Shown: positions 1 through 64,000 of the stretch, one piece after another
Numbering within the stretch: the first letter of the stretch is position 1
How the letters are laid out: each line of letters begins with the position of its first letter
Origin: Branchiostoma lanceolatum
Lineage: Eukaryota > Chordata > Leptocardii > Amphioxiformes > Branchiostomatidae
Assembly (NCBI RefSeq): GCF_035083965.1
Contig: NC_089723.1
Coordinates: 33,855,193 to 33,919,192 of the forward strand
Length of the DNA: 64,000 nucleotides
Direction: 5' to 3'
The notes under the pieces: model-generated
Database searches by the model: none
What the model was told of the DNA's origin: nothing
The model's input: only the letters and a program-made list of their open reading frames with translations
Made by a program: the position numbers and the translations under genes

Positions 1-1702
1 AGCACAATATTTTTACCTCCAAATTTGGATTAGTATTAGTTACGGACCCCAGAGCCTGAAAACAAACCGTTGAGGGTGAAAATTGTATTAAAATAAATGT
101 TAAACTGCAAAGTCCCATACAAGGGGCACCTGAGCTGACGGAAAGTCCCAGAGACTGTGAACCCGTGTCTGGACGGTACGTGATCGGATTATGAGTAGTG
201 CTAAAAGCTGATCCAATCGTTGGTCCATGCACTGTGTCGATCGTATGTGGTTACATCGTCACCACGCAAATCTGGCAGTTGACTCTAACCGGAACCTATG
301 ACCACACTCTCATTCTATTTTGCCTCCACCAGGCCCTCCTACGGGGGTGCGGATCGTAGAATTCGGCAAAAAAAATGGTGGAATAATTGGCCAGGAGATT
401 CAATCCACGGTAAGGTTAACATTTCCCCCACATCGGCACGCTTTCACTAATCACTATTCAGCAAGACACCCCTATTTGTTTCCCGTTCATCATCAGCCGC
501 CTGACAAAGTTTCTATACGTCGCGGGGACAAATACATGTCCGATACTAGAGCTAACGTTACTTACGATCCAGCAACTGACATCATGATTACACCTCAGTG
601 ATAATGCCCATGACAGAGCTTCAAATCTTCATTGACAATGATTACAAATTCGTTTCCTCGTTAAGGTTTCCCCCAATCTAAACAACATCCAGGATTTGTT
701 TCTCCACAGATTGATGACATTTAGGCAGCTTGTGTTCAGTTGATTATTGATATCCAGAAGGTCCTTCTCATCTACTTGGTTATCTGCACCGTGTAACCAG
801 GGCGTCTTTGGGGTCAAATCAGAATCTGGAAGCTAGTGCTGTGTAAAACTACCATAAGGGTTTCTGATGTTGGGTATACCTTCGGCTGACTCAATCATTA
901 TCTGCATCAGTTCTATATTAGTGAGGTCTCTCTGCAAACCAGGACCAAGGGTTTGACCAACACAATAGCTGTTGACATTATGGTTACACTTTCTTTATAT
1001 AATGCCTAATTGTCAAATTGTCAGTAATAAAAACAATTAAACTCAGAGACAGGTGTAGGATGACAGAATAGGTGTATTAGTTCCAACACTTGCGCACACA
1101 GGCTGTTGACATAAATGTAGTTGTGTGTGAACATCTTCGTTATGATGATGATGATCGTAATGACCACCTAATTTTTAACAACAAAATAGTGTTGGTTAGC
1201 TCTATTCAGCTCCTTGTATTCAGCTCCTATACCCTTGTCATCCCTTTTTTACAGAACAAATCTTATTTATCCTAATAATTCTACTACTCTGAGGCAGGGT
1301 TTATTCTACATGGGACCCCTGCCCCCGAGACTCAGCTTATCTGGTCGATTAAAAAAAACTGCATGATTGACATTTACAGTGGTAGACTGCAGTGATCGTG
1401 ACACAATTGCTATACATGTACCAGAACTGTATTCGTAAAGGTAATTGTGATGTTTCAATGATTGGTCTTGTTAGCCTTTACAACACTAACTATCCTCTTA
1501 ACAGATAGCTCTGTACAGAGAAAGTTTGTGGTCACTTACTACGTGTATGTACCTACTAAAATCAAAGACTGTCATATATGTAGAATGTTTCATTTGGATG
1601 GATGTAGCCCAGGTAATGTCAATGTTAAAGTGTGTTGATAGCTGGAATGTACTTGATGATGACAGCTGAAGTCTCGCGATCGTCCCACAACAATCTAGGG
1701 CT
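1..1702. repeat. Left unit of ~3-kb segmental duplication (non-coding part)
   Basis: This stretch holds no convincing gene. It aligns by eye with 3,230-4,880 and 6,100-7,130: the block near 126 (GGCACCTGAGCTGACGG, then AAAGTCCC) recurs at about 3,329 and 6,238, and the block at 461 (CAGCAAGACACCCCT) recurs at 4,123 and 11,003. The 93-codon open frame at 320-601 lies in this repeated DNA and is not conserved as a frame between the copies, so I do not call it. A possible poly(A) signal for the small gene to the right is the complement of TTTATT at 1,300-1,305. Confidence 0.75.
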
Positions 1703-2053
1703 TTAGCCTTTCTGTGACGACTGGAGGTACAGCTGGTCGCCGGGCGTCTCCAGCATGGTTGGTGCTGCTCCATTGCAGAACTCTGAGGAGATATACATTG
1801 TAGATCGTTTACTGGGATAAAGAGCTTTCAGTTATGTAAATCAACCAAATTACTAACTATTCAATGGCATATCTGGGCATTCTTTCCAGCAAAAAGGATG
1901 TTATTTTCCCTGAAAACAGTAAACTAAAGTCGAAATGAACTCACGTGATTTTGTGGTGTCTGGGATATGGATGCTGGTCACCAATGTTGGTGGCATAGTG
2001 ACAGTCACACGACCGTCAGAGTCCACTTCCTTAATGATGATCGGTGGAGCCAT
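1703..2053 (-). CDS. Small uncharacterised protein, paralogue 1 (62 aa, two coding exons)
   Basis: I do not recognise this family. Coding exons are 1,945-2,053 and 1,703-1,782, joined by a phase-1 intron with a GTGAGT donor and a CTCCTCAG acceptor; an untranslated first exon ends at 2,574 (GTAAGT donor) and the second exon opens at 2,062 after TTTTCAG. The product begins MAPPIIIKEVDSDGRVTV, has the centre QFCNGAAP and ends YLQSSQKG. It has no signal peptide or membrane segment, so it is probably cytosolic or nuclear. The strongest support is the paralogue at 4,883-5,185, which keeps the same intron position and phase, the DGRVT and FC..AAP motifs and the YLQS.QKG end despite diverged flanks. 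The start is the first ATG after the acceptor in both genes. Confidence 0.72.
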
Positions 2054-2573
2054 CTCTCTCGTCTGAAAAGGAATTAGAAAGATTCCTGTTAATGGTATTT
2101 ACACAATCATATTATTCTAAACAATTTTATTAAGTTATCGCTAGCCTCTAGGTGCGAGTTTTCAGTCCAACTTTCAGTGAAGTCATTTCGGTTCATTCAG
2201 CTTCGGTGTGACGTCACTTACTCTACTTGTAATGCAGAACAAAACCATGGCTGAGTTGTATTTTACTGATAGCAGTGGCGACGTACGAAGTAGAAATCCC
2301 TCTAGCAACATACATTAAGGCCTGATGCTTCACGCAAAAATGCATTGCCTACCCCGGTTCAATATTGGTACACATTGTCACGCCTAGGTGTACTAGTGAG
2401 AAAAGGCAATCTAGCCTGAAGTCACTCATCATTAAGCCATTAAGCTTAGCGCGTTTACAACTGTTGCTTTCACAGTTTTAGGATGACATGCAGCATACAT
2501 TGTGTCACCCCCTCCCCTTTCAGCCCTTTCAGCCAAATGGGAAGCAAGATGATAGTAAACACACACGACTTAC

Positions 2574-2695
2574 CTTACTTCTGTAGCTGTCAGTGTCACT
2601 TTCTGACGTGCAAATAGCACAGAACGGCCGCGGCCCTAAAGATTCGGTAAAAGAATGTTAAAGTAAGCACTCTTAGCTGCAGGCGGCTTTATATA
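2574..2695 (-). promoter_or_regulatory. Core promoter and non-coding first exon of small gene 1
   Basis: On the minus strand TATATAAAG (2,687-2,695) lies about 25-30 bases before an inferred start near 2,662, followed by an ATG-free exon ending at 2,574 before GTAAGT. CCAAT-type boxes in both orientations occur upstream (about 2,751 and 2,784), and TGACATCATCGG is at 2,709-2,720. The same arrangement occurs at the second small gene. Confidence 0.68.
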
Positions 2696-2699
2696 CTGT

Positions 2700-4882
2700 T
2701 CCTGTGTATGACATCATCGGGATTCCCCATCGTTCACCGTTTAGCCAATCACAGCTTAGAATGTGCTTACGTTTCAAGCGCTGATTGGTTAGTAATAACA
2801 TCATTGCCTGTATCGTGGGATTTCCATTTGTCAGGGGAAGTCCCATCAGAACAATTACACTCCGTACCTGTCAAACAATATTCAGACAATTGAATAGTGC
2901 GATGCCAACGGAAAACCCCGACTGGGGAATATTACATGTAATCTCTGCCTCCATACATTTTTGTACGTCGAGTCAAAAACTCAAAAATGACGATTCATTG
3001 TTGCTGTTCCCAAGCTGATACACTTGAAAAGCCCAATGTTGGTTGGTTTACTTCTGATGTTTATGTGACAGAAAAAATATCATAACGTAATACAAAGCGG
3101 GAATGTTTATCTCTGCAACTGCATTATACTTTCCACTACAGCAAGATTGGCAAAAAAATTGTTACTTATACTGTTGGGTAAATCATAATTGTAACATGTA
3201 GTTTTCTTTATCAAAAAGTGATTGTTACACAACACGCAACAATGAGCTGGCACAATGATAGATTAGTTTCTGACCTCCCCGTGCAGGCGCTGCACAATCC
3301 GTTCAGGGGGATAATTGTAATGACAGGGCACGGGCACCTGAGCTGAAACCGACGGAAAGTCTCACAGACTGTGTACCGTGCCTGGACGGCACGTGAGCGG
3401 TGCTAAAGCTGGCCTGACCAACAATCGATGTTAAGAGAATTGTTGCCTGCACTGCTGTTTGTTAAGAAAGCAAAGAATATTTGCTATCGAAATTCTTCAA
3501 CACAGCTATTCAGAACCTGGCACAATTGTTTTGGCGGTGTTCCAATTTGGTATCGTCTGACAAAGTCGAAACCCAAGCCAGCGTCTGAAAACATCCGGTG
3601 GTGTGGGTAACTATACAATATGCAAGCTACGTTGGAAAGTCCCACGCGAGCCTGATATGAGCTGATCTGCTGGCCAACGGAAAGTCCCACTTGTCTGCTT
3701 ATGTCTGGAAGGTACTAGCCTGGATGCCAGACTGTTTCAGGGCCTACATATATAGTACAGACTAGATCCTCGGCATCTTGCATTGATAAATGTGCCCCCA
3801 AGGAGATTTTACCACAGCCCCCCTGAGTAAGACCTATCGATCAGACATACATGCGCAATGCTAGCTGATCCAATCGTTCGTCCACTGTGTCGATCGTATG
3901 CGGTTACATCGTCTACCACGCAAATCTTGACTCTGAACCAGAATCTATAAGACCAAACTCTCATTCTATGTAGCCACCCACGGACCTTCTGACTCCGATT
4001 ATTGGTCAGCGTACTGTATTGGCAGTCTGGTCGCCTGAGACTACATTCTACGTGAGATTCCCCACATCGACACGCTTTCACTTGATCTTATATTGCATTT
4101 GGTGACACTTGGATCACTGTTCAGCAAAACATCCCTGTTTGGCCTCTGTTCAACAACCAACTAGCAAGGTTACTGTACGTCACGGGGACATGTAACATGC
4201 TTCGACTACTGCAGCAGCAGAAAACAGTGGACTACTACTACATGTAACGTTACATGTTTGATACTAGAGCTACATTATCATACGACTCAGTAACTGACAT
4301 AAGGGTTACATCTATGATAATACCCAACTGCCATCCAGTAACAACAAGCAGTAAAGACAGAATCAGGTGCAGGATGACAGAATTTGTGTATTAGTTACAA
4401 CAGTTGCACACAGTTGTACAAATGACGTAGTTGCATGTGAACCTGTGTCCTTGACAAAACTCTTAACACATCTGATCTCCAAGCATATGCTTAAAGGTAG
4501 AATTTCTCTAAGTTGTCCCATTATTTCGACGCATATCCATGCATTGGATCCGGGGGATCAAATAAGAATGTTACAAACTTCCTACCAAACATCTGCTTGG
4601 AGAATAACCGCCAGTTTCTGAACAGCAAATTAGTAACGTTAAGTTTTGTTAAGGACTTGTCACTCATGTTCTATATTCATGCCATCCTATTTTGAGGATT
4701 TTGAGGCAGGTATTTTTTTCTACCTGGGACCCCCGCCTCTGCGAGACTCAACATACATGCTTGTATATTGGCTGCAACGTTATGTACCATACATAAAGGT
4801 GGAAGTGTGTTGATACATGTATCCGGAATGTACACCATTGACGATAACAGCTCGTCTCGTCCCAAAAAACGCTATAGGATGC
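2700..4882. repeat. Intergenic DNA and second duplication unit, no gene seen
   Basis: Right of the first small gene's promoter I see AT-rich intergenic DNA up to about 3,230, then a second copy of the duplicated unit (3,330-4,880). In that copy the tract at 4,700-4,750 aligns with 1,290-1,340, the 3' flank of the first gene, but the TTTATT poly(A) complement of copy 1 is altered to TATTTTT. The open frames here (60-90 codons) show no exon signals or conservation between copies. Confidence 0.65.
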
Positions 4883-5185
4883 TTAGCCTTTCTGAGCTGA
4901 CTGGAGGTACGACTGGTCACAGGGTGCGTCCAGCCGTCCGGACAGCAACATCACGTCAGGGGCCGCGTCACTGCAGAAATCTGAGGACATCAGTGAAACG
5001 TGGCGTTACATTATGGTTATGCATTACAATTAGTCATGCACATTGATAACAAGTTCTTTTCGTTTTCATGATGAAATCAGTTGATTGAAATTGTCGTGAA
5101 ATGTGAACTCACCTGATGTTGTTCTGTCAGTGATGGTCGCCGCTGATTTTGGTTTCGCTGTCACACGCCCGTCAGTATCAGCCAT
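4883..5185 (-). CDS. Small uncharacterised protein, paralogue 2 (56 aa, two coding exons)
   Basis: Paralogue of the gene at 1,703-2,053. Coding exons are 5,113-5,185 and 4,883-4,980, with a GTGAG donor and a TCCTCAG acceptor in phase 1, the same position and phase as in paralogue 1. The ATG follows directly on the acceptor CTGACCAG. The product starts MADTDGRVTAKPKSAAT, contains DFCSDAAP and ends YLQSAQKG. Relative to copy 1 it lacks the first nine residues before the DGRVT motif and has four extra residues before the C-terminal motif. Two in-frame proteins that keep their ends while the middle diverges suggest purifying selection rather than a chance frame. No signal peptide, membrane segment or known domain is visible. 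Confidence 0.72.
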
Positions 5186-5640
5186 CTGGTCAGGAAAATA
5201 TATGAGACATTTTTATGTTAAAATTCTTTTCAGTTATGGCCAAACAGCTGCAAAATGGTACATGTAAACTCGAATTTCCAGGTCTTGTTAAACTATGAAA
5301 AGCGGTGTGTGTGCGTGTTGGCACTGCCCACGGCACCAGTAGTAGGCAGTACACAAGAAGCCATGTCACGATTGCTCTACACTTCAGTAAAGTTCTAATG
5401 ATACCCACACGATATTCACATTTGCACGCTACGGAGCTAGAGAACTGATAACAAATTACCTGCAAGTTGGCACAGCGAGTCTATATCATAACGACTTGCA
5501 GTGGTAGGGTTACAGACAGCATTACGAGGCCCTTATTTTTCCAGTTAAGTACAACATGTATTAGCATGATGCTCACATTACAACCAAGAGATTTATTCCA
5601 CCGACGTGTCTAGGTTTCATTCAGTCAGGCAACGACTTAC

Positions 5641-5708
5641 CTCAGGCAGCAGCCTATGGGGTGACGTCAGGATTAATGAAAATGAACCGCAGTGAGCTGC
5701 TTTATATA
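5641..5708 (-). promoter_or_regulatory. Core promoter and non-coding first exon of small gene 2
   Basis: TATATAAAG reads on the minus strand at 5,700-5,708. About 30 bases downstream begins an ATG-free exon ending at 5,641 before GTAAGT. A perfect palindromic CRE, TGACGTCA (5,662-5,669), lies in that exon. CCAAT boxes in both orientations (about 5,753 and 5,790) and TGACATCATCGG (5,862-5,873) lie upstream, echoing the paralogue. A cAMP/stress-inducible promoter is an inference. Confidence 0.7.
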
Positions 5709-5899
5709 CAGTACTGGCCTGGGGTTGCCACTCGTTTGCTGCCAAGCCACTCAGCCAATCAGATCTCAGAATGTACTAACAGTGCATCCGTTGATTGGCT
5801 GATAATGACGTAATCTGAGGTTTCGATGATGTTCGACTTTGGTTCAAAACAGGTTTCTATGTGACATCATCGGGCCGGGTCCGTGCCTAGACCACGCAA

Positions 5900-7130
5900 A
5901 GTTTTCATACGTCACGAAATGCCCCAGTCATGACTGCTGCAAAACGCCATCCAGAAATGCTGATTTTACGATTCACTGTAAAATCACGACAAGGCTAGGA
6001 CAAAATGATTACTGAAATGTTTAGGGCCCTTGATCTCCACATACTTTTCCTTGTCATTCGTGATAGTTATTCAGTACTCAACGTCGAGCAGGCACAATGA
6101 TTTTTGGCACCAAATTTGGATTTGATAATAGTCTGACAGAGTCTCGGACCACCCAGTGCCAGAGTCTGAAAACACCCGGTGAGGGGGAGGATTAATCCAA
6201 TATTGTAAAGGTTGAACTGCAACGTCCGGTACAAGGGGCACCTGAGCTCACCTGACGGAAAGTCACAGAGACTTGTTTACCTGTGTCACATGAGCAGTGC
6301 TACAGCTGACCTCACCACCAATCGATCGCCATTGTAACGTTTGATAATATGGTTAACCATGGAGGTTCAAGTAATAGCTGCCCCTGCAGTTTTCATGTTA
6401 AAATTCTATGGTTTTCTATTGAAGAATGGCATAAACGCTTAAAAAAACAGCTTAAGTGTTTGAACTGCCAGTAGGAAGCATTGTGCGTTCGTAGGGAATA
6501 TGTAGTGTGGTATCCTGACTGGTCCGATTTTGGTGGAGGATTATTTCCGCCCACTTGTCGACACTAAAACAACACACAGTTTGTGCAATCCTTAACGGTA
6601 GTTGGGTACCCTATCGTTATGACAGTTCTGTTAACGTCAATGTTTGTCTGATATCCTTGACGTTTCACTTATCAATACGTAAATGAAAATAAGGGAGGCG
6701 CAACTCGATGTTGGTATACATGAAATAATGGCAAGTACAGAAATTGTTTAATTGACCCTTGCATTCTATTAAGCAGCATTTGTTTCTGCTGTTGAGTTGG
6801 CCAGACATGTGTCAAATCCTAGACTAATAATTCATTCATGACCATTTGTCCTTATGAGGATAACAGTGATCTTTGTAAAGGTTATTGTCGTTTAATGGGG
6901 TCGCGGTTACAGTAGTTAATCGACATTAATTTAGTTAGAACCACGCAATCATCCTGGGGAACATTTATACCACCATTTAGATCACGTCGTTGACGTTCTT
7001 GTGGTGCTGAATTGCGTATCGAAATAATGTCTATGCGTCACGGGGAAATGTCCGATACTAGAGCTCCCACAACATCGGTATATTGTGGGTTAACGTTAAA
7101 CCTTTAGATCTTAGTGCTTAGTCCATGACA
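5900..7130. repeat. Third, truncated duplication unit
   Basis: From about 6,110 the sequence again aligns with 1-130 and 3,330 onwards (CCAAATTTGGAT, then the GGCACCTGAGCT block at 6,238). The coding part expected near 7,800 is absent, so the third unit has lost or never had the small gene. The tract at 6,470-6,850 is separately repeated at 11,270-11,920 (shared AACACACAGTTTGTGCAAT), on the far side of the four-pass membrane gene. Confidence 0.65.
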
Positions 7131-7424
7131 AAGTTTCAATTTTCTACAATATCCGACAACAGAAGTCTACAAACTACCACTTAAAGTGTGTACTTGTCTG
7201 TGACGTCATAGCCACCATGCTAGTTGGTTGAACCTCGAAGAGTAAGACGAATAGAATTGGCTGTTTATGATGTGACTGTGATTAGATACACAAATTCAAA
7301 TTTGCATGACTGCTTCAAGCTAGTTTGAGCACCTATAGCATGGCGGACAATACACACACCGTTGTCAAGTGACTACAAACACCCTTTTCTGCTACTGGGA
7401 AAAACAGGAAAAACTTTTGACTTT

Positions 7425-9020
7425 TCAGAGTTCGCTGAGTGCACGTACAACAGCTTCGTCTTCTTCGGCGGTGACTTTCCGTTCCTCCAACAGGATGATG
7501 ACACCCCCGCCCACGGAGAACAGGGTCTGGGCCCACGTCAGGTAGAAGGAGTAGCCGAAAGGCATGTCGGGAGAGTTGATCAGCTGGTAGCCGGTAAAGA
7601 TGGCGGCCCCGACGTCGCCGAGAATACCTTGAGTTGCGAAAATAAAAGTTTTGTTTCCAAGAATACAGCAATAGTCCCTATAACAACTAACTTACTACAG
7701 ATCCAAGGCCGTTGTGTAAAGGGGACAGTAAACCTGACTGAAAAATTACATCAGTAGCATGCCCATGATAAACATTTTAAAAGGGATTAGATTTACCCTC
7801 AAGCAGGATTAAGGAGGATTGAGCAATAATTTCATTACAGTTATAGTTTGATCTTGTTCAAGAATGTGTTCTACCAACAGATCAACTTTCAAGAAAAGCT
7901 GTAACTAATTCATCGTATCTATGTTTTTGTCTTTTTCATCATACTGGCGTATTTTTCTACGCACGTTTAAATCTCGCCAAGGTGACATTTCTCAAATCTT
8001 ATGCATGGTAAGTACTTGTTACGCTTATTTTCAGTTATCATGGTAATGAAACTAGCTTTATTCCACGTTTTGAAAGTAACTTTTTTGATAAAATTGACAC
8101 TCGGGTCCGGCGGTAGTCCCGCATGTGCTTACCTCCCGCTATCATCAATGCAGCACATGTTGCCGGTTTGATAACAGCTTTCTTCATTGTGAGGGAGACA
8201 GCAAAGATGATTCCAAACACAAGATTCAGCGCCCCGAACACAATGAGACCCCGGGTTGCCTGGATTGAAGCTGGCCCTTCTGATATACAAGTATATATGT
8301 GATCATAAATATTGTGTAATTGTCCATTCAAAATGTGTCAATTATATATCACATAGATACTTAGTTATCTATATATATCATATATTACATGTATCAGATA
8401 AAGACAAAGACAAATAATACTGACCTCAGTTTCAAACACACTGCTAAGGGCCCCCAAACCTACACCACTTATTCCTTACAGTAAAATCTACCCGCCTGCC
8501 TCAAAATTCAGACCATTGCATGTCCAGGACAAAGGATACAAAAACCTGAAGCTCTGCTTCAGTACCAAGGACACACACCAGGGGGCTCAACTTCGTCTTT
8601 ACAAGACCTATCCATATACCAAATATCATCACAATCTATTCAGACGTTCCGGAAACACAGACAAACAGACAGACAGACACACACTGAGACACACAACACA
8701 GACACACAGACAGACAAGACGCACAGACAGACACACCTAAAACAATACCTCCATTTCTTGGATGTTTTTAAGCTCCTGAGTCACTGCATACAAATTTCCC
8801 TCAAAACACATCAACAGCTTTAGAATATCTTCTCAGAAACCGACTTTGATTATACGAGTCAAAGCTGGCCTCATTCTATAGAAGTAGAGTACTTACTTTC
8901 CGGTAGACCCCCCTCAGACGTCCATCCTGGTGTCGCCAAGCCAACAACCAGCAGGACCAGACCGACGAACGCGGACACACTCGCGACCACGTGTGGAATA
9001 TTAACTTTATTTTCAGCCAT
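7425..9020 (-). CDS. Four-pass membrane protein, claudin/PMP22-like in shape (157 aa)
   Basis: Three coding exons, 8,897-9,020, 8,133-8,279 and 7,425-7,627, with GTAAGT and GTAAGC donors and phase-1 introns throughout; total 474 bases including the stop. Four hydrophobic segments are visible: residues about 10-32, about 50-70 (GLIVFGALNLVFGIIFAVSL), about 81-100 and about 120-138 (ending GGGVIILL), followed by a charged tail with EERKVTAEEDEAVV. The first outer loop starts TPGWTSE but is only about 15 residues and lacks the W-GLW-C-C signature of claudins, so this is a compact tetraspan relative rather than a true claudin. The start is the ATG directly before the first membrane segment. It probably sits in the plasma or an internal membrane; no specific function can be read. 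Confidence 0.8.
8436..8750 (+). mobile_element. MITE of the CTCCAT-end family, truncated
   Basis: Copy of an interspersed element also found at 10,030-10,760, 20,338-21,116 and 31,130-31,400. Shared blocks are CACACACCAGGGGGC, CATACCAAATATCATC and GGAAACACAGACAAACAGAC, leading into a (CAGA)n/(CA)n tract. It lies in the intron between coding exons 1 and 2 of the four-pass gene. Confidence 0.8.
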
Positions 9021-10029
9021 GATCTTCTTCCTTATCTAGCGTGGACTCGGGGCTACGCAGATTATATGTGTTAATGGTCAGGACGCCAGTAAGGATGCGC
9101 CGGTTATACAGAAATCTTATACGTATTCAGTAGAATGGAAGTCGAAACTGTCGTTAGTTTCACATCCACATTCATAAATTGTAGATCATGATTCACTGCC
9201 CTGAGGATAGGCAGCCTGGGTATCTATTAGTCATCACCAACTTCCCCTTTTTCGTGAGAATCCCTCAACACAAGAACCCGATGTTTTTCATAAGATACCA
9301 AATTGTTATGGATACAAGATCAACAGAATTTTCTAAAATTTCATGACGGATTAACAAGGAAATGGACCATTCATAATCGAGAAACAGGATTGTGGTCACC
9401 ACGCAGATTTTTCTCGGTGTGTGATAATGAGTTTCAACGGGATAATCATATGTGCCAAAGATCTAGGATAATTGTTTGGTCCACAGCTATAGGAACAAAG
9501 TTATGAAGGCTATGGATAAGAAAGAGATAAGCCCATCCCACGCTCTTAGTCCGTGTGCTGTACTCTTTCAATTTAATGAATAACACTTGAATGACGTATG
9601 ACATAAAGGTTTCACCTTTGTATTTCAGGCAACTGCGCCAACGATAGAGCACAAGCACTTCCCCTTTTTCAGTGCGTGGTTCCCCAGCCTCGGGTGGCGT
9701 GTATCAGGTTAACTATCCACGAGAAGACCTTTGTTTGACACGTTCGAAAGACTTCCCCTTTTCGTAGTTTCGCACGTGGTCTGGTTGTAAATATCTAAAC
9801 TGTACAACTACACACGGGGCGGAGTATAAAAGCCAACAATGATACTTTGACTATGTTGAACGGATGAGTCAGAAACGCTTTAACATTTGGGAACTGAACC
9901 TTTCTAACTTACCAGAACATTCGTCGACTCTGGAACGTAAAAACAATCAGCCTCACTTTATACTCGAAATGGGTCTGTTGAAAAAAGCTCAACTTCACAA
10001 TGGTTTATTTTTCTTAACGACTTTGAAAT
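9021..10029. other. Intergenic, with an orphan TATA promoter candidate
   Basis: No gene is recognised. A pyrimidine motif, CTTCCCCTTTT, occurs three times (9,241, 9,658 and 9,752). At 9,824-9,842 a GC box (GGGGCGGAG) is followed directly by TATAAAAG in plus orientation. The only frame downstream is an 81-codon reading frame at 9,864-10,109 that runs into repeat DNA, so I cannot assign the promoter to a gene. Confidence 0.5.
9824..9842 (+). promoter_or_regulatory. GC box plus TATA box, target unknown
   Basis: GGGGCGGAG is immediately followed by TATAAAAG. The order and spacing are those of a RNA polymerase II core promoter on the plus strand, but no transcribed gene is evident downstream. Confidence 0.4.
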
Positions 10030-10760
10030 CATGTTTCCTTCAGAATCTGTACACAAAAATACTTCCACATTTGCATAATCTATGCTTGGCCATGTACACT
10101 TTTAACTGACTTGCACAGGTCACAATGTTAACAGTCCAATCATTTACCACTCAGGAGAATTATACACTTTCGCATTAATTATGCAACTTAGGAATTAATC
10201 TGCATAATTGATATCTGTTAATGTTTCACCTTCAATATAACTACATATGTTACATGTACTTGAGTCCTATGATGGAAAACACTGCAAAGAGGGATTTTCC
10301 TCATTGGTTATGCAAATTCAGTTCAAATTTTCATAATTTGCACATCATTATGCATCTCTGTCTAAGCTACCTGCATACTATATGTGATGGAAATCCGTTG
10401 TTCCTTTCTTCAGTTATTCTCCTTGGAAAATTTTGACAACACCGCCCTGCAGTTCCAGAGCAAGCCGCTAGGGGGCAAAAACCTACATCACTTCTTCCTT
10501 ACATCACCAAGCTATCTGTGTCAAAAATGAAGACCATAGCAAGTTCTTCTGCAGTACCAAGGTCACATACCAGGGGGCCGAAATCGACCTTGACCGTTGT
10601 CTCCCCAACACGTATAATTACCCACATATCAAATATCATTGTAATCCATCCAGAGGTCTTGAGTTATGTTGACTCCAATAGTCTGGAAACACAAACAGAC
10701 TGACAGACAGGCACACAGACAGACAGACACACACACACACATAGACACGCCAAGACAGTA
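10030..10760 (+). mobile_element. MITE of the CTCCAT-end family, long copy
   Basis: Aligns over about 700 bases with the element at 20,338-21,116, including the ATTATGCA-rich left part and the block GCTACCTGCATACTA. It ends in the same GGAAACACAAACAGAC satellite-like tract. No coding capacity, so a non-autonomous DNA transposon is likely. Confidence 0.82.
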
Positions 10761-10879
10761 TCTGATAAGAGTCTCTACAAGCCTTCGCGGGTTCAGTTTA
10801 CACCGCATGATTTCAGTACATATGTACGTTGTATTTGATAACATTTGATATCACTTCCAGCAAGACCCTAGTTTTTGAC

Positions 10880-12518
10880 CCCCGTTCAACAGTCGTCCAC
10901 GCACTGCGCATCTGGCAAATACATTGATATCCCAGTGGAACAATAATGATGTTCTTGACAAAGGTCACAAACGTAAATGTGATGACGTCCGTTTCAACAG
11001 TTCAGCAAGACACCCCTGTCTTCCACCCCCACCCCAACAACCGGCCTGGAGACATGTACATTTTCCGAAACCAGAGCTCATTACGACATTATGGTTACAT
11101 CTTTATATAATGTACAACTGTCCCAGTCGTGACAGTGGCACTGCGGACCTGGCAAAACGCCAACTAGACATTGAGCGATCCCGAAAGGAGAATCACAGTC
11201 TCTTCCCGACTCCGTGGGTCCAGCTATGGTATGTTTGGAAAATACAGCTTGTGATTGACCATTCAGTAGTATTACCCGGAAGCATTGTGCTTTCGTCGTA
11301 CTCTCCAAGCAGCTGGTTTTGACCCGTTTTTAAAGTCATTCATGTCGGGATTTCGATTCTATTGTAAGCCGTCTGGATGGTTTTTGATTGTCGTATATGA
11401 CAACACGAAGAAAACGGGACAAAATAGAAAACCCAACAAAAACGCCTAAAACACGTCAAAAACCAGCCGGACCCGAACCTCTGCTTGAAGGGAATGTGTG
11501 CGAGTGCATTGCGCGGGCCTGACGGGGCCGATTTGAGTGAAGGGTTATTTCCGCCCACTCGCATACACTCGATTAACACTCTGTGCACCAATACAGGAGG
11601 GATTGCCCACAACACACAGTTTGTGCAATGCTTTAGGACAGTTGGATACCCAATCGTTATGACAATATTTGGGTAATCCCAACGTTTGCCTGGTGTCCTT
11701 GCCGTTGGTCATACCTAAGCGCAGGGAGGCGCAGTGGTAGCACAACATTGTTTTATAAAGTACAACTTAATCGTTGGTATACATCAAATATTGGAGGGTA
11801 ATGTTATAACTTGGTTTGACTGAGTCCTTATATTCTGCCAAGCATTACTGTTTTGTCTTTGATGTTTATTTGGTCAGACATGTGTCCCATCATGGACTAA
11901 ATTATTCATGAGTCCCTTTATGCCCTAAACGTTGATTAGATGTTTTGGTGCTTTGAGAGTAAAATATGGCATGTGACGGTCGTAGCCTAGGCAAATCTAT
12001 AGTATACATTATGTTCCCAATAACTTTACATTTTCTTTATATGTTCATATTTCAAGCATAAGATTTTGTTGGTCAATGTAGATATCAATATATATGTTCG
12101 CTCTATGTAATATATATCTGATGTCTTGAGCAAAGAAACAAAAAGTAGATACTGTATACATGAATTATTTCATGCAAACAAACCGTAAAATACAAATCTA
12201 TATAGAAAGTATACATACGTTTACAATGACTGTATAACATTATGTTGGTCAATGTAGATATCAATATACATGTTCGCTTTAATATATAACATATATCTAT
12301 TGGCGTAAGCAAAAAAGAAGAAGCAGATACTACAAATATTTGATACAAACAAAACGATAAATTACGAATCTATGGTATACATTCATTTGTATAACACTAT
12401 ATGACATGATCTGATCTGATATGATATAAAGTACAACCTATTAAGAGTACACAATAACTGACAATATGACTTATGTAACAATCTATATTATGTACCTAAT
12501 GCGGTCAACATTGTCCTG
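10880..12518. repeat. Repeat-filled intergenic spacer
   Basis: 10,880-11,100 and 11,270-11,920 are diverged copies of blocks from the 1-7,200 duplication region. 12,068-12,120 and 12,242-12,300 are two copies of a roughly 174-base unit (GGTCAATGTAGATATCAATAT). No exon is recognised. Confidence 0.6.
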
Positions 12519-12524
12519 TTTATT
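12519..12524 (-). terminator. Poly(A) signal of the chimeric channel gene
   Basis: AATAAA on the minus strand, 45 bases beyond the TGA stop of the last channel exon, fits a short 3' untranslated region. Confidence 0.6.
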
Positions 12525-12568
12525 CTGCCATACGTTTCCGGCAATTCTGCTGTTTTGCAGGGCCATAT

Positions 12569-15500
12569 TCAGTTTAAGCCTCGAGACCATATGAACAGGT
12601 AATATGACCAGAAACAGATGTTAAAGATTGAAAAGGCACCAACGAACACTATGCGGGTCACATGGTCAATCTGTTGGCTTACGTACACGTATACATCCGG
12701 GTCATTCATCTCAGAGTCACTGTCAATGACGTCAGAGGTTGCAACAGTGACGTCAGTCTCCATGCTGTCGTCTGTCGTGCTACTGGTATCGTCGGATGAC
12801 TTGCCGGTTGTATTCATGGTGTCGTATCCGGAGGTCTGGCTGTCTCCCTCACCATGCAGGTTGAGACTTTCCCCAGAGGCGATTTGAGGACGCGGCGGGC
12901 CCTCGCGAATGTTGCTCTCAGTTGGGATTGGGCTCCTGGATACATCCATTCCCGGCTCCGGGTGGATTTCCGCAACCGCTGCTGATGACGGTCCACCTGT
13001 CGCCTCGGTAGACGGGATGTAAGCGATTCTCCACCCCTCGCCGTCCGCTTGCTCCCACCAGATCCCGAGAGGACTCGAGTACTTCGCACGAGGGATGCAG
13101 ATCTTCAACTTTCGTGACTTCTTCTCTACCGGATGCTGCAGAGACAGAATCACAAAATGTTAGAATGAACGTTTTCAATACTGCTTACGTTCAGTGGTAA
13201 TGATGATGATACCAAGTGGGTGTGAAGGTTGCTAAAAGATTCAGAAGATAACTCTCACTCTGGTTTACCGTTCGGGTACCGCAGATACTGTATGAACCAC
13301 CTTTCTCCATTTTCCTACGCAGAGCCTCATCCGTGGCCTATACAATATACCTTGGGGAGGCTCTGCTAAACCGGACTGCGGTTTCCACTTTTGTGCACGT
13401 GAGCGTGGCCTCTTACCAGCTGCTAGCCAATCAGAGAATCTAAAGAAAACATTTAGGCGACTCTCTGATATGTTGACAGCTGGTTAGAGGCCACTTTCAC
13501 AATAGTGGAAACCTCAGCTCGGTTCAGCAGAGCCTGCCAAAAAGGTATAATGTATAGGCCGCGGGTAAGGCTCTGCGGAGGAGAATGCCTTTCTCCAACC
13601 TTCTCTGGTACCCTTGGTGGTCTCCATCAAAGGTATAGCAGATTTAATCCGAAAATCTCTTGGGATTCATTATCAAGATATTCTTTCATATCTTCCGTCC
13701 TCCCAGACTCGGCACAAATAAATTAGAATTTAGTGTCAGTATTTGGAATAGTTCATGCTATATTGTTATCCATTGTCTGTCCGTCTTTCATGTTACATGT
13801 ACTTGCAATTAGCCTACGGGTAATAACTTTCAATAAACTAATTAATTTAATCTAATAAAACCGCTTACCTCTAGCTTCTCCTCCCGTCTGCTGTAGATGT
13901 AGTAAACTACGATAGTTTCCATCAAGGCCAGGAGGATGAAGACGAGACAAACGATCAGCCAAATGTCTAGCGCTCTTGCAACGGACACCTGCGGGGTACA
14001 ACAAAAATACGAACCATCATTACATTGATGATGATGAGTTGTATTTTCACGTTCTTGCGCACACGTGCTAAATACAGTAGCTATACATTTACATCAAAGA
14101 CTAAAGGTGTAATAGTTTACTTGTAGTGTGATAGTGAAAAGGGGGAGAAACAAAGCAGTTAGGCATATAAAACTATGCTACCACTAACTGTACTGTTTAT
14201 CCGTCTCTTTCCTCTAAGTGAATATGTATATGAAAAACACAAAACAATTAAGCATATAAAGCTATGCTACCGCTAAATCTATTAAAGAAATTAATGGTGA
14301 AAGATTTCACGCAAGGTTGGTAGTGTTTTGAAAATCTGATGGGTTGGGGCAAGTACATAGAGGTGCAGTACATCTGTTGAAACCTTTGTTCTTATACACG
14401 TATGGCACATCGCTTAGGCAAAGGAAAAATTTTGTGTTTCTGTTACCCGACGGACCCTAGAAAAAAACTGCCGACCCTAGCCTTTTTTTGGTTGGCCACT
14501 GGCAAGGGGCATAAGATTTTCGATCTGGCATCTTAGTGCTGAAATTCAAAGCAGAATTCCTGCATTTCACACTGAGATTTAACAGATTTAGCCTTTAAAC
14601 AGTTGATGTAAGGGTGTGTACCGAGCACTGTACGTCTTTGCTCCCTACCCACCGACCATAATTGTTTGCAGGACCGTACTCAGAAACACAACATTTTTTT
14701 TCTCAAGCCTTATCTGTTTACTCACCCACAGGATCCTGTGCTTCAGGACGCCCTTAGAGATCATCACCAGGAGTGGGATGACGCCGAGAGTGATGCGGCC
14801 GGAGATGGCCTTCTGGTGCAGCGGCAGCCACGTCTGCAAGAGAGACGCCACCACCAGGATGAAGGACGGGATGAACGTGGTGGAGATGTAGATCCACAGC
14901 CGCCGGGTCATGCCCAGCTTCACGGATACCGTGGTGTAGCTGTTGGTGTCTGTAAACGGATCGCACACAATGTTAGCCTGAGTACCATCCTCCATAGTAA
15001 ATGCTGGATAAATCTTAAGCTTGCTAACCACGGAAAGTCAAAAGATTGAGCCAGCGGTACCGGTTACAGTGGAGGATGGTATCCAGGCTAACAGTGTCAA
15101 CACTTGTCACAAATCACATGCTGTTGAACAGAAGTTTGAACATTGGTTTAAACAAAGTGCCGAAGATATCATACCTCAGCGAAATATCTAGACCTTTTGT
15201 AAATTTTCTTGTTATAGTCATTATCACGAATTTCTCTCTAATTCTGTATATTTCCTGCCTTCCTGCGTGACTTTGGGCCCGGGCCAAGTTTGCGGCACTA
15301 ACCATTTTCCGCCTGGCATCCTGATATGCTGCATTGATTCAAATAACTGCGAACACACACCGTGACAAACAAACAAACAAACAAACAAACAAACAAACAA
15401 ACAAACACATAGACTAAAAACAAAATTGCGTTACCGTTACCTCGTGATACTGTTATACTATATACACTCAATGGACAAGAGCAAGCCTCTGAATGTCTTA

Positions 15501-18500
15501 CTGCCATACATTTGTGCAAGGCAAGTTTAATGCGAAATTTTCAAAGCTGCCAAACCTTTGTGAAGGTTGTTTGTGCTGCGTGCCACCCTGCGTGCCTCAT
15601 CGTGCACCCTCCGTTCTTCCTCTGGACAGTCGATCGTCTCCATTACACACTCCCCCACGGTCGTGCGGCAGTCCGCAGAACTGGCGAAGGGGCACGACTC
15701 GGCGTGGTATTCACACGACTGCTTGAAGTAATTGCAATCTGAAATAATTCGATAGTATGAGAAATACAGATGGAGACTCCGATCGGGATCTCTACCTGCA
15801 GATTGCCGATTCCAGTGAGAGATCCCGATCGGAGTCTGTTAATTCTAAGATATTCGCTTAAAAGACAGAACTTTTAAACTACGATTCGTGTCGCTTAAGA
15901 TGAATGAATTGACTCGAAATTTGGGATTTCATACAAATTTCATAAAAGACCACCCTAACATATTCCTAGCATCCTGATCAGTTTTCCCGTCGACGGAATC
16001 TCCAAGTGGGATCTCTGCCGGATCGCAATCTCTACCCTGATATACACTGTATATATGTATGAAGGTCTATCATGCATGCTTCTGACTTCGATGTAGACTA
16101 TAGCTAGCTGTTTCAAACTGACGTCTGTTATACGTAAAACCATATCCCATGAACAGGCTGGGGCACTGATTTCATTTGCACAGAAATTGGATATGCTACT
16201 TTACAATTTTTGATTGTCAATACAATATCGCTGTAATGGCATCATTTACAAACACTCATACCCGAGACGTTGGTGAGAAATGACCCCAAGGTCCCTGACA
16301 ACTGCACCCCTCCCAACATGAACTGAGACACCACCTCGGCGCTGTCAGTCTTAATCTGGTCCCGAGACGTGTCAGTGAAGGACACCAGTCGGAACCTGAC
16401 ACCGTCATCTGTAGGTAGAGTAAGCAAAAGGAAGAGGTAGGTAGAGGTAGCAAAAGGAAAACGTCATTACGTTATAGGGATGTCCCTGTAGCTCAATTGG
16501 TAGCAGCCTCACAGTTAGCTCCTGGTTCCAAGTAGTTGGCAATCGGGAGACCCCGGTTCGAATCCGGGGAAGGGCATCCTTTATTCCATGTTTGAATGTA
16601 AGAATTTGTATATTTGAATGTAATGTATTGTGTTTGGGAGGGCAACTTGTAAAGGTGCGCAAGCACCTGTTTTGCCCTCCCCTTCACTTTTGTGAAAAAT
16701 CAAAATAAACAAATAAACAAATCCTGGTTGGAGCTGCATTCATATTTCAGAAGGGACCCGTGACCGGGGGAGCACTGCAAAAGCCCCATTACTCAGATTG
16801 GTACCTACTGGCTGTGCTTTAGATGTATTATTCCGGTAACATTAGAAACAGGTGGTTAAGTATCCATATCTTATTCATCTAGTGACCATTAAATAAAGAG
16901 CACGCTTTTGTGTTTCTATTGACAGTTTAGGTCATTGTACGGCCATTGAGCTATCCAACTTTTGGCCGCGCAACGGTCTTCAACTATGTTGAAAGGGAGT
17001 ACTTACATCCATGAAGCGGCATGTTGCAGCCCTGGCTGTCAAATGGGAAGTGTTCAAACGTCACTCCCGGACAGGATACGTGTAGATCACGACTGCAAAG
17101 GCAAATCAAACAATTAATTAGAAAACAGTACAAGATATGGCCAACATAGGTAAGAAGTTTAGTTGTACGGTAGATCTTAAATTACTGTTAGTGGTTCTGT
17201 AGAAAGTTTTTTATGGGAGGCTTTGTTTTTGGTGTGTCGGTTTGTTGTGTTCTCGTGTGTCAATACGTAGATATTATCCAAATACACTGTCAGTAGAGAG
17301 GCAGGAAGTGAGTGGGACGATGATTTCACCGAAAAATCAGGCTTACAGAGTGACAGGAAGTATCTGACGTGACAGGTCATGGGGTCAATGGAAAAGGCTA
17401 CTAATTCACTGGGAGGTATTGTTTTTGGTCTGCCAGACTTTTCGTAGTTACATATTTCCCATGTGCTAGTTGCGTTCATTTAGGGTGTTTTTTTTGTAGC
17501 AGCGTCACAGTTGAGCTCAATTGAATGGTAACCGGGTGACCCCGGTTCTAATCCGGGGTAGGGCATCCTGGTTAGAGCTGCATTCGTCTTTCCGAAGGGA
17601 AATTCTGTTTGTCCCTGTGTACTCACATCATCCTGAAGACGATCAGCCCGCTCCTGTGTAGCCACAGGGATATACCGCTGTCCGACGAGCTCCCCCTGTC
17701 CACGATAGATGTACTTCTGACGTTCCGTCCGAAGCTGAGGGGCGGTGTCCACACTAGGTCCGGGGGGACGGGAACCCAGGAGGCGGTCAGACCCTTCAGT
17801 CGAGGATCAATCCAGGCCAGGACGTACTCGAGGGTCGTAGAAATATTCTGTAGGAAAAACAGACTGTATGACTCTGTATCTACGTCAGGCGTATTCTAAA
17901 AACTGGCCTAATCAATAATTGTTTTCTCATTCAGTTTATGGGTCAAGCACATAATACTCACAAATGTAAAACATGCTTTCGTCTGAACACAAAAATTGAC
18001 ATACTAAGTCCACACACAAATGCGGACATTCTGCTGCTGTGTCAAGGAAAGTCGCCAGGGGGCCCAGAATCTAATCATGTCTTTGACAGGACATAACCAC
18101 AAGCACATCAAGGTTCATGACAATCGATCCATCGCTTCTTAAGTTATTCTGCTAAACCACAAACATACATACATACATACATACATACATACATGCGTGC
18201 GTGCGTGCGTGCGTACGTACGTACATACGTACATACATACATACATACATACATACATACATACATACATACATACATACATACATACATACATACATAC
18301 ATACATACATACATACATAAAAACGCTACTTAAAGCATAACCTTATGGTGAAAGCACTAACGAATAGAAATAGCATTTGTAGCTACAGATAATGTCACAT
18401 AATATACTTACCACATGTTCATTATCAAGCCAGCCAAGACGTCGTACGTACACACTCGAAGCTACCTCCGACCATCTCTCAGTGTTGCTCTCTGAAAAGA

Positions 18501-19364
18501 CATGACACATTTCTTTACTTACTAATATATGTTCGTTTACGATGTACTGAATAAGATATAGACACTGTGATCTTTGGACACCTACTTAAATTGCCTTAGA
18601 CAAGTTAACGTCAAACATTGGTAGTCGGACTGGCAGAGCTTTACATACAGCTGCCTTCAAATAAACTACTTCTGTAATTAACAACATGAACGATAATGTG
18701 AATAGAGCAAGAAGAAGTGTCTCTTACCCCCGCTTGTTGGTCTCTTGTTCTTGTCATACCCTGGTGGTAGCTGTTCGCCTGTCTTCCACTGCTGCCATTC
18801 TGTCCAGCTGGCATTACCGTCACTCTCCGACTCCTCCGGGTTGTAGTCACCCTTTTGGAAATGGAAAAAGCAGACTCAATGCAACGTTTGGCCGTTTATA
18901 GCCACATTCAGTGGTTGCCTTGCATACGGTACATCGTGAGTTCGATCCCCGAACAAGGAATACCGAAGACTTTAATGATGGTACATACTGCTTTCTCCTT
19001 TCTTAGCACTCAGCATTTTGGAAAGAGTATGGAAGTTAAACACACACATAACTACCAGTGGACTAGCCCTCTGCTGTAGTGATTGCACAAAGTTGTGTGG
19101 CCCAAGGGCTACTGAAACGGAGATGGGCGCCGCCCCATGTACCATCTGGTAACTATAGCCAAATTTATGAAAAATAAGATGTCAACTCACGCTACCAAAT
19201 GGTCTCTCTCTTACTTGCAATTGTAACACTTACCGCAAGGTATTTATCCCATATGCCATCTCCGGCTGGTAAAGCATCAGCAGGATCGTTTGTAGCTGAT
19301 GCTGATACCGATGCGGCGGCGTGTGTGGGAGAAGGCTCTTCAGTCGTTGGGATGCAAGGAGTAT
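12569..19364 (-). CDS. Module 4 of chimera: complete Cys-loop ligand-gated ion channel subunit
   Basis: Ten exons. A Pro/Ser/Thr/Ala linker (19,234-19,364) leads to WTEWQQWKTGEQLPPGYDK, the first helix of the ectodomain. EYVLAWIDPRLKGLTASW, DLVWTPP and GISLWLHRSGLIVF follow, then the Cys-loop CPGVTFEHFPFDSQGC (17,007-17,092). A six-cysteine module (15,556-15,738) stands where loop C belongs. Exon 14,726-14,949 holds M1 (IPSFILVVASLLQTWLP) and M2 (SGRITLGVIPLLVMIS); exon 13,869-13,988 holds M3 (ALDIWLIVCLVFILLALMET). The last exon has a 150-residue Ser/Thr/Asp-rich loop and M4 (IFNICFWSYYLFIW). M2 and M3 resemble the glycine/GABA receptor branch, but the usual P-A-R before M2 is S-G-R. Its sister gene at 34,563-42,112 shares seven exon borders. 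Ligand unknown. Confidence 0.93.
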
Positions 19365-22300
19365 CTGCAATAGTATATTTCTTGATTTTAGATTGAAGAT
19401 TAATGAACTGCAAACTAGTGCGTATACAGAGACGTTGTGAAACGTTCTAGAAAATCTATTCCATTTTGGTCATTATTGTTGAATATTTTCGAAAACAATT
19501 CATTGTCAACTCATCTGCGTCATTGACAATGTTATTCTTTTCTTTCAAACACACTCAAAAATAAGTTAACCATCTGTTTGGGATCCGAATAATCTTTAGC
19601 TTCCTCAAGTGAGTTGATTCGTTTGCCTGATAAACAGTGTCTATACTCACTGTCAAAGCCGACCGGCCTCATCATCATAGTAGATCTCTTGAGTGAATAA
19701 CCAGCGCCCTTCCATGTGTGCCAGACAACGCCTTGAGACGGGTCACAATAAGGGTTACAATCTTTCAGGTACTTCCCGTTCAGAAACGCGTAGCCACAAC
19801 CTGGTGAGAATGAAGAAAAGGTCCATGTTACTGTCCGTCTCATTGAATGTATCTAAATATGGTAACATCACCACCAATGCCGAAGGCAGAAGAGGAAGAG
19901 TAGCAAGAGTAGGAGGACGGTAATCATTTGCTATTTACTCTTTAGGTTCATCGGTAATCCTTTGTCATACCGAGAAACATTGGGAAGGACTCGTATAGAC
20001 CTTATCGGTCTCCACCTTCCCCAGCACAGTCCTAGTGTATTTGCTTTTATGTCATACCTGGGCCTGATACGGGCGTTCCTGACCGTGTGATAATTTCCCG
20101 TATCACATAGGGTTCGGGCGTTGTATTACATGGGCTTCCATGGAATATTTCGAATGCATTTCGAGCGCGCCGGTTGCGCCGCCGCCGAGAATTCGAATAC
20201 CGGATTCGGAGGTTGGAATCGATGTTGTTACAGTTTTGTGTTCGAGGACACAAAACCTCCTCAACTTTTGGCCCATTCCGCATTGAAATGTGTGTTTTCT
20301 CGGGTGGGTATAACATAATAAACAAGAGTTCCGCGACCTCATATCTCCATGAAAAATTCTATTTATGCAAATGACTTACACATTTACATAATATATGCTT
20401 AATCCTAAACACATTTATCTTACTTACACATGCTGCAATATTGATAGTCCTATAATTTCCCAATTTGATGAGTTTCGGTGTTTTTGCATTAATTATGCAA
20501 ATCAGGAATTTATTTGCATAATTGGTATCTGTTGATGCTCCACTTTCCATAAACCACATATGTTACATGTATGTGAGTCTTATAATGGAAAACACTGCAA
20601 ATATAGATTTTCCTCGTTAGTTATGCAAATTGAGTCGCAATTTGCATAATTTGCACTTCATTGTGTACATCTCTGTCTAAGCTACCTGCATACTAAATAT
20701 GATGGAAATCCGTCTTTCCTTTGTTCAGTTATTCCCCTTAGAAGATTTTCACAATAACGCCACTGCAGTTCCATAGTAAGCTGCTAGGGGGCCCAAACCT
20801 ACACCATTTCTTAATTACATCACAAGCTATCTGCCACCCAAAAATCAAGACCATAGCACGTCCAGGTCAAAAGATACAAAAATTGAAGTTCTGCTGCAGT
20901 ACCAAGGTCACATACTAGGGGGCCCAAAATCGACCTTAAACTTTGGCTTTACAACACCTACCCACATACCAAATATCATCGTGATCCATCAAAAGGTTCC
21001 TGAGTTATGCTGACTACAGTAGTGCGGAAACACAAACAGACAGACAAACAAACAGACAAACAAACACACACACACAGACACACCCAAAACTATATCTCCA
21101 TTTTTCATGGAGATAAAAATACAACACGTTGTATTCCGCATCACCCTCGGCCCCAGCCCTCCCGCGCTCGGATCGCCCTCTGGCCTACGGCCGTCGGGCG
21201 ATCCTACCCGCGGGAGGGCTGGAACCTCGGGTGATACGGAATACCCCGTGATGTATTGCTTTTATCCGTGCAAAATTAAGAATAGAACAGATCAGAACAG
21301 ATTAGAATAGAATATAGTAGAATAGAATAGAATAGAATAAAATAGAATAGAATAGAATACAATACAATACAATAGAATACAATACAATAGAATACAATAG
21401 CATAGTATGAGGAGGCTCGGCACATTCCTCAACATTCTGTCTTACCTGTCATCCTCATGTCTTACCTGGAGGATACCACCACCCGCCTTCACTGTAAGTT
21501 GTCGCACAGTTGAACTCTTCATTGTCGTCGTTCTTGACGTCAAAGGTCGAGAACTGTTGGCCGTTGGCGTTGTACCGTCCCTCCGGGGCCAGGCTGTCTC
21601 CTGCGTCACCCGCAAAATCTCCGATCTGAAAATTAATTCATGGACAAAAAATGAAATGATAGTAACAGCTCTCTACACTCTTTCCACAAACCCGTTCATG
21701 CTGCTTAGTCTTACATCATCTGAGTTTATTACTTTGGTAAACTATTCACAATATGATTACACATTTGATGCGGAAGGGGAGGAGGGAGGAACGGATGACG
21801 TTTAGACAACTACGTCAGAAGGACAACAAAATCCGTATCGTACCTCCAACGCGTAGAAAGAAGTTACGTCACCGACGTTGAACGTCCCGTAGGTCGCCTC
21901 AGCGACGTTTCCGTCCCAGTCCTCGAGCTCGATGATCAGCTGGTAGTCCGAAGATGACGTCAGGCGATGGGCTTTCTCCAAACCCATCCACACCTCTGCG
22001 TTTGGATCGCCGAATCCGCCCTGGTAGTCACTCCACGGCCTCCCAAAGTCAACCGACCCGTCCAGGCGTCGTTGCAAGATGGTGGACCCACAGTTCAGAG
22101 TCGTCATGCGACAGTAGACTTCGAACGGAGGGTGTCCCACGGAGTAGACGCCATCTTGTCGTTCTCCGGACGCGAACAGGTCGGCGCAGTCCATAGGTCC
22201 GCTCGGCGGAAGACAGTCCTCGGCTGGGTAGGGATGGATGAGGGGAAAGAAAGAGTGAACAATATGAGAGGTGGGCTCTGATAGGTATTTGTTGTAACAG

Positions 22301-25300
22301 GGTTCAACGTTTAGCCGTAAGCTATGTATTCTCCCACACAGAACCTCTCAATCGGCCTATACAAAATACCTTGGGGAGGCTCTGTCGCGTCACGTTTGGT
22401 GCTTTGTCACGTTTGATGCCTAGGCACGGTTTGTGACAGTGCCCGTGTGTCACAAACCGTGCCTGGGACAAAAGCACGGTTTGTGACACTCGGACACCGT
22501 CACGAATGGTGCCCAGCCGAGCACGGTTCGTGACACACAGGGGGTCTTATCCCATACTGTGCTTTTGGGCGGAACTTAGTGTTTTGAGGGGGAGGAGTCT
22601 GTCCAACGCGTTTTTTCCCTGCAGCCCGCCATCTTTGTTTTTTTCGGGGCGCTGGGATGAGAAATAATCAGCGTAATTCTCGCTCATTGAAATACATTTC
22701 GCGCTTGTCTTGGATGATTTGGACTTAGAGTTGATGTGGCACAAACAGACGGACGTCTCATCACGAATTTCTACAACAGAAATCCGTCCCGAACCCTTCC
22801 ATTCACGACTGTGTCCTGAGGCACGGTTCGTGACAGTGCCGGAGTGTCACAAACCGTGCTTTTGCCCCAGGCACGGTTTGTGACACTCGGGCACTGTCAC
22901 AAACTCTGCCCAGGCACGGATTGTGACAGTGCCTGAGTGTCATAAGCCGTGCCTGGGGCAAAAGCACAGCTTGTGACACTCCGGCACTGTCACGAACCGT
23001 GCCTGGACAGTGCCCGGGGCTACAACTTCCCGTAGCATTGATTTAGATCGGGCGAGCTGACTGCCTCGGACGTCGAAGTAATCGGCAAGTGGCCCGATCC
23101 TAGTCTAGATCTGGTTTCCCTGGATAGAATATATTTAGTCGTTCAAATTGTTTTTTAGCATCTGCTATAGACACTGTCTTTTTGTGCCACTTCGATTCTA
23201 GGTCTAAGTTATTCAATTATTTTACAGAGCGAGAATTACGCTGTTCCTCCTTAACTCAGCGCCCCAAAAAAACAAAGATGACGGGGGGTGGGGGGCTACT
23301 GCGGTAAACAAAAACACGCTGCCTTATATGGAAACGCGGGCATCACGTCCCGTCAGTCACAGTGATTGACAGCACTTCCGGGCACAGTCTGTGACGGTCG
23401 GGCTGTGTCACGTTCTGTGCCTGGGAAAGCATCGTCTGTGACAGGCATCGTCTGTGACGGTATAGGCTCTGCTAAAGATAGCTAAGGTTTCCACTCAAAA
23501 TTGTGGGCTTGGCCTCTATCTAACCAGCTGTCAGCGCAGCCAATCAGAGAATCCCCTAGATATTTCTTTATATAAAGCTGATTCTCTGATTGACTGACAG
23601 CTGACGGAGGCCACGCTCACGCCCACAAAAGTGGAAACGTCAGCCCGGTTTATCAGAGCCATCTTCAAGGTATATTGTATAGGCCGCGCGGGAGAGGCTC
23701 TGCGTAGGAGGATTAAGGTATAAGGAAGTACTAACCTTGTGGCCTGATCATCATGAGAGTTTTCCGCAGAGAATAGCCCGCGCCCCTCCACGTCTGCCAC
23801 ACGACGCCCTGCGACGGGTCACAGTGGGGGTTGCAGTCATCAGTCAGATACTTCCCATTCAGGTAGGCATATCCACATCCTGCAGAAAGAAAAGTCAGAA
23901 TTCGTGATAACAAAAATCGTAAGAATATGTCGAGGATGTACATGTAGTATCTAACTCAATTGTGCGTTGAAGATCTGTATGCTTCATTTTCTTCTTTTTT
24001 TACTTAATGGTCATTACGTAACGAAACGCGAAGGCCACTTCAAGTGTTACAGGTTACATGAATAGGCCTGTAACAGCATCTATTCATTTTCCACTTTGTG
24101 AGAAATATCGTGATTGAGACAAGCTCAACTCACTGAAAGTGAGGACTGGCTGACCCAATAGCAGAAGCGTGGGATTACGAATGCTGCTCGGGAATTTCTC
24201 TACTCCATTTTGAAGTCTTTTGGTATTTTCCTTATCAAATAATTCGTTAATTAACCTCTTCAACATCTTAAGGACAATGAATTCATGTGTAAGAAAGATT
24301 AAGACTATAGAAAATCGCACCTGGGGGATACCACCACCCGCCCCCGCTGTACGCCTCGGCGCAGTTGAAGACGGTGTTGTCGTCATTTTGGCGATCTGTA
24401 GTAGTGAACATCTTCCCGCTGGAGTCATAGCGTCCCACCGGACCCATGCTATCTCCTGCGTTACCGGCGTAGGCGTCAATCTGTGGGCAAATAGGCAGGA
24501 AAATTACTTACTACGTGAGACTACGTGAATGGGTGTGAGAAAAACGTCTAAACCGAAATGTTAACCATCTGTCCATGCCCCCTCTCTCGACTTGACGGCG
24601 ATCGCTGAATGACCGGACAGCGACCCGACCAAATTGGATTTGTGTGACCCTTGGTTTCATGATTGGAATTCGATACAAGATTAAAAGTATGATTCAAAAG
24701 TAGGCAAAACACACGAAACGTACAAGAATTCGTTCTTTTTCTATGAAATTCGTTGCGGAATCTGTCAAATCTTTGATCGACAGAGAGAGAGGGTGTTAGA
24801 AACTGCATATTTCCTATAAAACAAAGATGTCAAACAAAAGATAACAAAATGAGAGTCAAAGCGACATAATACATGTTTGTACCGTCAACTGGTAATTGGT
24901 GTCCTCTGCTCCAACGGAGAACACGGAGTAGCTTGCGTGAGCCGTCACACCGTTCCAGTCTTCCAACAGGACGTGGAGCATGTGACTCCGTCTGGAAGAA
25001 ATGACGCTGATGTTCTTCAACCCCAGCCACATCTCTCCGTCCAAGTCTCCGAAGCCGTTCTCGTAGTCGCTCCACTCCCTCTCGAAGTCCAGGGAGCCGG
25101 ACAGGCGGCGTTGAATGATGGTTCCGCCGCACCCAGACGGATCCATGTCGCACCAGATGTCGAAAGGCGGGTCGTCCACGGCGTAGATGCCGTCATCCCG
25201 GGACCCCTTCGCGAACCAGTCGGCGCAGTCCCTCGGGGGTGGTGGGTCCGGGGGACATGCTATTTGGAAAAGTTTTCAACATTATCTAGTTCCTTTTTTA

Positions 25301-28300
25301 TTTCATTTACCATGCAAAAGCCCGTATCTCAATCGACCCGCGGCACATTGGCGGCGTCGCTGCCCCCTAAACTGGATTTGTGTTACCCTTGACTTTACAA
25401 TGGGAACATCACGCAAAAGGTAAGATAACAAAACACACAAAGCTTAAAAAGGCTCGTTTTCTATCGATGAAATTCGTTGACCGCGCCGTCAAATCGCCCG
25501 GTCGCAGCGAGGTCGCTAACGTGCCGCGGGTTCAGTGAGAAATGGGCTTACGTAATCCCCTAAAGCCGGCGTCACACAGCAGGAAAATCGTTCGCACGAC
25601 GAGTTTAAGAGCTCAAGGGGAATGCGACCGGTGTCCTCTCGATCACTGCGCGAGTTTTGGGGGTTGACCGTTGTTTACAGGTCATTGAACCCCGTCTTCA
25701 GTAACAGGCCTAGGGTAGATTTTCAGGCAAAAAAACCCGATTGATTTATTCTGGTGATTTTTAAATTCTGCGACCTTCTGGCGATCACCAGTTCAAGTTC
25801 GGGTAAAGGTCGTTTAGACCTAAATTCAACGCGGCACTCGGTAACAACTAGACGCAGTGAGCTAGTCGGTGCGAGCACCGGGAGGTACAGACTTACGTTT
25901 GATTAGACCTCCGTGGAAACCGTACGTCTCCGTGTCAGAGGAGCCGCTCACGGTAATGTCTGCAGAAATCACAACGATGCATAAACCATAAGAAAGATGG
26001 CAATGATTGATAGAAGATCCAATAGCATAAAACGTTTAATTTCTAATCTTATGTCATTTTGGTACCTTATGTCAAAATTCAAAAACATTTTCGAAGTACC
26101 TAAAGTAGCTAGTGAGTTAGTGTTTCAAAATCCTCGTATACACATGCGCAGTAAAAACACGCAATGAGGATGACACTGCAAGTGTTAAAAGCCAAGGCCA
26201 GTATCTTGTCTCTAAAGACAGGGGATGTAAACACACAAAAGTACAACACTGACCATACGTAGCTGTCCCAGAACTGTGCAGAAGTGTATGACCCCCTTCA
26301 GAAATGTCAGTACAGCCGGTTGAGAACCCGCTCAGCAGAATTGGCGTCCAAACGATGGGCGGGTCCAAAGGTACACCGTTCAACTCAAACCCTGAGGTTT
26401 CCTAAGAAATAGCAAAAAAATAGAAGTCAACACGTGAAATATCAAATTGTCTCTATTTGTTTTGTTAACATTTAGCATCGTTTTCCTAGTAAACAGCAAT
26501 TGCTTCTTTTCTGGTGTCATCTGCAGATAAGTCTACATCAACGAATAATTTCATTGACAACGTCTGGTTATGAAAAAAACTAAGACACGGGAAACTTGAA
26601 AAAATCTGTGAATGTGAATTCTGGATATCGTGATGCCTTAATGTCCAATGCCCATCACAGTCAGTCATTTTTTTAAATCAAGTCAGCCACTCAGAATTGA
26701 CGCTGTATGAATCCGGAGTTCTGTAGGATAACCAATCTAAGAAACCGACATGATGCCCTTTTCACACAGCAGGAAAATCAATCGGGCTGTAAATGACATT
26801 TTCTGCAGTGATACGCGCGAATTTTAGAGACCATTCGATGTTCCCTGGTCCCCGAGCCCCGTCCAATGTCATGTGGTAGATTTTTAGGACAAAATTGAGT
26901 TTGAGTCACCGGCAATTTTTAGATACGGCGATCTTCTGACAATAGACAAATATGGCCCGAGCTCGAGCTCGTCGACTGTGTGACAGGGTAGCCTCTACCA
27001 GGCTTCGTGGATCGCTGGGAAAATAGTAGATATTGGCCAAATAGACTGAAGAGTAAATAGTAATAGTATGCTAAGTGAGTCGGCTACGGAGAGAAGGCCC
27101 AATAGACGACTGGACTCTCTTTCCGTAGCCTACTCCCTTAGCATACTATTTACTCTATTGGTTGATTTCTACTATTTTTGTCAGCGATCCACGGAGCCTG
27201 GTAGAGGCTATGATAGGGTCATCAGGACGGCAGCTAAGTTTTGCCCTCGTGTATGAGAACCTCCTCACCTGTGATACGATGCAGAGTTTGTGGACGTGTG
27301 TCCCGGGTCCCTTCAGGTCTATCGTTGTGAAGGTGTACGTGTCGTGGTAAAACTCCACCGGAGGAATAGTCTTCATGTACGGCTCAGAATCACTCGTACT
27401 GAAATAAACAAAGCAGCACCAGTGTTGTATTTTGTGAAATACATTCAGACTGGGAAAACCCGTAAGGATGATAGTTATAGATAGGCAGATTATTGAAAAG
27501 AAAGGGAGCTGGAAAAGGCAATACATAGCATTACACGGAAGAAATTGCTCCGTGACGTCATTTTTTACATGACTGTGTACTAGTAATAACCCCATTCTCC
27601 AAGCATATCATCTGGTGGCAGAATCGTGCCAAAAAACGGGTCCAGTAGGCCAGAAGGGGTCTACTGGACAGTGTCTGTGCCTATATAAATATTCTGTCAC
27701 TGGAAGATCTGCTTTTAGGTTAGTAATCACCTTATCTGTACCACCATGACGGGAGCAGTTGATTCAATCTCCTTAAACTCGTCAGCAGGGACATCGAAGT
27801 CCAGATACTCCCCTGGTTGCAGAGTCGTCGTATCATCACCGATGGTAACCTGCAAAGTCAGACAACAAATCCAACATTATTTTCTGCACAGGCGTCAATG
27901 TAACTGTCATGTCCGTTATCGCCCAGGTAGAAAATCATGACCTCTTTTTACGACTCTCTAGAGGCATATTACAACGCACTTCACGACGCATGTATTCTTT
28001 GTCAAAGAGATGGTGATATGAAGCACCCTTGGCAGACAGTACTAAAAAACAGTGGTTTTTATTGGTCAGAAATTACCCGCAATTGCAGTCTTTCTAGTGC
28101 TGAATTGGTGCAGGGTTATATATGTTGTGTATTATATTTCACATAATACACAACATATACATATCTTATCCACACTTGCATTTTGTGGAACTGTCGCAAG
28201 GGTCTAGGCGGCTGCCATTTGGCGCCACCAGGTGACCTCAATACGACCTTCCCCAACCGAAGTCAGTTACCCATTTACACCTGGGTGGAGTGAGGAAAGT

Positions 28301-31300
28301 CGTGTAAAGTGCCTTTCCCAAGGGCACGAGATCGGTGACAGGACAGGATTCGAACTCGGGACCACTTGGTTCTGAGCCGAACGCTCTGCCGTTGCGCCAC
28401 ACGACACCACATGGCTAGATGTCTATGGCGTTTTTCTAAGATATCATAGAAACTTAAACTCTCCTTTCTTCTATACGACTTGATATGGCGCCCCTGGCCC
28501 CATCGATGTTGTGTCCTTGGGAAAGGCACTTAACACGACTTTCATCACTCCAGCCAGGTGCAAAAATTGGTATCTGAGGGCGATGTGAAAGGTAGTGGAA
28601 GGATGACAACCCACTGCCCTTACGGCCTCCAAAAGGCCACGGTACTACCTTTACATCGTCAAACTTACTGTTCTCTGTATATGGCACTGTTAAAATAAGT
28701 TTTAAAACTTAAGTGCAGTGCCACATTGTCATTGTCTGTCTAGAAGCAAGTTTTTTTGTTTAAACTTGATAATGATATGGTACCATATACGTGCCTCGGT
28801 GTCAGGACTGGCAGCCACAACGCGGAAACGGCCGTCTGCGCCCCGGCCTTGCACCCCGTCCTGTATGGCCAGGTACTCCGTGCCCCACGAGTCCAGCGGG
28901 AGGACCTGGGCACTCCTCAGGCTACCGCTCACCACAGCTACCGGCGCGCTCGATGAAACGTGGGACCCTAAGGAGAATGGTTTATCATTTACCAATTGTT
29001 AACATCGATTTAGATATATATGCAAACAATAACAATACTGTGACATCAAAGTCGCACGAAGACCTACGATGTTTGTGACCACGCCATTAGAGGTGGCAGA
29101 GAATTCGCTTTTGAACTTTCGATCGATCTCAATGGCAAAATATTTGATTGATTAGTTAAGGAGGTTTATTTGCAAGTTCTTGCCCGAGGGCTGATTGCAA
29201 CATGAAACAATACATAGAAAAGGTGTACAGTTAGTGCAAGTTAACGATGGTGACAAGTGGAGCAATCTAAGAGCTGCTACGGAATACAATCTAAGCTTTT
29301 GGGTTTGTTTTCTTATTCAATGAAGCGTACCGGTTAAGTCCCCGGCAGCCTGGACCTGCAGCCCCTCATGTTCTCCCAGCTCGACATCAAAAGACGTTCC
29401 AGCGGTGTAGGCCGTACCGTCAAACGTCACGTCTTGAGTGGGAGTGATGGTGACAGTTGTGTCGGGGAAGGCGCTGATCACACCAAATTCTGTCATTCAA
29501 GTGGACAGTAGTGTTCAGTTAAAGGAAACCCGATGCAGTCGTTATCAACAGACTTTATTTACTACAAATGAACATCAATAATTGTCCTGCTAGAGTCTAT
29601 GATTTGTTGTGAAGAGCAAAACAAAATGGAACGATCGCCGGACCTGATATTGAAGAAAAAAGTATCTTAGACATAGTGCATATAATGCAACAGATCGGTC
29701 TCACAGTTATTCGGTTTGTTCTGACTAAAACCTTGGTATAACTAACACTGTGACAGTATACCATCACACATGATTATCATCATAGGATGATGTGTAGTTT
29801 CCTGGGTTCTGTTATAGATTCCAACATTAACATGCAGTAGTTCTCATTCATTCGTTAAGTCCCGTTGTAGTGCCCAGTGGCACATAGTGCAGCAAGTTTC
29901 CAAGGTTGCTGTTTCAGTAGTAGGGTATATTTATAGGAATGGGCTGCTAGCCATTTCCCTTACAGTACCCGAGGCAATTCCACGAACACGGTAACCTGAT
30001 TTTATGTCCCTTCCGAAAGACGGGTGCAGTCCCAACCTTCCCAGGATTGACCTTCCCAGGATTTTAACCGTGGTCTTCTAGTTACTTAAGCCCCCCTCTC
30101 ACTGGACCCGCAGCACGCCGGCGGCGTCGCTGCTGCCGATCGAATTGACAAAGCACTCAACGAATTTCATCGACAAAAAATAATATTCTTAAGCTTTGTG
30201 TGTTTTGTTGTCTTTTGGGCCATACTTGTGAGTTGTGAATGATATTCCCATTATAAAGTCAAGGGTAACACAAATCCAGTTTAGGACGCAGCGACACCGC
30301 CAGCGTGCCGTGGGTTCAGTGAGGGGGGGGGGTTAATTGATTGGAACAAGAAGCTCAACTGTGAGGCTGCTTCTAGTTGAGCTACAGGCACATCCCTGCA
30401 TGCAGTAGTTAGGGCCATTAGAATTGTAATCTTTCAAGTATTACCTGATAGTTGTCCAGAGGCGCTGTAGCTGGGGATGTAATATTCGCTGCCGAGGAAT
30501 GTAATCGGCAGAGCCCTATAGGTGCCTGTGATGAGCCCCGGTTCGCCGGAAACAGACAGGACGCTGATGTCTTTGTCGGAAGTGACGTACACAGCTTTGT
30601 TGTCGGGTTGACTGCCGCTCATCTCGACCGAGCTCCGAGGCAACGTGACTATCACTTTCTGTAAAGTTAAGTATTACTTTCTGTGTTAGTAAAGTGACAT
30701 GCCTTCCTGTTTTACATTTTGTATCAGACTTTGCATCAACACGAAATGGTGTCATTGAAAATAGGTCCATGTGATTTTCTGCTTTATGGCTGATCTGTTA
30801 CAACCCCTTTCCACCAGTGTCTACGACCAAACATTTGACAGATCGATAACAGGATTTCTTGGACAAAGAACGAATTTAAAATAAAGGTTCGTGTGTCTTG
30901 TTGTCTTTCAGGGCTTTTAGATAGTGAATCATATTTCAATCATAAAAGAAAGGACCACATAAATCCAACAACGGTCGCCGTCTGTTAGAAAGGGGGATTT
31001 TCGTCTATGTATTTATGTTGTACTCAACTGGTCTGCAGTCATGTGGAATCTTTGAAAGGGGTGCAGAATATGACTTATCAAGCTATTAAAACAAGGAAAG
31101 ATGTTTACTGTTTTTCCAACTCAAGTCAACTTCAACAAGACCAAAGCATGTCCAGAGCAAAGGGTACACAAACCATAAGCTCTGCTACAGTACGAGGGAA
31201 AGTCTTCAGGAGTCCAACAATCTTCCATTACTTGTCTTATCAAGACCTATCCACATGCAAAATATCATCATAATCCATCCAGAGGCTCTTAAGTTATGCT

Positions 31301-32527
31301 GACCACAAATATCCGGAAGCACAAACACGCAGACAAACACGCAGCCAGACCCCCCACCCCCACCCAGCCCACCAAAAAAAATACCTCCATCTTAATGGAG
31401 GTAACATCACCAGAGGTCTTACCTGATTTGGACTCACGTCCACGGTTGTGCTCCATCCATCCGCCGGGGCCTCTATGGTCACTGATGTCTGAGAGTCGCT
31501 TGTTATGTAGAGCCGTGGCTCGTTATTGAAGGTTTCCAGAAAGGACAACACAAAATCTTTGCCTTTCGTGGTCAGGCATCCTTGAAGAAATAAACGGACA
31601 AATTCAGATTTCTGGTTTTGTAAACGATGATGAACACGAGACAATATGTGGGAGAAAAATTAAAATGATTTCCGACCTAAACAAATGAGATAAATGTCTA
31701 TCTTGTTATGGTATGTAGGAAAAATAATATAGTGACTACTGTTAGTTTCATACGAATGAGCAATAATATGGTGAGCCATGTTAATCTTTATTTGCTGGAT
31801 TTTACTACAAGTACCTTTTTGAGTCGAATAGACTCATTTCATATCAATGTTGAAGGCAAAATTATAGGCTCAACGGACTCTATATTAACAGACAAAGTAT
31901 GTATCGAGGATGGATTCAAGGTTGACACAAATGTCTGACTGTGAAAACGTTTTCCTTCGACCTGAAATCCTGCGTGTGAGTAGCCCGTTTCTGTCTTTTT
32001 TATTACCATGTGATCACATTCACCGTAAGCCGCCATACCATTTTATCAATATCGTATATTTTTAAGCAGGCTGCGACAGAACCAAAAACCTACAAGGAGC
32101 AAGGAAAGCCTTTCCCCTAACAAAACAGTTTGAATCACCGTCGTCACAAGAAAGCCCTGAGTTTTCGATCGCACGACGATTGCGATTTGTCCTCAGACAT
32201 TGTAGTCGTATCAAAGTCCAACTTGTCTGCAGGACGAACGAATTTCCTCCAATACACCAATGGTATCCCCCCACCCACGACACCCATGCCATTTAATTTA
32301 CATGCTATATTGACCTGTCATATTGAGAGATTGTATCTCTCTCCCCCACACATCTTACCCCTCCCCTTCCGATAGATGAATAAAGGCTAAGTGTCCAAGT
32401 ACACAATGAAAGCGTTTCATGATAAAGAGTATTGGCACCTACCTTCGCAAGAAAGAAATCCGTTTCCGAGGAAACAGAGCAAAGTTGCCAACACGATCCA
32501 ATGTCTCGACATGACTACTATGGCCAT
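12569..32527 (-). CDS. Chimeric receptor: IgGFc-binding domain, two fibrinogen domains and a Cys-loop ion channel (about 1,500 aa)
   Basis: Twenty-five exons fit in one frame: 32443-32527, 31423-31580, 30445-30658, 29331-29489, 28795-28967, 27731-27849, 27269-27398, 26254-26401, 25897-25959, 24883-25259, 24321-24480, 23736-23879, 21844-22223, 21466-21625, 19651-19800, 19234-19364, 18728-18851, 18412-18491, 17627-17847, 17007-17092, 16262-16408, 15556-15738, 14726-14949, 13869-13988, 12569-13135. They sum to 4,503 bases (1,500 codons plus stop) with matching phases at every junction. Order: signal peptide 1-27, IgGFc-type domain 29-395, spacer to 416, fibrinogen domains 417-643 and 644-873, linker to 917, channel 918-1,500. 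All introns are GT-AG except that after 28,795, which needs a GC donor. The module junctions are phase 1, as expected of shuffled domains. No in-frame stop, poly(A) signal or new signal peptide separates the parts. The alternative is two adjacent genes; a spanning transcript would settle it. Confidence 0.78.
13311..13590. mobile_element. Foldback element, AGGCTCTGC family
   Basis: Long imperfect inverted repeat: CCTACGCAGAGCCT and GGCCTATACAATATACCTT at the left are mirrored by AAGGTATAATGTATAGGCC and AGGCTCTGCGGAGG at the right, with inner arms around GGTTTCCACTTTTGTG and CACAATAGTGGAAACC. A related copy frames 22,328-23,713. It lies in the last intron of the chimeric gene. Confidence 0.8.
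15364..15407 (+). repeat. (ACAA)n microsatellite
   Basis: About eleven head-to-tail copies of a 4-base unit in an intron of the chimeric gene. Confidence 0.95.
15766..15838. repeat. Hairpin, AGACTCCGATCGGGATCTCT arms
   Basis: The arm AGACTCCGATCGGGATCTCT at about 15,774 is repeated in perfect inversion (AGAGATCCCGATCGGAGTCT) about 40 bases later. It sits just upstream of the cysteine-rich channel exon's acceptor. Confidence 0.85.
16479..16722 (+). mobile_element. tRNA-derived SINE
   Basis: A box TAGCTCAATTGG (16,489-16,500) and B box GGTTCGAATCC (16,555-16,565) of an internal RNA polymerase III promoter are followed by a short body and an A-rich tail (AAATAAACAAATAAACAAAT). It is not a functional tRNA because no cloverleaf acceptor stem closes around the boxes. 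Related heads lie at 17,500-17,600 (plus) and 30,335-30,395 (minus). Confidence 0.8.
17500..17605 (+). mobile_element. SINE fragment
   Basis: Diverged copy of the SINE at 16,479: GACCCCGGTTCTAATCCGGGG, with the 3' neighbour GGGCATCCTGGTTAGAGCTGC also seen at 16,721-16,738. It lies directly beside the exon ending at 17,627. Confidence 0.7.
18164..18320 (+). repeat. (ACAT)n microsatellite with GCGT interruption
   Basis: About 150 bases of a 4-base repeat in an intron of the chimeric channel gene, with a short run of GCGT units in the middle. Confidence 0.95.
19651..22223 (-). CDS. Module 3 of chimera: fibrinogen-related domain 2
   Basis: Exons 21,844-22,223, 21,466-21,625 and 19,651-19,800, with the same sizes and phases as domain 1 (380/160/150 against 377/160/144 bases), so the two arose by tandem duplication. 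Signatures are MDCADLFASGERQDGVYSV, STILQRRLDGSVDF, EVWMGLEK, LEDWDGNVAEATYG, STFDVKNDDNEEFNC, WWYPPG, CGYAFLNGKYL and GAGYSLKRSTMMMRPV. After MRPV, where secreted fibrinogen proteins usually stop, the frame runs four codons more into a strong GTGAGT donor that joins in phase 1 to the linker exon at 19,364. The 1.7-kb intron after 21,466 contains a complete MITE. Confidence 0.95.
20338..21116 (+). mobile_element. Complete MITE with CTCCAT terminal inverted repeats
   Basis: About 780 bases. The left end (TATCTCCATGAAAAAT) is inverted at the right end (ATTTTTCATGGAGATA), where the last 23 bases also form their own small hairpin. Homologous copies lie at 8,436, 10,030 and 31,130, and a solo end near 63,080. 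There is no coding region, so it is a non-autonomous DNA transposon, here inside the intron that splits fibrinogen domain 2. Confidence 0.85.
21128..21246. repeat. Long GC-rich palindrome
   Basis: GTATTCCGCATCACCCTCGG and CCAGCCCTCCCGCG on the left pair with CGCGGGAGGGCTGG and GGGTGATACGGAATACC on the right, around a short GC-rich loop. It abuts the right end of the MITE. Confidence 0.85.
21295..21405 (+). repeat. (AATAG)n-like satellite
   Basis: Degenerate 5-base repeat of AATAG/AATAC units, about 60 bases upstream of the exon end at 21,466. Confidence 0.9.
22328..23713. mobile_element. Foldback element of the AGGCTCTGC family, split by a later insertion
   Basis: The outer ends (GGCCTATACAAAATACCTT at 22,354 and AAGGTATATTGTATAGGCC near 23,668) match the family copy at 13,311-13,590. 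The left arm stops at 22,384 and resumes at 23,464, interrupted by another element. It lies in the intron between the two fibrinogen modules. Confidence 0.82.
22385..23463. mobile_element. Nested non-autonomous transposon with alternating 14-bp repeat arrays
   Basis: The insertion is bounded by an 8-base direct repeat AGGCTCTG (22,377-22,384 and 23,464-23,471), a target-site duplication of the length typical of the hAT superfamily. Three arrays (22,389-22,534, 22,821-23,002, 23,392-23,458) carry about 7, 8 and 4 copies of GCACGGTTTGTGAC or variants, nearly always alternating in orientation. The central part also contains a long inverted repeat (about 22,600-22,745 against 23,185-23,330, with CATCTTTGTTTTTTT and CAGCGTAATTCTCGCTC arms). 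No coding capacity is visible. Confidence 0.82.
23736..25259 (-). CDS. Module 2 of chimera: fibrinogen-related domain 1
   Basis: Three exons, 24,883-25,259, 24,321-24,480 and 23,736-23,879, flanked by phase-1 introns. The domain opens PCPPDPPPPRDCADW and holds the classic signatures: DGIYAV, FDIWCDM, TIIQRRLSGSLDF, WSDYENGFGD, EMWLGL, LEDWNG, GDS, the calcium-loop-like TTTDRQNDDN, a Cys pair near NC/GCGYAYLNGKY, and the terminal GAGYSLRKTLMMIRP. Length of about 227 residues is full for a fibrinogen C-terminal domain, known in ficolins, tenascins and invertebrate FREPs as a ligand-recognition fold. The split over three exons is identical in the second copy. Confidence 0.95.
24576..24794. mobile_element. 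MITE, CCCTCTCTCGA ends
   Basis: Ends CCCCCTCTCTCGAC and GACAGAGAGAGAGGG are inverted. The interior (TGGATTTGTGTGACCCTT) is shared with 25,320-25,550 and, inverted, with 30,089-30,334. Confidence 0.75.
25320..25550. mobile_element. MITE, GACCCGCGGCACATTGGCGG ends
   Basis: Left end TCGACCCGCGGCAC and right end GTGCCGCGGGTTCAGTGAG are inverted; the interior resembles the element at 24,576. Intronic, just upstream of the fibrinogen domain 1 acceptor. Confidence 0.78.
25565..25830. repeat. Interspersed repeat, copy 1 (CACACAGCAGGAAAATC)
   Basis: Shares CACACAGCAGGAAAATC, GTAGATTTT and GGCGATC blocks in the same order with 26,765-26,990. Unclassified interspersed repeat. Confidence 0.65.
25897..32527 (-). 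CDS. Module 1 of chimera: signal peptide and IgGFc-binding-protein N-terminal-type domain
   Basis: Nine exons. The first (ATG at 32,527; a second Met is five codons on) has a hydrophobic core WIVLATLLCFLGNGFLS. The next begins GCLTTKGKDFVLSFLETF, close to the G-x-D-F-x-x-x-F-L opening of the IgGFc_binding family (FCGBP and bacterial surface relatives). Further family-like signatures are SVTIEAPADGW, VYVTSDKDISVLS, PLDSWGTEYLA, GRFRVVAASPD and the TLQPGEYLDFDVP strand pair. The family is extracellular and linked to mucus and immunoglobulin or microbial binding. Length (about 365 residues) is normal. The last small exon (25,897-25,959) is a spacer that hands over to the fibrinogen domain in phase 1. 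Confidence 0.88.
26765..26985. repeat. Interspersed repeat, copy 2 (CACACAGCAGGAAAATC)
   Basis: Second copy of the repeat at 25,565, sharing the blocks listed there. Confidence 0.65.
26993..27210. mobile_element. 217-base near-perfect foldback element
   Basis: CTCTACCAGGCTTCGTGGATCG on the left is mirrored by CGATCCACGGAGCCTGGTAG on the right, and TAGTATGCTAAG by TTAGCATACTA further in. Almost the whole element pairs with itself. It ends about 60 bases from the exon at 27,269. Confidence 0.88.
28250..28425 (-). mobile_element. tRNA-derived SINE, minus strand
   Basis: On the minus strand TGGCGCAACGG (A box, 28,389-28,399) and GAGTTCGAATCC (B box, 28,346-28,357) are followed by the body CCTTGGGAAAGGCACTTTAC. 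The same body reappears in plus orientation at 28,512-28,640. It lies in an intron of the chimeric gene. Confidence 0.82.
28497..28640 (+). mobile_element. SINE body fragment, plus strand
   Basis: CCTTGGGAAAGGCACTTAAC matches the body of the inverted SINE at 28,250-28,425, giving a head-to-head SINE pair that could fold in the pre-mRNA. Confidence 0.75.
28793..28794 (-). other. Probable GC splice donor
   Basis: The exon at 28,795-28,967 must end in phase 0 to join the exon opening at 27,849. The GT at hand (GCAC|GTATAT) gives phase 1 and a stop after a few codons. ACCGAG|GCACGT gives the right phase and restores the domain sequence DTE-VTIGDD, so a GC-AG intron is the best reading. Confidence 0.6.
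30089..30334. mobile_element. MITE with CCCCCCTCTCACTGGACCCG ends
   Basis: The left end is inverted at the right as GGGTTCAGTGAGGGGGG, and inner arms CGGCGGCGTCGCTGC and GCAGCGACACCGCC also pair. Interior shared with 25,320 in inverted orientation. Confidence 0.85.
31130..31405 (+). mobile_element. MITE of the CTCCAT-end family, truncated copy
   Basis: Right part of the family at 20,338: CCACATGCAAAATATCATC, then CCGGAAGCACAAACACGCAG and the closing hairpin ACCTCCATCTTAATGGAGGT, ending about 18 bases from the exon at 31,423. Confidence 0.8.
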
Positions 32528-33997
32528 TGCTAATCCTGAGCACACATAAAAAAACCGCACCGAAACACTAAACATTATACATTGTTCTTCGTATCCGCAA
32601 GGAGGTTAAAATATATTTTAACCTCCTTGGTATCCGGCCGTATCACACAACAGTAAGCTAGAGAATATTGTGGGTGTGGCTGACTCTGAAGAGACCAGGC
32701 GGAAAAGGCTCTTCATTAATGTCGGTTGTCTCATTCGTGCGAATGTTGCACATTTTGTGACATTTGACGTCATGCATTATTATTCTAAGTGCGAGATACG
32801 TAAGCAAGTAGTCAGTATCCGTGGCAGAATTATTCACAAGAGCGACGACTTTTAGAGTCAAAGAACACGTCAACAAAGACAAACACTGCGTGTGACGTAC
32901 ATATTGTGCACTTAGCTAAATTACACGTTTCATACTATAGCTAGGTGTATGGGATCATTATTTCCAGCATGTGTCATTACTCCTTCGTATTTCAATGTGC
33001 AATTCTTCCTTAAAATGGGTGTAATTGTCAAGAAGAACCAGTCGTACGTAAGGCAATCGCTGTCCCCATTGTGTCAAAACATCAACGACACCCGTGAAAA
33101 ACTGTACTGTTGTTAGATGAACAGAACAAGTTAGAAGAACTTTATTGCGCGACAATTGTATCTGCTACAATGTATGGAAACGTACGCACATGAAAGTAGA
33201 ATTATTGCTAATAGTTAACAAATACAAAGTACTAGTTTAAGCTTTGACTAACAGTAGAAATAATCTATCAAATAATGTACATGCTAATGCTCTAAAACAA
33301 ACTATGTTGGTAACAGTATGCTGTGTCAGGAATTTATCATACTGTCTCGTTTTTGTTGTTGTCGGAGTTGTATATGAATTGTTATTCATATGTTTCTGTT
33401 CATTACCAAGCAGATTGTGGCTATGAAAATGAGAAGAATAGTACGTATCTTTGTGTGTATATTATTCTATACTCTCAGTTGGGTTTTTGTTTTTCATCTC
33501 TGTCAGTCATCTTATCAAGATGAAGTATCATGCCAATATGACAGGTCAATATAGCATGTAAATTACATGGCATTTTGTCGTGGGTCAATGACTTCTTTAC
33601 ATCATATATGGTGAAACGCATTGGTGTGGGAGGAAATTCGTCCTATAAAGAAGTTGGACTTTCATACGACTACAAAATTATGAATCTATACAGATATATT
33701 TGTGAAGTTCACACGGCCCATCTCTCCCAATATGTGTATGTGTGTGTACATGTGTGTACAGTGCGTACAATGTGTGTGTGAGTGTGTGTACAGTGTGTGT
33801 GTGTGTGTGCTTGTGTATCTGTGTGTACACATGTGTGTGTGCGTACGTGTGTGCGTGTGTGTGTGTGTGTGTGTGTTAACAGTCAACGACTTCTTTATAT
33901 CATATATAATGAAACGCAATCTGTTTCATTGACCTCTTGTCTGATCTGTAATGCATGCACCAAAAATACACATCCATAACACTCGATGACATTTATA
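32528..33997. other. Spacer between the two channel genes
   Basis: Contains the presumed promoter of the chimeric gene. 33,490-33,590 is an inverted, diverged copy of 32,270-32,350 (shared AATTTACATGCTATATTGAC when one is inverted). 33,583 and 33,882 start two copies of a short block (ACTTCTTTACATCATATAT) on either side of a (TG)n tract at about 33,728-33,878. No exon recognised. Confidence 0.6.
32591..32636. repeat. 32-base perfect palindrome flanked by a 7-base direct repeat
   Basis: CAAGGAGGTTAAAATA and its exact inverse (32,598-32,629) sit between two copies of GTATCCG. It lies 71 bases upstream of the chimeric gene's ATG. It could be a tiny foldback insertion or a regulatory palindrome with a TA-rich core. 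Confidence 0.9.
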
Positions 33998-34003
33998 TTT
34001 ATT
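33998..34003 (-). terminator. Possible poly(A) signal of the second channel gene
   Basis: AATAAA on the minus strand about 560 bases beyond the TAA stop at 34,563. No nearer one is seen. Confidence 0.35.
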
Positions 34004-34214
34004 GATGATAAAATTCACAAGAATATATGATTCATAGTTTATACCAACAAAGACACAGGGTATACATGGACTTTCAGATTTTCAAATATTGACCTGGTTT
34101 GAACAATACATTAATGCTCTATCTTTCTATATTGAAAGCAACACACACTATTCAATGCGAAAATAGATATCATACCGTGCAACAATTTCATATACTAGCG
34201 TCCCTTTTCTTCCA

Positions 34215-34500
34215 TGTGATATGATATGATATAATATAATCTGATCCAATATAGTATAGTATAATATGATATGATATGATACAATATGATACAATATAAT
34301 ATGATACATAATATATGATATATGACATGATATAATGATACAGCAGAATATGATATACTGCTATATAATAGGACGTATGATATGACATCATGTGATATGA
34401 TATGATATGATATAACAGAATATAACATACTACAACCTAGTATAATGTGATATAGATTATAGTATAATGTGATATGATATGATATAGTATGGTGTAATGA
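34215..34500. repeat. Degenerate ATATGAT satellite
   Basis: About 285 bases of ATGATATGATAT-type units. They create a long chance open frame on the minus strand that is not a gene. Confidence 0.9.
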
Positions 34501-34562
34501 ACGGATAAGTCTAATAAAGAGATAAAGAAACAAGACGATGAAGATTAAAGAAATAAAAGACA

Positions 34563-37500
34563 TTAGAATAGAAGGTAGAACAGCCAAAACCATAGATTGA
34601 ACAGCAAGAAGGCACAGGGGAATGCTATTCTTGCGGCTCGATCTATCTTTCGTGTCATCTCTTCTGACCGCGGCAGCCTTTCCGTGTGGTAGAGTTCCCC
34701 GGTCCGCGCCCTGGAGCCGTAGTTCAGCTGCACCTTCCACTGATTGCTGGGAAGCTGCTCCCATGATGCAATGCCCGGCTGCCTGAACTTGGCCCGTGGA
34801 ATGTTGACAAGGGGTTTGAAGTTGCTCTTTGTTTTCTCGTCCTTGGGTGAAGAAAATCCTGTTAGCATTTTCCTGCGCGTTCTATAATACGAGTTCATTG
34901 CCAGGTAACAGTTACTCAAGCAATTGGGATAGACGTTTTCAAAACGGTAGCATCCACTATCTTTTGTCAGTGACTGGACAGGATTTCTGGTTCACCAGGT
35001 TTTAAGCAAAAACTATGAATTGATACGCAAATATAGTTTTTCCTTGAAGCCTGGTGAACCAGAAATCTCATCCAGTCACTGACGAAAGGTAGTGGATGCT
35101 ACCAAAAACGTCTGTTCGTTTCCAAAACCAATCCAGTGGATTCAGTAACTGTTATCTGGATGTCTAAACTTCATCAACGTATGAGTTCATTGCTGCATTA
35201 CGTCGACTTTATTCATGCACAGTCAAGTTACACAAGTGAAAATTTTCAAGAAAATGCTTGTTAACACACGTTAGTCCTCAAGTGTAGGGAAAAAAGCTTC
35301 AAACATTTAGACACACTATGGTCCTAACTTTAAAGCGTATGCTGAAAGTAAATGTCGTGATACCGGTATGTTCATATTGGCACTTTCACTTACTTTCTTT
35401 TCATTCCTTGACAATCAACATGCATGCATTAAGAGTGACGTTTGTTAAGGGATTACTGCATGATTTGTAGGTTTATAACCTCAATGAACATTGATCCACC
35501 CGGTTACATAAATCCACCACTTTGAAAAACACTGTTTGAGAGATCTCTAGTGCAGCACCTCCAGGTATGTACAGTTCAAATATACAGAAATGCATTATAC
35601 TGGGGGACGTTGGATTGGAGATCTGTTTGGACGTTACATTTCTGGCGGAACTTTGTTAGTAGATTTTATACCTCATAAGCAGACATGTCCACCTCCACAG
35701 CTCCAGATGATGATGCCGGAATGTAAGGGTTGTACATGGTCATCCATTGTTTGTTGGGCAGACGATACCACCAGGCGGGCAGGGGGCGCTTCAGGTGAGG
35801 CCGAGGAATGTGGAAAGATGGCGTGCGCTCCAGCGACGCCTTCTTTTCCTGACAAGAATTGTGTTAGAACGATATCAATCACTGTGTGCATATAAAATGT
35901 GCGTTAGAAGCATGGTATTTCTTTAAAAAAATACCATGCTCCTTGCATGGTTAAAATCATTGTACCCAAAGTGCACACGTTGCAGAGAGCACATTTTTAA
36001 TCATGATATTTCAGCTAAATGTGATGACAGTCAATTGTGTCCGCCCAGAGTATGTTATACATGTCAGTTTCAAGCCTTAATGTCTCCAATTGGTTGTCAC
36101 AATTTGCAGAAATTAACTAAAATATTGAAGAAGTAATATAGGGTTAATGACCCGCCCTGAGGTCTATACGGTGTGATAAGTCATTATCGTTCCTATAACC
36201 ACCGAATAAAGTGCCGAGGTCGCGAAGAGGTGGTTATAGGAACGACCATGCCTTATCACACCGTATAGACCGAAGGAAAGCGGGTCATTAATGTCATTAT
36301 CATATAGCCATTGTCCATATAGTAGTTAGTAATACATTGTGTAGTATTTGATTTGTGTAGTATTTGTCTTAACATGGAGTTGGAAAACAAAACGATTAAC
36401 CCCCTGTCATTAATGGTAAAGTTCGAACACCGGGTCCGTACGAAGATTACAGACTCGCGGGTCCGTACGAAGTTTACAGACCCGCTTTTAGGTCTGTATG
36501 AAGAATCCAGGCCCGCAAATGGAGCCTTCTGATTGGTCGACGACATCTACCTATATGCTAATACGTGATAGGAACGTACCTGTCTCTTCAGCATGTCGTG
36601 AATGAAATGTACGACCACCGTCTCCAGTAGGGCTACTGTGACGAACAGGATACACGTCATAATCCAGATGTCGATGGCACGCGCCTCCGACAACTGCAGA
36701 GATAAGAAAGCCAAAGAAGTGAAATTATAAATCATTCCTGTAACATCTAGTTACATGATTCAACTAGGTACATAATTCCGCCACCCAGAAAAATACGTCC
36801 AAACAGATCTCCAACCCAACATTCCCCAGTATAATACACCCCTGTATATCTAAACTGTACATACCTGGGGAGTGGGGAGTGCTGCACTAGAGATCTCTCA
36901 AGCCCACTGTTTTTTCAAAGTGGCGGATTTATGTGACCCGGCGGATTGATGTTAATGGAGGTTACACATGGACTCATGTCAAACTCTGCCCCTGTCCACC
37001 CAAAAGGTGAGTACTAATACATATGCTATATTTGGGATATTTTGATAGTATGTTACTTTCATAAAAGTCTAACATCCATAATGTGTTTCTAAGTGGTAGC
37101 TGAAGTTACCCGTAGGATGAGGTGTTTCATGTTGTCTCCGGATATCATCACCAGGACGGCGAAGATACCCAGCACGAACCGGCCCGCAATGGCTGACGGG
37201 ACGAGCGGCAGCCATGCTTGTAAGAATGACGCGGTGACCACCACTGTGGACGGGATGAACGTCGTGAAGAAGTAGGACAGAAGGCGGCGTCTCAGATAGA
37301 TTCGCACTTCCAGCGCTGTGTAAACATTTGAATCTGGAATGAACAGATAGCTCTTTGAAAGGCCGTACCAGAACTAGAGGAAAAGACGCCTCTTCCCACA
37401 CTTCCCGTGAAAATGGTGACACCCAACATGGCGGCGCCCAGAGTTGCCAGCACAATAGAATAGTTTTTGCTATCGCAAACCTGCAATGACCTCAGTTCCA

Positions 37501-39634
37501 CACCTTTTTCTATTATGTCATGACTACGCCATAAAGAAACTGAAACAGCAACGATTTCTGATATTCCTAGAATAAGCTAGGACTTTGACTCAGTGATAGA
37601 GAGCGAAACCAACCGTTGTTTTCGTCACAGCTGTGAAGTTTGTGTGAACACCGTCCCACGCTGCTTTTACACTCCTGGCAGACCTGGTCATCGCGACAGG
37701 AGGCAGCGTCCAGACAATGTTCAACGTCATGGTCACACTTCTCGCTGAAGTACTCACAGCCTGCAACAGAAGGCGACACATGGGCTTGTGATTTCCATCT
37801 ATCTACCAAATGAACATAATTGTGATAGTGATATTTGTCCGTGGTATCACTCTATGAGACGAATATTCTTGTTCTGTTCAGCACCAAGGAAACATACTAG
37901 TCATTGACATGGACAGGGAAGCATAGTCAGCACCAGGGACAGGGAAACGCAGTCAGCACCAGGTACAAGGAAACGATGTCAGCACCAAGGATAGGGAACA
38001 CAGTTAGCACCAAGGACAGAGAAACACAGTCAGCACTAGGGACAGGGAAAATTGAATTGATTAGCATAGAAAGCTTCGTCGTATCTCCGTCATGCATTTA
38101 TCCCCCACTCGATTAACAGACATACCTGGCCCATCGGTCAGAAAAGAGTCCCTTTCTATTCTGATTTCCACCGCTGTCAGCATGAACTGTGACCTCACAG
38201 CTGTGGCGTCTGCGGTGATGGGAGCCTGACTACTTGTATTGGACGGCAGGACGTTAAACCTAACGCCATTATCTGTTGATTAAACGGAAAAGATGTAGGG
38301 GTCAATGAAAAGGCTTCTTCTTCTATTTCGATGTTCATAGTCAATGGTAAACATCAGGCCACCTTGGACTCTGACCCTAGGGCATACGATGTTTCTGTGC
38401 ACAAATACTACACATAATCTCGATGATACGTGTGCTAGTAAGCTACGTAGCGGCACCCATGCCACCTGAAGCGGTAGACACTTGTATATTTTGATTATAG
38501 CAGTGATAATGAATGATATGTTAGGATCCGTACTTACATCCGTGCAGTTTCACACTACACACTTGTGAATCGAAGGGATACCGCCACAGTTGAACACTAC
38601 ATGTAAGCTTCAAGGCACGACTGCAGCAACATGAATTACAAATAGATCACGTAAGTAAAAACAATGAGAAAAAAACTAAGTACAGAAAGAAAACAACACA
38701 ATCCATTTTAAACTTGTTAGGCACTAACTAAAAGAAATGTAACGCAATCACCTACTAACTGATCTTACGTGGAGTTTCTTTCTATAATTGAGAATATGAC
38801 CAGTGATCTGATGTAGTCAAAGAAATGTAACGTTAAATGTACTTTTAGTTCAAATTTCATCATACTTCTTATTTCTGGAGATGACAAAAATACTTAGTTA
38901 TGGTATTTTAAGATTCTTTTAGGATTAAGTGTAGTAAGGAGCTACAGCACAAATACTCTTCGAACAAAAATATAAGTAACGTTAACTAGAGCACAAATAC
39001 TCTTCAAACCATGGGCGATAGGCCATCGAGTTTTTGTGGAAATCGCTGTTGCTTTGTGCACTCAACACACACTGGGTATTCAGTATGCTGAATCAAATGA
39101 TAAACACGCACTGGGTACTCGGTCCGCTGCGTCGTTCTTGTCAGAGGGAAAGTTCGCGCAAAGGCCGACGGGAGTAGAACAGGTTTCGCAGTTTGCGCGA
39201 ACGCGTTCGCGAACCCGCTGTTCGAACCGACAAAACCGCCAGGGCCCGGGGGCTAACACTTCACTAGCTTCATAAAAATTCTTGTTCTTAACACTATCTA
39301 AAGCGTTCGGAAATCACTGTTCGGCTCTCGGCAATCTTCGGTAGACTTCGGCATCCGTTCGTGTGATTCTTTCGAATAGACGGCGGATCGGGCGTTGTGG
39401 TTGTTACAGTTAGTGTACGATTCTCGGGAATCATTCAGTGGATCAAGTACACAGGTAGTGCGGATCGGGCGTTGTGGTTGTTACAGTTAGTGTACGATTG
39501 TCGGGAATCTTTCAGTGGATCGATTACACAGTGCGTGTTAAAGTAAGTTCTCGGGAATCTTTCAGTAGGCCGAGTCACTTAGTCTACGATTCACCGAAAC
39601 CTTTCTCTTTGTTTGTTTCTTAGCGGATCATCGG

Positions 39635-39669
<35 letters not shown>

Positions 39670-42112
39670 GGCACAGTAATGCCGATTCAACAAAAACTCG
39701 ATGGCCTACCGCCTATGTTCAAACTGAGCAAAGTCAAGTTCAGTTTTTGTGTGACGTAAGAATAGAATACATGGTTATTACGTTATGCTGTAAAACACGA
39801 TCCCGCTTCGATGGAGCCACATGGAGATTCCGCTGTTGGACTTGCTTCCCTGGTCCACAACAGACGTCCGCCGAACGTTCCGTCCAAAAGACATCGGGGG
39901 AGTCCAGGCCAGGTCGGCGGGGACGGGAAACCACGACGCCGTCAGACCGCCGAGCCGCGGGTCCACCCAGGCCAGGTTGTACTCCATCGTCGTGCTCAGG
40001 TTCTGTGAGGAAAATACGGGCATATTAACACATTTGGGGATGGAAATTTGAAACTGGTAGCATCCTCACCGTTGAGATCCTGTTTCCAATTCGTTTTTTC
40101 TCAATGTCTCCAATTAAACACGGTGTAATAATACAGAAACCAATCTAATTTGGTACATAAACCTTTTATTGTGATACTATGTTTATTCTTATTCTCAGTT
40201 TTCTATCCCTCTTCCTTGAAATAAGATAGATATGTGAATGTCTCTTAAGATCTAGAAAGAGACAAATAAAGACATGTTCATATACAATAGAGAATATATA
40301 CCTGGGACACTGTAAAAAAGTAGTAAACAACAATTATGCTTTGTGCAAGCTATTGTCAAGGTCTGTGTGTTATCATTCCTCATTATTTTCAAAAACATGT
40401 TATATCAGCAACAGGGATAGGGGGACACAGTTAGCATCAAGGACATGGACGTTCTAACTGTGTTTCCCTGTCCCTGGTGCTGACTGTATTTCCCTGTCCT
40501 TGGTGCTGATTACCTATTACTTCTAATTTCTGTTCAACGCTATCTTACCGAGTTTTCCTCTGACAGCCATCCTATGTTCCGGATGTGTACTCTTGAGGAA
40601 ACATCAGTCCATCGTTCTAAACAAACAAACAAACAAACAAACAAATGAAACATTACAGTCTGAGAACAATATACTTTGGTATGGAATAACATTCATGTCT
40701 GTATTACCTGTGTCAGAAGTTGGATTGTATTAATTACTTACTGTATGTAGATATAGAATTATAGATTTATTAGATAAAAAGAATGCTTTCACCTCTGACC
40801 TCACCATTACACATCAACAACAACAGATGTGAGTGTGATATTGGAGGCAGTTTGGGAACGTTGCAATGTAAATTTTCGTTTTTTGGTTGTTGAAATTGCC
40901 AACGTTTTAAAGTACTCATTGGTTGGTCTGTTATTTTATCGTAGTTATAACTACGCCTCTCTTTCTTCACGTCACTGCGTACATACAGTTTTGTGCATTC
41001 ACGTTTATTTCTGTAGCAACCAACTATTAACGATATTTCTCAAGCAACTCAGTCTGTACTGAATACAGGACACAGAAATGTAATTAAGAAGCGATTCCTA
41101 AGTGGACCATCAGTGCCTTCATGAAATATTTACAGCCATTTACCACGTGCAAGCCTTAACAACAAAAAACGCAATTATTTGATTGCTTGGAATATAATAG
41201 GACGGTCCACCTATTACTTCCACTAGCTCAGCGTATCTGCTTGACAGAAGACACTCGAATGATATCTAAAAAAACGTAGCGATGGGGGTGATGATGATAG
41301 TTTATATACCTGTACAGGCAAAACTGCCCAAGAAGACCATTCAGGAGACCGATTGAATCTGGCCTATGTGGACAGGTGGTCACTATATTAATGCCCAAGA
41401 AGACCACCCAAGGAACCTATGGACACGAGTCTTAATGCTTGTATCAATAGGAAAAAATATATCCAAAATACTTCCAAAAAAGAGGTCACATTGGCCTGGT
41501 GGCCCTTAGAGTCTATGTATATGTAGAGGCCATCACTTGTACAGGTTTGACTGTATCTATAAATCTTATTTCAGTACCTTGCTCGTTCGGTCTCTGGGAT
41601 TGTTTGTACCCCGAAGGCAGAGGGCTGCCTGTTCTCCAGACCTGCCAACGTTCCCAGTTCGCAGCTCCAACTAAACCGTCGCTCCCGTTCAGTCCGGGTC
41701 GCAGCGAGCCCTACATTCACAAACATACATGATACATCAAGGACATGATATTTGCATATACGCTCGTTCTCATATAAATGTACACATTTTGTAACTTCCG
41801 TTACCGTTTGAAGTAAGACGTTCCTGACATTAAGATATGTCACATATAAGGCATGCCTTACGGTGATATGATGTGATAATCTAGGTTAGTAATAGAAGCT
41901 CAAGCCCGCTTTGCAAGACAAATACGTCACAAATGATGGCACAATATACTTACAGTTTTAAAGGCAGTCCAGTCCTCTTCAGTTCGTCGCATATACAGGG
42001 ACAAGTCTATACTATTCATGTTAATGTTTAAACTATTCATCGGAGTAAGCTGACTTTTGGTAACAGCAAGAACAGACATCACGTATATGATATACGCACA
42101 CTGCATTTTCAT
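34563..42112 (-). CDS. Cys-loop ligand-gated ion channel subunit with cysteine-rich loop C (583 aa)
   Basis: Eleven exons: 41954-42112, 41578-41710, 40549-40616, 39782-40002, 38538-38620, 38126-38272, 37614-37760, 37110-37333, 36580-36693, 35672-35848, 34563-34841; 1,752 bases, all phases fit. A signal peptide (CAYIIYVMSVLAVTKSQ) is followed by WERWQVWRTGSPLPSGY, EYNLAWVDPRLGGLTASW, a canonical 13-residue Cys-loop (CSVQLWRYPFDSQVC), then an eight-cysteine exon (37,614-37,760) in the loop C position. M1 is IPSTVVVTASFLQAWLP, M2 AGRFVLGIFAVLVMIS, M3 AIDIWIMTCILFVTVALLET, and M4 lies in the last 20 residues. The M3-M4 loop is made of two related exons. Exon sizes 221, 147 and 224 equal those of the chimeric gene, so the two are tandem paralogues. 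Branch resembles glycine/GABA receptors; ligand and ion choice unknown. Confidence 0.92.
35496..35657 (+). mobile_element. MITE, TACATAAATCC family, copy 1
   Basis: One of four copies of a ~190-base element (others at 36,772-36,960 inverted, 51,561-51,730 and 62,603-62,785). Shared blocks are GGTTACATAAATCC, GAGATCTCTAGTGCAGCACC and ATTATACTGGGGGACGTTGG. Its right end is within about 15 bases of the exon at 35,672. Confidence 0.85.
36144..36291. mobile_element. TTAA-flanked palindromic MITE (piggyBac-type target site)
   Basis: TTAA at 36,144-36,147 and 36,288-36,291 flank an element whose ends TGACCCGC and GCGGGTCA are inverted, and whose inner arms (GGTCTATACGGTGTGATAAG and the inverse) pair nearly throughout. 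The TTAA duplication is the mark of piggyBac-mobilised elements. Confidence 0.85.
36415..36520 (+). repeat. Short tandem repeat, about 33-base unit
   Basis: Three diverged copies of GGTCCGTACGAAGATTACAG at about 36,434, 36,462 and 36,493, in the intron after the M3 exon. Confidence 0.7.
36772..36960 (-). mobile_element. MITE, TACATAAATCC family, copy 2 (inverted)
   Basis: Inverted copy of the element at 35,496: GTGGCGGATTTATGTGACC at the right and GTACATAATTCCGCCACCC at the left form the terminal inverted repeats. Confidence 0.85.
37905..38050 (+). repeat. Minisatellite, CAGCACCAGGGACAGGGAAA unit
   Basis: About six copies of an 18-26-base unit ending in GGGAAACAC. An inverted cousin lies at 40,410-40,512 (TTTCCCTGTCCCTGGTGCTG), and a third array of related words is at 56,500-56,755. 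Confidence 0.85.
39003..39724. mobile_element. Non-autonomous transposon with inverted ends
   Basis: Left end TTCAAACCATGGGCGATAGG and GGCCATCGAGTTTTTGT are inverted at the right (ACAAAAACTCGATGGCC, then TACCGCCTATGTTC). The interior has two copies of a ~75-base unit starting GCGGATCGGGCGTTGTGGTT and a (TA)n tract at 39,637-39,668. Located in the intron between the channel's 221-base exon and its Cys-loop exon. Confidence 0.82.
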
Positions 42113-43643
42113 TTTTCAATAGAACTTACGCAAAACACACTACCACCGAGTCAAGGTGAATTTGCTGCAGCGTATTTTGGGGAGGGGCACCCGATGACAC
42201 GCGCGTAAAACTCAAAGGACTCATCGAAATTACATGACCCAGTACCTCGATTGACTCACGACAATAGCTGACTAATGTGACAGAACTGACTGAAATGAAC
42301 TACGCCACTCATTGCTTGTGCTCCCTTGCCTGTATGAGATACTTGTTCAAGCCTTGGCTGATATGTTGGGAAAGTGTTGCTAGAAATATGACGCTAAGGC
42401 CAATCATACAACCCCGGCCTTGTAAATTGTAGAAAAAGTTTTTACCTTAACTTACAGGAAGGAGGAGCACAAAAATTAACATGTTTTGAGGAAAATGCAG
42501 TCGACTGAGAGAAAGTTGGGTGCGTGGTGTCTTCCATAAATTAATCATGAGCATACATTATATGAAGCCAACAATGAAGGCTCTGTACTGTAGGGTGATA
42601 ATTCATGAAGCTGTGACGTTCTGTGTGTAGCCCACGCGCAGCCAGAGGGTCCATTTGTTTTGTTGCTGTCCGCTTGACTGCCTAATACTCCTGCAAATAG
42701 CCATTTGTTCAACGTATCACTCATCCTCCGGTCCATCCGTATGGCTGTGCCTGTGCCTTAAGATTCTTGTGTCTAATGGCTGCATGACGTTCCCCTTGTT
42801 CTTTCTTAGCTGTCAACGTCGTATTCTTAGATCTTTTTATATCAATAAATTTGAGATTGTGTGCTTTTAACTGCCTAGTTGGCGTTTTTTACGAATTATC
42901 GGTGTTGACATCCGCACTGCAATATCAAGCCTAATGGTAGAAGTGGCACATAGCGATGTATGTTTAAACTGCACATAATGTGTACGTACAATTTCATGAC
43001 GGCGGGGAATATTTTCTCCTTTTTATCGGTACCCATAACAAAAAAGCTAAAAGATATTCTGTGTGGGTATACGTCATTACATCTCAATTTTCTAACGGAA
43101 AATTAGGCTACAGTTAAAGAAAACTCCTATTTATGAAACGTGTGTTTGTCCTTCGATAGACTTCAAAGATCATGGTGTAAGCTAAATGGTTTTACCCACG
43201 GATTTGACAAAATCCTCACAAACATTCTTGTTTATTTTCCACTTACGGCGTATCCGTTTCCGAATCTGCAAGATCTAGCCTTCGTCTAGCGGGATAAACA
43301 TACCAACAATATATAAACACAGCCCTATAATGTTGTATTGTTGGCAAAACACATTTAACATGACGTAGTCGCATCGATCTTCGGCAGTCATCAAAGTATG
43401 CACCAGAACCATAAGAATATTAATTCGTTGCTTTATCGGTGTTCTTATCGACATAGCAAAGTGTCGTAAACGGCTGGAACATAATCGGCTCACGGAAGTA
43501 GCTCTGTAGGAAGACCACACAAATGGGAGAAGTGTCCCGTACACATCATAGCTGAGTTCGACGTACTAAATCCGCGGTAGTGCTGCGTTCTTCGCATATT
43601 GCGTTCTTGGAGAACAGAAACATCACAGTTGGTCAACAACTAA
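42113..43643. promoter_or_regulatory. Divergent intergenic region between channel gene 2 and the CNTNAP-like gene
   Basis: About 1.5 kb separates the two start codons, which face away from each other, so both promoters must lie here or overlap. I see no clear TATA box and no conserved exon. Confidence 0.5.
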
Positions 43644-46600
43644 ATGTCAACGAGACGGATTTACATTGCTGTAGTCTGCATCTTGCAGATAGTCACATTG
43701 GACCTAGGATGCGCCAAAAAAGGTACGTTCCGCTTAAGCCGTTGTCACACATTCAGGGCCTTCCACAGAACTTGCCCCAACTACCCAACCAAGGTTGTCA
43801 GTGGCATTTTGGGACCAGTCTGGCCAGCTACATGTATAGCTATAACTAACACCACGCCTATATTTCGCGACGACCATGTCACAAACATTTCACAAACATT
43901 TCATAGCCAGTACATGAGTTGCTCCGAACCAATCGCGAGCCCCGACTTTTTCGGTAAGTTGGGAACTAGTTGGGATTAAGTCAGCAGTGGTTATGTCGTG
44001 TTTAGGAGTCAAATATGACATCAGACTTGACGACAGACCTTTCCCAATGAAATCACCAGTATGACACATGTCCAAATCGTATTAAAGTGTGTAGTTCGTA
44101 TGCATAATGATATTCAAACGCATTCAAGATGAATAAGATCTTCCGATATTGTGAGATCAATAACAACGGTAAGATTGCCTACTGCGCATACCCTTTATTG
44201 GCTGTGTAGTATGTCTATCGTCCTCACATCATCATAATATAGTCAAGTCAAGTCAATTTTAATTCCTTATCGTCGGAATTCTCCTGTATCCGCAGCTACA
44301 TGGACACCACAGAGCTGTGACCACTTGAAACGCGGCGGAGAAACAGAGGATGGGTACTACTTGATTGACCCAGATGGCCATGGCGGCGTGGACCCCTTCC
44401 AAGTGTTTTGTGACATGAGCAGCGACCAACAATATGGTGAGGGATGCCACTACCCTTTCATCCAGTTTTATTTTAAGAAAAAAAAAGAAGAATATGTCGT
44501 GAAAAATCATTTTTCATAATATAACCTCGGGATCAAATTTTAAAGAGTTGATTTTTGTATTCGTAGTAGTAGCAGTAGTAGACTGGTTTATCAACAAGTT
44601 TTAAATGCCTCCTGGCAGCCGTATTAGAAGGCTGAACTGCGAGGCTGTTTACAATAGTGACCATGTAATCTCAGTGATTTCTAGTGCTCAATTTGAACAA
44701 TATAAGAGGGGCTTCATTTTGAGTGTTCAGTGTGATATGTTTGCAACCTTAAGAATCGTTTTGGATCCCTTAGAACCTTTGGTATAGGTGTTCAATGTAT
44801 TCTAGTACATAAACTCTGTTAAGCTGTGGTACAGGGTTTAAGAGATGAAACAATTTCTATCATCAGTCACTCAATTCGTAAACATTCAAAGCTTCATGTT
44901 TCAACCTATTGCTTCATGTAAATAAAACGTTCACACATCAGTTACAAATATGTTTCTTCTTCATAATGTACTTCATATCTGAGACAGGTTTTTGAAGTTG
45001 GTTACATTTTCCAAATTCTAAGAAATCACTGGCATAAGAAGTGAATGCAATATTACCCCTGAATTCACCACAGGGATAACTGTGGTAAATCACGACAAGA
45101 GGGAGAGAGCGTCCGTAGACGGAAGAAAGGGACCTGGTGCCCGAGTCGTCAACGTCACGTACACCGCCTCCATGGAGCAGATACAAGCTCTGATCAGCCT
45201 GTCGTCTGACTGTGAGCAGTACTTATCTGTGAGTACTTGTTAAATGTACCATTCACTGTAGCCGTGGCGACTGTTGCAGGGCTTACATTTACTTGCTGTC
45301 TTGTATATGACAGCAAGAAAAAGGAAGCCCTACAACAGTCGCCATCGCTACATTCACGGTCGACAAAGTCGTCAGAGAAACAGTGGATGGAAAAGAGCCA
45401 AGTTTGGATACATGACGAAAAGTCACGTATTTTCAAATAACGTATTATGTATTTCTTTATGTATTCATTGGTTTGACTGTTCAACGCCCACAGCCAGGGT
45501 TGCCCAACTAGCCTGTGGCTGCAGGGCTAAATAGCGTCTTAAAGTGACCTGTCCCGTAAGTTGACTAGATAGTTATTCTTAATTTAAAGTCCATGTGTTG
45601 GGATGCAGGGTTGCTTAAAATTCAATATCAAGCTGATCTATTACTTTTCCTCCAAATACAGTGTACAATCCGTGCCTCTATCTCCCAAGCGTAGGCAACT
45701 TTGTTTACTCATACACAACTTACAAACCACATCAAAGCATCGAGGTCGTTTTCTCATGCATGTTCTATGAACACATATCACACGTATTACACAACTGCAA
45801 TCGCTGGGGAAAAAAGACGTGGCTATATCATACGTGTCGTACTGCACGACCAAATTAACTTCATTACGTACTATTAGATAAACATTGTTTTATCAGATAT
45901 AACTGTAGTTAGGCTGACGTCAACAGCAGTTTAGTGTAAACCACAGGCCAGTTGGGTCACGTAGGTCACGTAGGTGGCGGCTTATTGGGAACTGTTGTCG
46001 ATCACAGTCCCTGATCCTGTTGTGCCTTCAGTTTTCGCACGCGATTGGCAACAGTCAACACTGAAAGCACGTACAACTGTCACCGTCTTTTCTTTAGAAT
46101 ACATTTATGAAAGATTCCATGATGATCTGTGGGTGTATAGAGAGTTTGAGTCGATTTTGTTATCCATCCATAAATCTGAGAACTTTATCTTTTGCATCAA
46201 TTAAAACAATTAGATCCCATCTAGCCGTGGCGACTGTTGCAATGCTGACGTTGCATATAGTCACATACATCTAAGAGACCGTACAACAATAATGTATAAG
46301 ATTGCAAGCAAGAGAAGATCTGAAACAGTCGCTACAACTAGACCCCATCAGGTTGTAGATTGTCATCTTTTACATCTGCATTTGCGTGAGTTGTGTCCAT
46401 GCCTTCATGCGACGCTATCACCACGTACATCATGAACATCCGTTTGCTTTTAACGTGCCACCCCTGTCTCCCTTTTATCTATTCCATGACAAAAATATAG
46501 TTGTTTTTGACGCCCTCCATTGTTACATATGAAAGGGCAATGTTTTTGGCATACGCTTGATCAAAGGACGCAGATATGAACTCAAAACAGCAAAGAACAC

Positions 46601-49600
46601 AACAATAAACTGCAATATATCACGCAAAGATGCAAAGCAGGCGAATCTATGTGTGATATATCGGTGTTAAAATTACCGCCCTTTGATGACCGATAACTCA
46701 CCTAATAACAACACACATGAGAGGGCTCTGCCCACAGAATCACAACACACGATAATTCAATCAGTTTGTCGTCTGATGAGGATGAATGTCACGATAAATA
46801 TTTGTCGATATGGGCTATAGAAATACCAGCATTGATAGCCAAAATAATGAGACAATTTAGCCAGGACAACTGTGGACGTTACGACATTGTTTGGAGAACA
46901 TAGAATGAATTCTTGAACGACAGTAGCAATATTTCTAATGATATCAGGACCCCTTGTCTACAGATATTTTTGCAACTCTTGATTCTTCTTATCTAACATA
47001 TGAAAAGTATTTTGGTAATAACCATTGTACCATGGGTCAACACGTCTGAAAACACAAAGACATTTGTAGGTAAAGGACATTTGTAGCTTCAGTTAACATT
47101 TTAGACATGGAAACTTCATACATCGTAAGAAGGGTACGAGGGGTGATCAATAAGTCCCTGGCCTCGCCCAGAAATAAGGTACACAGCTCAAATTTTGGGG
47201 CATAGGTATATAGTATAAAATCTTTTAGCGATATCCACCAAATATCAAATTATTGTGGTCATTACTTTCCAGTCGACGTCCATTTAAAAATCAGTAGGCA
47301 AGTGACGAAATACAAGGGTGAACTGTGATCAGAGCTGTGTGGGTGGAGTTTCTCATGCCATGAATCGGCATAAAATCTTCGAAGACATTCATTTTTTGGT
47401 CAAAATGTTTGATGAACATTCCCTTCTTGTTTCAACTAAAAAGAAGCGAAATTATTTCCCGATATTTGAGTTGTGCACCTTATTTCTGGTTGAGGCCGAG
47501 GACTTATTGATAACCCCGCATGTGCCTTGCAGTCATAATCATAATCAATTGTCTACTCTATAATTCTCCAGTACGACTGTTTCGAGTCGCCTATGTTCTC
47601 ACGACCGTACCGACATGCGCAGTACCGACAGCACGTGGCCTGGTATTCCCGACAAGACACAAGGATGATCAACTGGGCAGGCGCAGAAGGACAGGATGGC
47701 AAGTGCGCATGCGGAGTAGCAGGTAACGTCCCTAGCTTCAAATTCCCCAATGGCACATCTCTGGGTATCATACTTCAATCTTTAAAAGACGAAATAACTT
47801 CCTCTGACACAATTCATACTTATCAACCCATGTTTTAAGATGAAATGAGCGCTTCTAACAATGATTGCATTGTTTTGAATTCTTTTTCATCTAATAGCAT
47901 ATGGAAAAGGTAGAGTTTATCTGTGATTTATGTTTTTATCTGTAATGTATGTGATGTGTTTTAAGGTAGTATTTATATGTGATTTTTAGAATGTATCTAT
48001 TGTTGAATAGGAGTGATGATACTATTATTGTACAGTAGATTGTCTTAAGTCACTAGTTTTTAAGAAAATATGTTATCAAAATGATAAAATAAAACCATTC
48101 ATTCAAAAGTAGACGGGCTGTAGTTAAAGTCAATTGACCGTATCAGGTTTTATGGTTTTATACATTTTTTAAGCAACCAATGAAGACAGAACTACATCTG
48201 TATAGTGGAGGAGGTGCCTCGGGCACGTTAGCAGGCACTACAACAACCTAGTTACTCAGATGGGTAACGTTACCTTCTGGTTGTACTTCAGATTAATATT
48301 TTGTATACCTTTTGGTATGTCCAGTAATGTTCTATATGCCATACCTTTCCACCACATAGGTACATGTGACAACGGAAACAGACGCTGCAACTGTGACAAC
48401 GACGACAGCCAGTGGCGCCAAGATGGCGGCTACATCCGGGACAAGGAGCACCTTCCGGTGACTCGGCTCGTCTTCGGGGACAGCTGCAGCCATGACGTGT
48501 TGATGTATGCCGAACACGGATTCTACAGCGTCGGCTCACTGAGGTGCAGGGGACAAGGTTCGTACACAAAATGCACTGGAAATGATGATTATTACATATA
48601 CATGGACATGCATGTATGAGTATGTATATGCGTATGTCCGGAACACTATGATAAGTTACTCGAGATATGCTATATTACCCGAGTTAGAGAGCTAATTGTT
48701 ACATTCAGTAGACATAGTTCCCTGACATTTCGTCATGTTTTTAATCTTTGATGGCCTAACTTAAGCGCTGCATATATGTGAAATTTGGCGTCGTTTGTTG
48801 TTGTGTTCTATAGCCTGCATCTATCACGTTCTATAGCCTGTATTGATCACGTAACATTGATCTCCCTGTTTCACCAGTAGTGCTGACTTTATTAATACTG
48901 AGTTTTTCTTGACCTTCAGCTGTAGACAGCTCGTACCCGCCCTCCTGTGCTGAAGTGAGGTCCCGCGGTGAGCAGGGCAGTGGTGGGAACTACATCATAG
49001 ACCCGGACGGACCGGGAACAGGCGTGGAACCATTCACCGTCACCTGCCACTTCAACCAAACTGGTGAGAAGCTTCTCCACAACTTTTTGTTTTATCTTAG
49101 TTACATTTTTTAGGTCTAGATTACAATTAGATTTGTGGCCTGAATCTGATGTTTCAGCTTGTTTACGTGTGATATCACTGATACTTTAGGCAAGTGTCTA
49201 GTTGTAATCGTCTGGCTTCGAAATCCTAACCTGTCCATATTTGAAGTATATCCCTTCAAATGATATTTTGTTCATTATTGATGCTGGTGGATTGGCTGTG
49301 ATGTTACGATAGGTTTCTGTAGTCTCCTACTATCATCTAAGCACTTCCACAAGTGGACTAGCCCCTGTTGTAAGTGCTTGGACAACTATATGGTCCAAGG
49401 GTCATAGAAACGGTGATGGGCACCGCCCTACACACAAAAATGTGTGGGAAGCATTATCTAACCATGTCTTGTCTCATATCTGCATTGACAGTGACAACTA
49501 CCGTCCGCCACAACCGAGAGGAGATGGCCCACGTGGACGGACACGAACATCCCCTGTCCTACCAGGTCGACGTGTCCTACTCCGCCAGCATGAGCCAAAT

Positions 49601-52600
49601 ACAGGCGCTGATGGCCATTTCTGGCAGTTGCGAACAAACTGTGGAGGTATGATTCAGTTTGTAAATAGTCTATAGAATGATAGACTCTATATTCTAGAGA
49701 CCATTCATTTTTATAAAGTCCAGGAGAATTATTTCTCAATCCATACAGGGCAAATGTCCAGCTTATGTCATCTGTACTCGTCTGAAGTTCCTAATTGTGA
49801 TATTCTCTTGCAGTATCATTGCTACGGCTCGGCCATATTTCATCCAGAAAACGAGTTTACATCCACGAAGCAGCATGCCGCCTGGTACTCCAGAGAGGGA
49901 ACGAGAATGTCATACTGGCCAGGGGCGAGGGGCCACGCCGGCAAGTGTGCGTGCGGTGTAGCAGGTAAGGCGTGATACTGATAATGAACTCTGCTTAGAT
50001 CTTCATGTCTGTGTTATAACCATTCACCTGATAAGATAGAGAGAAAGACACTTCCTTCTCTCGTCACCTTCAGCTCAGCAGCATTATATACATGAATATA
50101 TGACCATGGTAACGGTATGATGTTGTGTACAAAACCACAGGCACATGCGACAATGGGAACCCTCGCTGCAACTGCGATAACAACGACGACACCTGGCGGA
50201 AAGATGCGGGAACTGTAACAGACAAGACCCTACTGCCGGTGACAGGTCTGGCGTTCGGTGACACCTCCATCAAAGTCTGCTTCGATGAAGAGGAAAACTC
50301 AGTATCTCTGTTGGACGAACAAGGTTTCTACGTGTTGAGTCCTCTTCAGTGCAGATCTAGAAAATCAGGTTTGTTTTCCATTGCTTTACTAGATCCATGA
50401 AAGACTATCCAATAGATAGCATGTGCTGAATAGTTTACAGAAGAAAACAATAGTCGTAAGTTCAAATCAATATCTTACTATCTCAATCATTCCATTATCA
50501 TCATTACGATTAAGGTCGTATACATAGACATGATGGCAGGAGAGATACATAGATTTGTACACAAATTCTATACACATGTATAGAAGAAACAAGTTTGCTT
50601 AAGTGACTGTGAATATCGAATTTTCAAAGTATCATTCTGGAATGTTGCTTTCCCTTCAGGAACACCACAGACAACGGCCCAACCTGCGGTTCCAGCGAGC
50701 TCGACTTCCATAAGGATAAAAGTGGATGAGAGTGAGCACACAGTTCCAACGGGAAGTTCAGATTCTCTTCGGACCAGTACTCCAAGCAGCAGAGAAAAAA
50801 CAGCTACGGAGGGAGACCAACTCAGAGATGTGACGAAACCAAGCCCAGGTGAAGACGGTAGGATTACAGATGAGCATGTTGAGGAACCGTCTGATGACGG
50901 AAAAAAGGACAAACAACCACCTGGCGATCAAACCCCAGGTTAGTGATCTCTCTCCGAGAGAGAGAGAGATGTTTACCAGTCTTCACATGCAATTTCCTTC
51001 CTTTTTTTTCTTTTTCTTGATAACTCACATCCTTCGATCTCTTCTGTTTATATCTACATTTGACAACCCTTCTATTATAGAAGAAGTTCCAACTAGCACA
51101 GAGAAGTCGACAAAAGATGGCCTTGACGACGATGGAGGGGAAGAAAGACCAGATAATCATAACAGTGAAGACATCGAAGAGCCCAAAAATGTAGACACTG
51201 GCGGCAGAGACAAAGACAGACAGTTCCCTACAGATCAGTCTTCCGAAAGTGTCCCAAATCCAGGTAGGTTCAATGAGTTCAATATACGTAGTAACACATT
51301 CTCTGTACGTACCTGTCCCTTTGCCATTGTGTTAAAAGTAATACATAGTAGCCAACAGCTAGTATCTACACCGTACCATAGCGGACTAACATACTATTTT
51401 GTCCCTAAGTCCTCCAGGATGACATGGTGGATAGCATCAGCAGAAAGGCACATGACAGAAACGACGCGGTAGGGCACGGGACCGACTTTCCACCAGCTGT
51501 GTTAGAGAACGAGGGACTACCAGGCCAGGGAACATCTGGTAGGTAACCTCCATTAACATTAATTCTCCAGGTTACATAAATCCGCCACTTTAGAAAACAG
51601 TGGGCTTGAGAGATCTCTAGGGCGGCACCCCCAAGGTATGCACAGTTTAAATATACAGGAGTACATTATACTGGGGGACGTTGGGGGATGTCTTGAGGGT
51701 GGCGGAATTACGTTTCCTGGTGGAATTATGTAAGTACACAATGTACTAGATGGTAAAGTTGTCTGTCTTTGTTATGATTGGAAATGAATTACAATATATT
51801 GCAATCTTGTAAATAGTCCTTAGACGTACTATATAGGTGGTAGTATATATGTTCCATAACAAAAAAATAATGGTGAGATTTATTGTTTCGTTGGTGTATA
51901 TTTACTGGTAGGAAACAGCTAAACCGATTATATATTTTTTACCTGTTTTAGATGACCGTTCTGAAGAGCCGTTTGAAAGAGAGGACGATGAGGTCATACA
52001 AAATCTACCCGAGAAGACAGAAAAACCCCAAGAAGAGCCTCCAGTAAATAAGGGCACACACATCAAAAACAAACACAAACATCGAGGCAACAACAAACGC
52101 GTTCACCATACGGCAAATGTGTCGGGTAAGCACAGTGGCACTGAAAATGAAGACACAGAACCGATTAAAGACAATCCTAGCCAACATGTAGAAGTGCACC
52201 AAAATCGTGACGACGCTGGCATCGAAAACAAAGATGGAGAACAGGTGAACAGTGAACCCTTCATGCCTCCTGTGGAAGAAGACCCGGACCTAACGGATGA
52301 GGACTCTAGCAACAACGGAGACGTAGATCAGCCTTTTGAAAAACTACGAAACCCAGCTGCCTGTAAGTTCCAACGACTCCTAGTAACACAGTTTTCCCAA
52401 TCTCCTTCAAAATAGATAAATCAGTACTAATCAAGCAACCAATGCTACTAAATATACAACAGAAAGAAGGGAAGTCTATAGACAAGAAAACGCCAAGTTT
52501 ACTGGTAATGCTAGGGTCACATTTCCAAGCCGGGGCCTGGCCGGGCAATTTGCCGGAAGGAAGACAACAAAACACATCAAACGTAAAAAATGGTAATTTA

Positions 52601-53783
52601 TGAGCATGATTTGTGTATATTTCTTGATATACATTTTTATTTTACGCTCCCGCAAACAGCCCGGCCGGGCCCCGGTTTGGAAATGTGACCCAAGCATAAA
52701 TGAAGTTCCCTTAATCAGCCTCACTAACACAATATGCCCGTCCACACGAGGTACAATACTGTCTGGTATGACGGATTGTGTTGTGAGATTTTCCGTTCGG
52801 TTTATATTTCAGTGGGTCAAGATAATTCACAAAGAAGTGGAGACGTTAGCAATGGACAGGAAGCTGTTCACAAAAGGCCGCAGTGGGTTAAAGAGGGTGA
52901 CGTGACCGACGAAGGTGATTCTGTCTTGTATCATTCTCTGTGATCTAACGTTATATACTTGAAATAATGCGGATCCGCAGAAAAGAGCTTTGCAACAGAA
53001 CTGAGTCAGCTTACAGATGTGATTTTTGTGGCAGAGACTGCCATTCTCGTATAGGGCTGTGTAGCCATTGTCAATGTTGTAGGGCTGTTGTGAAATAGGA
53101 TTTTACCGTGGTCAATACTGACCGACGGAGGCCATATATAGTGTGCTTTCCCACGCTAATTCTCCCTTGATTTTTATTCTATAGATGAGCCAAGTGCATT
53201 CCCAGAGGCACTTACACTTGAGGTAGGGATTCCGGTAGTGTTGACCGTGCTCACAGCAGCCTTTGTCCTTGCCTACAAGTAAGTATAAAATGTAGACATG
53301 TGACATTCAACAGAGTATAGAAAAGTATCTTGATTACAGATCACTGATAATTGTGGTTTTGTTGATCAGTGATAACAATTATAAGATAAAATCTGATGTT
53401 TTAACTGTATACAATGTGAATGATTACACCAGTTCTCAAAACTGATCGCTAAGTATGTAGTGTACTTTCATGAACAATCCATAATACACGTACTAGTATA
53501 TCTTATAGTATATCTTTAAGCAATTTACCCCTAAATGAAATGTTGAATAGGAGTGCCTACGTAGCATCGCTGATTTACTAAAGGTTTTGCCTTTTATAAG
53601 ATGTTAACAGTTTTGTTACACACAAGTGATTAAAACGCTGTGTTCCGCAGGATGCCGTGTAAAGGAACAAAACTGAAGACAAGGAAAAGAAGCAGGTCTG
53701 AAGACTTCACCGCTGATATGCTGGAGTTGCCAAATGTCAACAGACCACGTCTTTTAGGGAGTTATTCCATTAAACAATCATGA
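43644..53783 (+). CDS. CNTNAP-like fibrinogen-repeat type I membrane protein (910 aa)
   Basis: Sixteen exons: 43644-43722, 44296-44436, 45074-45228, 47572-47722, 48360-48557, 48920-49063, 49492-49646, 49814-49964, 50141-50368, 50660-50938, 51081-51263, 51410-51538, 51952-52362, 52813-52914, 53185-53278, 53651-53783; 2,733 bases, all phases fit. A signal peptide (IYIAVVCILQIVTLDLGCA) precedes two ~215-residue repeats of four exons each, with equal sizes (155 and 151 bases) in both. They match the fibrinogen-like domain of contactin-associated proteins: DGYYLIDPDG, FQVFCDM, VNVTYTASMEQIQALI, AWYSRQDTRMINWAGA, GKCACGVAGTCDN, RCNCDNDD, LPVTRLVFGD. A Glu/Asp/Lys-rich stalk (about 468-845), one membrane segment (VGIPVVLTVLTAAFVLAY) and a 43-residue tail with KLKTRKRSR follow. 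Laminin-G and EGF domains of true CNTNAPs are absent. Probably an adhesion or recognition receptor. Confidence 0.9.
45255..45355. mobile_element. Palindromic MITE, CGTGGCGACTGTTG ends
   Basis: GTAGCCGTGGCGACTGTTGC, then AGGGCTT, is mirrored by AAGCCCTACAACAGTCGCC and ATCGCTAC. A diverged relative with the same end (TAGCCGTGGCGACTGTTGCA) begins at about 46,222 and closes near 46,343. Confidence 0.82.
46222..46345. mobile_element. Second CGTGGCGACTGTTG palindromic element
   Basis: Left end TCTAGCCGTGGCGACTGTTG, right end GAAACAGTCGCTACAACTAGA. Same family as 45,255-45,355, with a different interior. Confidence 0.72.
46346..47571. other. Large intron of the CNTNAP-like gene, no exon seen
   Basis: Runs to the acceptor at 47,570-47,571. 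It is AT-rich with scattered short frames; no splice-bounded coding sequence or recognised repeat. Confidence 0.5.
49330..49445 (+). mobile_element. SINE 3'-body fragment
   Basis: AAGTGGACTAGCCCCTGTTG, then GGTCCAAGGGTCATAGAAAC and GATGGGCACCGCCC, matches 19,050-19,135 (GTGGACTAGCCCTC, GATGGGCGCCGCCC). Confidence 0.65.
51561..51730 (+). mobile_element. MITE, TACATAAATCC family, copy 3
   Basis: Begins GGTTACATAAATCCGCCAC and ends GTGGCGGAATTACGTTTCC; its start is within about 25 bases of the stalk exon ending at 51,538. Confidence 0.88.
52507..52699. mobile_element. MITE with GGGTCACATTTCCAAGCCGG ends
   Basis: The left end, extending into GGGGCCTGGCCGGGC, is inverted at the right as GCCCGGCCGGGCCCC and GGTTTGGAAATGTGACCC. 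Interior AT-rich, non-coding, in a stalk intron. Confidence 0.88.
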
Positions 53784-53954
53784 GAAGGTTGAATTGACAA
53801 TATCAGTAGGGCTAAAATAATTGTCTTCATTATGAAATCAAAGTGGTTAGGAAGGATTTAGAGATGACTGAACTTACAGAACATGGTAACGTTATACCAA
53901 ACCGGCAAACAATCAATTCTTTACTTCCGAAAATAATTTCATCAGGTTGGTAGA

Positions 53955-54078
53955 ACATAGGATATTGGAGATTCTTTTTTTCGTTCTCACCTGCTGACGC
54001 TGACTCCAGTCAGAAGCTCTGACACCGAAACGTCAGCAGATGAGAATTACTGGTTGTGAAAAAAAGAATCTCTTATAT
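53955..54078. repeat. Hairpin repeat in the CNTNAP-like 3' region
   Basis: GGATATTGGAGATTCTTTTT and CTCACCTGCTGACG pair with CGTCAGCAGATGAG and GAAAAAAAGAATCTCTTATA. It probably falls in the 3' untranslated region. Confidence 0.75.
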
Positions 54079-54592
54079 CCAATCAAGGACATTATATAGT
54101 GTCCTTGATCCAATGAATTATTTTGTTCTTTCAAATCTTCGTGAAAGACTTTGAAAAACCTCGCTCAGGGCTCGAAATACATATAGTGGAAGGAATAAGT
54201 TTACCAGTACGTTTTACGATAGGAAAGGATGCATTGTATGGCATTATCCGTTTTCTATTCGCTCATTTTGTAGCTTCTTTGTCAGATTTAAAGTATGGTC
54301 GTAAACTTGCTATTTTCAAAACTGACGACAATTGATGAGCGCGTGGATGCCATTCATATAACAAGTCAGTGTGGCCTGGCGTGGGTGGAAAGTGGAAAAC
54401 AAAAATGTGGGTCGATGTCAGATATTAGGAACATGTCAAATCATCGTTAAAGAGGAAATGGGTAATTTTGTTAATTGTTAAGCTTATGCTGTGTATCACG
54501 CTATGTATAGAACATGTATATTTGTTAATCTCTATAGCTGTGTATTATTCCTTTTAGACTATGATGTTATTTTAACATTATAACAATTATGA

Positions 54593-54598
54593 AATAAA
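54593..54598 (+). terminator. Poly(A) signal, CNTNAP-like gene
   Basis: AATAAA about 810 bases after the TGA at 53,781-53,783. It is the first good match downstream. Confidence 0.5.
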
Positions 54599-55238
54599 TG
54601 AACATGATTTGCGTATTGTTGACACTACTGAATTCTGGATAATGCAAAATTTATGCAACATTTAATAAGTTATTATAAGGTAAAACTTTAAACTGCAAAA
54701 TTTCATCAGAATACCATTTGTTATTTCCTGATATGAGTAAACAGGGCTTAACGAAATGATGTGAAAATCCCTTCATTTCAAACATTATTTGCATCAATCT
54801 CCATAATGATAATTATCATTGCTTCGTTTACCTCAGTTTATTTTTGCGACAAGAATCTAATGACTCCAGGCCTTAACTATAGGTTTAGAATACGAAATTA
54901 CTTAGATCACTCTACTTATTGGAATATCAATTCACAGCATTCCATACAATAAAAGAGAATGAAGAACAAATCAAATACTGGTGTGTGACTTCTTTGATGT
55001 AACATTACTTGGGAACTAATTGAAAAGTGTACATCTCCGCCCTTCCTTCGCGTCATTCTCTTAAAAATGCCAATAGTATGTAGAGGTACATTTGAAAATT
55101 AGGATATGGCAAAATATGACTTGTAACGTAAACCTAAACATATGGAACGGTTGTGTAGAATATGTGTTATGGCAAAGATAGTCGTGTACGAAATTACAAC
55201 GTCAAACTATCCCTGTTGGTGTAATGCAGCCTTCGGAT

Positions 55239-58200
55239 TCACTCTTCTCTAGTTTCTTCCTTGTGCCTTTGGTTTTCGGTGTTTGGGATGTCCTCGAGGA
55301 AGAAGACGTCTGGATCTGCACTACTTTCGTCCGGCGCCTTTGCCCAAGGTTGAATGTCTGTTCGCAAAAGCAGGAGGACAACTATTCCTCCTAAAACGTA
55401 TATCGCTGCGCCAATCCAGAAGATGTTCATCCAAGCCTCCCTAGTTTGCTAAAAGAGAGGATATTTATTAAGATTCGATTCGGCAACATGATCAGTATAC
55501 CCTTTACACCCCAGAGTACAGTTAAAAAAGAAATATGCGAACAATGGCCAATAGCACAATACACTACAAGAAATGACAATGATAACACAATAACAGTAAT
55601 GACATCTAAACAACCAGACGTATGAAACACACGGTGAATGATTTTAAACATGAATTAATGTTACCAAAGGTGAACGACAGAATATCATAAATTTTACATC
55701 ATAAGAATTTCACGTAAAAAAACAGTTCTAAGGATGGGGTGTCACTTACGTTGTTGTTGGTCATAGCACCGATGATTTCGGGCGCAACGAATCCTGGGAT
55801 GGTCCCGAACACGTTGGTGATCCCGAACAGTATGCCTCCGAACCTCGGGGCGATCTCGATGTGACAGATCTTAAACCCTACACAAGAAGGAAGCCATGTT
55901 GGATTTAACTGCAAAATCCCTTTCTTGAAGCATTTATCCAAGACATGGAACTGTAGCAACTTAATAAATCAAAACAGTGACATAACTTTACACTTGTCTG
56001 TCAGCAGTTCCGATAAATCGATCGATATGACCCTGAGTGTGCTGTAGTGTTTCTGCGCATGCTCACCTGGTGTTGAAAGTCCACCAAAGCCCGCTGACAG
56101 AGCCAACATCGCCACTGCGGCTGCGCGGTCGCACCCCACAAATCCAGAGATGATCAGAAAGACGGCGGGGAGGAACTGTCCTGTTTGACGGTAGAATGTT
56201 CGTATACAACTTTAGAATGTAAAAAGTTGTTTTTGATTTTTGTGTGGTTTCACAACACGTAGATTGAATTAGCTTTCGTATTGTCTGCAAGAACAAAATT
56301 TCGAACTTAATAGTTAGAGACTTTAGTACCAACCCAATGACGTCAGTAGTCTACGAGAGTTCAAGGTGTCCAAGATATCACGTGACCTGATGACGTCAAT
56401 GATCCAGCCTCCAGTGACAGTGAACACCCAGATGGTCAGAGGCGACAGGGCGGAGAGAAGGCCATTCTAGGAAAAAGTAAAGAGTAGTATTGGAGATGTT
56501 GTACTGTCCCTGGTACTGAATAAGACATCAAGTACTGCTACACTGTCTCTGGTACTGAATAAGACATCAAGTACTGCTACACTGTCTCTGGTACTGAATT
56601 AGACATCACGAACTACTGTGCTGTCCTTAGTGCTGAATAAAACATCAAGAACTGCTGCACTGTCCTTGGTGCTGAAAAAACATCAAGAATTGCTACACTG
56701 TCCTGCGTGCTCAATAAGACATCAATAACTGCTGCGCTGTCCCTGGTACTGAATAAGGACGCTGACGCGTTTATGTACCTCCGCGATGTTGAATCCCAGG
56801 ATGGCGTCCATGTAATTGGGCAGGTTCGTCAGCATAGTGTAGTTTCCCCAGTTGTTACAGAAGTGACCAATCAGAAGGCACCACACAACTCTGGATTTGG
56901 CAAACTCGAGCCATGGCACTGGGATATCCTATGGAGAAAGAGGAAAGCTTAGACAACAAAATGATGATATTTCTTCATTATCTGTATGCTCGTCCCCATC
57001 TGAATACGTGACGATAGTGACAAGTTGCCATATGCAGAGGAAGAGACTATACGATTATGTTATTTTCGGTGAAAGTTTCTGTCAATTACTGGTTGCAAAA
57101 TCTTACTCTATGCTACGATATACGCACATGTGCCAGCTTCGTACAAGTGCTATCACGAGTTTGTATAAGATAACCAACGAAATAGCCACGTGTAATTACC
57201 TCTTGCGTATTTGTGCCGATAGAATTTTCAATGTACTCTCGTTCTTCTTCGGAGATCCTCGGGTGTTCAGCAGGAGAGTCATGGACCAGTAACATCCATG
57301 CCACAAACCATACCAGGGACACGATTCCTGATGTAAGCAAGAAATAAACACAAGGCGGATATATTGAGCACCGTATAAACCATGTCAAAATGTTAGCAAA
57401 GGCCACCAACGTTACAATGTCACATGAAGTGATAAGGATGATCAGACACATCGATCGTTTGTCAGTGTCATTTCGTTTATCACCTTACAGTTGGAATTAT
57501 ATGTACTATGACCGCGCTCTGTCACGGACTAGGTCTCATGTTGCTATTAATAGAACATATCAAAGAACGTCTAGACATTAAAAATTTCTCCATCCAATGA
57601 TCGTAAAAGCCCATTCTCATTCCATACTACACACCCTCGTATAAGGCAGATTACCCTTATTGAACTGTAGTTAAGTACCAGTTGATGCCATACTTTGTAC
57701 ATTGTACAGTTGTTGTTCAATAAAGTTATTATTATCATCATATGGTGAGGCCTTTACCTGTGATGTAGAAGACCCATGGCCAGCCGATCGTGTCTATGAT
57801 GTACCCAGACAGCGCCAGGGCGATCACCGTGCCAACATTCGTGCCTGAAATATATATGGTACGTCTGGCTGTCTGTGTGCTCCATGAATCTGAATATATC
57901 GCCGCGCCCAGATAAGAGGACAACTGCTCAAACGAATAAAAAGACTGTTGAAAATAGAATGATTATTGGACAAGTCTCTCATACTAGGGTTTAGCAAGCA
58001 ATTGCAAAATATGTATCACAAGGTTTGCAAAATCTGCGACTTGGTTTCCAGTTGAATACTTTTATGGTCCTACCTGTACACGTGATGGACAGCAATCTGC
58101 TCCGTTCAAGAGGCGGTGCCCACTTCCCCCACATACCGTGATGCGCAGGAAAAATCACGCCCTGAAACAAGGCCAATCATGACTTCAATGTTGACAGTGA

Positions 58201-61200
58201 TAGTGCGAAAATGCCCATTTCAACGAGTTGAGAATAATGTACAAGCGGTACAGATCTATACAGATAGGTGGCGTACCTGGAAGAAGCCCATAAAGAATCG
58301 CACAAAGAACAGGAACCAGAAATCCACTCTGGCCGCCACGGGGGTCAGTAGGGTCAACACAGCGCCTATCAGCATGCTTATGCCGTACACCTATGTCACA
58401 CACAAAATATTAGAAAATCAAAGTTAAACAAACAAACAAATACATAAAAACATTTCGCTTTCAAACTTGTTTGAAAAGTGCATAGTACCTTTGCAATCAC
58501 TTTATATCTTCAGATGCGAGTACATTATCAGCCATTATAGATCTGTATACATCTTTTCAGAGACTCAAAGATAAGAAGTCTGCAAGAAGAACGCAGGAGT
58601 TAGGAGGGATACTCACCTTCTTCCCGCCGAACTTGGTCTCCAGGTATCCCCCAGGCACCTGCATGAAGACGTACCCGTAGAAAAAGGCGCTAAGAATGCG
58701 ACCTTTCTGTGTCTCGTCCCAGTCGAACTCCCCTTGGCTCTGCGAAAGAGTGGAGAAAGGTTTTTCTTTGAACATTGTTTATTTTGACAGGACTGATACA
58801 TTGCCTTGATGTTACACTGTATTAGCTGTTCAACAGTCACATGATTCTCGCATTGTAGTCAAGCCCCGCGAATTTTAAGCTATTGGGCTGGCTACATGCA
58901 CAAGTTTTAAAAGAAGTCGTCTGGTAATGCAACCCCAGCTTCTAATCTTGGTGAGTTGATTCATGAAGAATGTGTTTGGATTAGGGCTATCAGGCCCAGC
59001 ATCAACTATCGTACTGAGATCTTAGGTATCGTCATTACCTTCGCCAAGAAGGAAAGGCTTATGCTTAAGGTGCCGTGGGTAGAGGTCAGGAAAACGAAGG
59101 TCATCATGTTCGATAAAAGGCGGTTTTCTAAGGCACTGCAGCGGTTTTAATATCTCGTCTTCTGGACACGATATGGTTGTGATTTTCGATTGGCAGATAG
59201 ATCGTACTGCAGATAAAATCGGTGCGATAAGACAAACCGTAGTTTTATTGGCATCAGTTGATCCGAAGCTGAATTCTCCACAGATGCTGGTCGACCCGTC
59301 CGTCCCGTTCCCGGCAGCCTCCGGGGTCCTGATCATGGCGACGATGGCGACACTGATGTTGGAGCGGAGGATGTAGGCGTTCATCATCCCCAGGAAGAAC
59401 ATGGCCGTCAGGACGTAACGGGCCGGGACCCATTCACACGGCTGCGGTGGGACAGAAGACAGTTATTAGGGAGAGATAAATCTTTATTGACACAACAAAA
59501 GTACAGCGACAGTCTGCTACATCTATGTATTCAGTCAAGTGGATACAAATGAATTAATCTATACATAAATGTATTTGAATACATGTAAATAATATATCAA
59601 CATGTTCAGTCCAACGTATCATTTGCACAAATAGTTCTAAGGTCTAGACATTCTTTGATATATTTACCTATTTCTACACAGTAATGGTTATCTCGCCCTA
59701 TAATGTAGTTGAATATATATCTCGAATGGGGCTTTTGAAACAATTTGGAACCCCGTAATAGTAGGTGTTCCTGTCTTCATAGAAATCATTCTACCGCGTC
59801 AGATATCTATTGTCGGGAAGATCATAATTGGGGACCTTTTGGATGTTGCCTGTCATCGACGAAGTTCCGCTTTTTATGTTTTAAAAAATACTAGTACTAT
59901 GAATGTTATGAACGACCATTGTATGAAGGCGAAAAAATATCACAAGTTTGACCAAAAATTTGCTACAACAAACTCAGTGAAAAACATCTCTCACATATGA
60001 AGTCCAGTCAAGTCAATTCAAAGTCTTCGGTTGAGTTTCACGAAGGGAATAATTGAAATTGTACATTTCTCAGCGTGTACATTCCACAATATTTGATAGC
60101 TGGACACACCACTAGATGGACATGTAAATAGTGTATGTTTGTAAAAAGGTACTACATCGGCGTGTTTTTGTTTGTCTGTTTCTCAATTTGGTCGCTTCAG
60201 ATAAGAAGTAAACATCTGAACGACGCCTGACAAAAGTAGCTGTTCCTTGTCACAACTTGTTCACGCAAAGCATGACCCTTTAAACTTTGCTCTCCGTTTG
60301 TTTATGTTTATCTTAGTCAACGGAGGACAGAAGACATAAATATCGGACGACAGGCAAAAACCTTCAAAAGCTAACATTGCCCAGCGATATCTAAATACCG
60401 AGTGTCAGAACATTGGGATTGGTGATCACATATTAATAAGGATCAATAATTCTAGCAAGTTACGTACTATCCTGTTAACCATCTTACGGGTCGACTTACT
60501 TTAAGGGTGTTTTACCGAGGCATAGGCCTTTTTCTGACAGCTTATCTTTCCAGGCGGCCTTTCTGATTGCCTTCTCCTCCCCCTCCCCCATCCATAGGGA
60601 TAGATGTCAACATCCTGTACCAAAATCCAGACATTAGAGCACAGCCATCTGTCCTTAGCCAATCAGGAGCGGGTATTTTGCTGTTTGAAATCCACATACA
60701 CAGCCAAAGTTAGTTAGAGCACCTCTCTCCCTTGAGGCAGAGGTGCTCTAGCATAAAGTCTGGCTCTCCATTGGCTGAGACCATATCCCAGGTTGGTTAT
60801 AGCACCTCTGCCTCAAGGGAGAGCAAATAATGGTCACTCCTTGGTACTCGCCTGTCACCTCAACTGAACCACAGAAGTAAAACCACATGTGGACTGGGGA
60901 TTATTTTAAGAAAAAGAGATTCACAAACCCAAACATTCATATTGGCATATTGTGTTTGTTTCAGTGTATATGTCAAACTATTTCCCAATATGTATGCTTA
61001 GCTTTGCTTCGGATGGCTGTGCTCTAAATCAGTTCAAGGATGGACGGGCTTGTTTGTGAGGATATATCAGAGCCCGCCTCCCACGGAGCTTGTTGGCATC
61101 CTCGGGCTACGCCCTCGGGACGCCAACAACCTCCTCGGGAGGCGGGGCTCTGATATATCCCCACAAACTCGCCCGCCCATCCTTGAACTAATACATAGAA

Positions 61201-61278
61201 TCGCTGACTATGCAAGTTCACGTAAGCACTACTTATCATTGGGACGTGGGAACATACCTTCTTTTTAAACTTTGCCAT
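55239..61278 (-). CDS. SLC17-family anion/acidic-solute transporter, sialin-like (499 aa)
   Basis: Twelve exons: 61258-61278, 59238-59441, 58617-58739, 58277-58390, 58074-58161, 57758-57844, 57200-57327, 56779-56928, 56334-56466, 56067-56180, 55750-55877, 55239-55448; 1,500 bases, the usual family size. The first exon is only seven codons (MAKFKKK) before GTATGT. Family marks include [20 protein letters not shown] (start of M1), [10 protein letters not shown], a Cys-containing outer loop with NGT and NKT glycosylation sites, [40 protein letters not shown] and NFCNNW-type [13 protein letters not shown], then [19 protein letters not shown] and the last segment [19 protein letters not shown]17 proteins move sialic acid, glutamate, nucleotides or urate across lysosomal, vesicular or plasma membranes. 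In the fourth segment the conserved GEG is GFFQG: Gln replaces Glu. Donor at 59,237 (GTTTGT) is weak. Confidence 0.93.
56500..56755 (+). repeat. Minisatellite, 35-44-base unit
   Basis: About seven copies of CTGTCCCTGGTACTGAATAA followed by GACATCAAGTACTGCTACA, with point changes between units. It directly precedes the transporter exon ending at 56,779. Confidence 0.9.
60718..60830. repeat. Inverted and direct copies of GAGCACCTCT/CTTGAGGCAG
   Basis: GAGCACCTCTCTCCCTTGAGG and GCAGAGGTGCTC form a compact hairpin. TAGCACCTCTGCCTCAAGGG at about 60,800 is a related copy with the inner part inverted. Confidence 0.75.
61033..61187. mobile_element. 155-base foldback element beside the SLC17 first exon
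   Basis: TCAAGGATGGACGGGCTTGT and ATATATCAGAGCCCGCCTCCC on the left pair with GGGAGGCGGGGCTCTGATAT and GCCCGCCCATCCTTGA on the right. About 70 bases from the first splice donor. Confidence 0.88.
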
Positions 61279-61428
61279 GAAGCCTTCTTTAGTCGTAGAG
61301 CCCAGAATGACAAAGCTTCAAGAGTGAGTAGACCCCGAGCTACACCCTGTAGCTAAAATGTGACGGGCACTGCTCTCCCGGCCTCCCTGTAAACAAGTAG
61401 CCATTTATTAACTTGTCGACCCCAATCT

Positions 61429-62336
61429 TTGACAGTACACATGTGTGGCCCAGGCATAGCTAGTTTCAGGACAAGCTTTTTGCTCAATGGTCTACATCCT
61501 CTACTACATCTTGAATTGTCTCTCACACATATATGCAAACAAACCAAAGTTGGTTTTAGTTCAAAGACAGTAAAAACTCATGAGCATGACTACACTCAGT
61601 TTGTTGATAACATTGTTTACTCCAGAAACCTTTACCATCCAATGGTTGTCCTTCGTTTGACCCAACAGACCTTCAAGCCTGTTAATGATTATCACAGATT
61701 AAATCTCATGCCAAAATCTGGCAAAGAGGTTGTGCACTTTGTCACCACAGGGCCACAAGAGAACAGGCACAGAAAGGACTGTGAAAGTTGTATACAAACA
61801 GGCGAGTCTTGCAAAATGGGGTGCATCAAACAGGTAAGGGACCCAAGATTCTTTCAATGACATAAGACATCGGGTCATACTATATTGTATGTTGGGGTGT
61901 GTGGTGGGTGTGGTGTTTGTGTCAGTGTGTTAAGGTCAGTTATGTAGGGTAGAACAAATGTCAACCGGGCTTGAATCCTTCCATAATTGTTACATCTGAA
62001 ACACTGCAACCTTTGGCAGACGAGGAAGGCGCATTTGTGCCATTTTTTCTCTTAAACACTTGTATTCAACTTCAACTTCTGAGTGAAAGGCACAAATCGT
62101 TGAACTGTTTGATCGGTGTAAACATATATATATCTTCTTGCCAACCCCGCCCCCAAAGATGTCAAAACACTGCCCACTCTGAGTCTCTTGGGTTTCTTGA
62201 TGTCCAACAATTTAGGTCAGTCGACGTGCGATGGACGGATATCACTGACCAAAGTGCTGTTGTGGAAATTGAAAGAGTTCTAGAAATAGAGATATTGTAT
62301 CATTTGGTCTCGCAGTTCAATACTAGATCTTACTAG
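61429..62336 (+). other. Two unrecognised open frames between the SLC17 genes
   Basis: Frames of 143 codons (61,429-61,860) and 121 codons (61,971-62,336). The first contains a Cys cluster (RKDCESCIQTGESCKMGC) and is followed by AAACAG|GTAAGG, a plausible donor at about 61,833; the second has CAACCTTTGGCAG, a plausible acceptor, at its front. They could be two exons of an unknown gene, a decayed transposon, or chance. I recognise no family. Confidence 0.3.
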
Positions 62337-62602
62337 TACGGTTGCCGCCTTTGAATGCGTTCTATAAAGAGAAGGTCGTTTCTACTATCAACTTTCTGTC
62401 CTGTTTGATTTTCAAAATGGTAAGACACCGATCGTCAGTAGGAAGTCCACTAGCACTTCCGTATTGTCTCCAAGTAGATTTTAGGAACGAAGATCGTAAC
62501 ATGCTTTCAAACACGTCTCGCGTTTCTGACACACAGGACTTCCAGAGTTAGAAAGTGACTATTTTCTTCCCAGCATCTGCTTGGAGATTAACCCCCAATT
62601 AA

Positions 62603-62785
62603 CATTAATCCTCCAGGTTACATAAATCCGCCACAAAAAACAGCGGGTTTGAGATATCTCTAGTGCAGCACCCCCAGGTATGCACAGTTTAGACATACAG
62701 GAGTGTATTATCCTGGGGGACTTTGGGTTGGAGGTCTGTATCTTTTCAGGGTGGCGGAATTATGTACCCTGGTGGAAATATGTTA
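62603..62785 (+). mobile_element. MITE, TACATAAATCC family, copy 4
   Basis: GGTTACATAAATCCGCCAC at the left and GTGGCGGAATTATGTACCC at the right are inverted ends. It lies about 40 bases upstream of the SLC17 exon at 62,829. Confidence 0.88.
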
Positions 62786-62828
62786 GTAGATTACGGTTAC
62801 CGCCATTTCCCCCATGATTTCATTCCAG

Positions 62829-63717
62829 ACGCAGGGATGTGTTCACGCCCGCCATATCCTGGTGGTGGCCTGGTTCTGGGCCTTCGCAAATGTGTACATC
62901 CTGAGAACCAACCTCAGCGTCGCCATCGTCTCCATGGTCAAGAGTAACTTCTCGGCATCGGCGGCCAGCGAGTGTACCGGTGCACAGAACAACACGCCCC
63001 CTGCCGGCTGGAGCGTGAGTTGAGGGGAAAATTTCTTGGTTATAGGATTTTGGATTGGGGGTTTGGGACATCATCTAAACTGTATCTCTATTTTTCATGG
63101 AGAAAACTAGGTCATCATGTCTACCTGTTTCATTTCTGTTTTTAGTTTTGTGACATTCTAGATTTGGAAATGAATGATAAATGTGAGTACACTACTAGGT
63201 ACCTGAAACAGCATCATGCTTTACAAAGGAAGGCAAAAGAACAAGACGAAGTGTTTGAAACATGTTGCTCATGAAAACTGCGCAGAACTAGAAAGATTGT
63301 GTTGGGTGAAGTTAAGAAGTACATGACTCATGAATAAGGATAATTTTAGCTTAGTTATATTATAGCAGATCAAGAGCATTCACATAACAAACTTTAATAT
63401 AGGTTATAAATGATGATATTGTATTAACAAGGAGGTTGGTATTACCAAAGACCAACAGTGTAAACGAACGATGGCAGTCTTGTCAGTGCAGTTGAATTAG
63501 TCTATGGGATGTCAAGCTACAAATGTGGCCAATAAGAACCTTTTCTGAACTTGAAGTTTCTAATACTGCTTCATGTACAATGTCTGCATCACAGGAAGAC
63601 GGCGAGTTTGAGTGGGATGAGTGGGCCCAGGGCCAGGTGCTGTCCGGGTACTTCTACGGCTACGTCTGCACGCAGATATTTGGCGGGTGGCTGGAGACAA
63701 GACTTGGCGGAAAGATA
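62829..63717 (+). CDS. Second SLC17-family transporter, 5' part only
   Basis: Two exons, 62,829-63,014 and 63,595-63,717, both phase 0, equivalent to exons 2 and 3 of the SLC17 gene at 55,239-61,278 (the second is 123 bases in both). The first encodes HILVVAWFWAFANVYILRTN and LSVAIVSMVKSNFS (first membrane segment); the second encodes EFEWDEWAQGQVLSGYFYGY and GGWLETRLGGK. The open edge at 64,000 cuts off the remaining exons. By analogy the start codon sits on a tiny upstream exon that I could not identify. The two SLC17 genes are head to head, so they may share control sequences. Confidence 0.88.
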
Positions 63718-64000
63718 GTATGTGGTGGGTACCGACATTCACAAGGTTGTTTTCAAACACAGGAATTACACAAAATATCTATTGTATTTAAAATAGCCTT
63801 ATAGGTCTATTTCTTCATGCCTACAAATTGTATGCCATCGCGTATGTATTACAGACGCAAACCGGTGAATGGCAGTCTCTGAAGATGACTTAAATTGATA
63901 CCAAGAGGCTATGATATCCGTATTCATATTGAATCTCCGGGTCACACAGTTTCGTTGGGTGTGTTAATATTCTGGATATCGAACATGATTACTTTGTGAG
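63718..64000 (+). other. Intron of the second SLC17 gene, running off the window
   Basis: After the GTATGT donor at 63,718 no further exon is visible before the window ends. Confidence 0.7.

Follow-up and report, generated by a model that had tools for sequence, protein, structure and literature searches.

A lancelet gene predicted to join an IgGFc-binding and fibrinogen-related head to a Cys-loop channel subunit

Animal Cys-loop receptors are described as stereotypic in layout, while additional sensory heads occur in their bacterial relatives (PMC549065, 2004, in excerpt). In bacterial multidomain pentameric channels such as DeCLIC, the extra sensory domains lie N-terminal to the ligand-binding domain; these channels are prokaryotic, their heads are of the jelly-roll, PBP-I, Cache or MCP-N kind, and the sensing proposed for them is of small molecules or calcium (excerpts of PMC549065 and PMC12664993). 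The excerpt of PMC12664993 calls DeCLIC the only pentameric channel with a partly characterised N-terminal domain, and associations with extra domains have so far been genomic only, according to the accessible part of PMC4795631. For lancelets, the available sections of PMC4967905 argue that many domain innovations are prediction errors, and describe one fusion, modelled alike in two species, that was refuted by ESTs; they also list 269420_PRF0, a novel Branchiostoma-only architecture with Neur_chan_memb that is present in two lancelets.

Here we describe a locus of Branchiostoma lanceolatum in a 64-kb window (the whole stretch of DNA that was analysed, 64,000 nt), which likely encodes a fused subunit, predicted on a well-supported single open frame, with an IgGFc_binding module and two fibrinogen-related domains (FReD1 and FReD2) in front of a Cys-loop channel. 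Like the bacterial channels, it would carry its additional domains N-terminal to the ligand-binding domain. A Cys-loop membrane domain is common to the locus and to 269420_PRF0 (the comparison, from the accessible text of PMC4967905, concerns that domain alone); the latter may or may not be its orthologue, and the gene is thus possibly already present in predicted proteomes. The preliminary description of this DNA knew of no channel with this order of domains, which is not contradicted among the literature matches listed, as far as their excerpts go, within the limits set by the bacterial channels with N-terminal domains and by 269420_PRF0. No channel combining these domains was named among the matches listed from the open-licence literature, and PMC6071037, PMC4284660, PMC12373286 and PMC6526094 gave no hit for fibrinogen or Neur_chan in their main text.

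Exon structure and domain content of the locus

Twenty-five exons between positions 32527 and 12569 of the minus strand, joined by script, gave 4,503 nt and 1,500 codons with one stop, which is terminal. The parts follow each other in the order signal peptide, IgGFc_binding, FReD1, FReD2, short linker and complete Cys-loop subunit; the claim of the preliminary description that they share one 1,500-codon frame without an internal stop is borne out by the single terminal stop and by the Pfam matches. The 25 exons, their span and the minus strand are confirmed; its further claim that the phases match at all junctions holds only with a GC donor at exon 5 (28795), the one exception to the GT-AG borders of the other 23 of the 24 introns. 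The end of exon 5 was placed there because the GT donor at 28791 shifts the frame, so that codon 269 becomes a stop. Also rejected were two GT donors within exon 5 that keep the frame (with them the IgGFc_binding score falls from 159 to 136 bits, by about 23 bits).

Exon 1 (32443..32527) contains the start codon and the signal peptide, as seen in the joined frame and the hydrophobicity profile, and ends in phase 1. It is followed by three modules that begin and end in phase 1: exons 2-9 (25897..31580) with the IgGFc_binding module (aa 29-417; frame, Pfam and the comparison of donors at exon 5), exons 10-12 (23736..25259) with FReD1 and exons 13-15 (19651..22223) with FReD2 (both from frame, Pfam and PDB matches). 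Exon 16 (19234..19364) encodes in the open frame a linker rich in S, T, A and P and free of Met; it enters in phase 1 and leaves in phase 0, and is regarded as a phase adapter between FReD2 and the channel, because exon 15 (phase 1 out) cannot join exon 17 (phase 0). Frame, Pfam and hydrophobicity place the ligand-binding domain, a Cys-rich insertion in loop C, M1 and M2 in exons 17-23 (14726..18851), and M3, the cytoplasmic loop, M4 and the stop in exons 24-25 (12569..13988), with an AATAAA at 12524.

In the head, IgGFc_binding (PF17517) was matched at aa 130-392 above the curated Pfam cut-off (E 1.4e-45; 156 bits in the whole protein and 159 bits for the module alone, cut-off 25.6). The module is the one found in the IgGFc-binding protein family (FCGBP-type), here in one copy only; neither a mucin nor a VWD domain was matched by Pfam in this protein, and a PDB search at E 0.001 found no solved homologue of the module. 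Fibrinogen_C was matched in two stretches above the curated cut-off (E 7.8e-120), with FReD1 spanning Pfam positions 2-221 of 221, and the two copies are 57% identical. The best PDB matches were FIBCD1 and angiopoietin-1 for FReD1 and ANGPTL4 for FReD2; unlike these and other fibrinogen-related proteins (angiopoietins, ficolins), the FReDs are here fused upstream of an ion channel. We take the calcium site of a FReD to be an Asp pair and its acetyl pocket to be Tyr/His/Tyr. When FReD1 was aligned to FIBCD1, and FReD2 read through its alignment to FReD1, both copies kept the first Asp but had Gln or Lys for the second, and kept the first Tyr of the pocket with the His and the second Tyr changed. 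Acetyl-sugar binding of the ficolin kind is therefore not supported, since the residues of the two sites are only partly kept. Intron 12, between the two FReD modules, contains at 22405-23006 a repeat of 93-95 nt in three copies, which also form inverted repeats; in the two longest of these the arms measure 109 nt (86% complementary) and 92 nt (91%), and the arrangement resembles a foldback element.

The channel half was matched above the curated cut-offs by Neur_chan_LBD at aa 944-1108 (E 2.9e-11) and by Neur_chan_memb at aa 1222-1488 (E 9.7e-17). M1-M4 lie in aa 1215-1494 (M1 was reported as two overlapping rows), and together with the signal peptide they are the only segments above the hydrophobicity threshold, M2 barely so (1.61 against 1.6). 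The whole head would therefore be extracellular, and the ectodomain would comprise about 1,190 residues if the gene model is right, in place of the roughly 220 residues stereotypic for animals. GlyR and GABA-A subunits made up all of the best 60 of 120 PDB matches to the channel half, which has in common with them M1-M4, the FPFD motif in the Cys-loop and an arginine at the foot of M2. It differs from them, apart from its ectodomain, in three features: C1066 and C1081 enclose 14 residues and not the canonical 13; M2 begins with Ser-Gly-Arg, aligned to the Pro-Ala-Arg of GlyR that marks the anion-selective GlyR/GABA-A channels; and the insertion in loop C (15738-15556, minus strand) carries six cysteines between residues 1138 and 1174, spaced about 7 apart, and matched no Pfam domain.

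A paralogous Cys-loop gene of conventional layout lies in tandem upstream of the putative fused gene (34563..42112, minus strand; Pfam and alignment). Its signal-peptide exon (42112..41954) connects straight to the counterpart of exon 17, its last exon was read by eye at 34841..34563, and Pfam found in it only the two channel families, with no match to FReD or IgGFc. Its Cys-loop encloses 13 residues with YPFD; its M2 begins with Ala-Gly-Arg, also without the Pro-Ala of GlyR before the arginine, and its loop C has a Cys-rich insertion as well (37760-37614, minus strand). The channel part and the sister are 49.2% identical over 388 aligned positions. Since dN is well below dS both between these two (0.46 and 1.99) and between FReD1 and FReD2 (0.36 and 1.29), the channel and FReD parts look selected, in figures that cover these two parts alone and in which dS is near saturation. 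Exon 10 of the sister (35848-35672) and its last exon (34841-34563), both on the minus strand, contain two similar cytoplasmic-loop segments of the form ...IPRP/A...W...QW..., which by eye look as if an exon had been duplicated.

Elsewhere in the window, open frames on the opposite strand at 44238-50400 (plus) resemble a secreted Cys-rich module present twice; one fragment of this stretch scores 27.8 bits for COLFI, above the cut-off of 26.2, and narrowly misses that for Fibrinogen_C. Open frames at 57113-59462 (minus strand) look like those of an SLC17-type transporter, and the fragments of them that were tried had no Pfam match. Among the neighbouring open frames, Pfam matched one of eight in one set and none of five in another, and scans of the 64 kb for tRNAs and Rfam families found none.

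Proposed origin of the putative fused gene and possible roles of the head

We consider it probable, from the open frame, the domains and the exon phases, that the locus is a single exon-shuffled gene encoding the head and a Cys-loop channel subunit, the unusual GC donor of exon 5 being one point against it. A subunit gene of the GlyR/GABA-A type would have been duplicated in tandem beside its conventional sister, and the IgGFc_binding module and a doubled fibrinogen module would have been inserted, by way of phase-1 introns, behind the exon for the signal peptide and ahead of the linker exon, giving a predicted product with about 1,190 extracellular residues against the usual 220 or so. Exons of the 1-1 class are reported to be enriched among the shuffled exons of lancelets, at 51% of the shuffled domain exons between two species (these are single exons, not multi-exon modules; PMC4284660, in excerpt). 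In our gene model 13 of the 24 introns are in phase 1, and for this reason the phase-1 module borders are consistent with shuffling rather than a proof of it; the chance that all four borders are in phase 1 is by simple arithmetic about 0.07, which is only mildly unusual. Such subunits would most likely form pentamers, alone or with headless subunits (the sister, or a splice form of the gene itself that joins exon 1 to exon 16), and the head would bind a large extracellular partner (matrix, mucus or a microbial surface) and then either modulate or trigger gating via the short linker attached to the N-terminal helix of the ligand-binding domain, or position the channel. For the preliminary description, the putative ligand was a microbe, glycan or mucin whose binding would be turned directly into ion flux.

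Two further readings are compatible with a single fused gene. Tentatively, but as a serious possibility, the head may have no part in gating and only anchor or cluster the subunit in matrix or mucus, the pore being opened by a small ligand at the ordinary pocket. FReD and IgGFc_binding domains are in general adhesion or matrix modules, which favours such an anchoring role. The Cys-rich insertion in loop C speaks against it, because it changes the lid of the ordinary pocket, so that an ordinary agonist is not assured. Also counted in its favour is that the extra N-terminal domain of DeCLIC appears to speed gating, according to the excerpt of PMC12664993.

It is somewhat doubtful, yet conceivable, that the main product of the locus is a conventional channel, with exon 1 spliced directly to exon 16, and that the head is an alternative cassette included rarely or in certain tissues. 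All modules between exon 1 and exon 16 being 1-1, such a splice is predicted to keep the frame and to yield a conventional channel, and the headless sister shows this layout within the same family. The open frame kept by the head exons and a dN well below dS between the two FReDs nevertheless argue that these exons are used. Rather improbable, as a more far-reaching version of the fused subunit, is a germline-encoded pattern-recognition channel, i.e., a pentamer bearing as many as five IgGFc domains and ten fibrinogen domains, which would bind a multivalent surface (microbial, mucus or matrix) and open the pore directly, possibly with the headless splice form as a version for an ordinary agonist.

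The junction between the fibrinogen-related and channel parts

The alternative to a single gene is that of two adjoining genes, one for a secreted IgGFc-FReD-FReD protein and one for a Cys-loop subunit whose first exon has escaped detection, a reading that we regard as unlikely. In its favour, such fusions are a known failure mode of lancelet gene models (PMC4967905, in its available sections), and the sister channel gene has a signal-peptide exon of its own. The splice sites at the junction also score low (on a matrix taken from the window itself, 2.9 bits for the donor of exon 15, at the 83rd percentile of GTs, and 2.2 bits for the acceptor of exon 16, at the 78th percentile of AGs), and reading through the exon 15 donor gives 39 codons and then a stop, a possible secreted end; accepted internal sites that score as low or lower exist (e.g., the acceptors of exons 4, 8 and 10). 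Against two genes, the halves are separated by only 286 nt (intron 15, 19651/19364, the third shortest of the 24), in which neither AATAAA nor ATTAAA occurs and three weaker poly(A) variants are present. The preliminary description had reported no poly(A) signal between the parts. This is correct for the canonical hexamers in the FReD2/linker intron but too strong as a general statement: the IgGFc/FReD1 intron contains AATAAA twice (25750 and 25302) and intron 16 contains ATTAAA once (18976); further AATAAA hexamers lie in other introns (e.g., at 21730 and 20514 within FReD2).

The absence of a start for the channel half likewise argues against two genes. Its first 184 codons contain no Met, the first in-frame Met from the linker onwards being M1058, and a start inside exon 16 or 17 was rejected for lack of a Met; exon 16 extended upstream meets an in-frame stop without an ATG. 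Separate first exons were sought as frames of at least 45 nt with an ATG, no stop and a GT donor that scores 2 bits or more and leaves the required phase, using a donor matrix learned from the same window; the only positive controls were the window's two true signal peptides (hydrophobicity 2.72 and 2.39), and a signal peptide split over two exons would be missed. Between 24320 and 18852, 27 frames qualified for exon 16 and 33 for exon 17, with top hydrophobicities of 1.93 and 1.68, so that none in this stretch is as hydrophobic as either true signal peptide; a split signal peptide or an upstream exon with a weak donor would escape. In control stretches, sites with hydrophobicity 2.39 and a 2-bit donor occurred at 0.08-0.33 per kb and phase, a rate that predicts about 0.5-1.8 in 24.3-18.85 kb, and finding none is thus fairly often expected by chance. 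Weak by itself, the empty scan takes away a candidate for the rival reading and is no proof of the join.

Over the 14 kb from 32800 to 18852, the scan gave 71 phase-1 candidates (exon 16) and 64 phase-0 candidates (exon 17). With hydrophobicity of at least 2.0 there remained nine rows for exon 16, three of which are the start codons of exon 1 itself, and three for exon 17; six of the nine and two of the three have weak donors and lie upstream of 26.3 kb. Raising the limits to a hydrophobicity of 2.39 and a donor score of 6 bits left just exon 1 and a frame that runs to the exon-7 donor. A separate signal-peptide exon joining to 19,364 or to 18,851, which had been proposed as a refutation of the fusion, thus has as its sole strong-donor candidate in the right phase exon 1 itself in the first case, and in the second the frame at the exon-7 donor, which carries IgGFc exon 7; weaker-donor candidates exist for both. 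The statement that no new signal peptide lies between the parts can be kept between exon 11 and exon 17, where none is as hydrophobic, and has to be qualified farther upstream by the weak-donor candidates. The DNA is better read as a single gene than as two, because the frame is open through all the parts, the channel half has no start and there is no convincing signal-peptide exon nearby.

Should the fused gene be real, an immune-type recognition head would sit on a channel of the neurotransmitter-receptor kind, and a cell could convert contact with a large molecule or a microbe into an electrical signal. This chordate case would then show that animals can rebuild sensory-headed channels by exon shuffling, and a module of immune or matrix recognition would be tied straight to a membrane current. 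The locus also provides a clear test of whether the domain fusions of lancelets are real or prediction errors.
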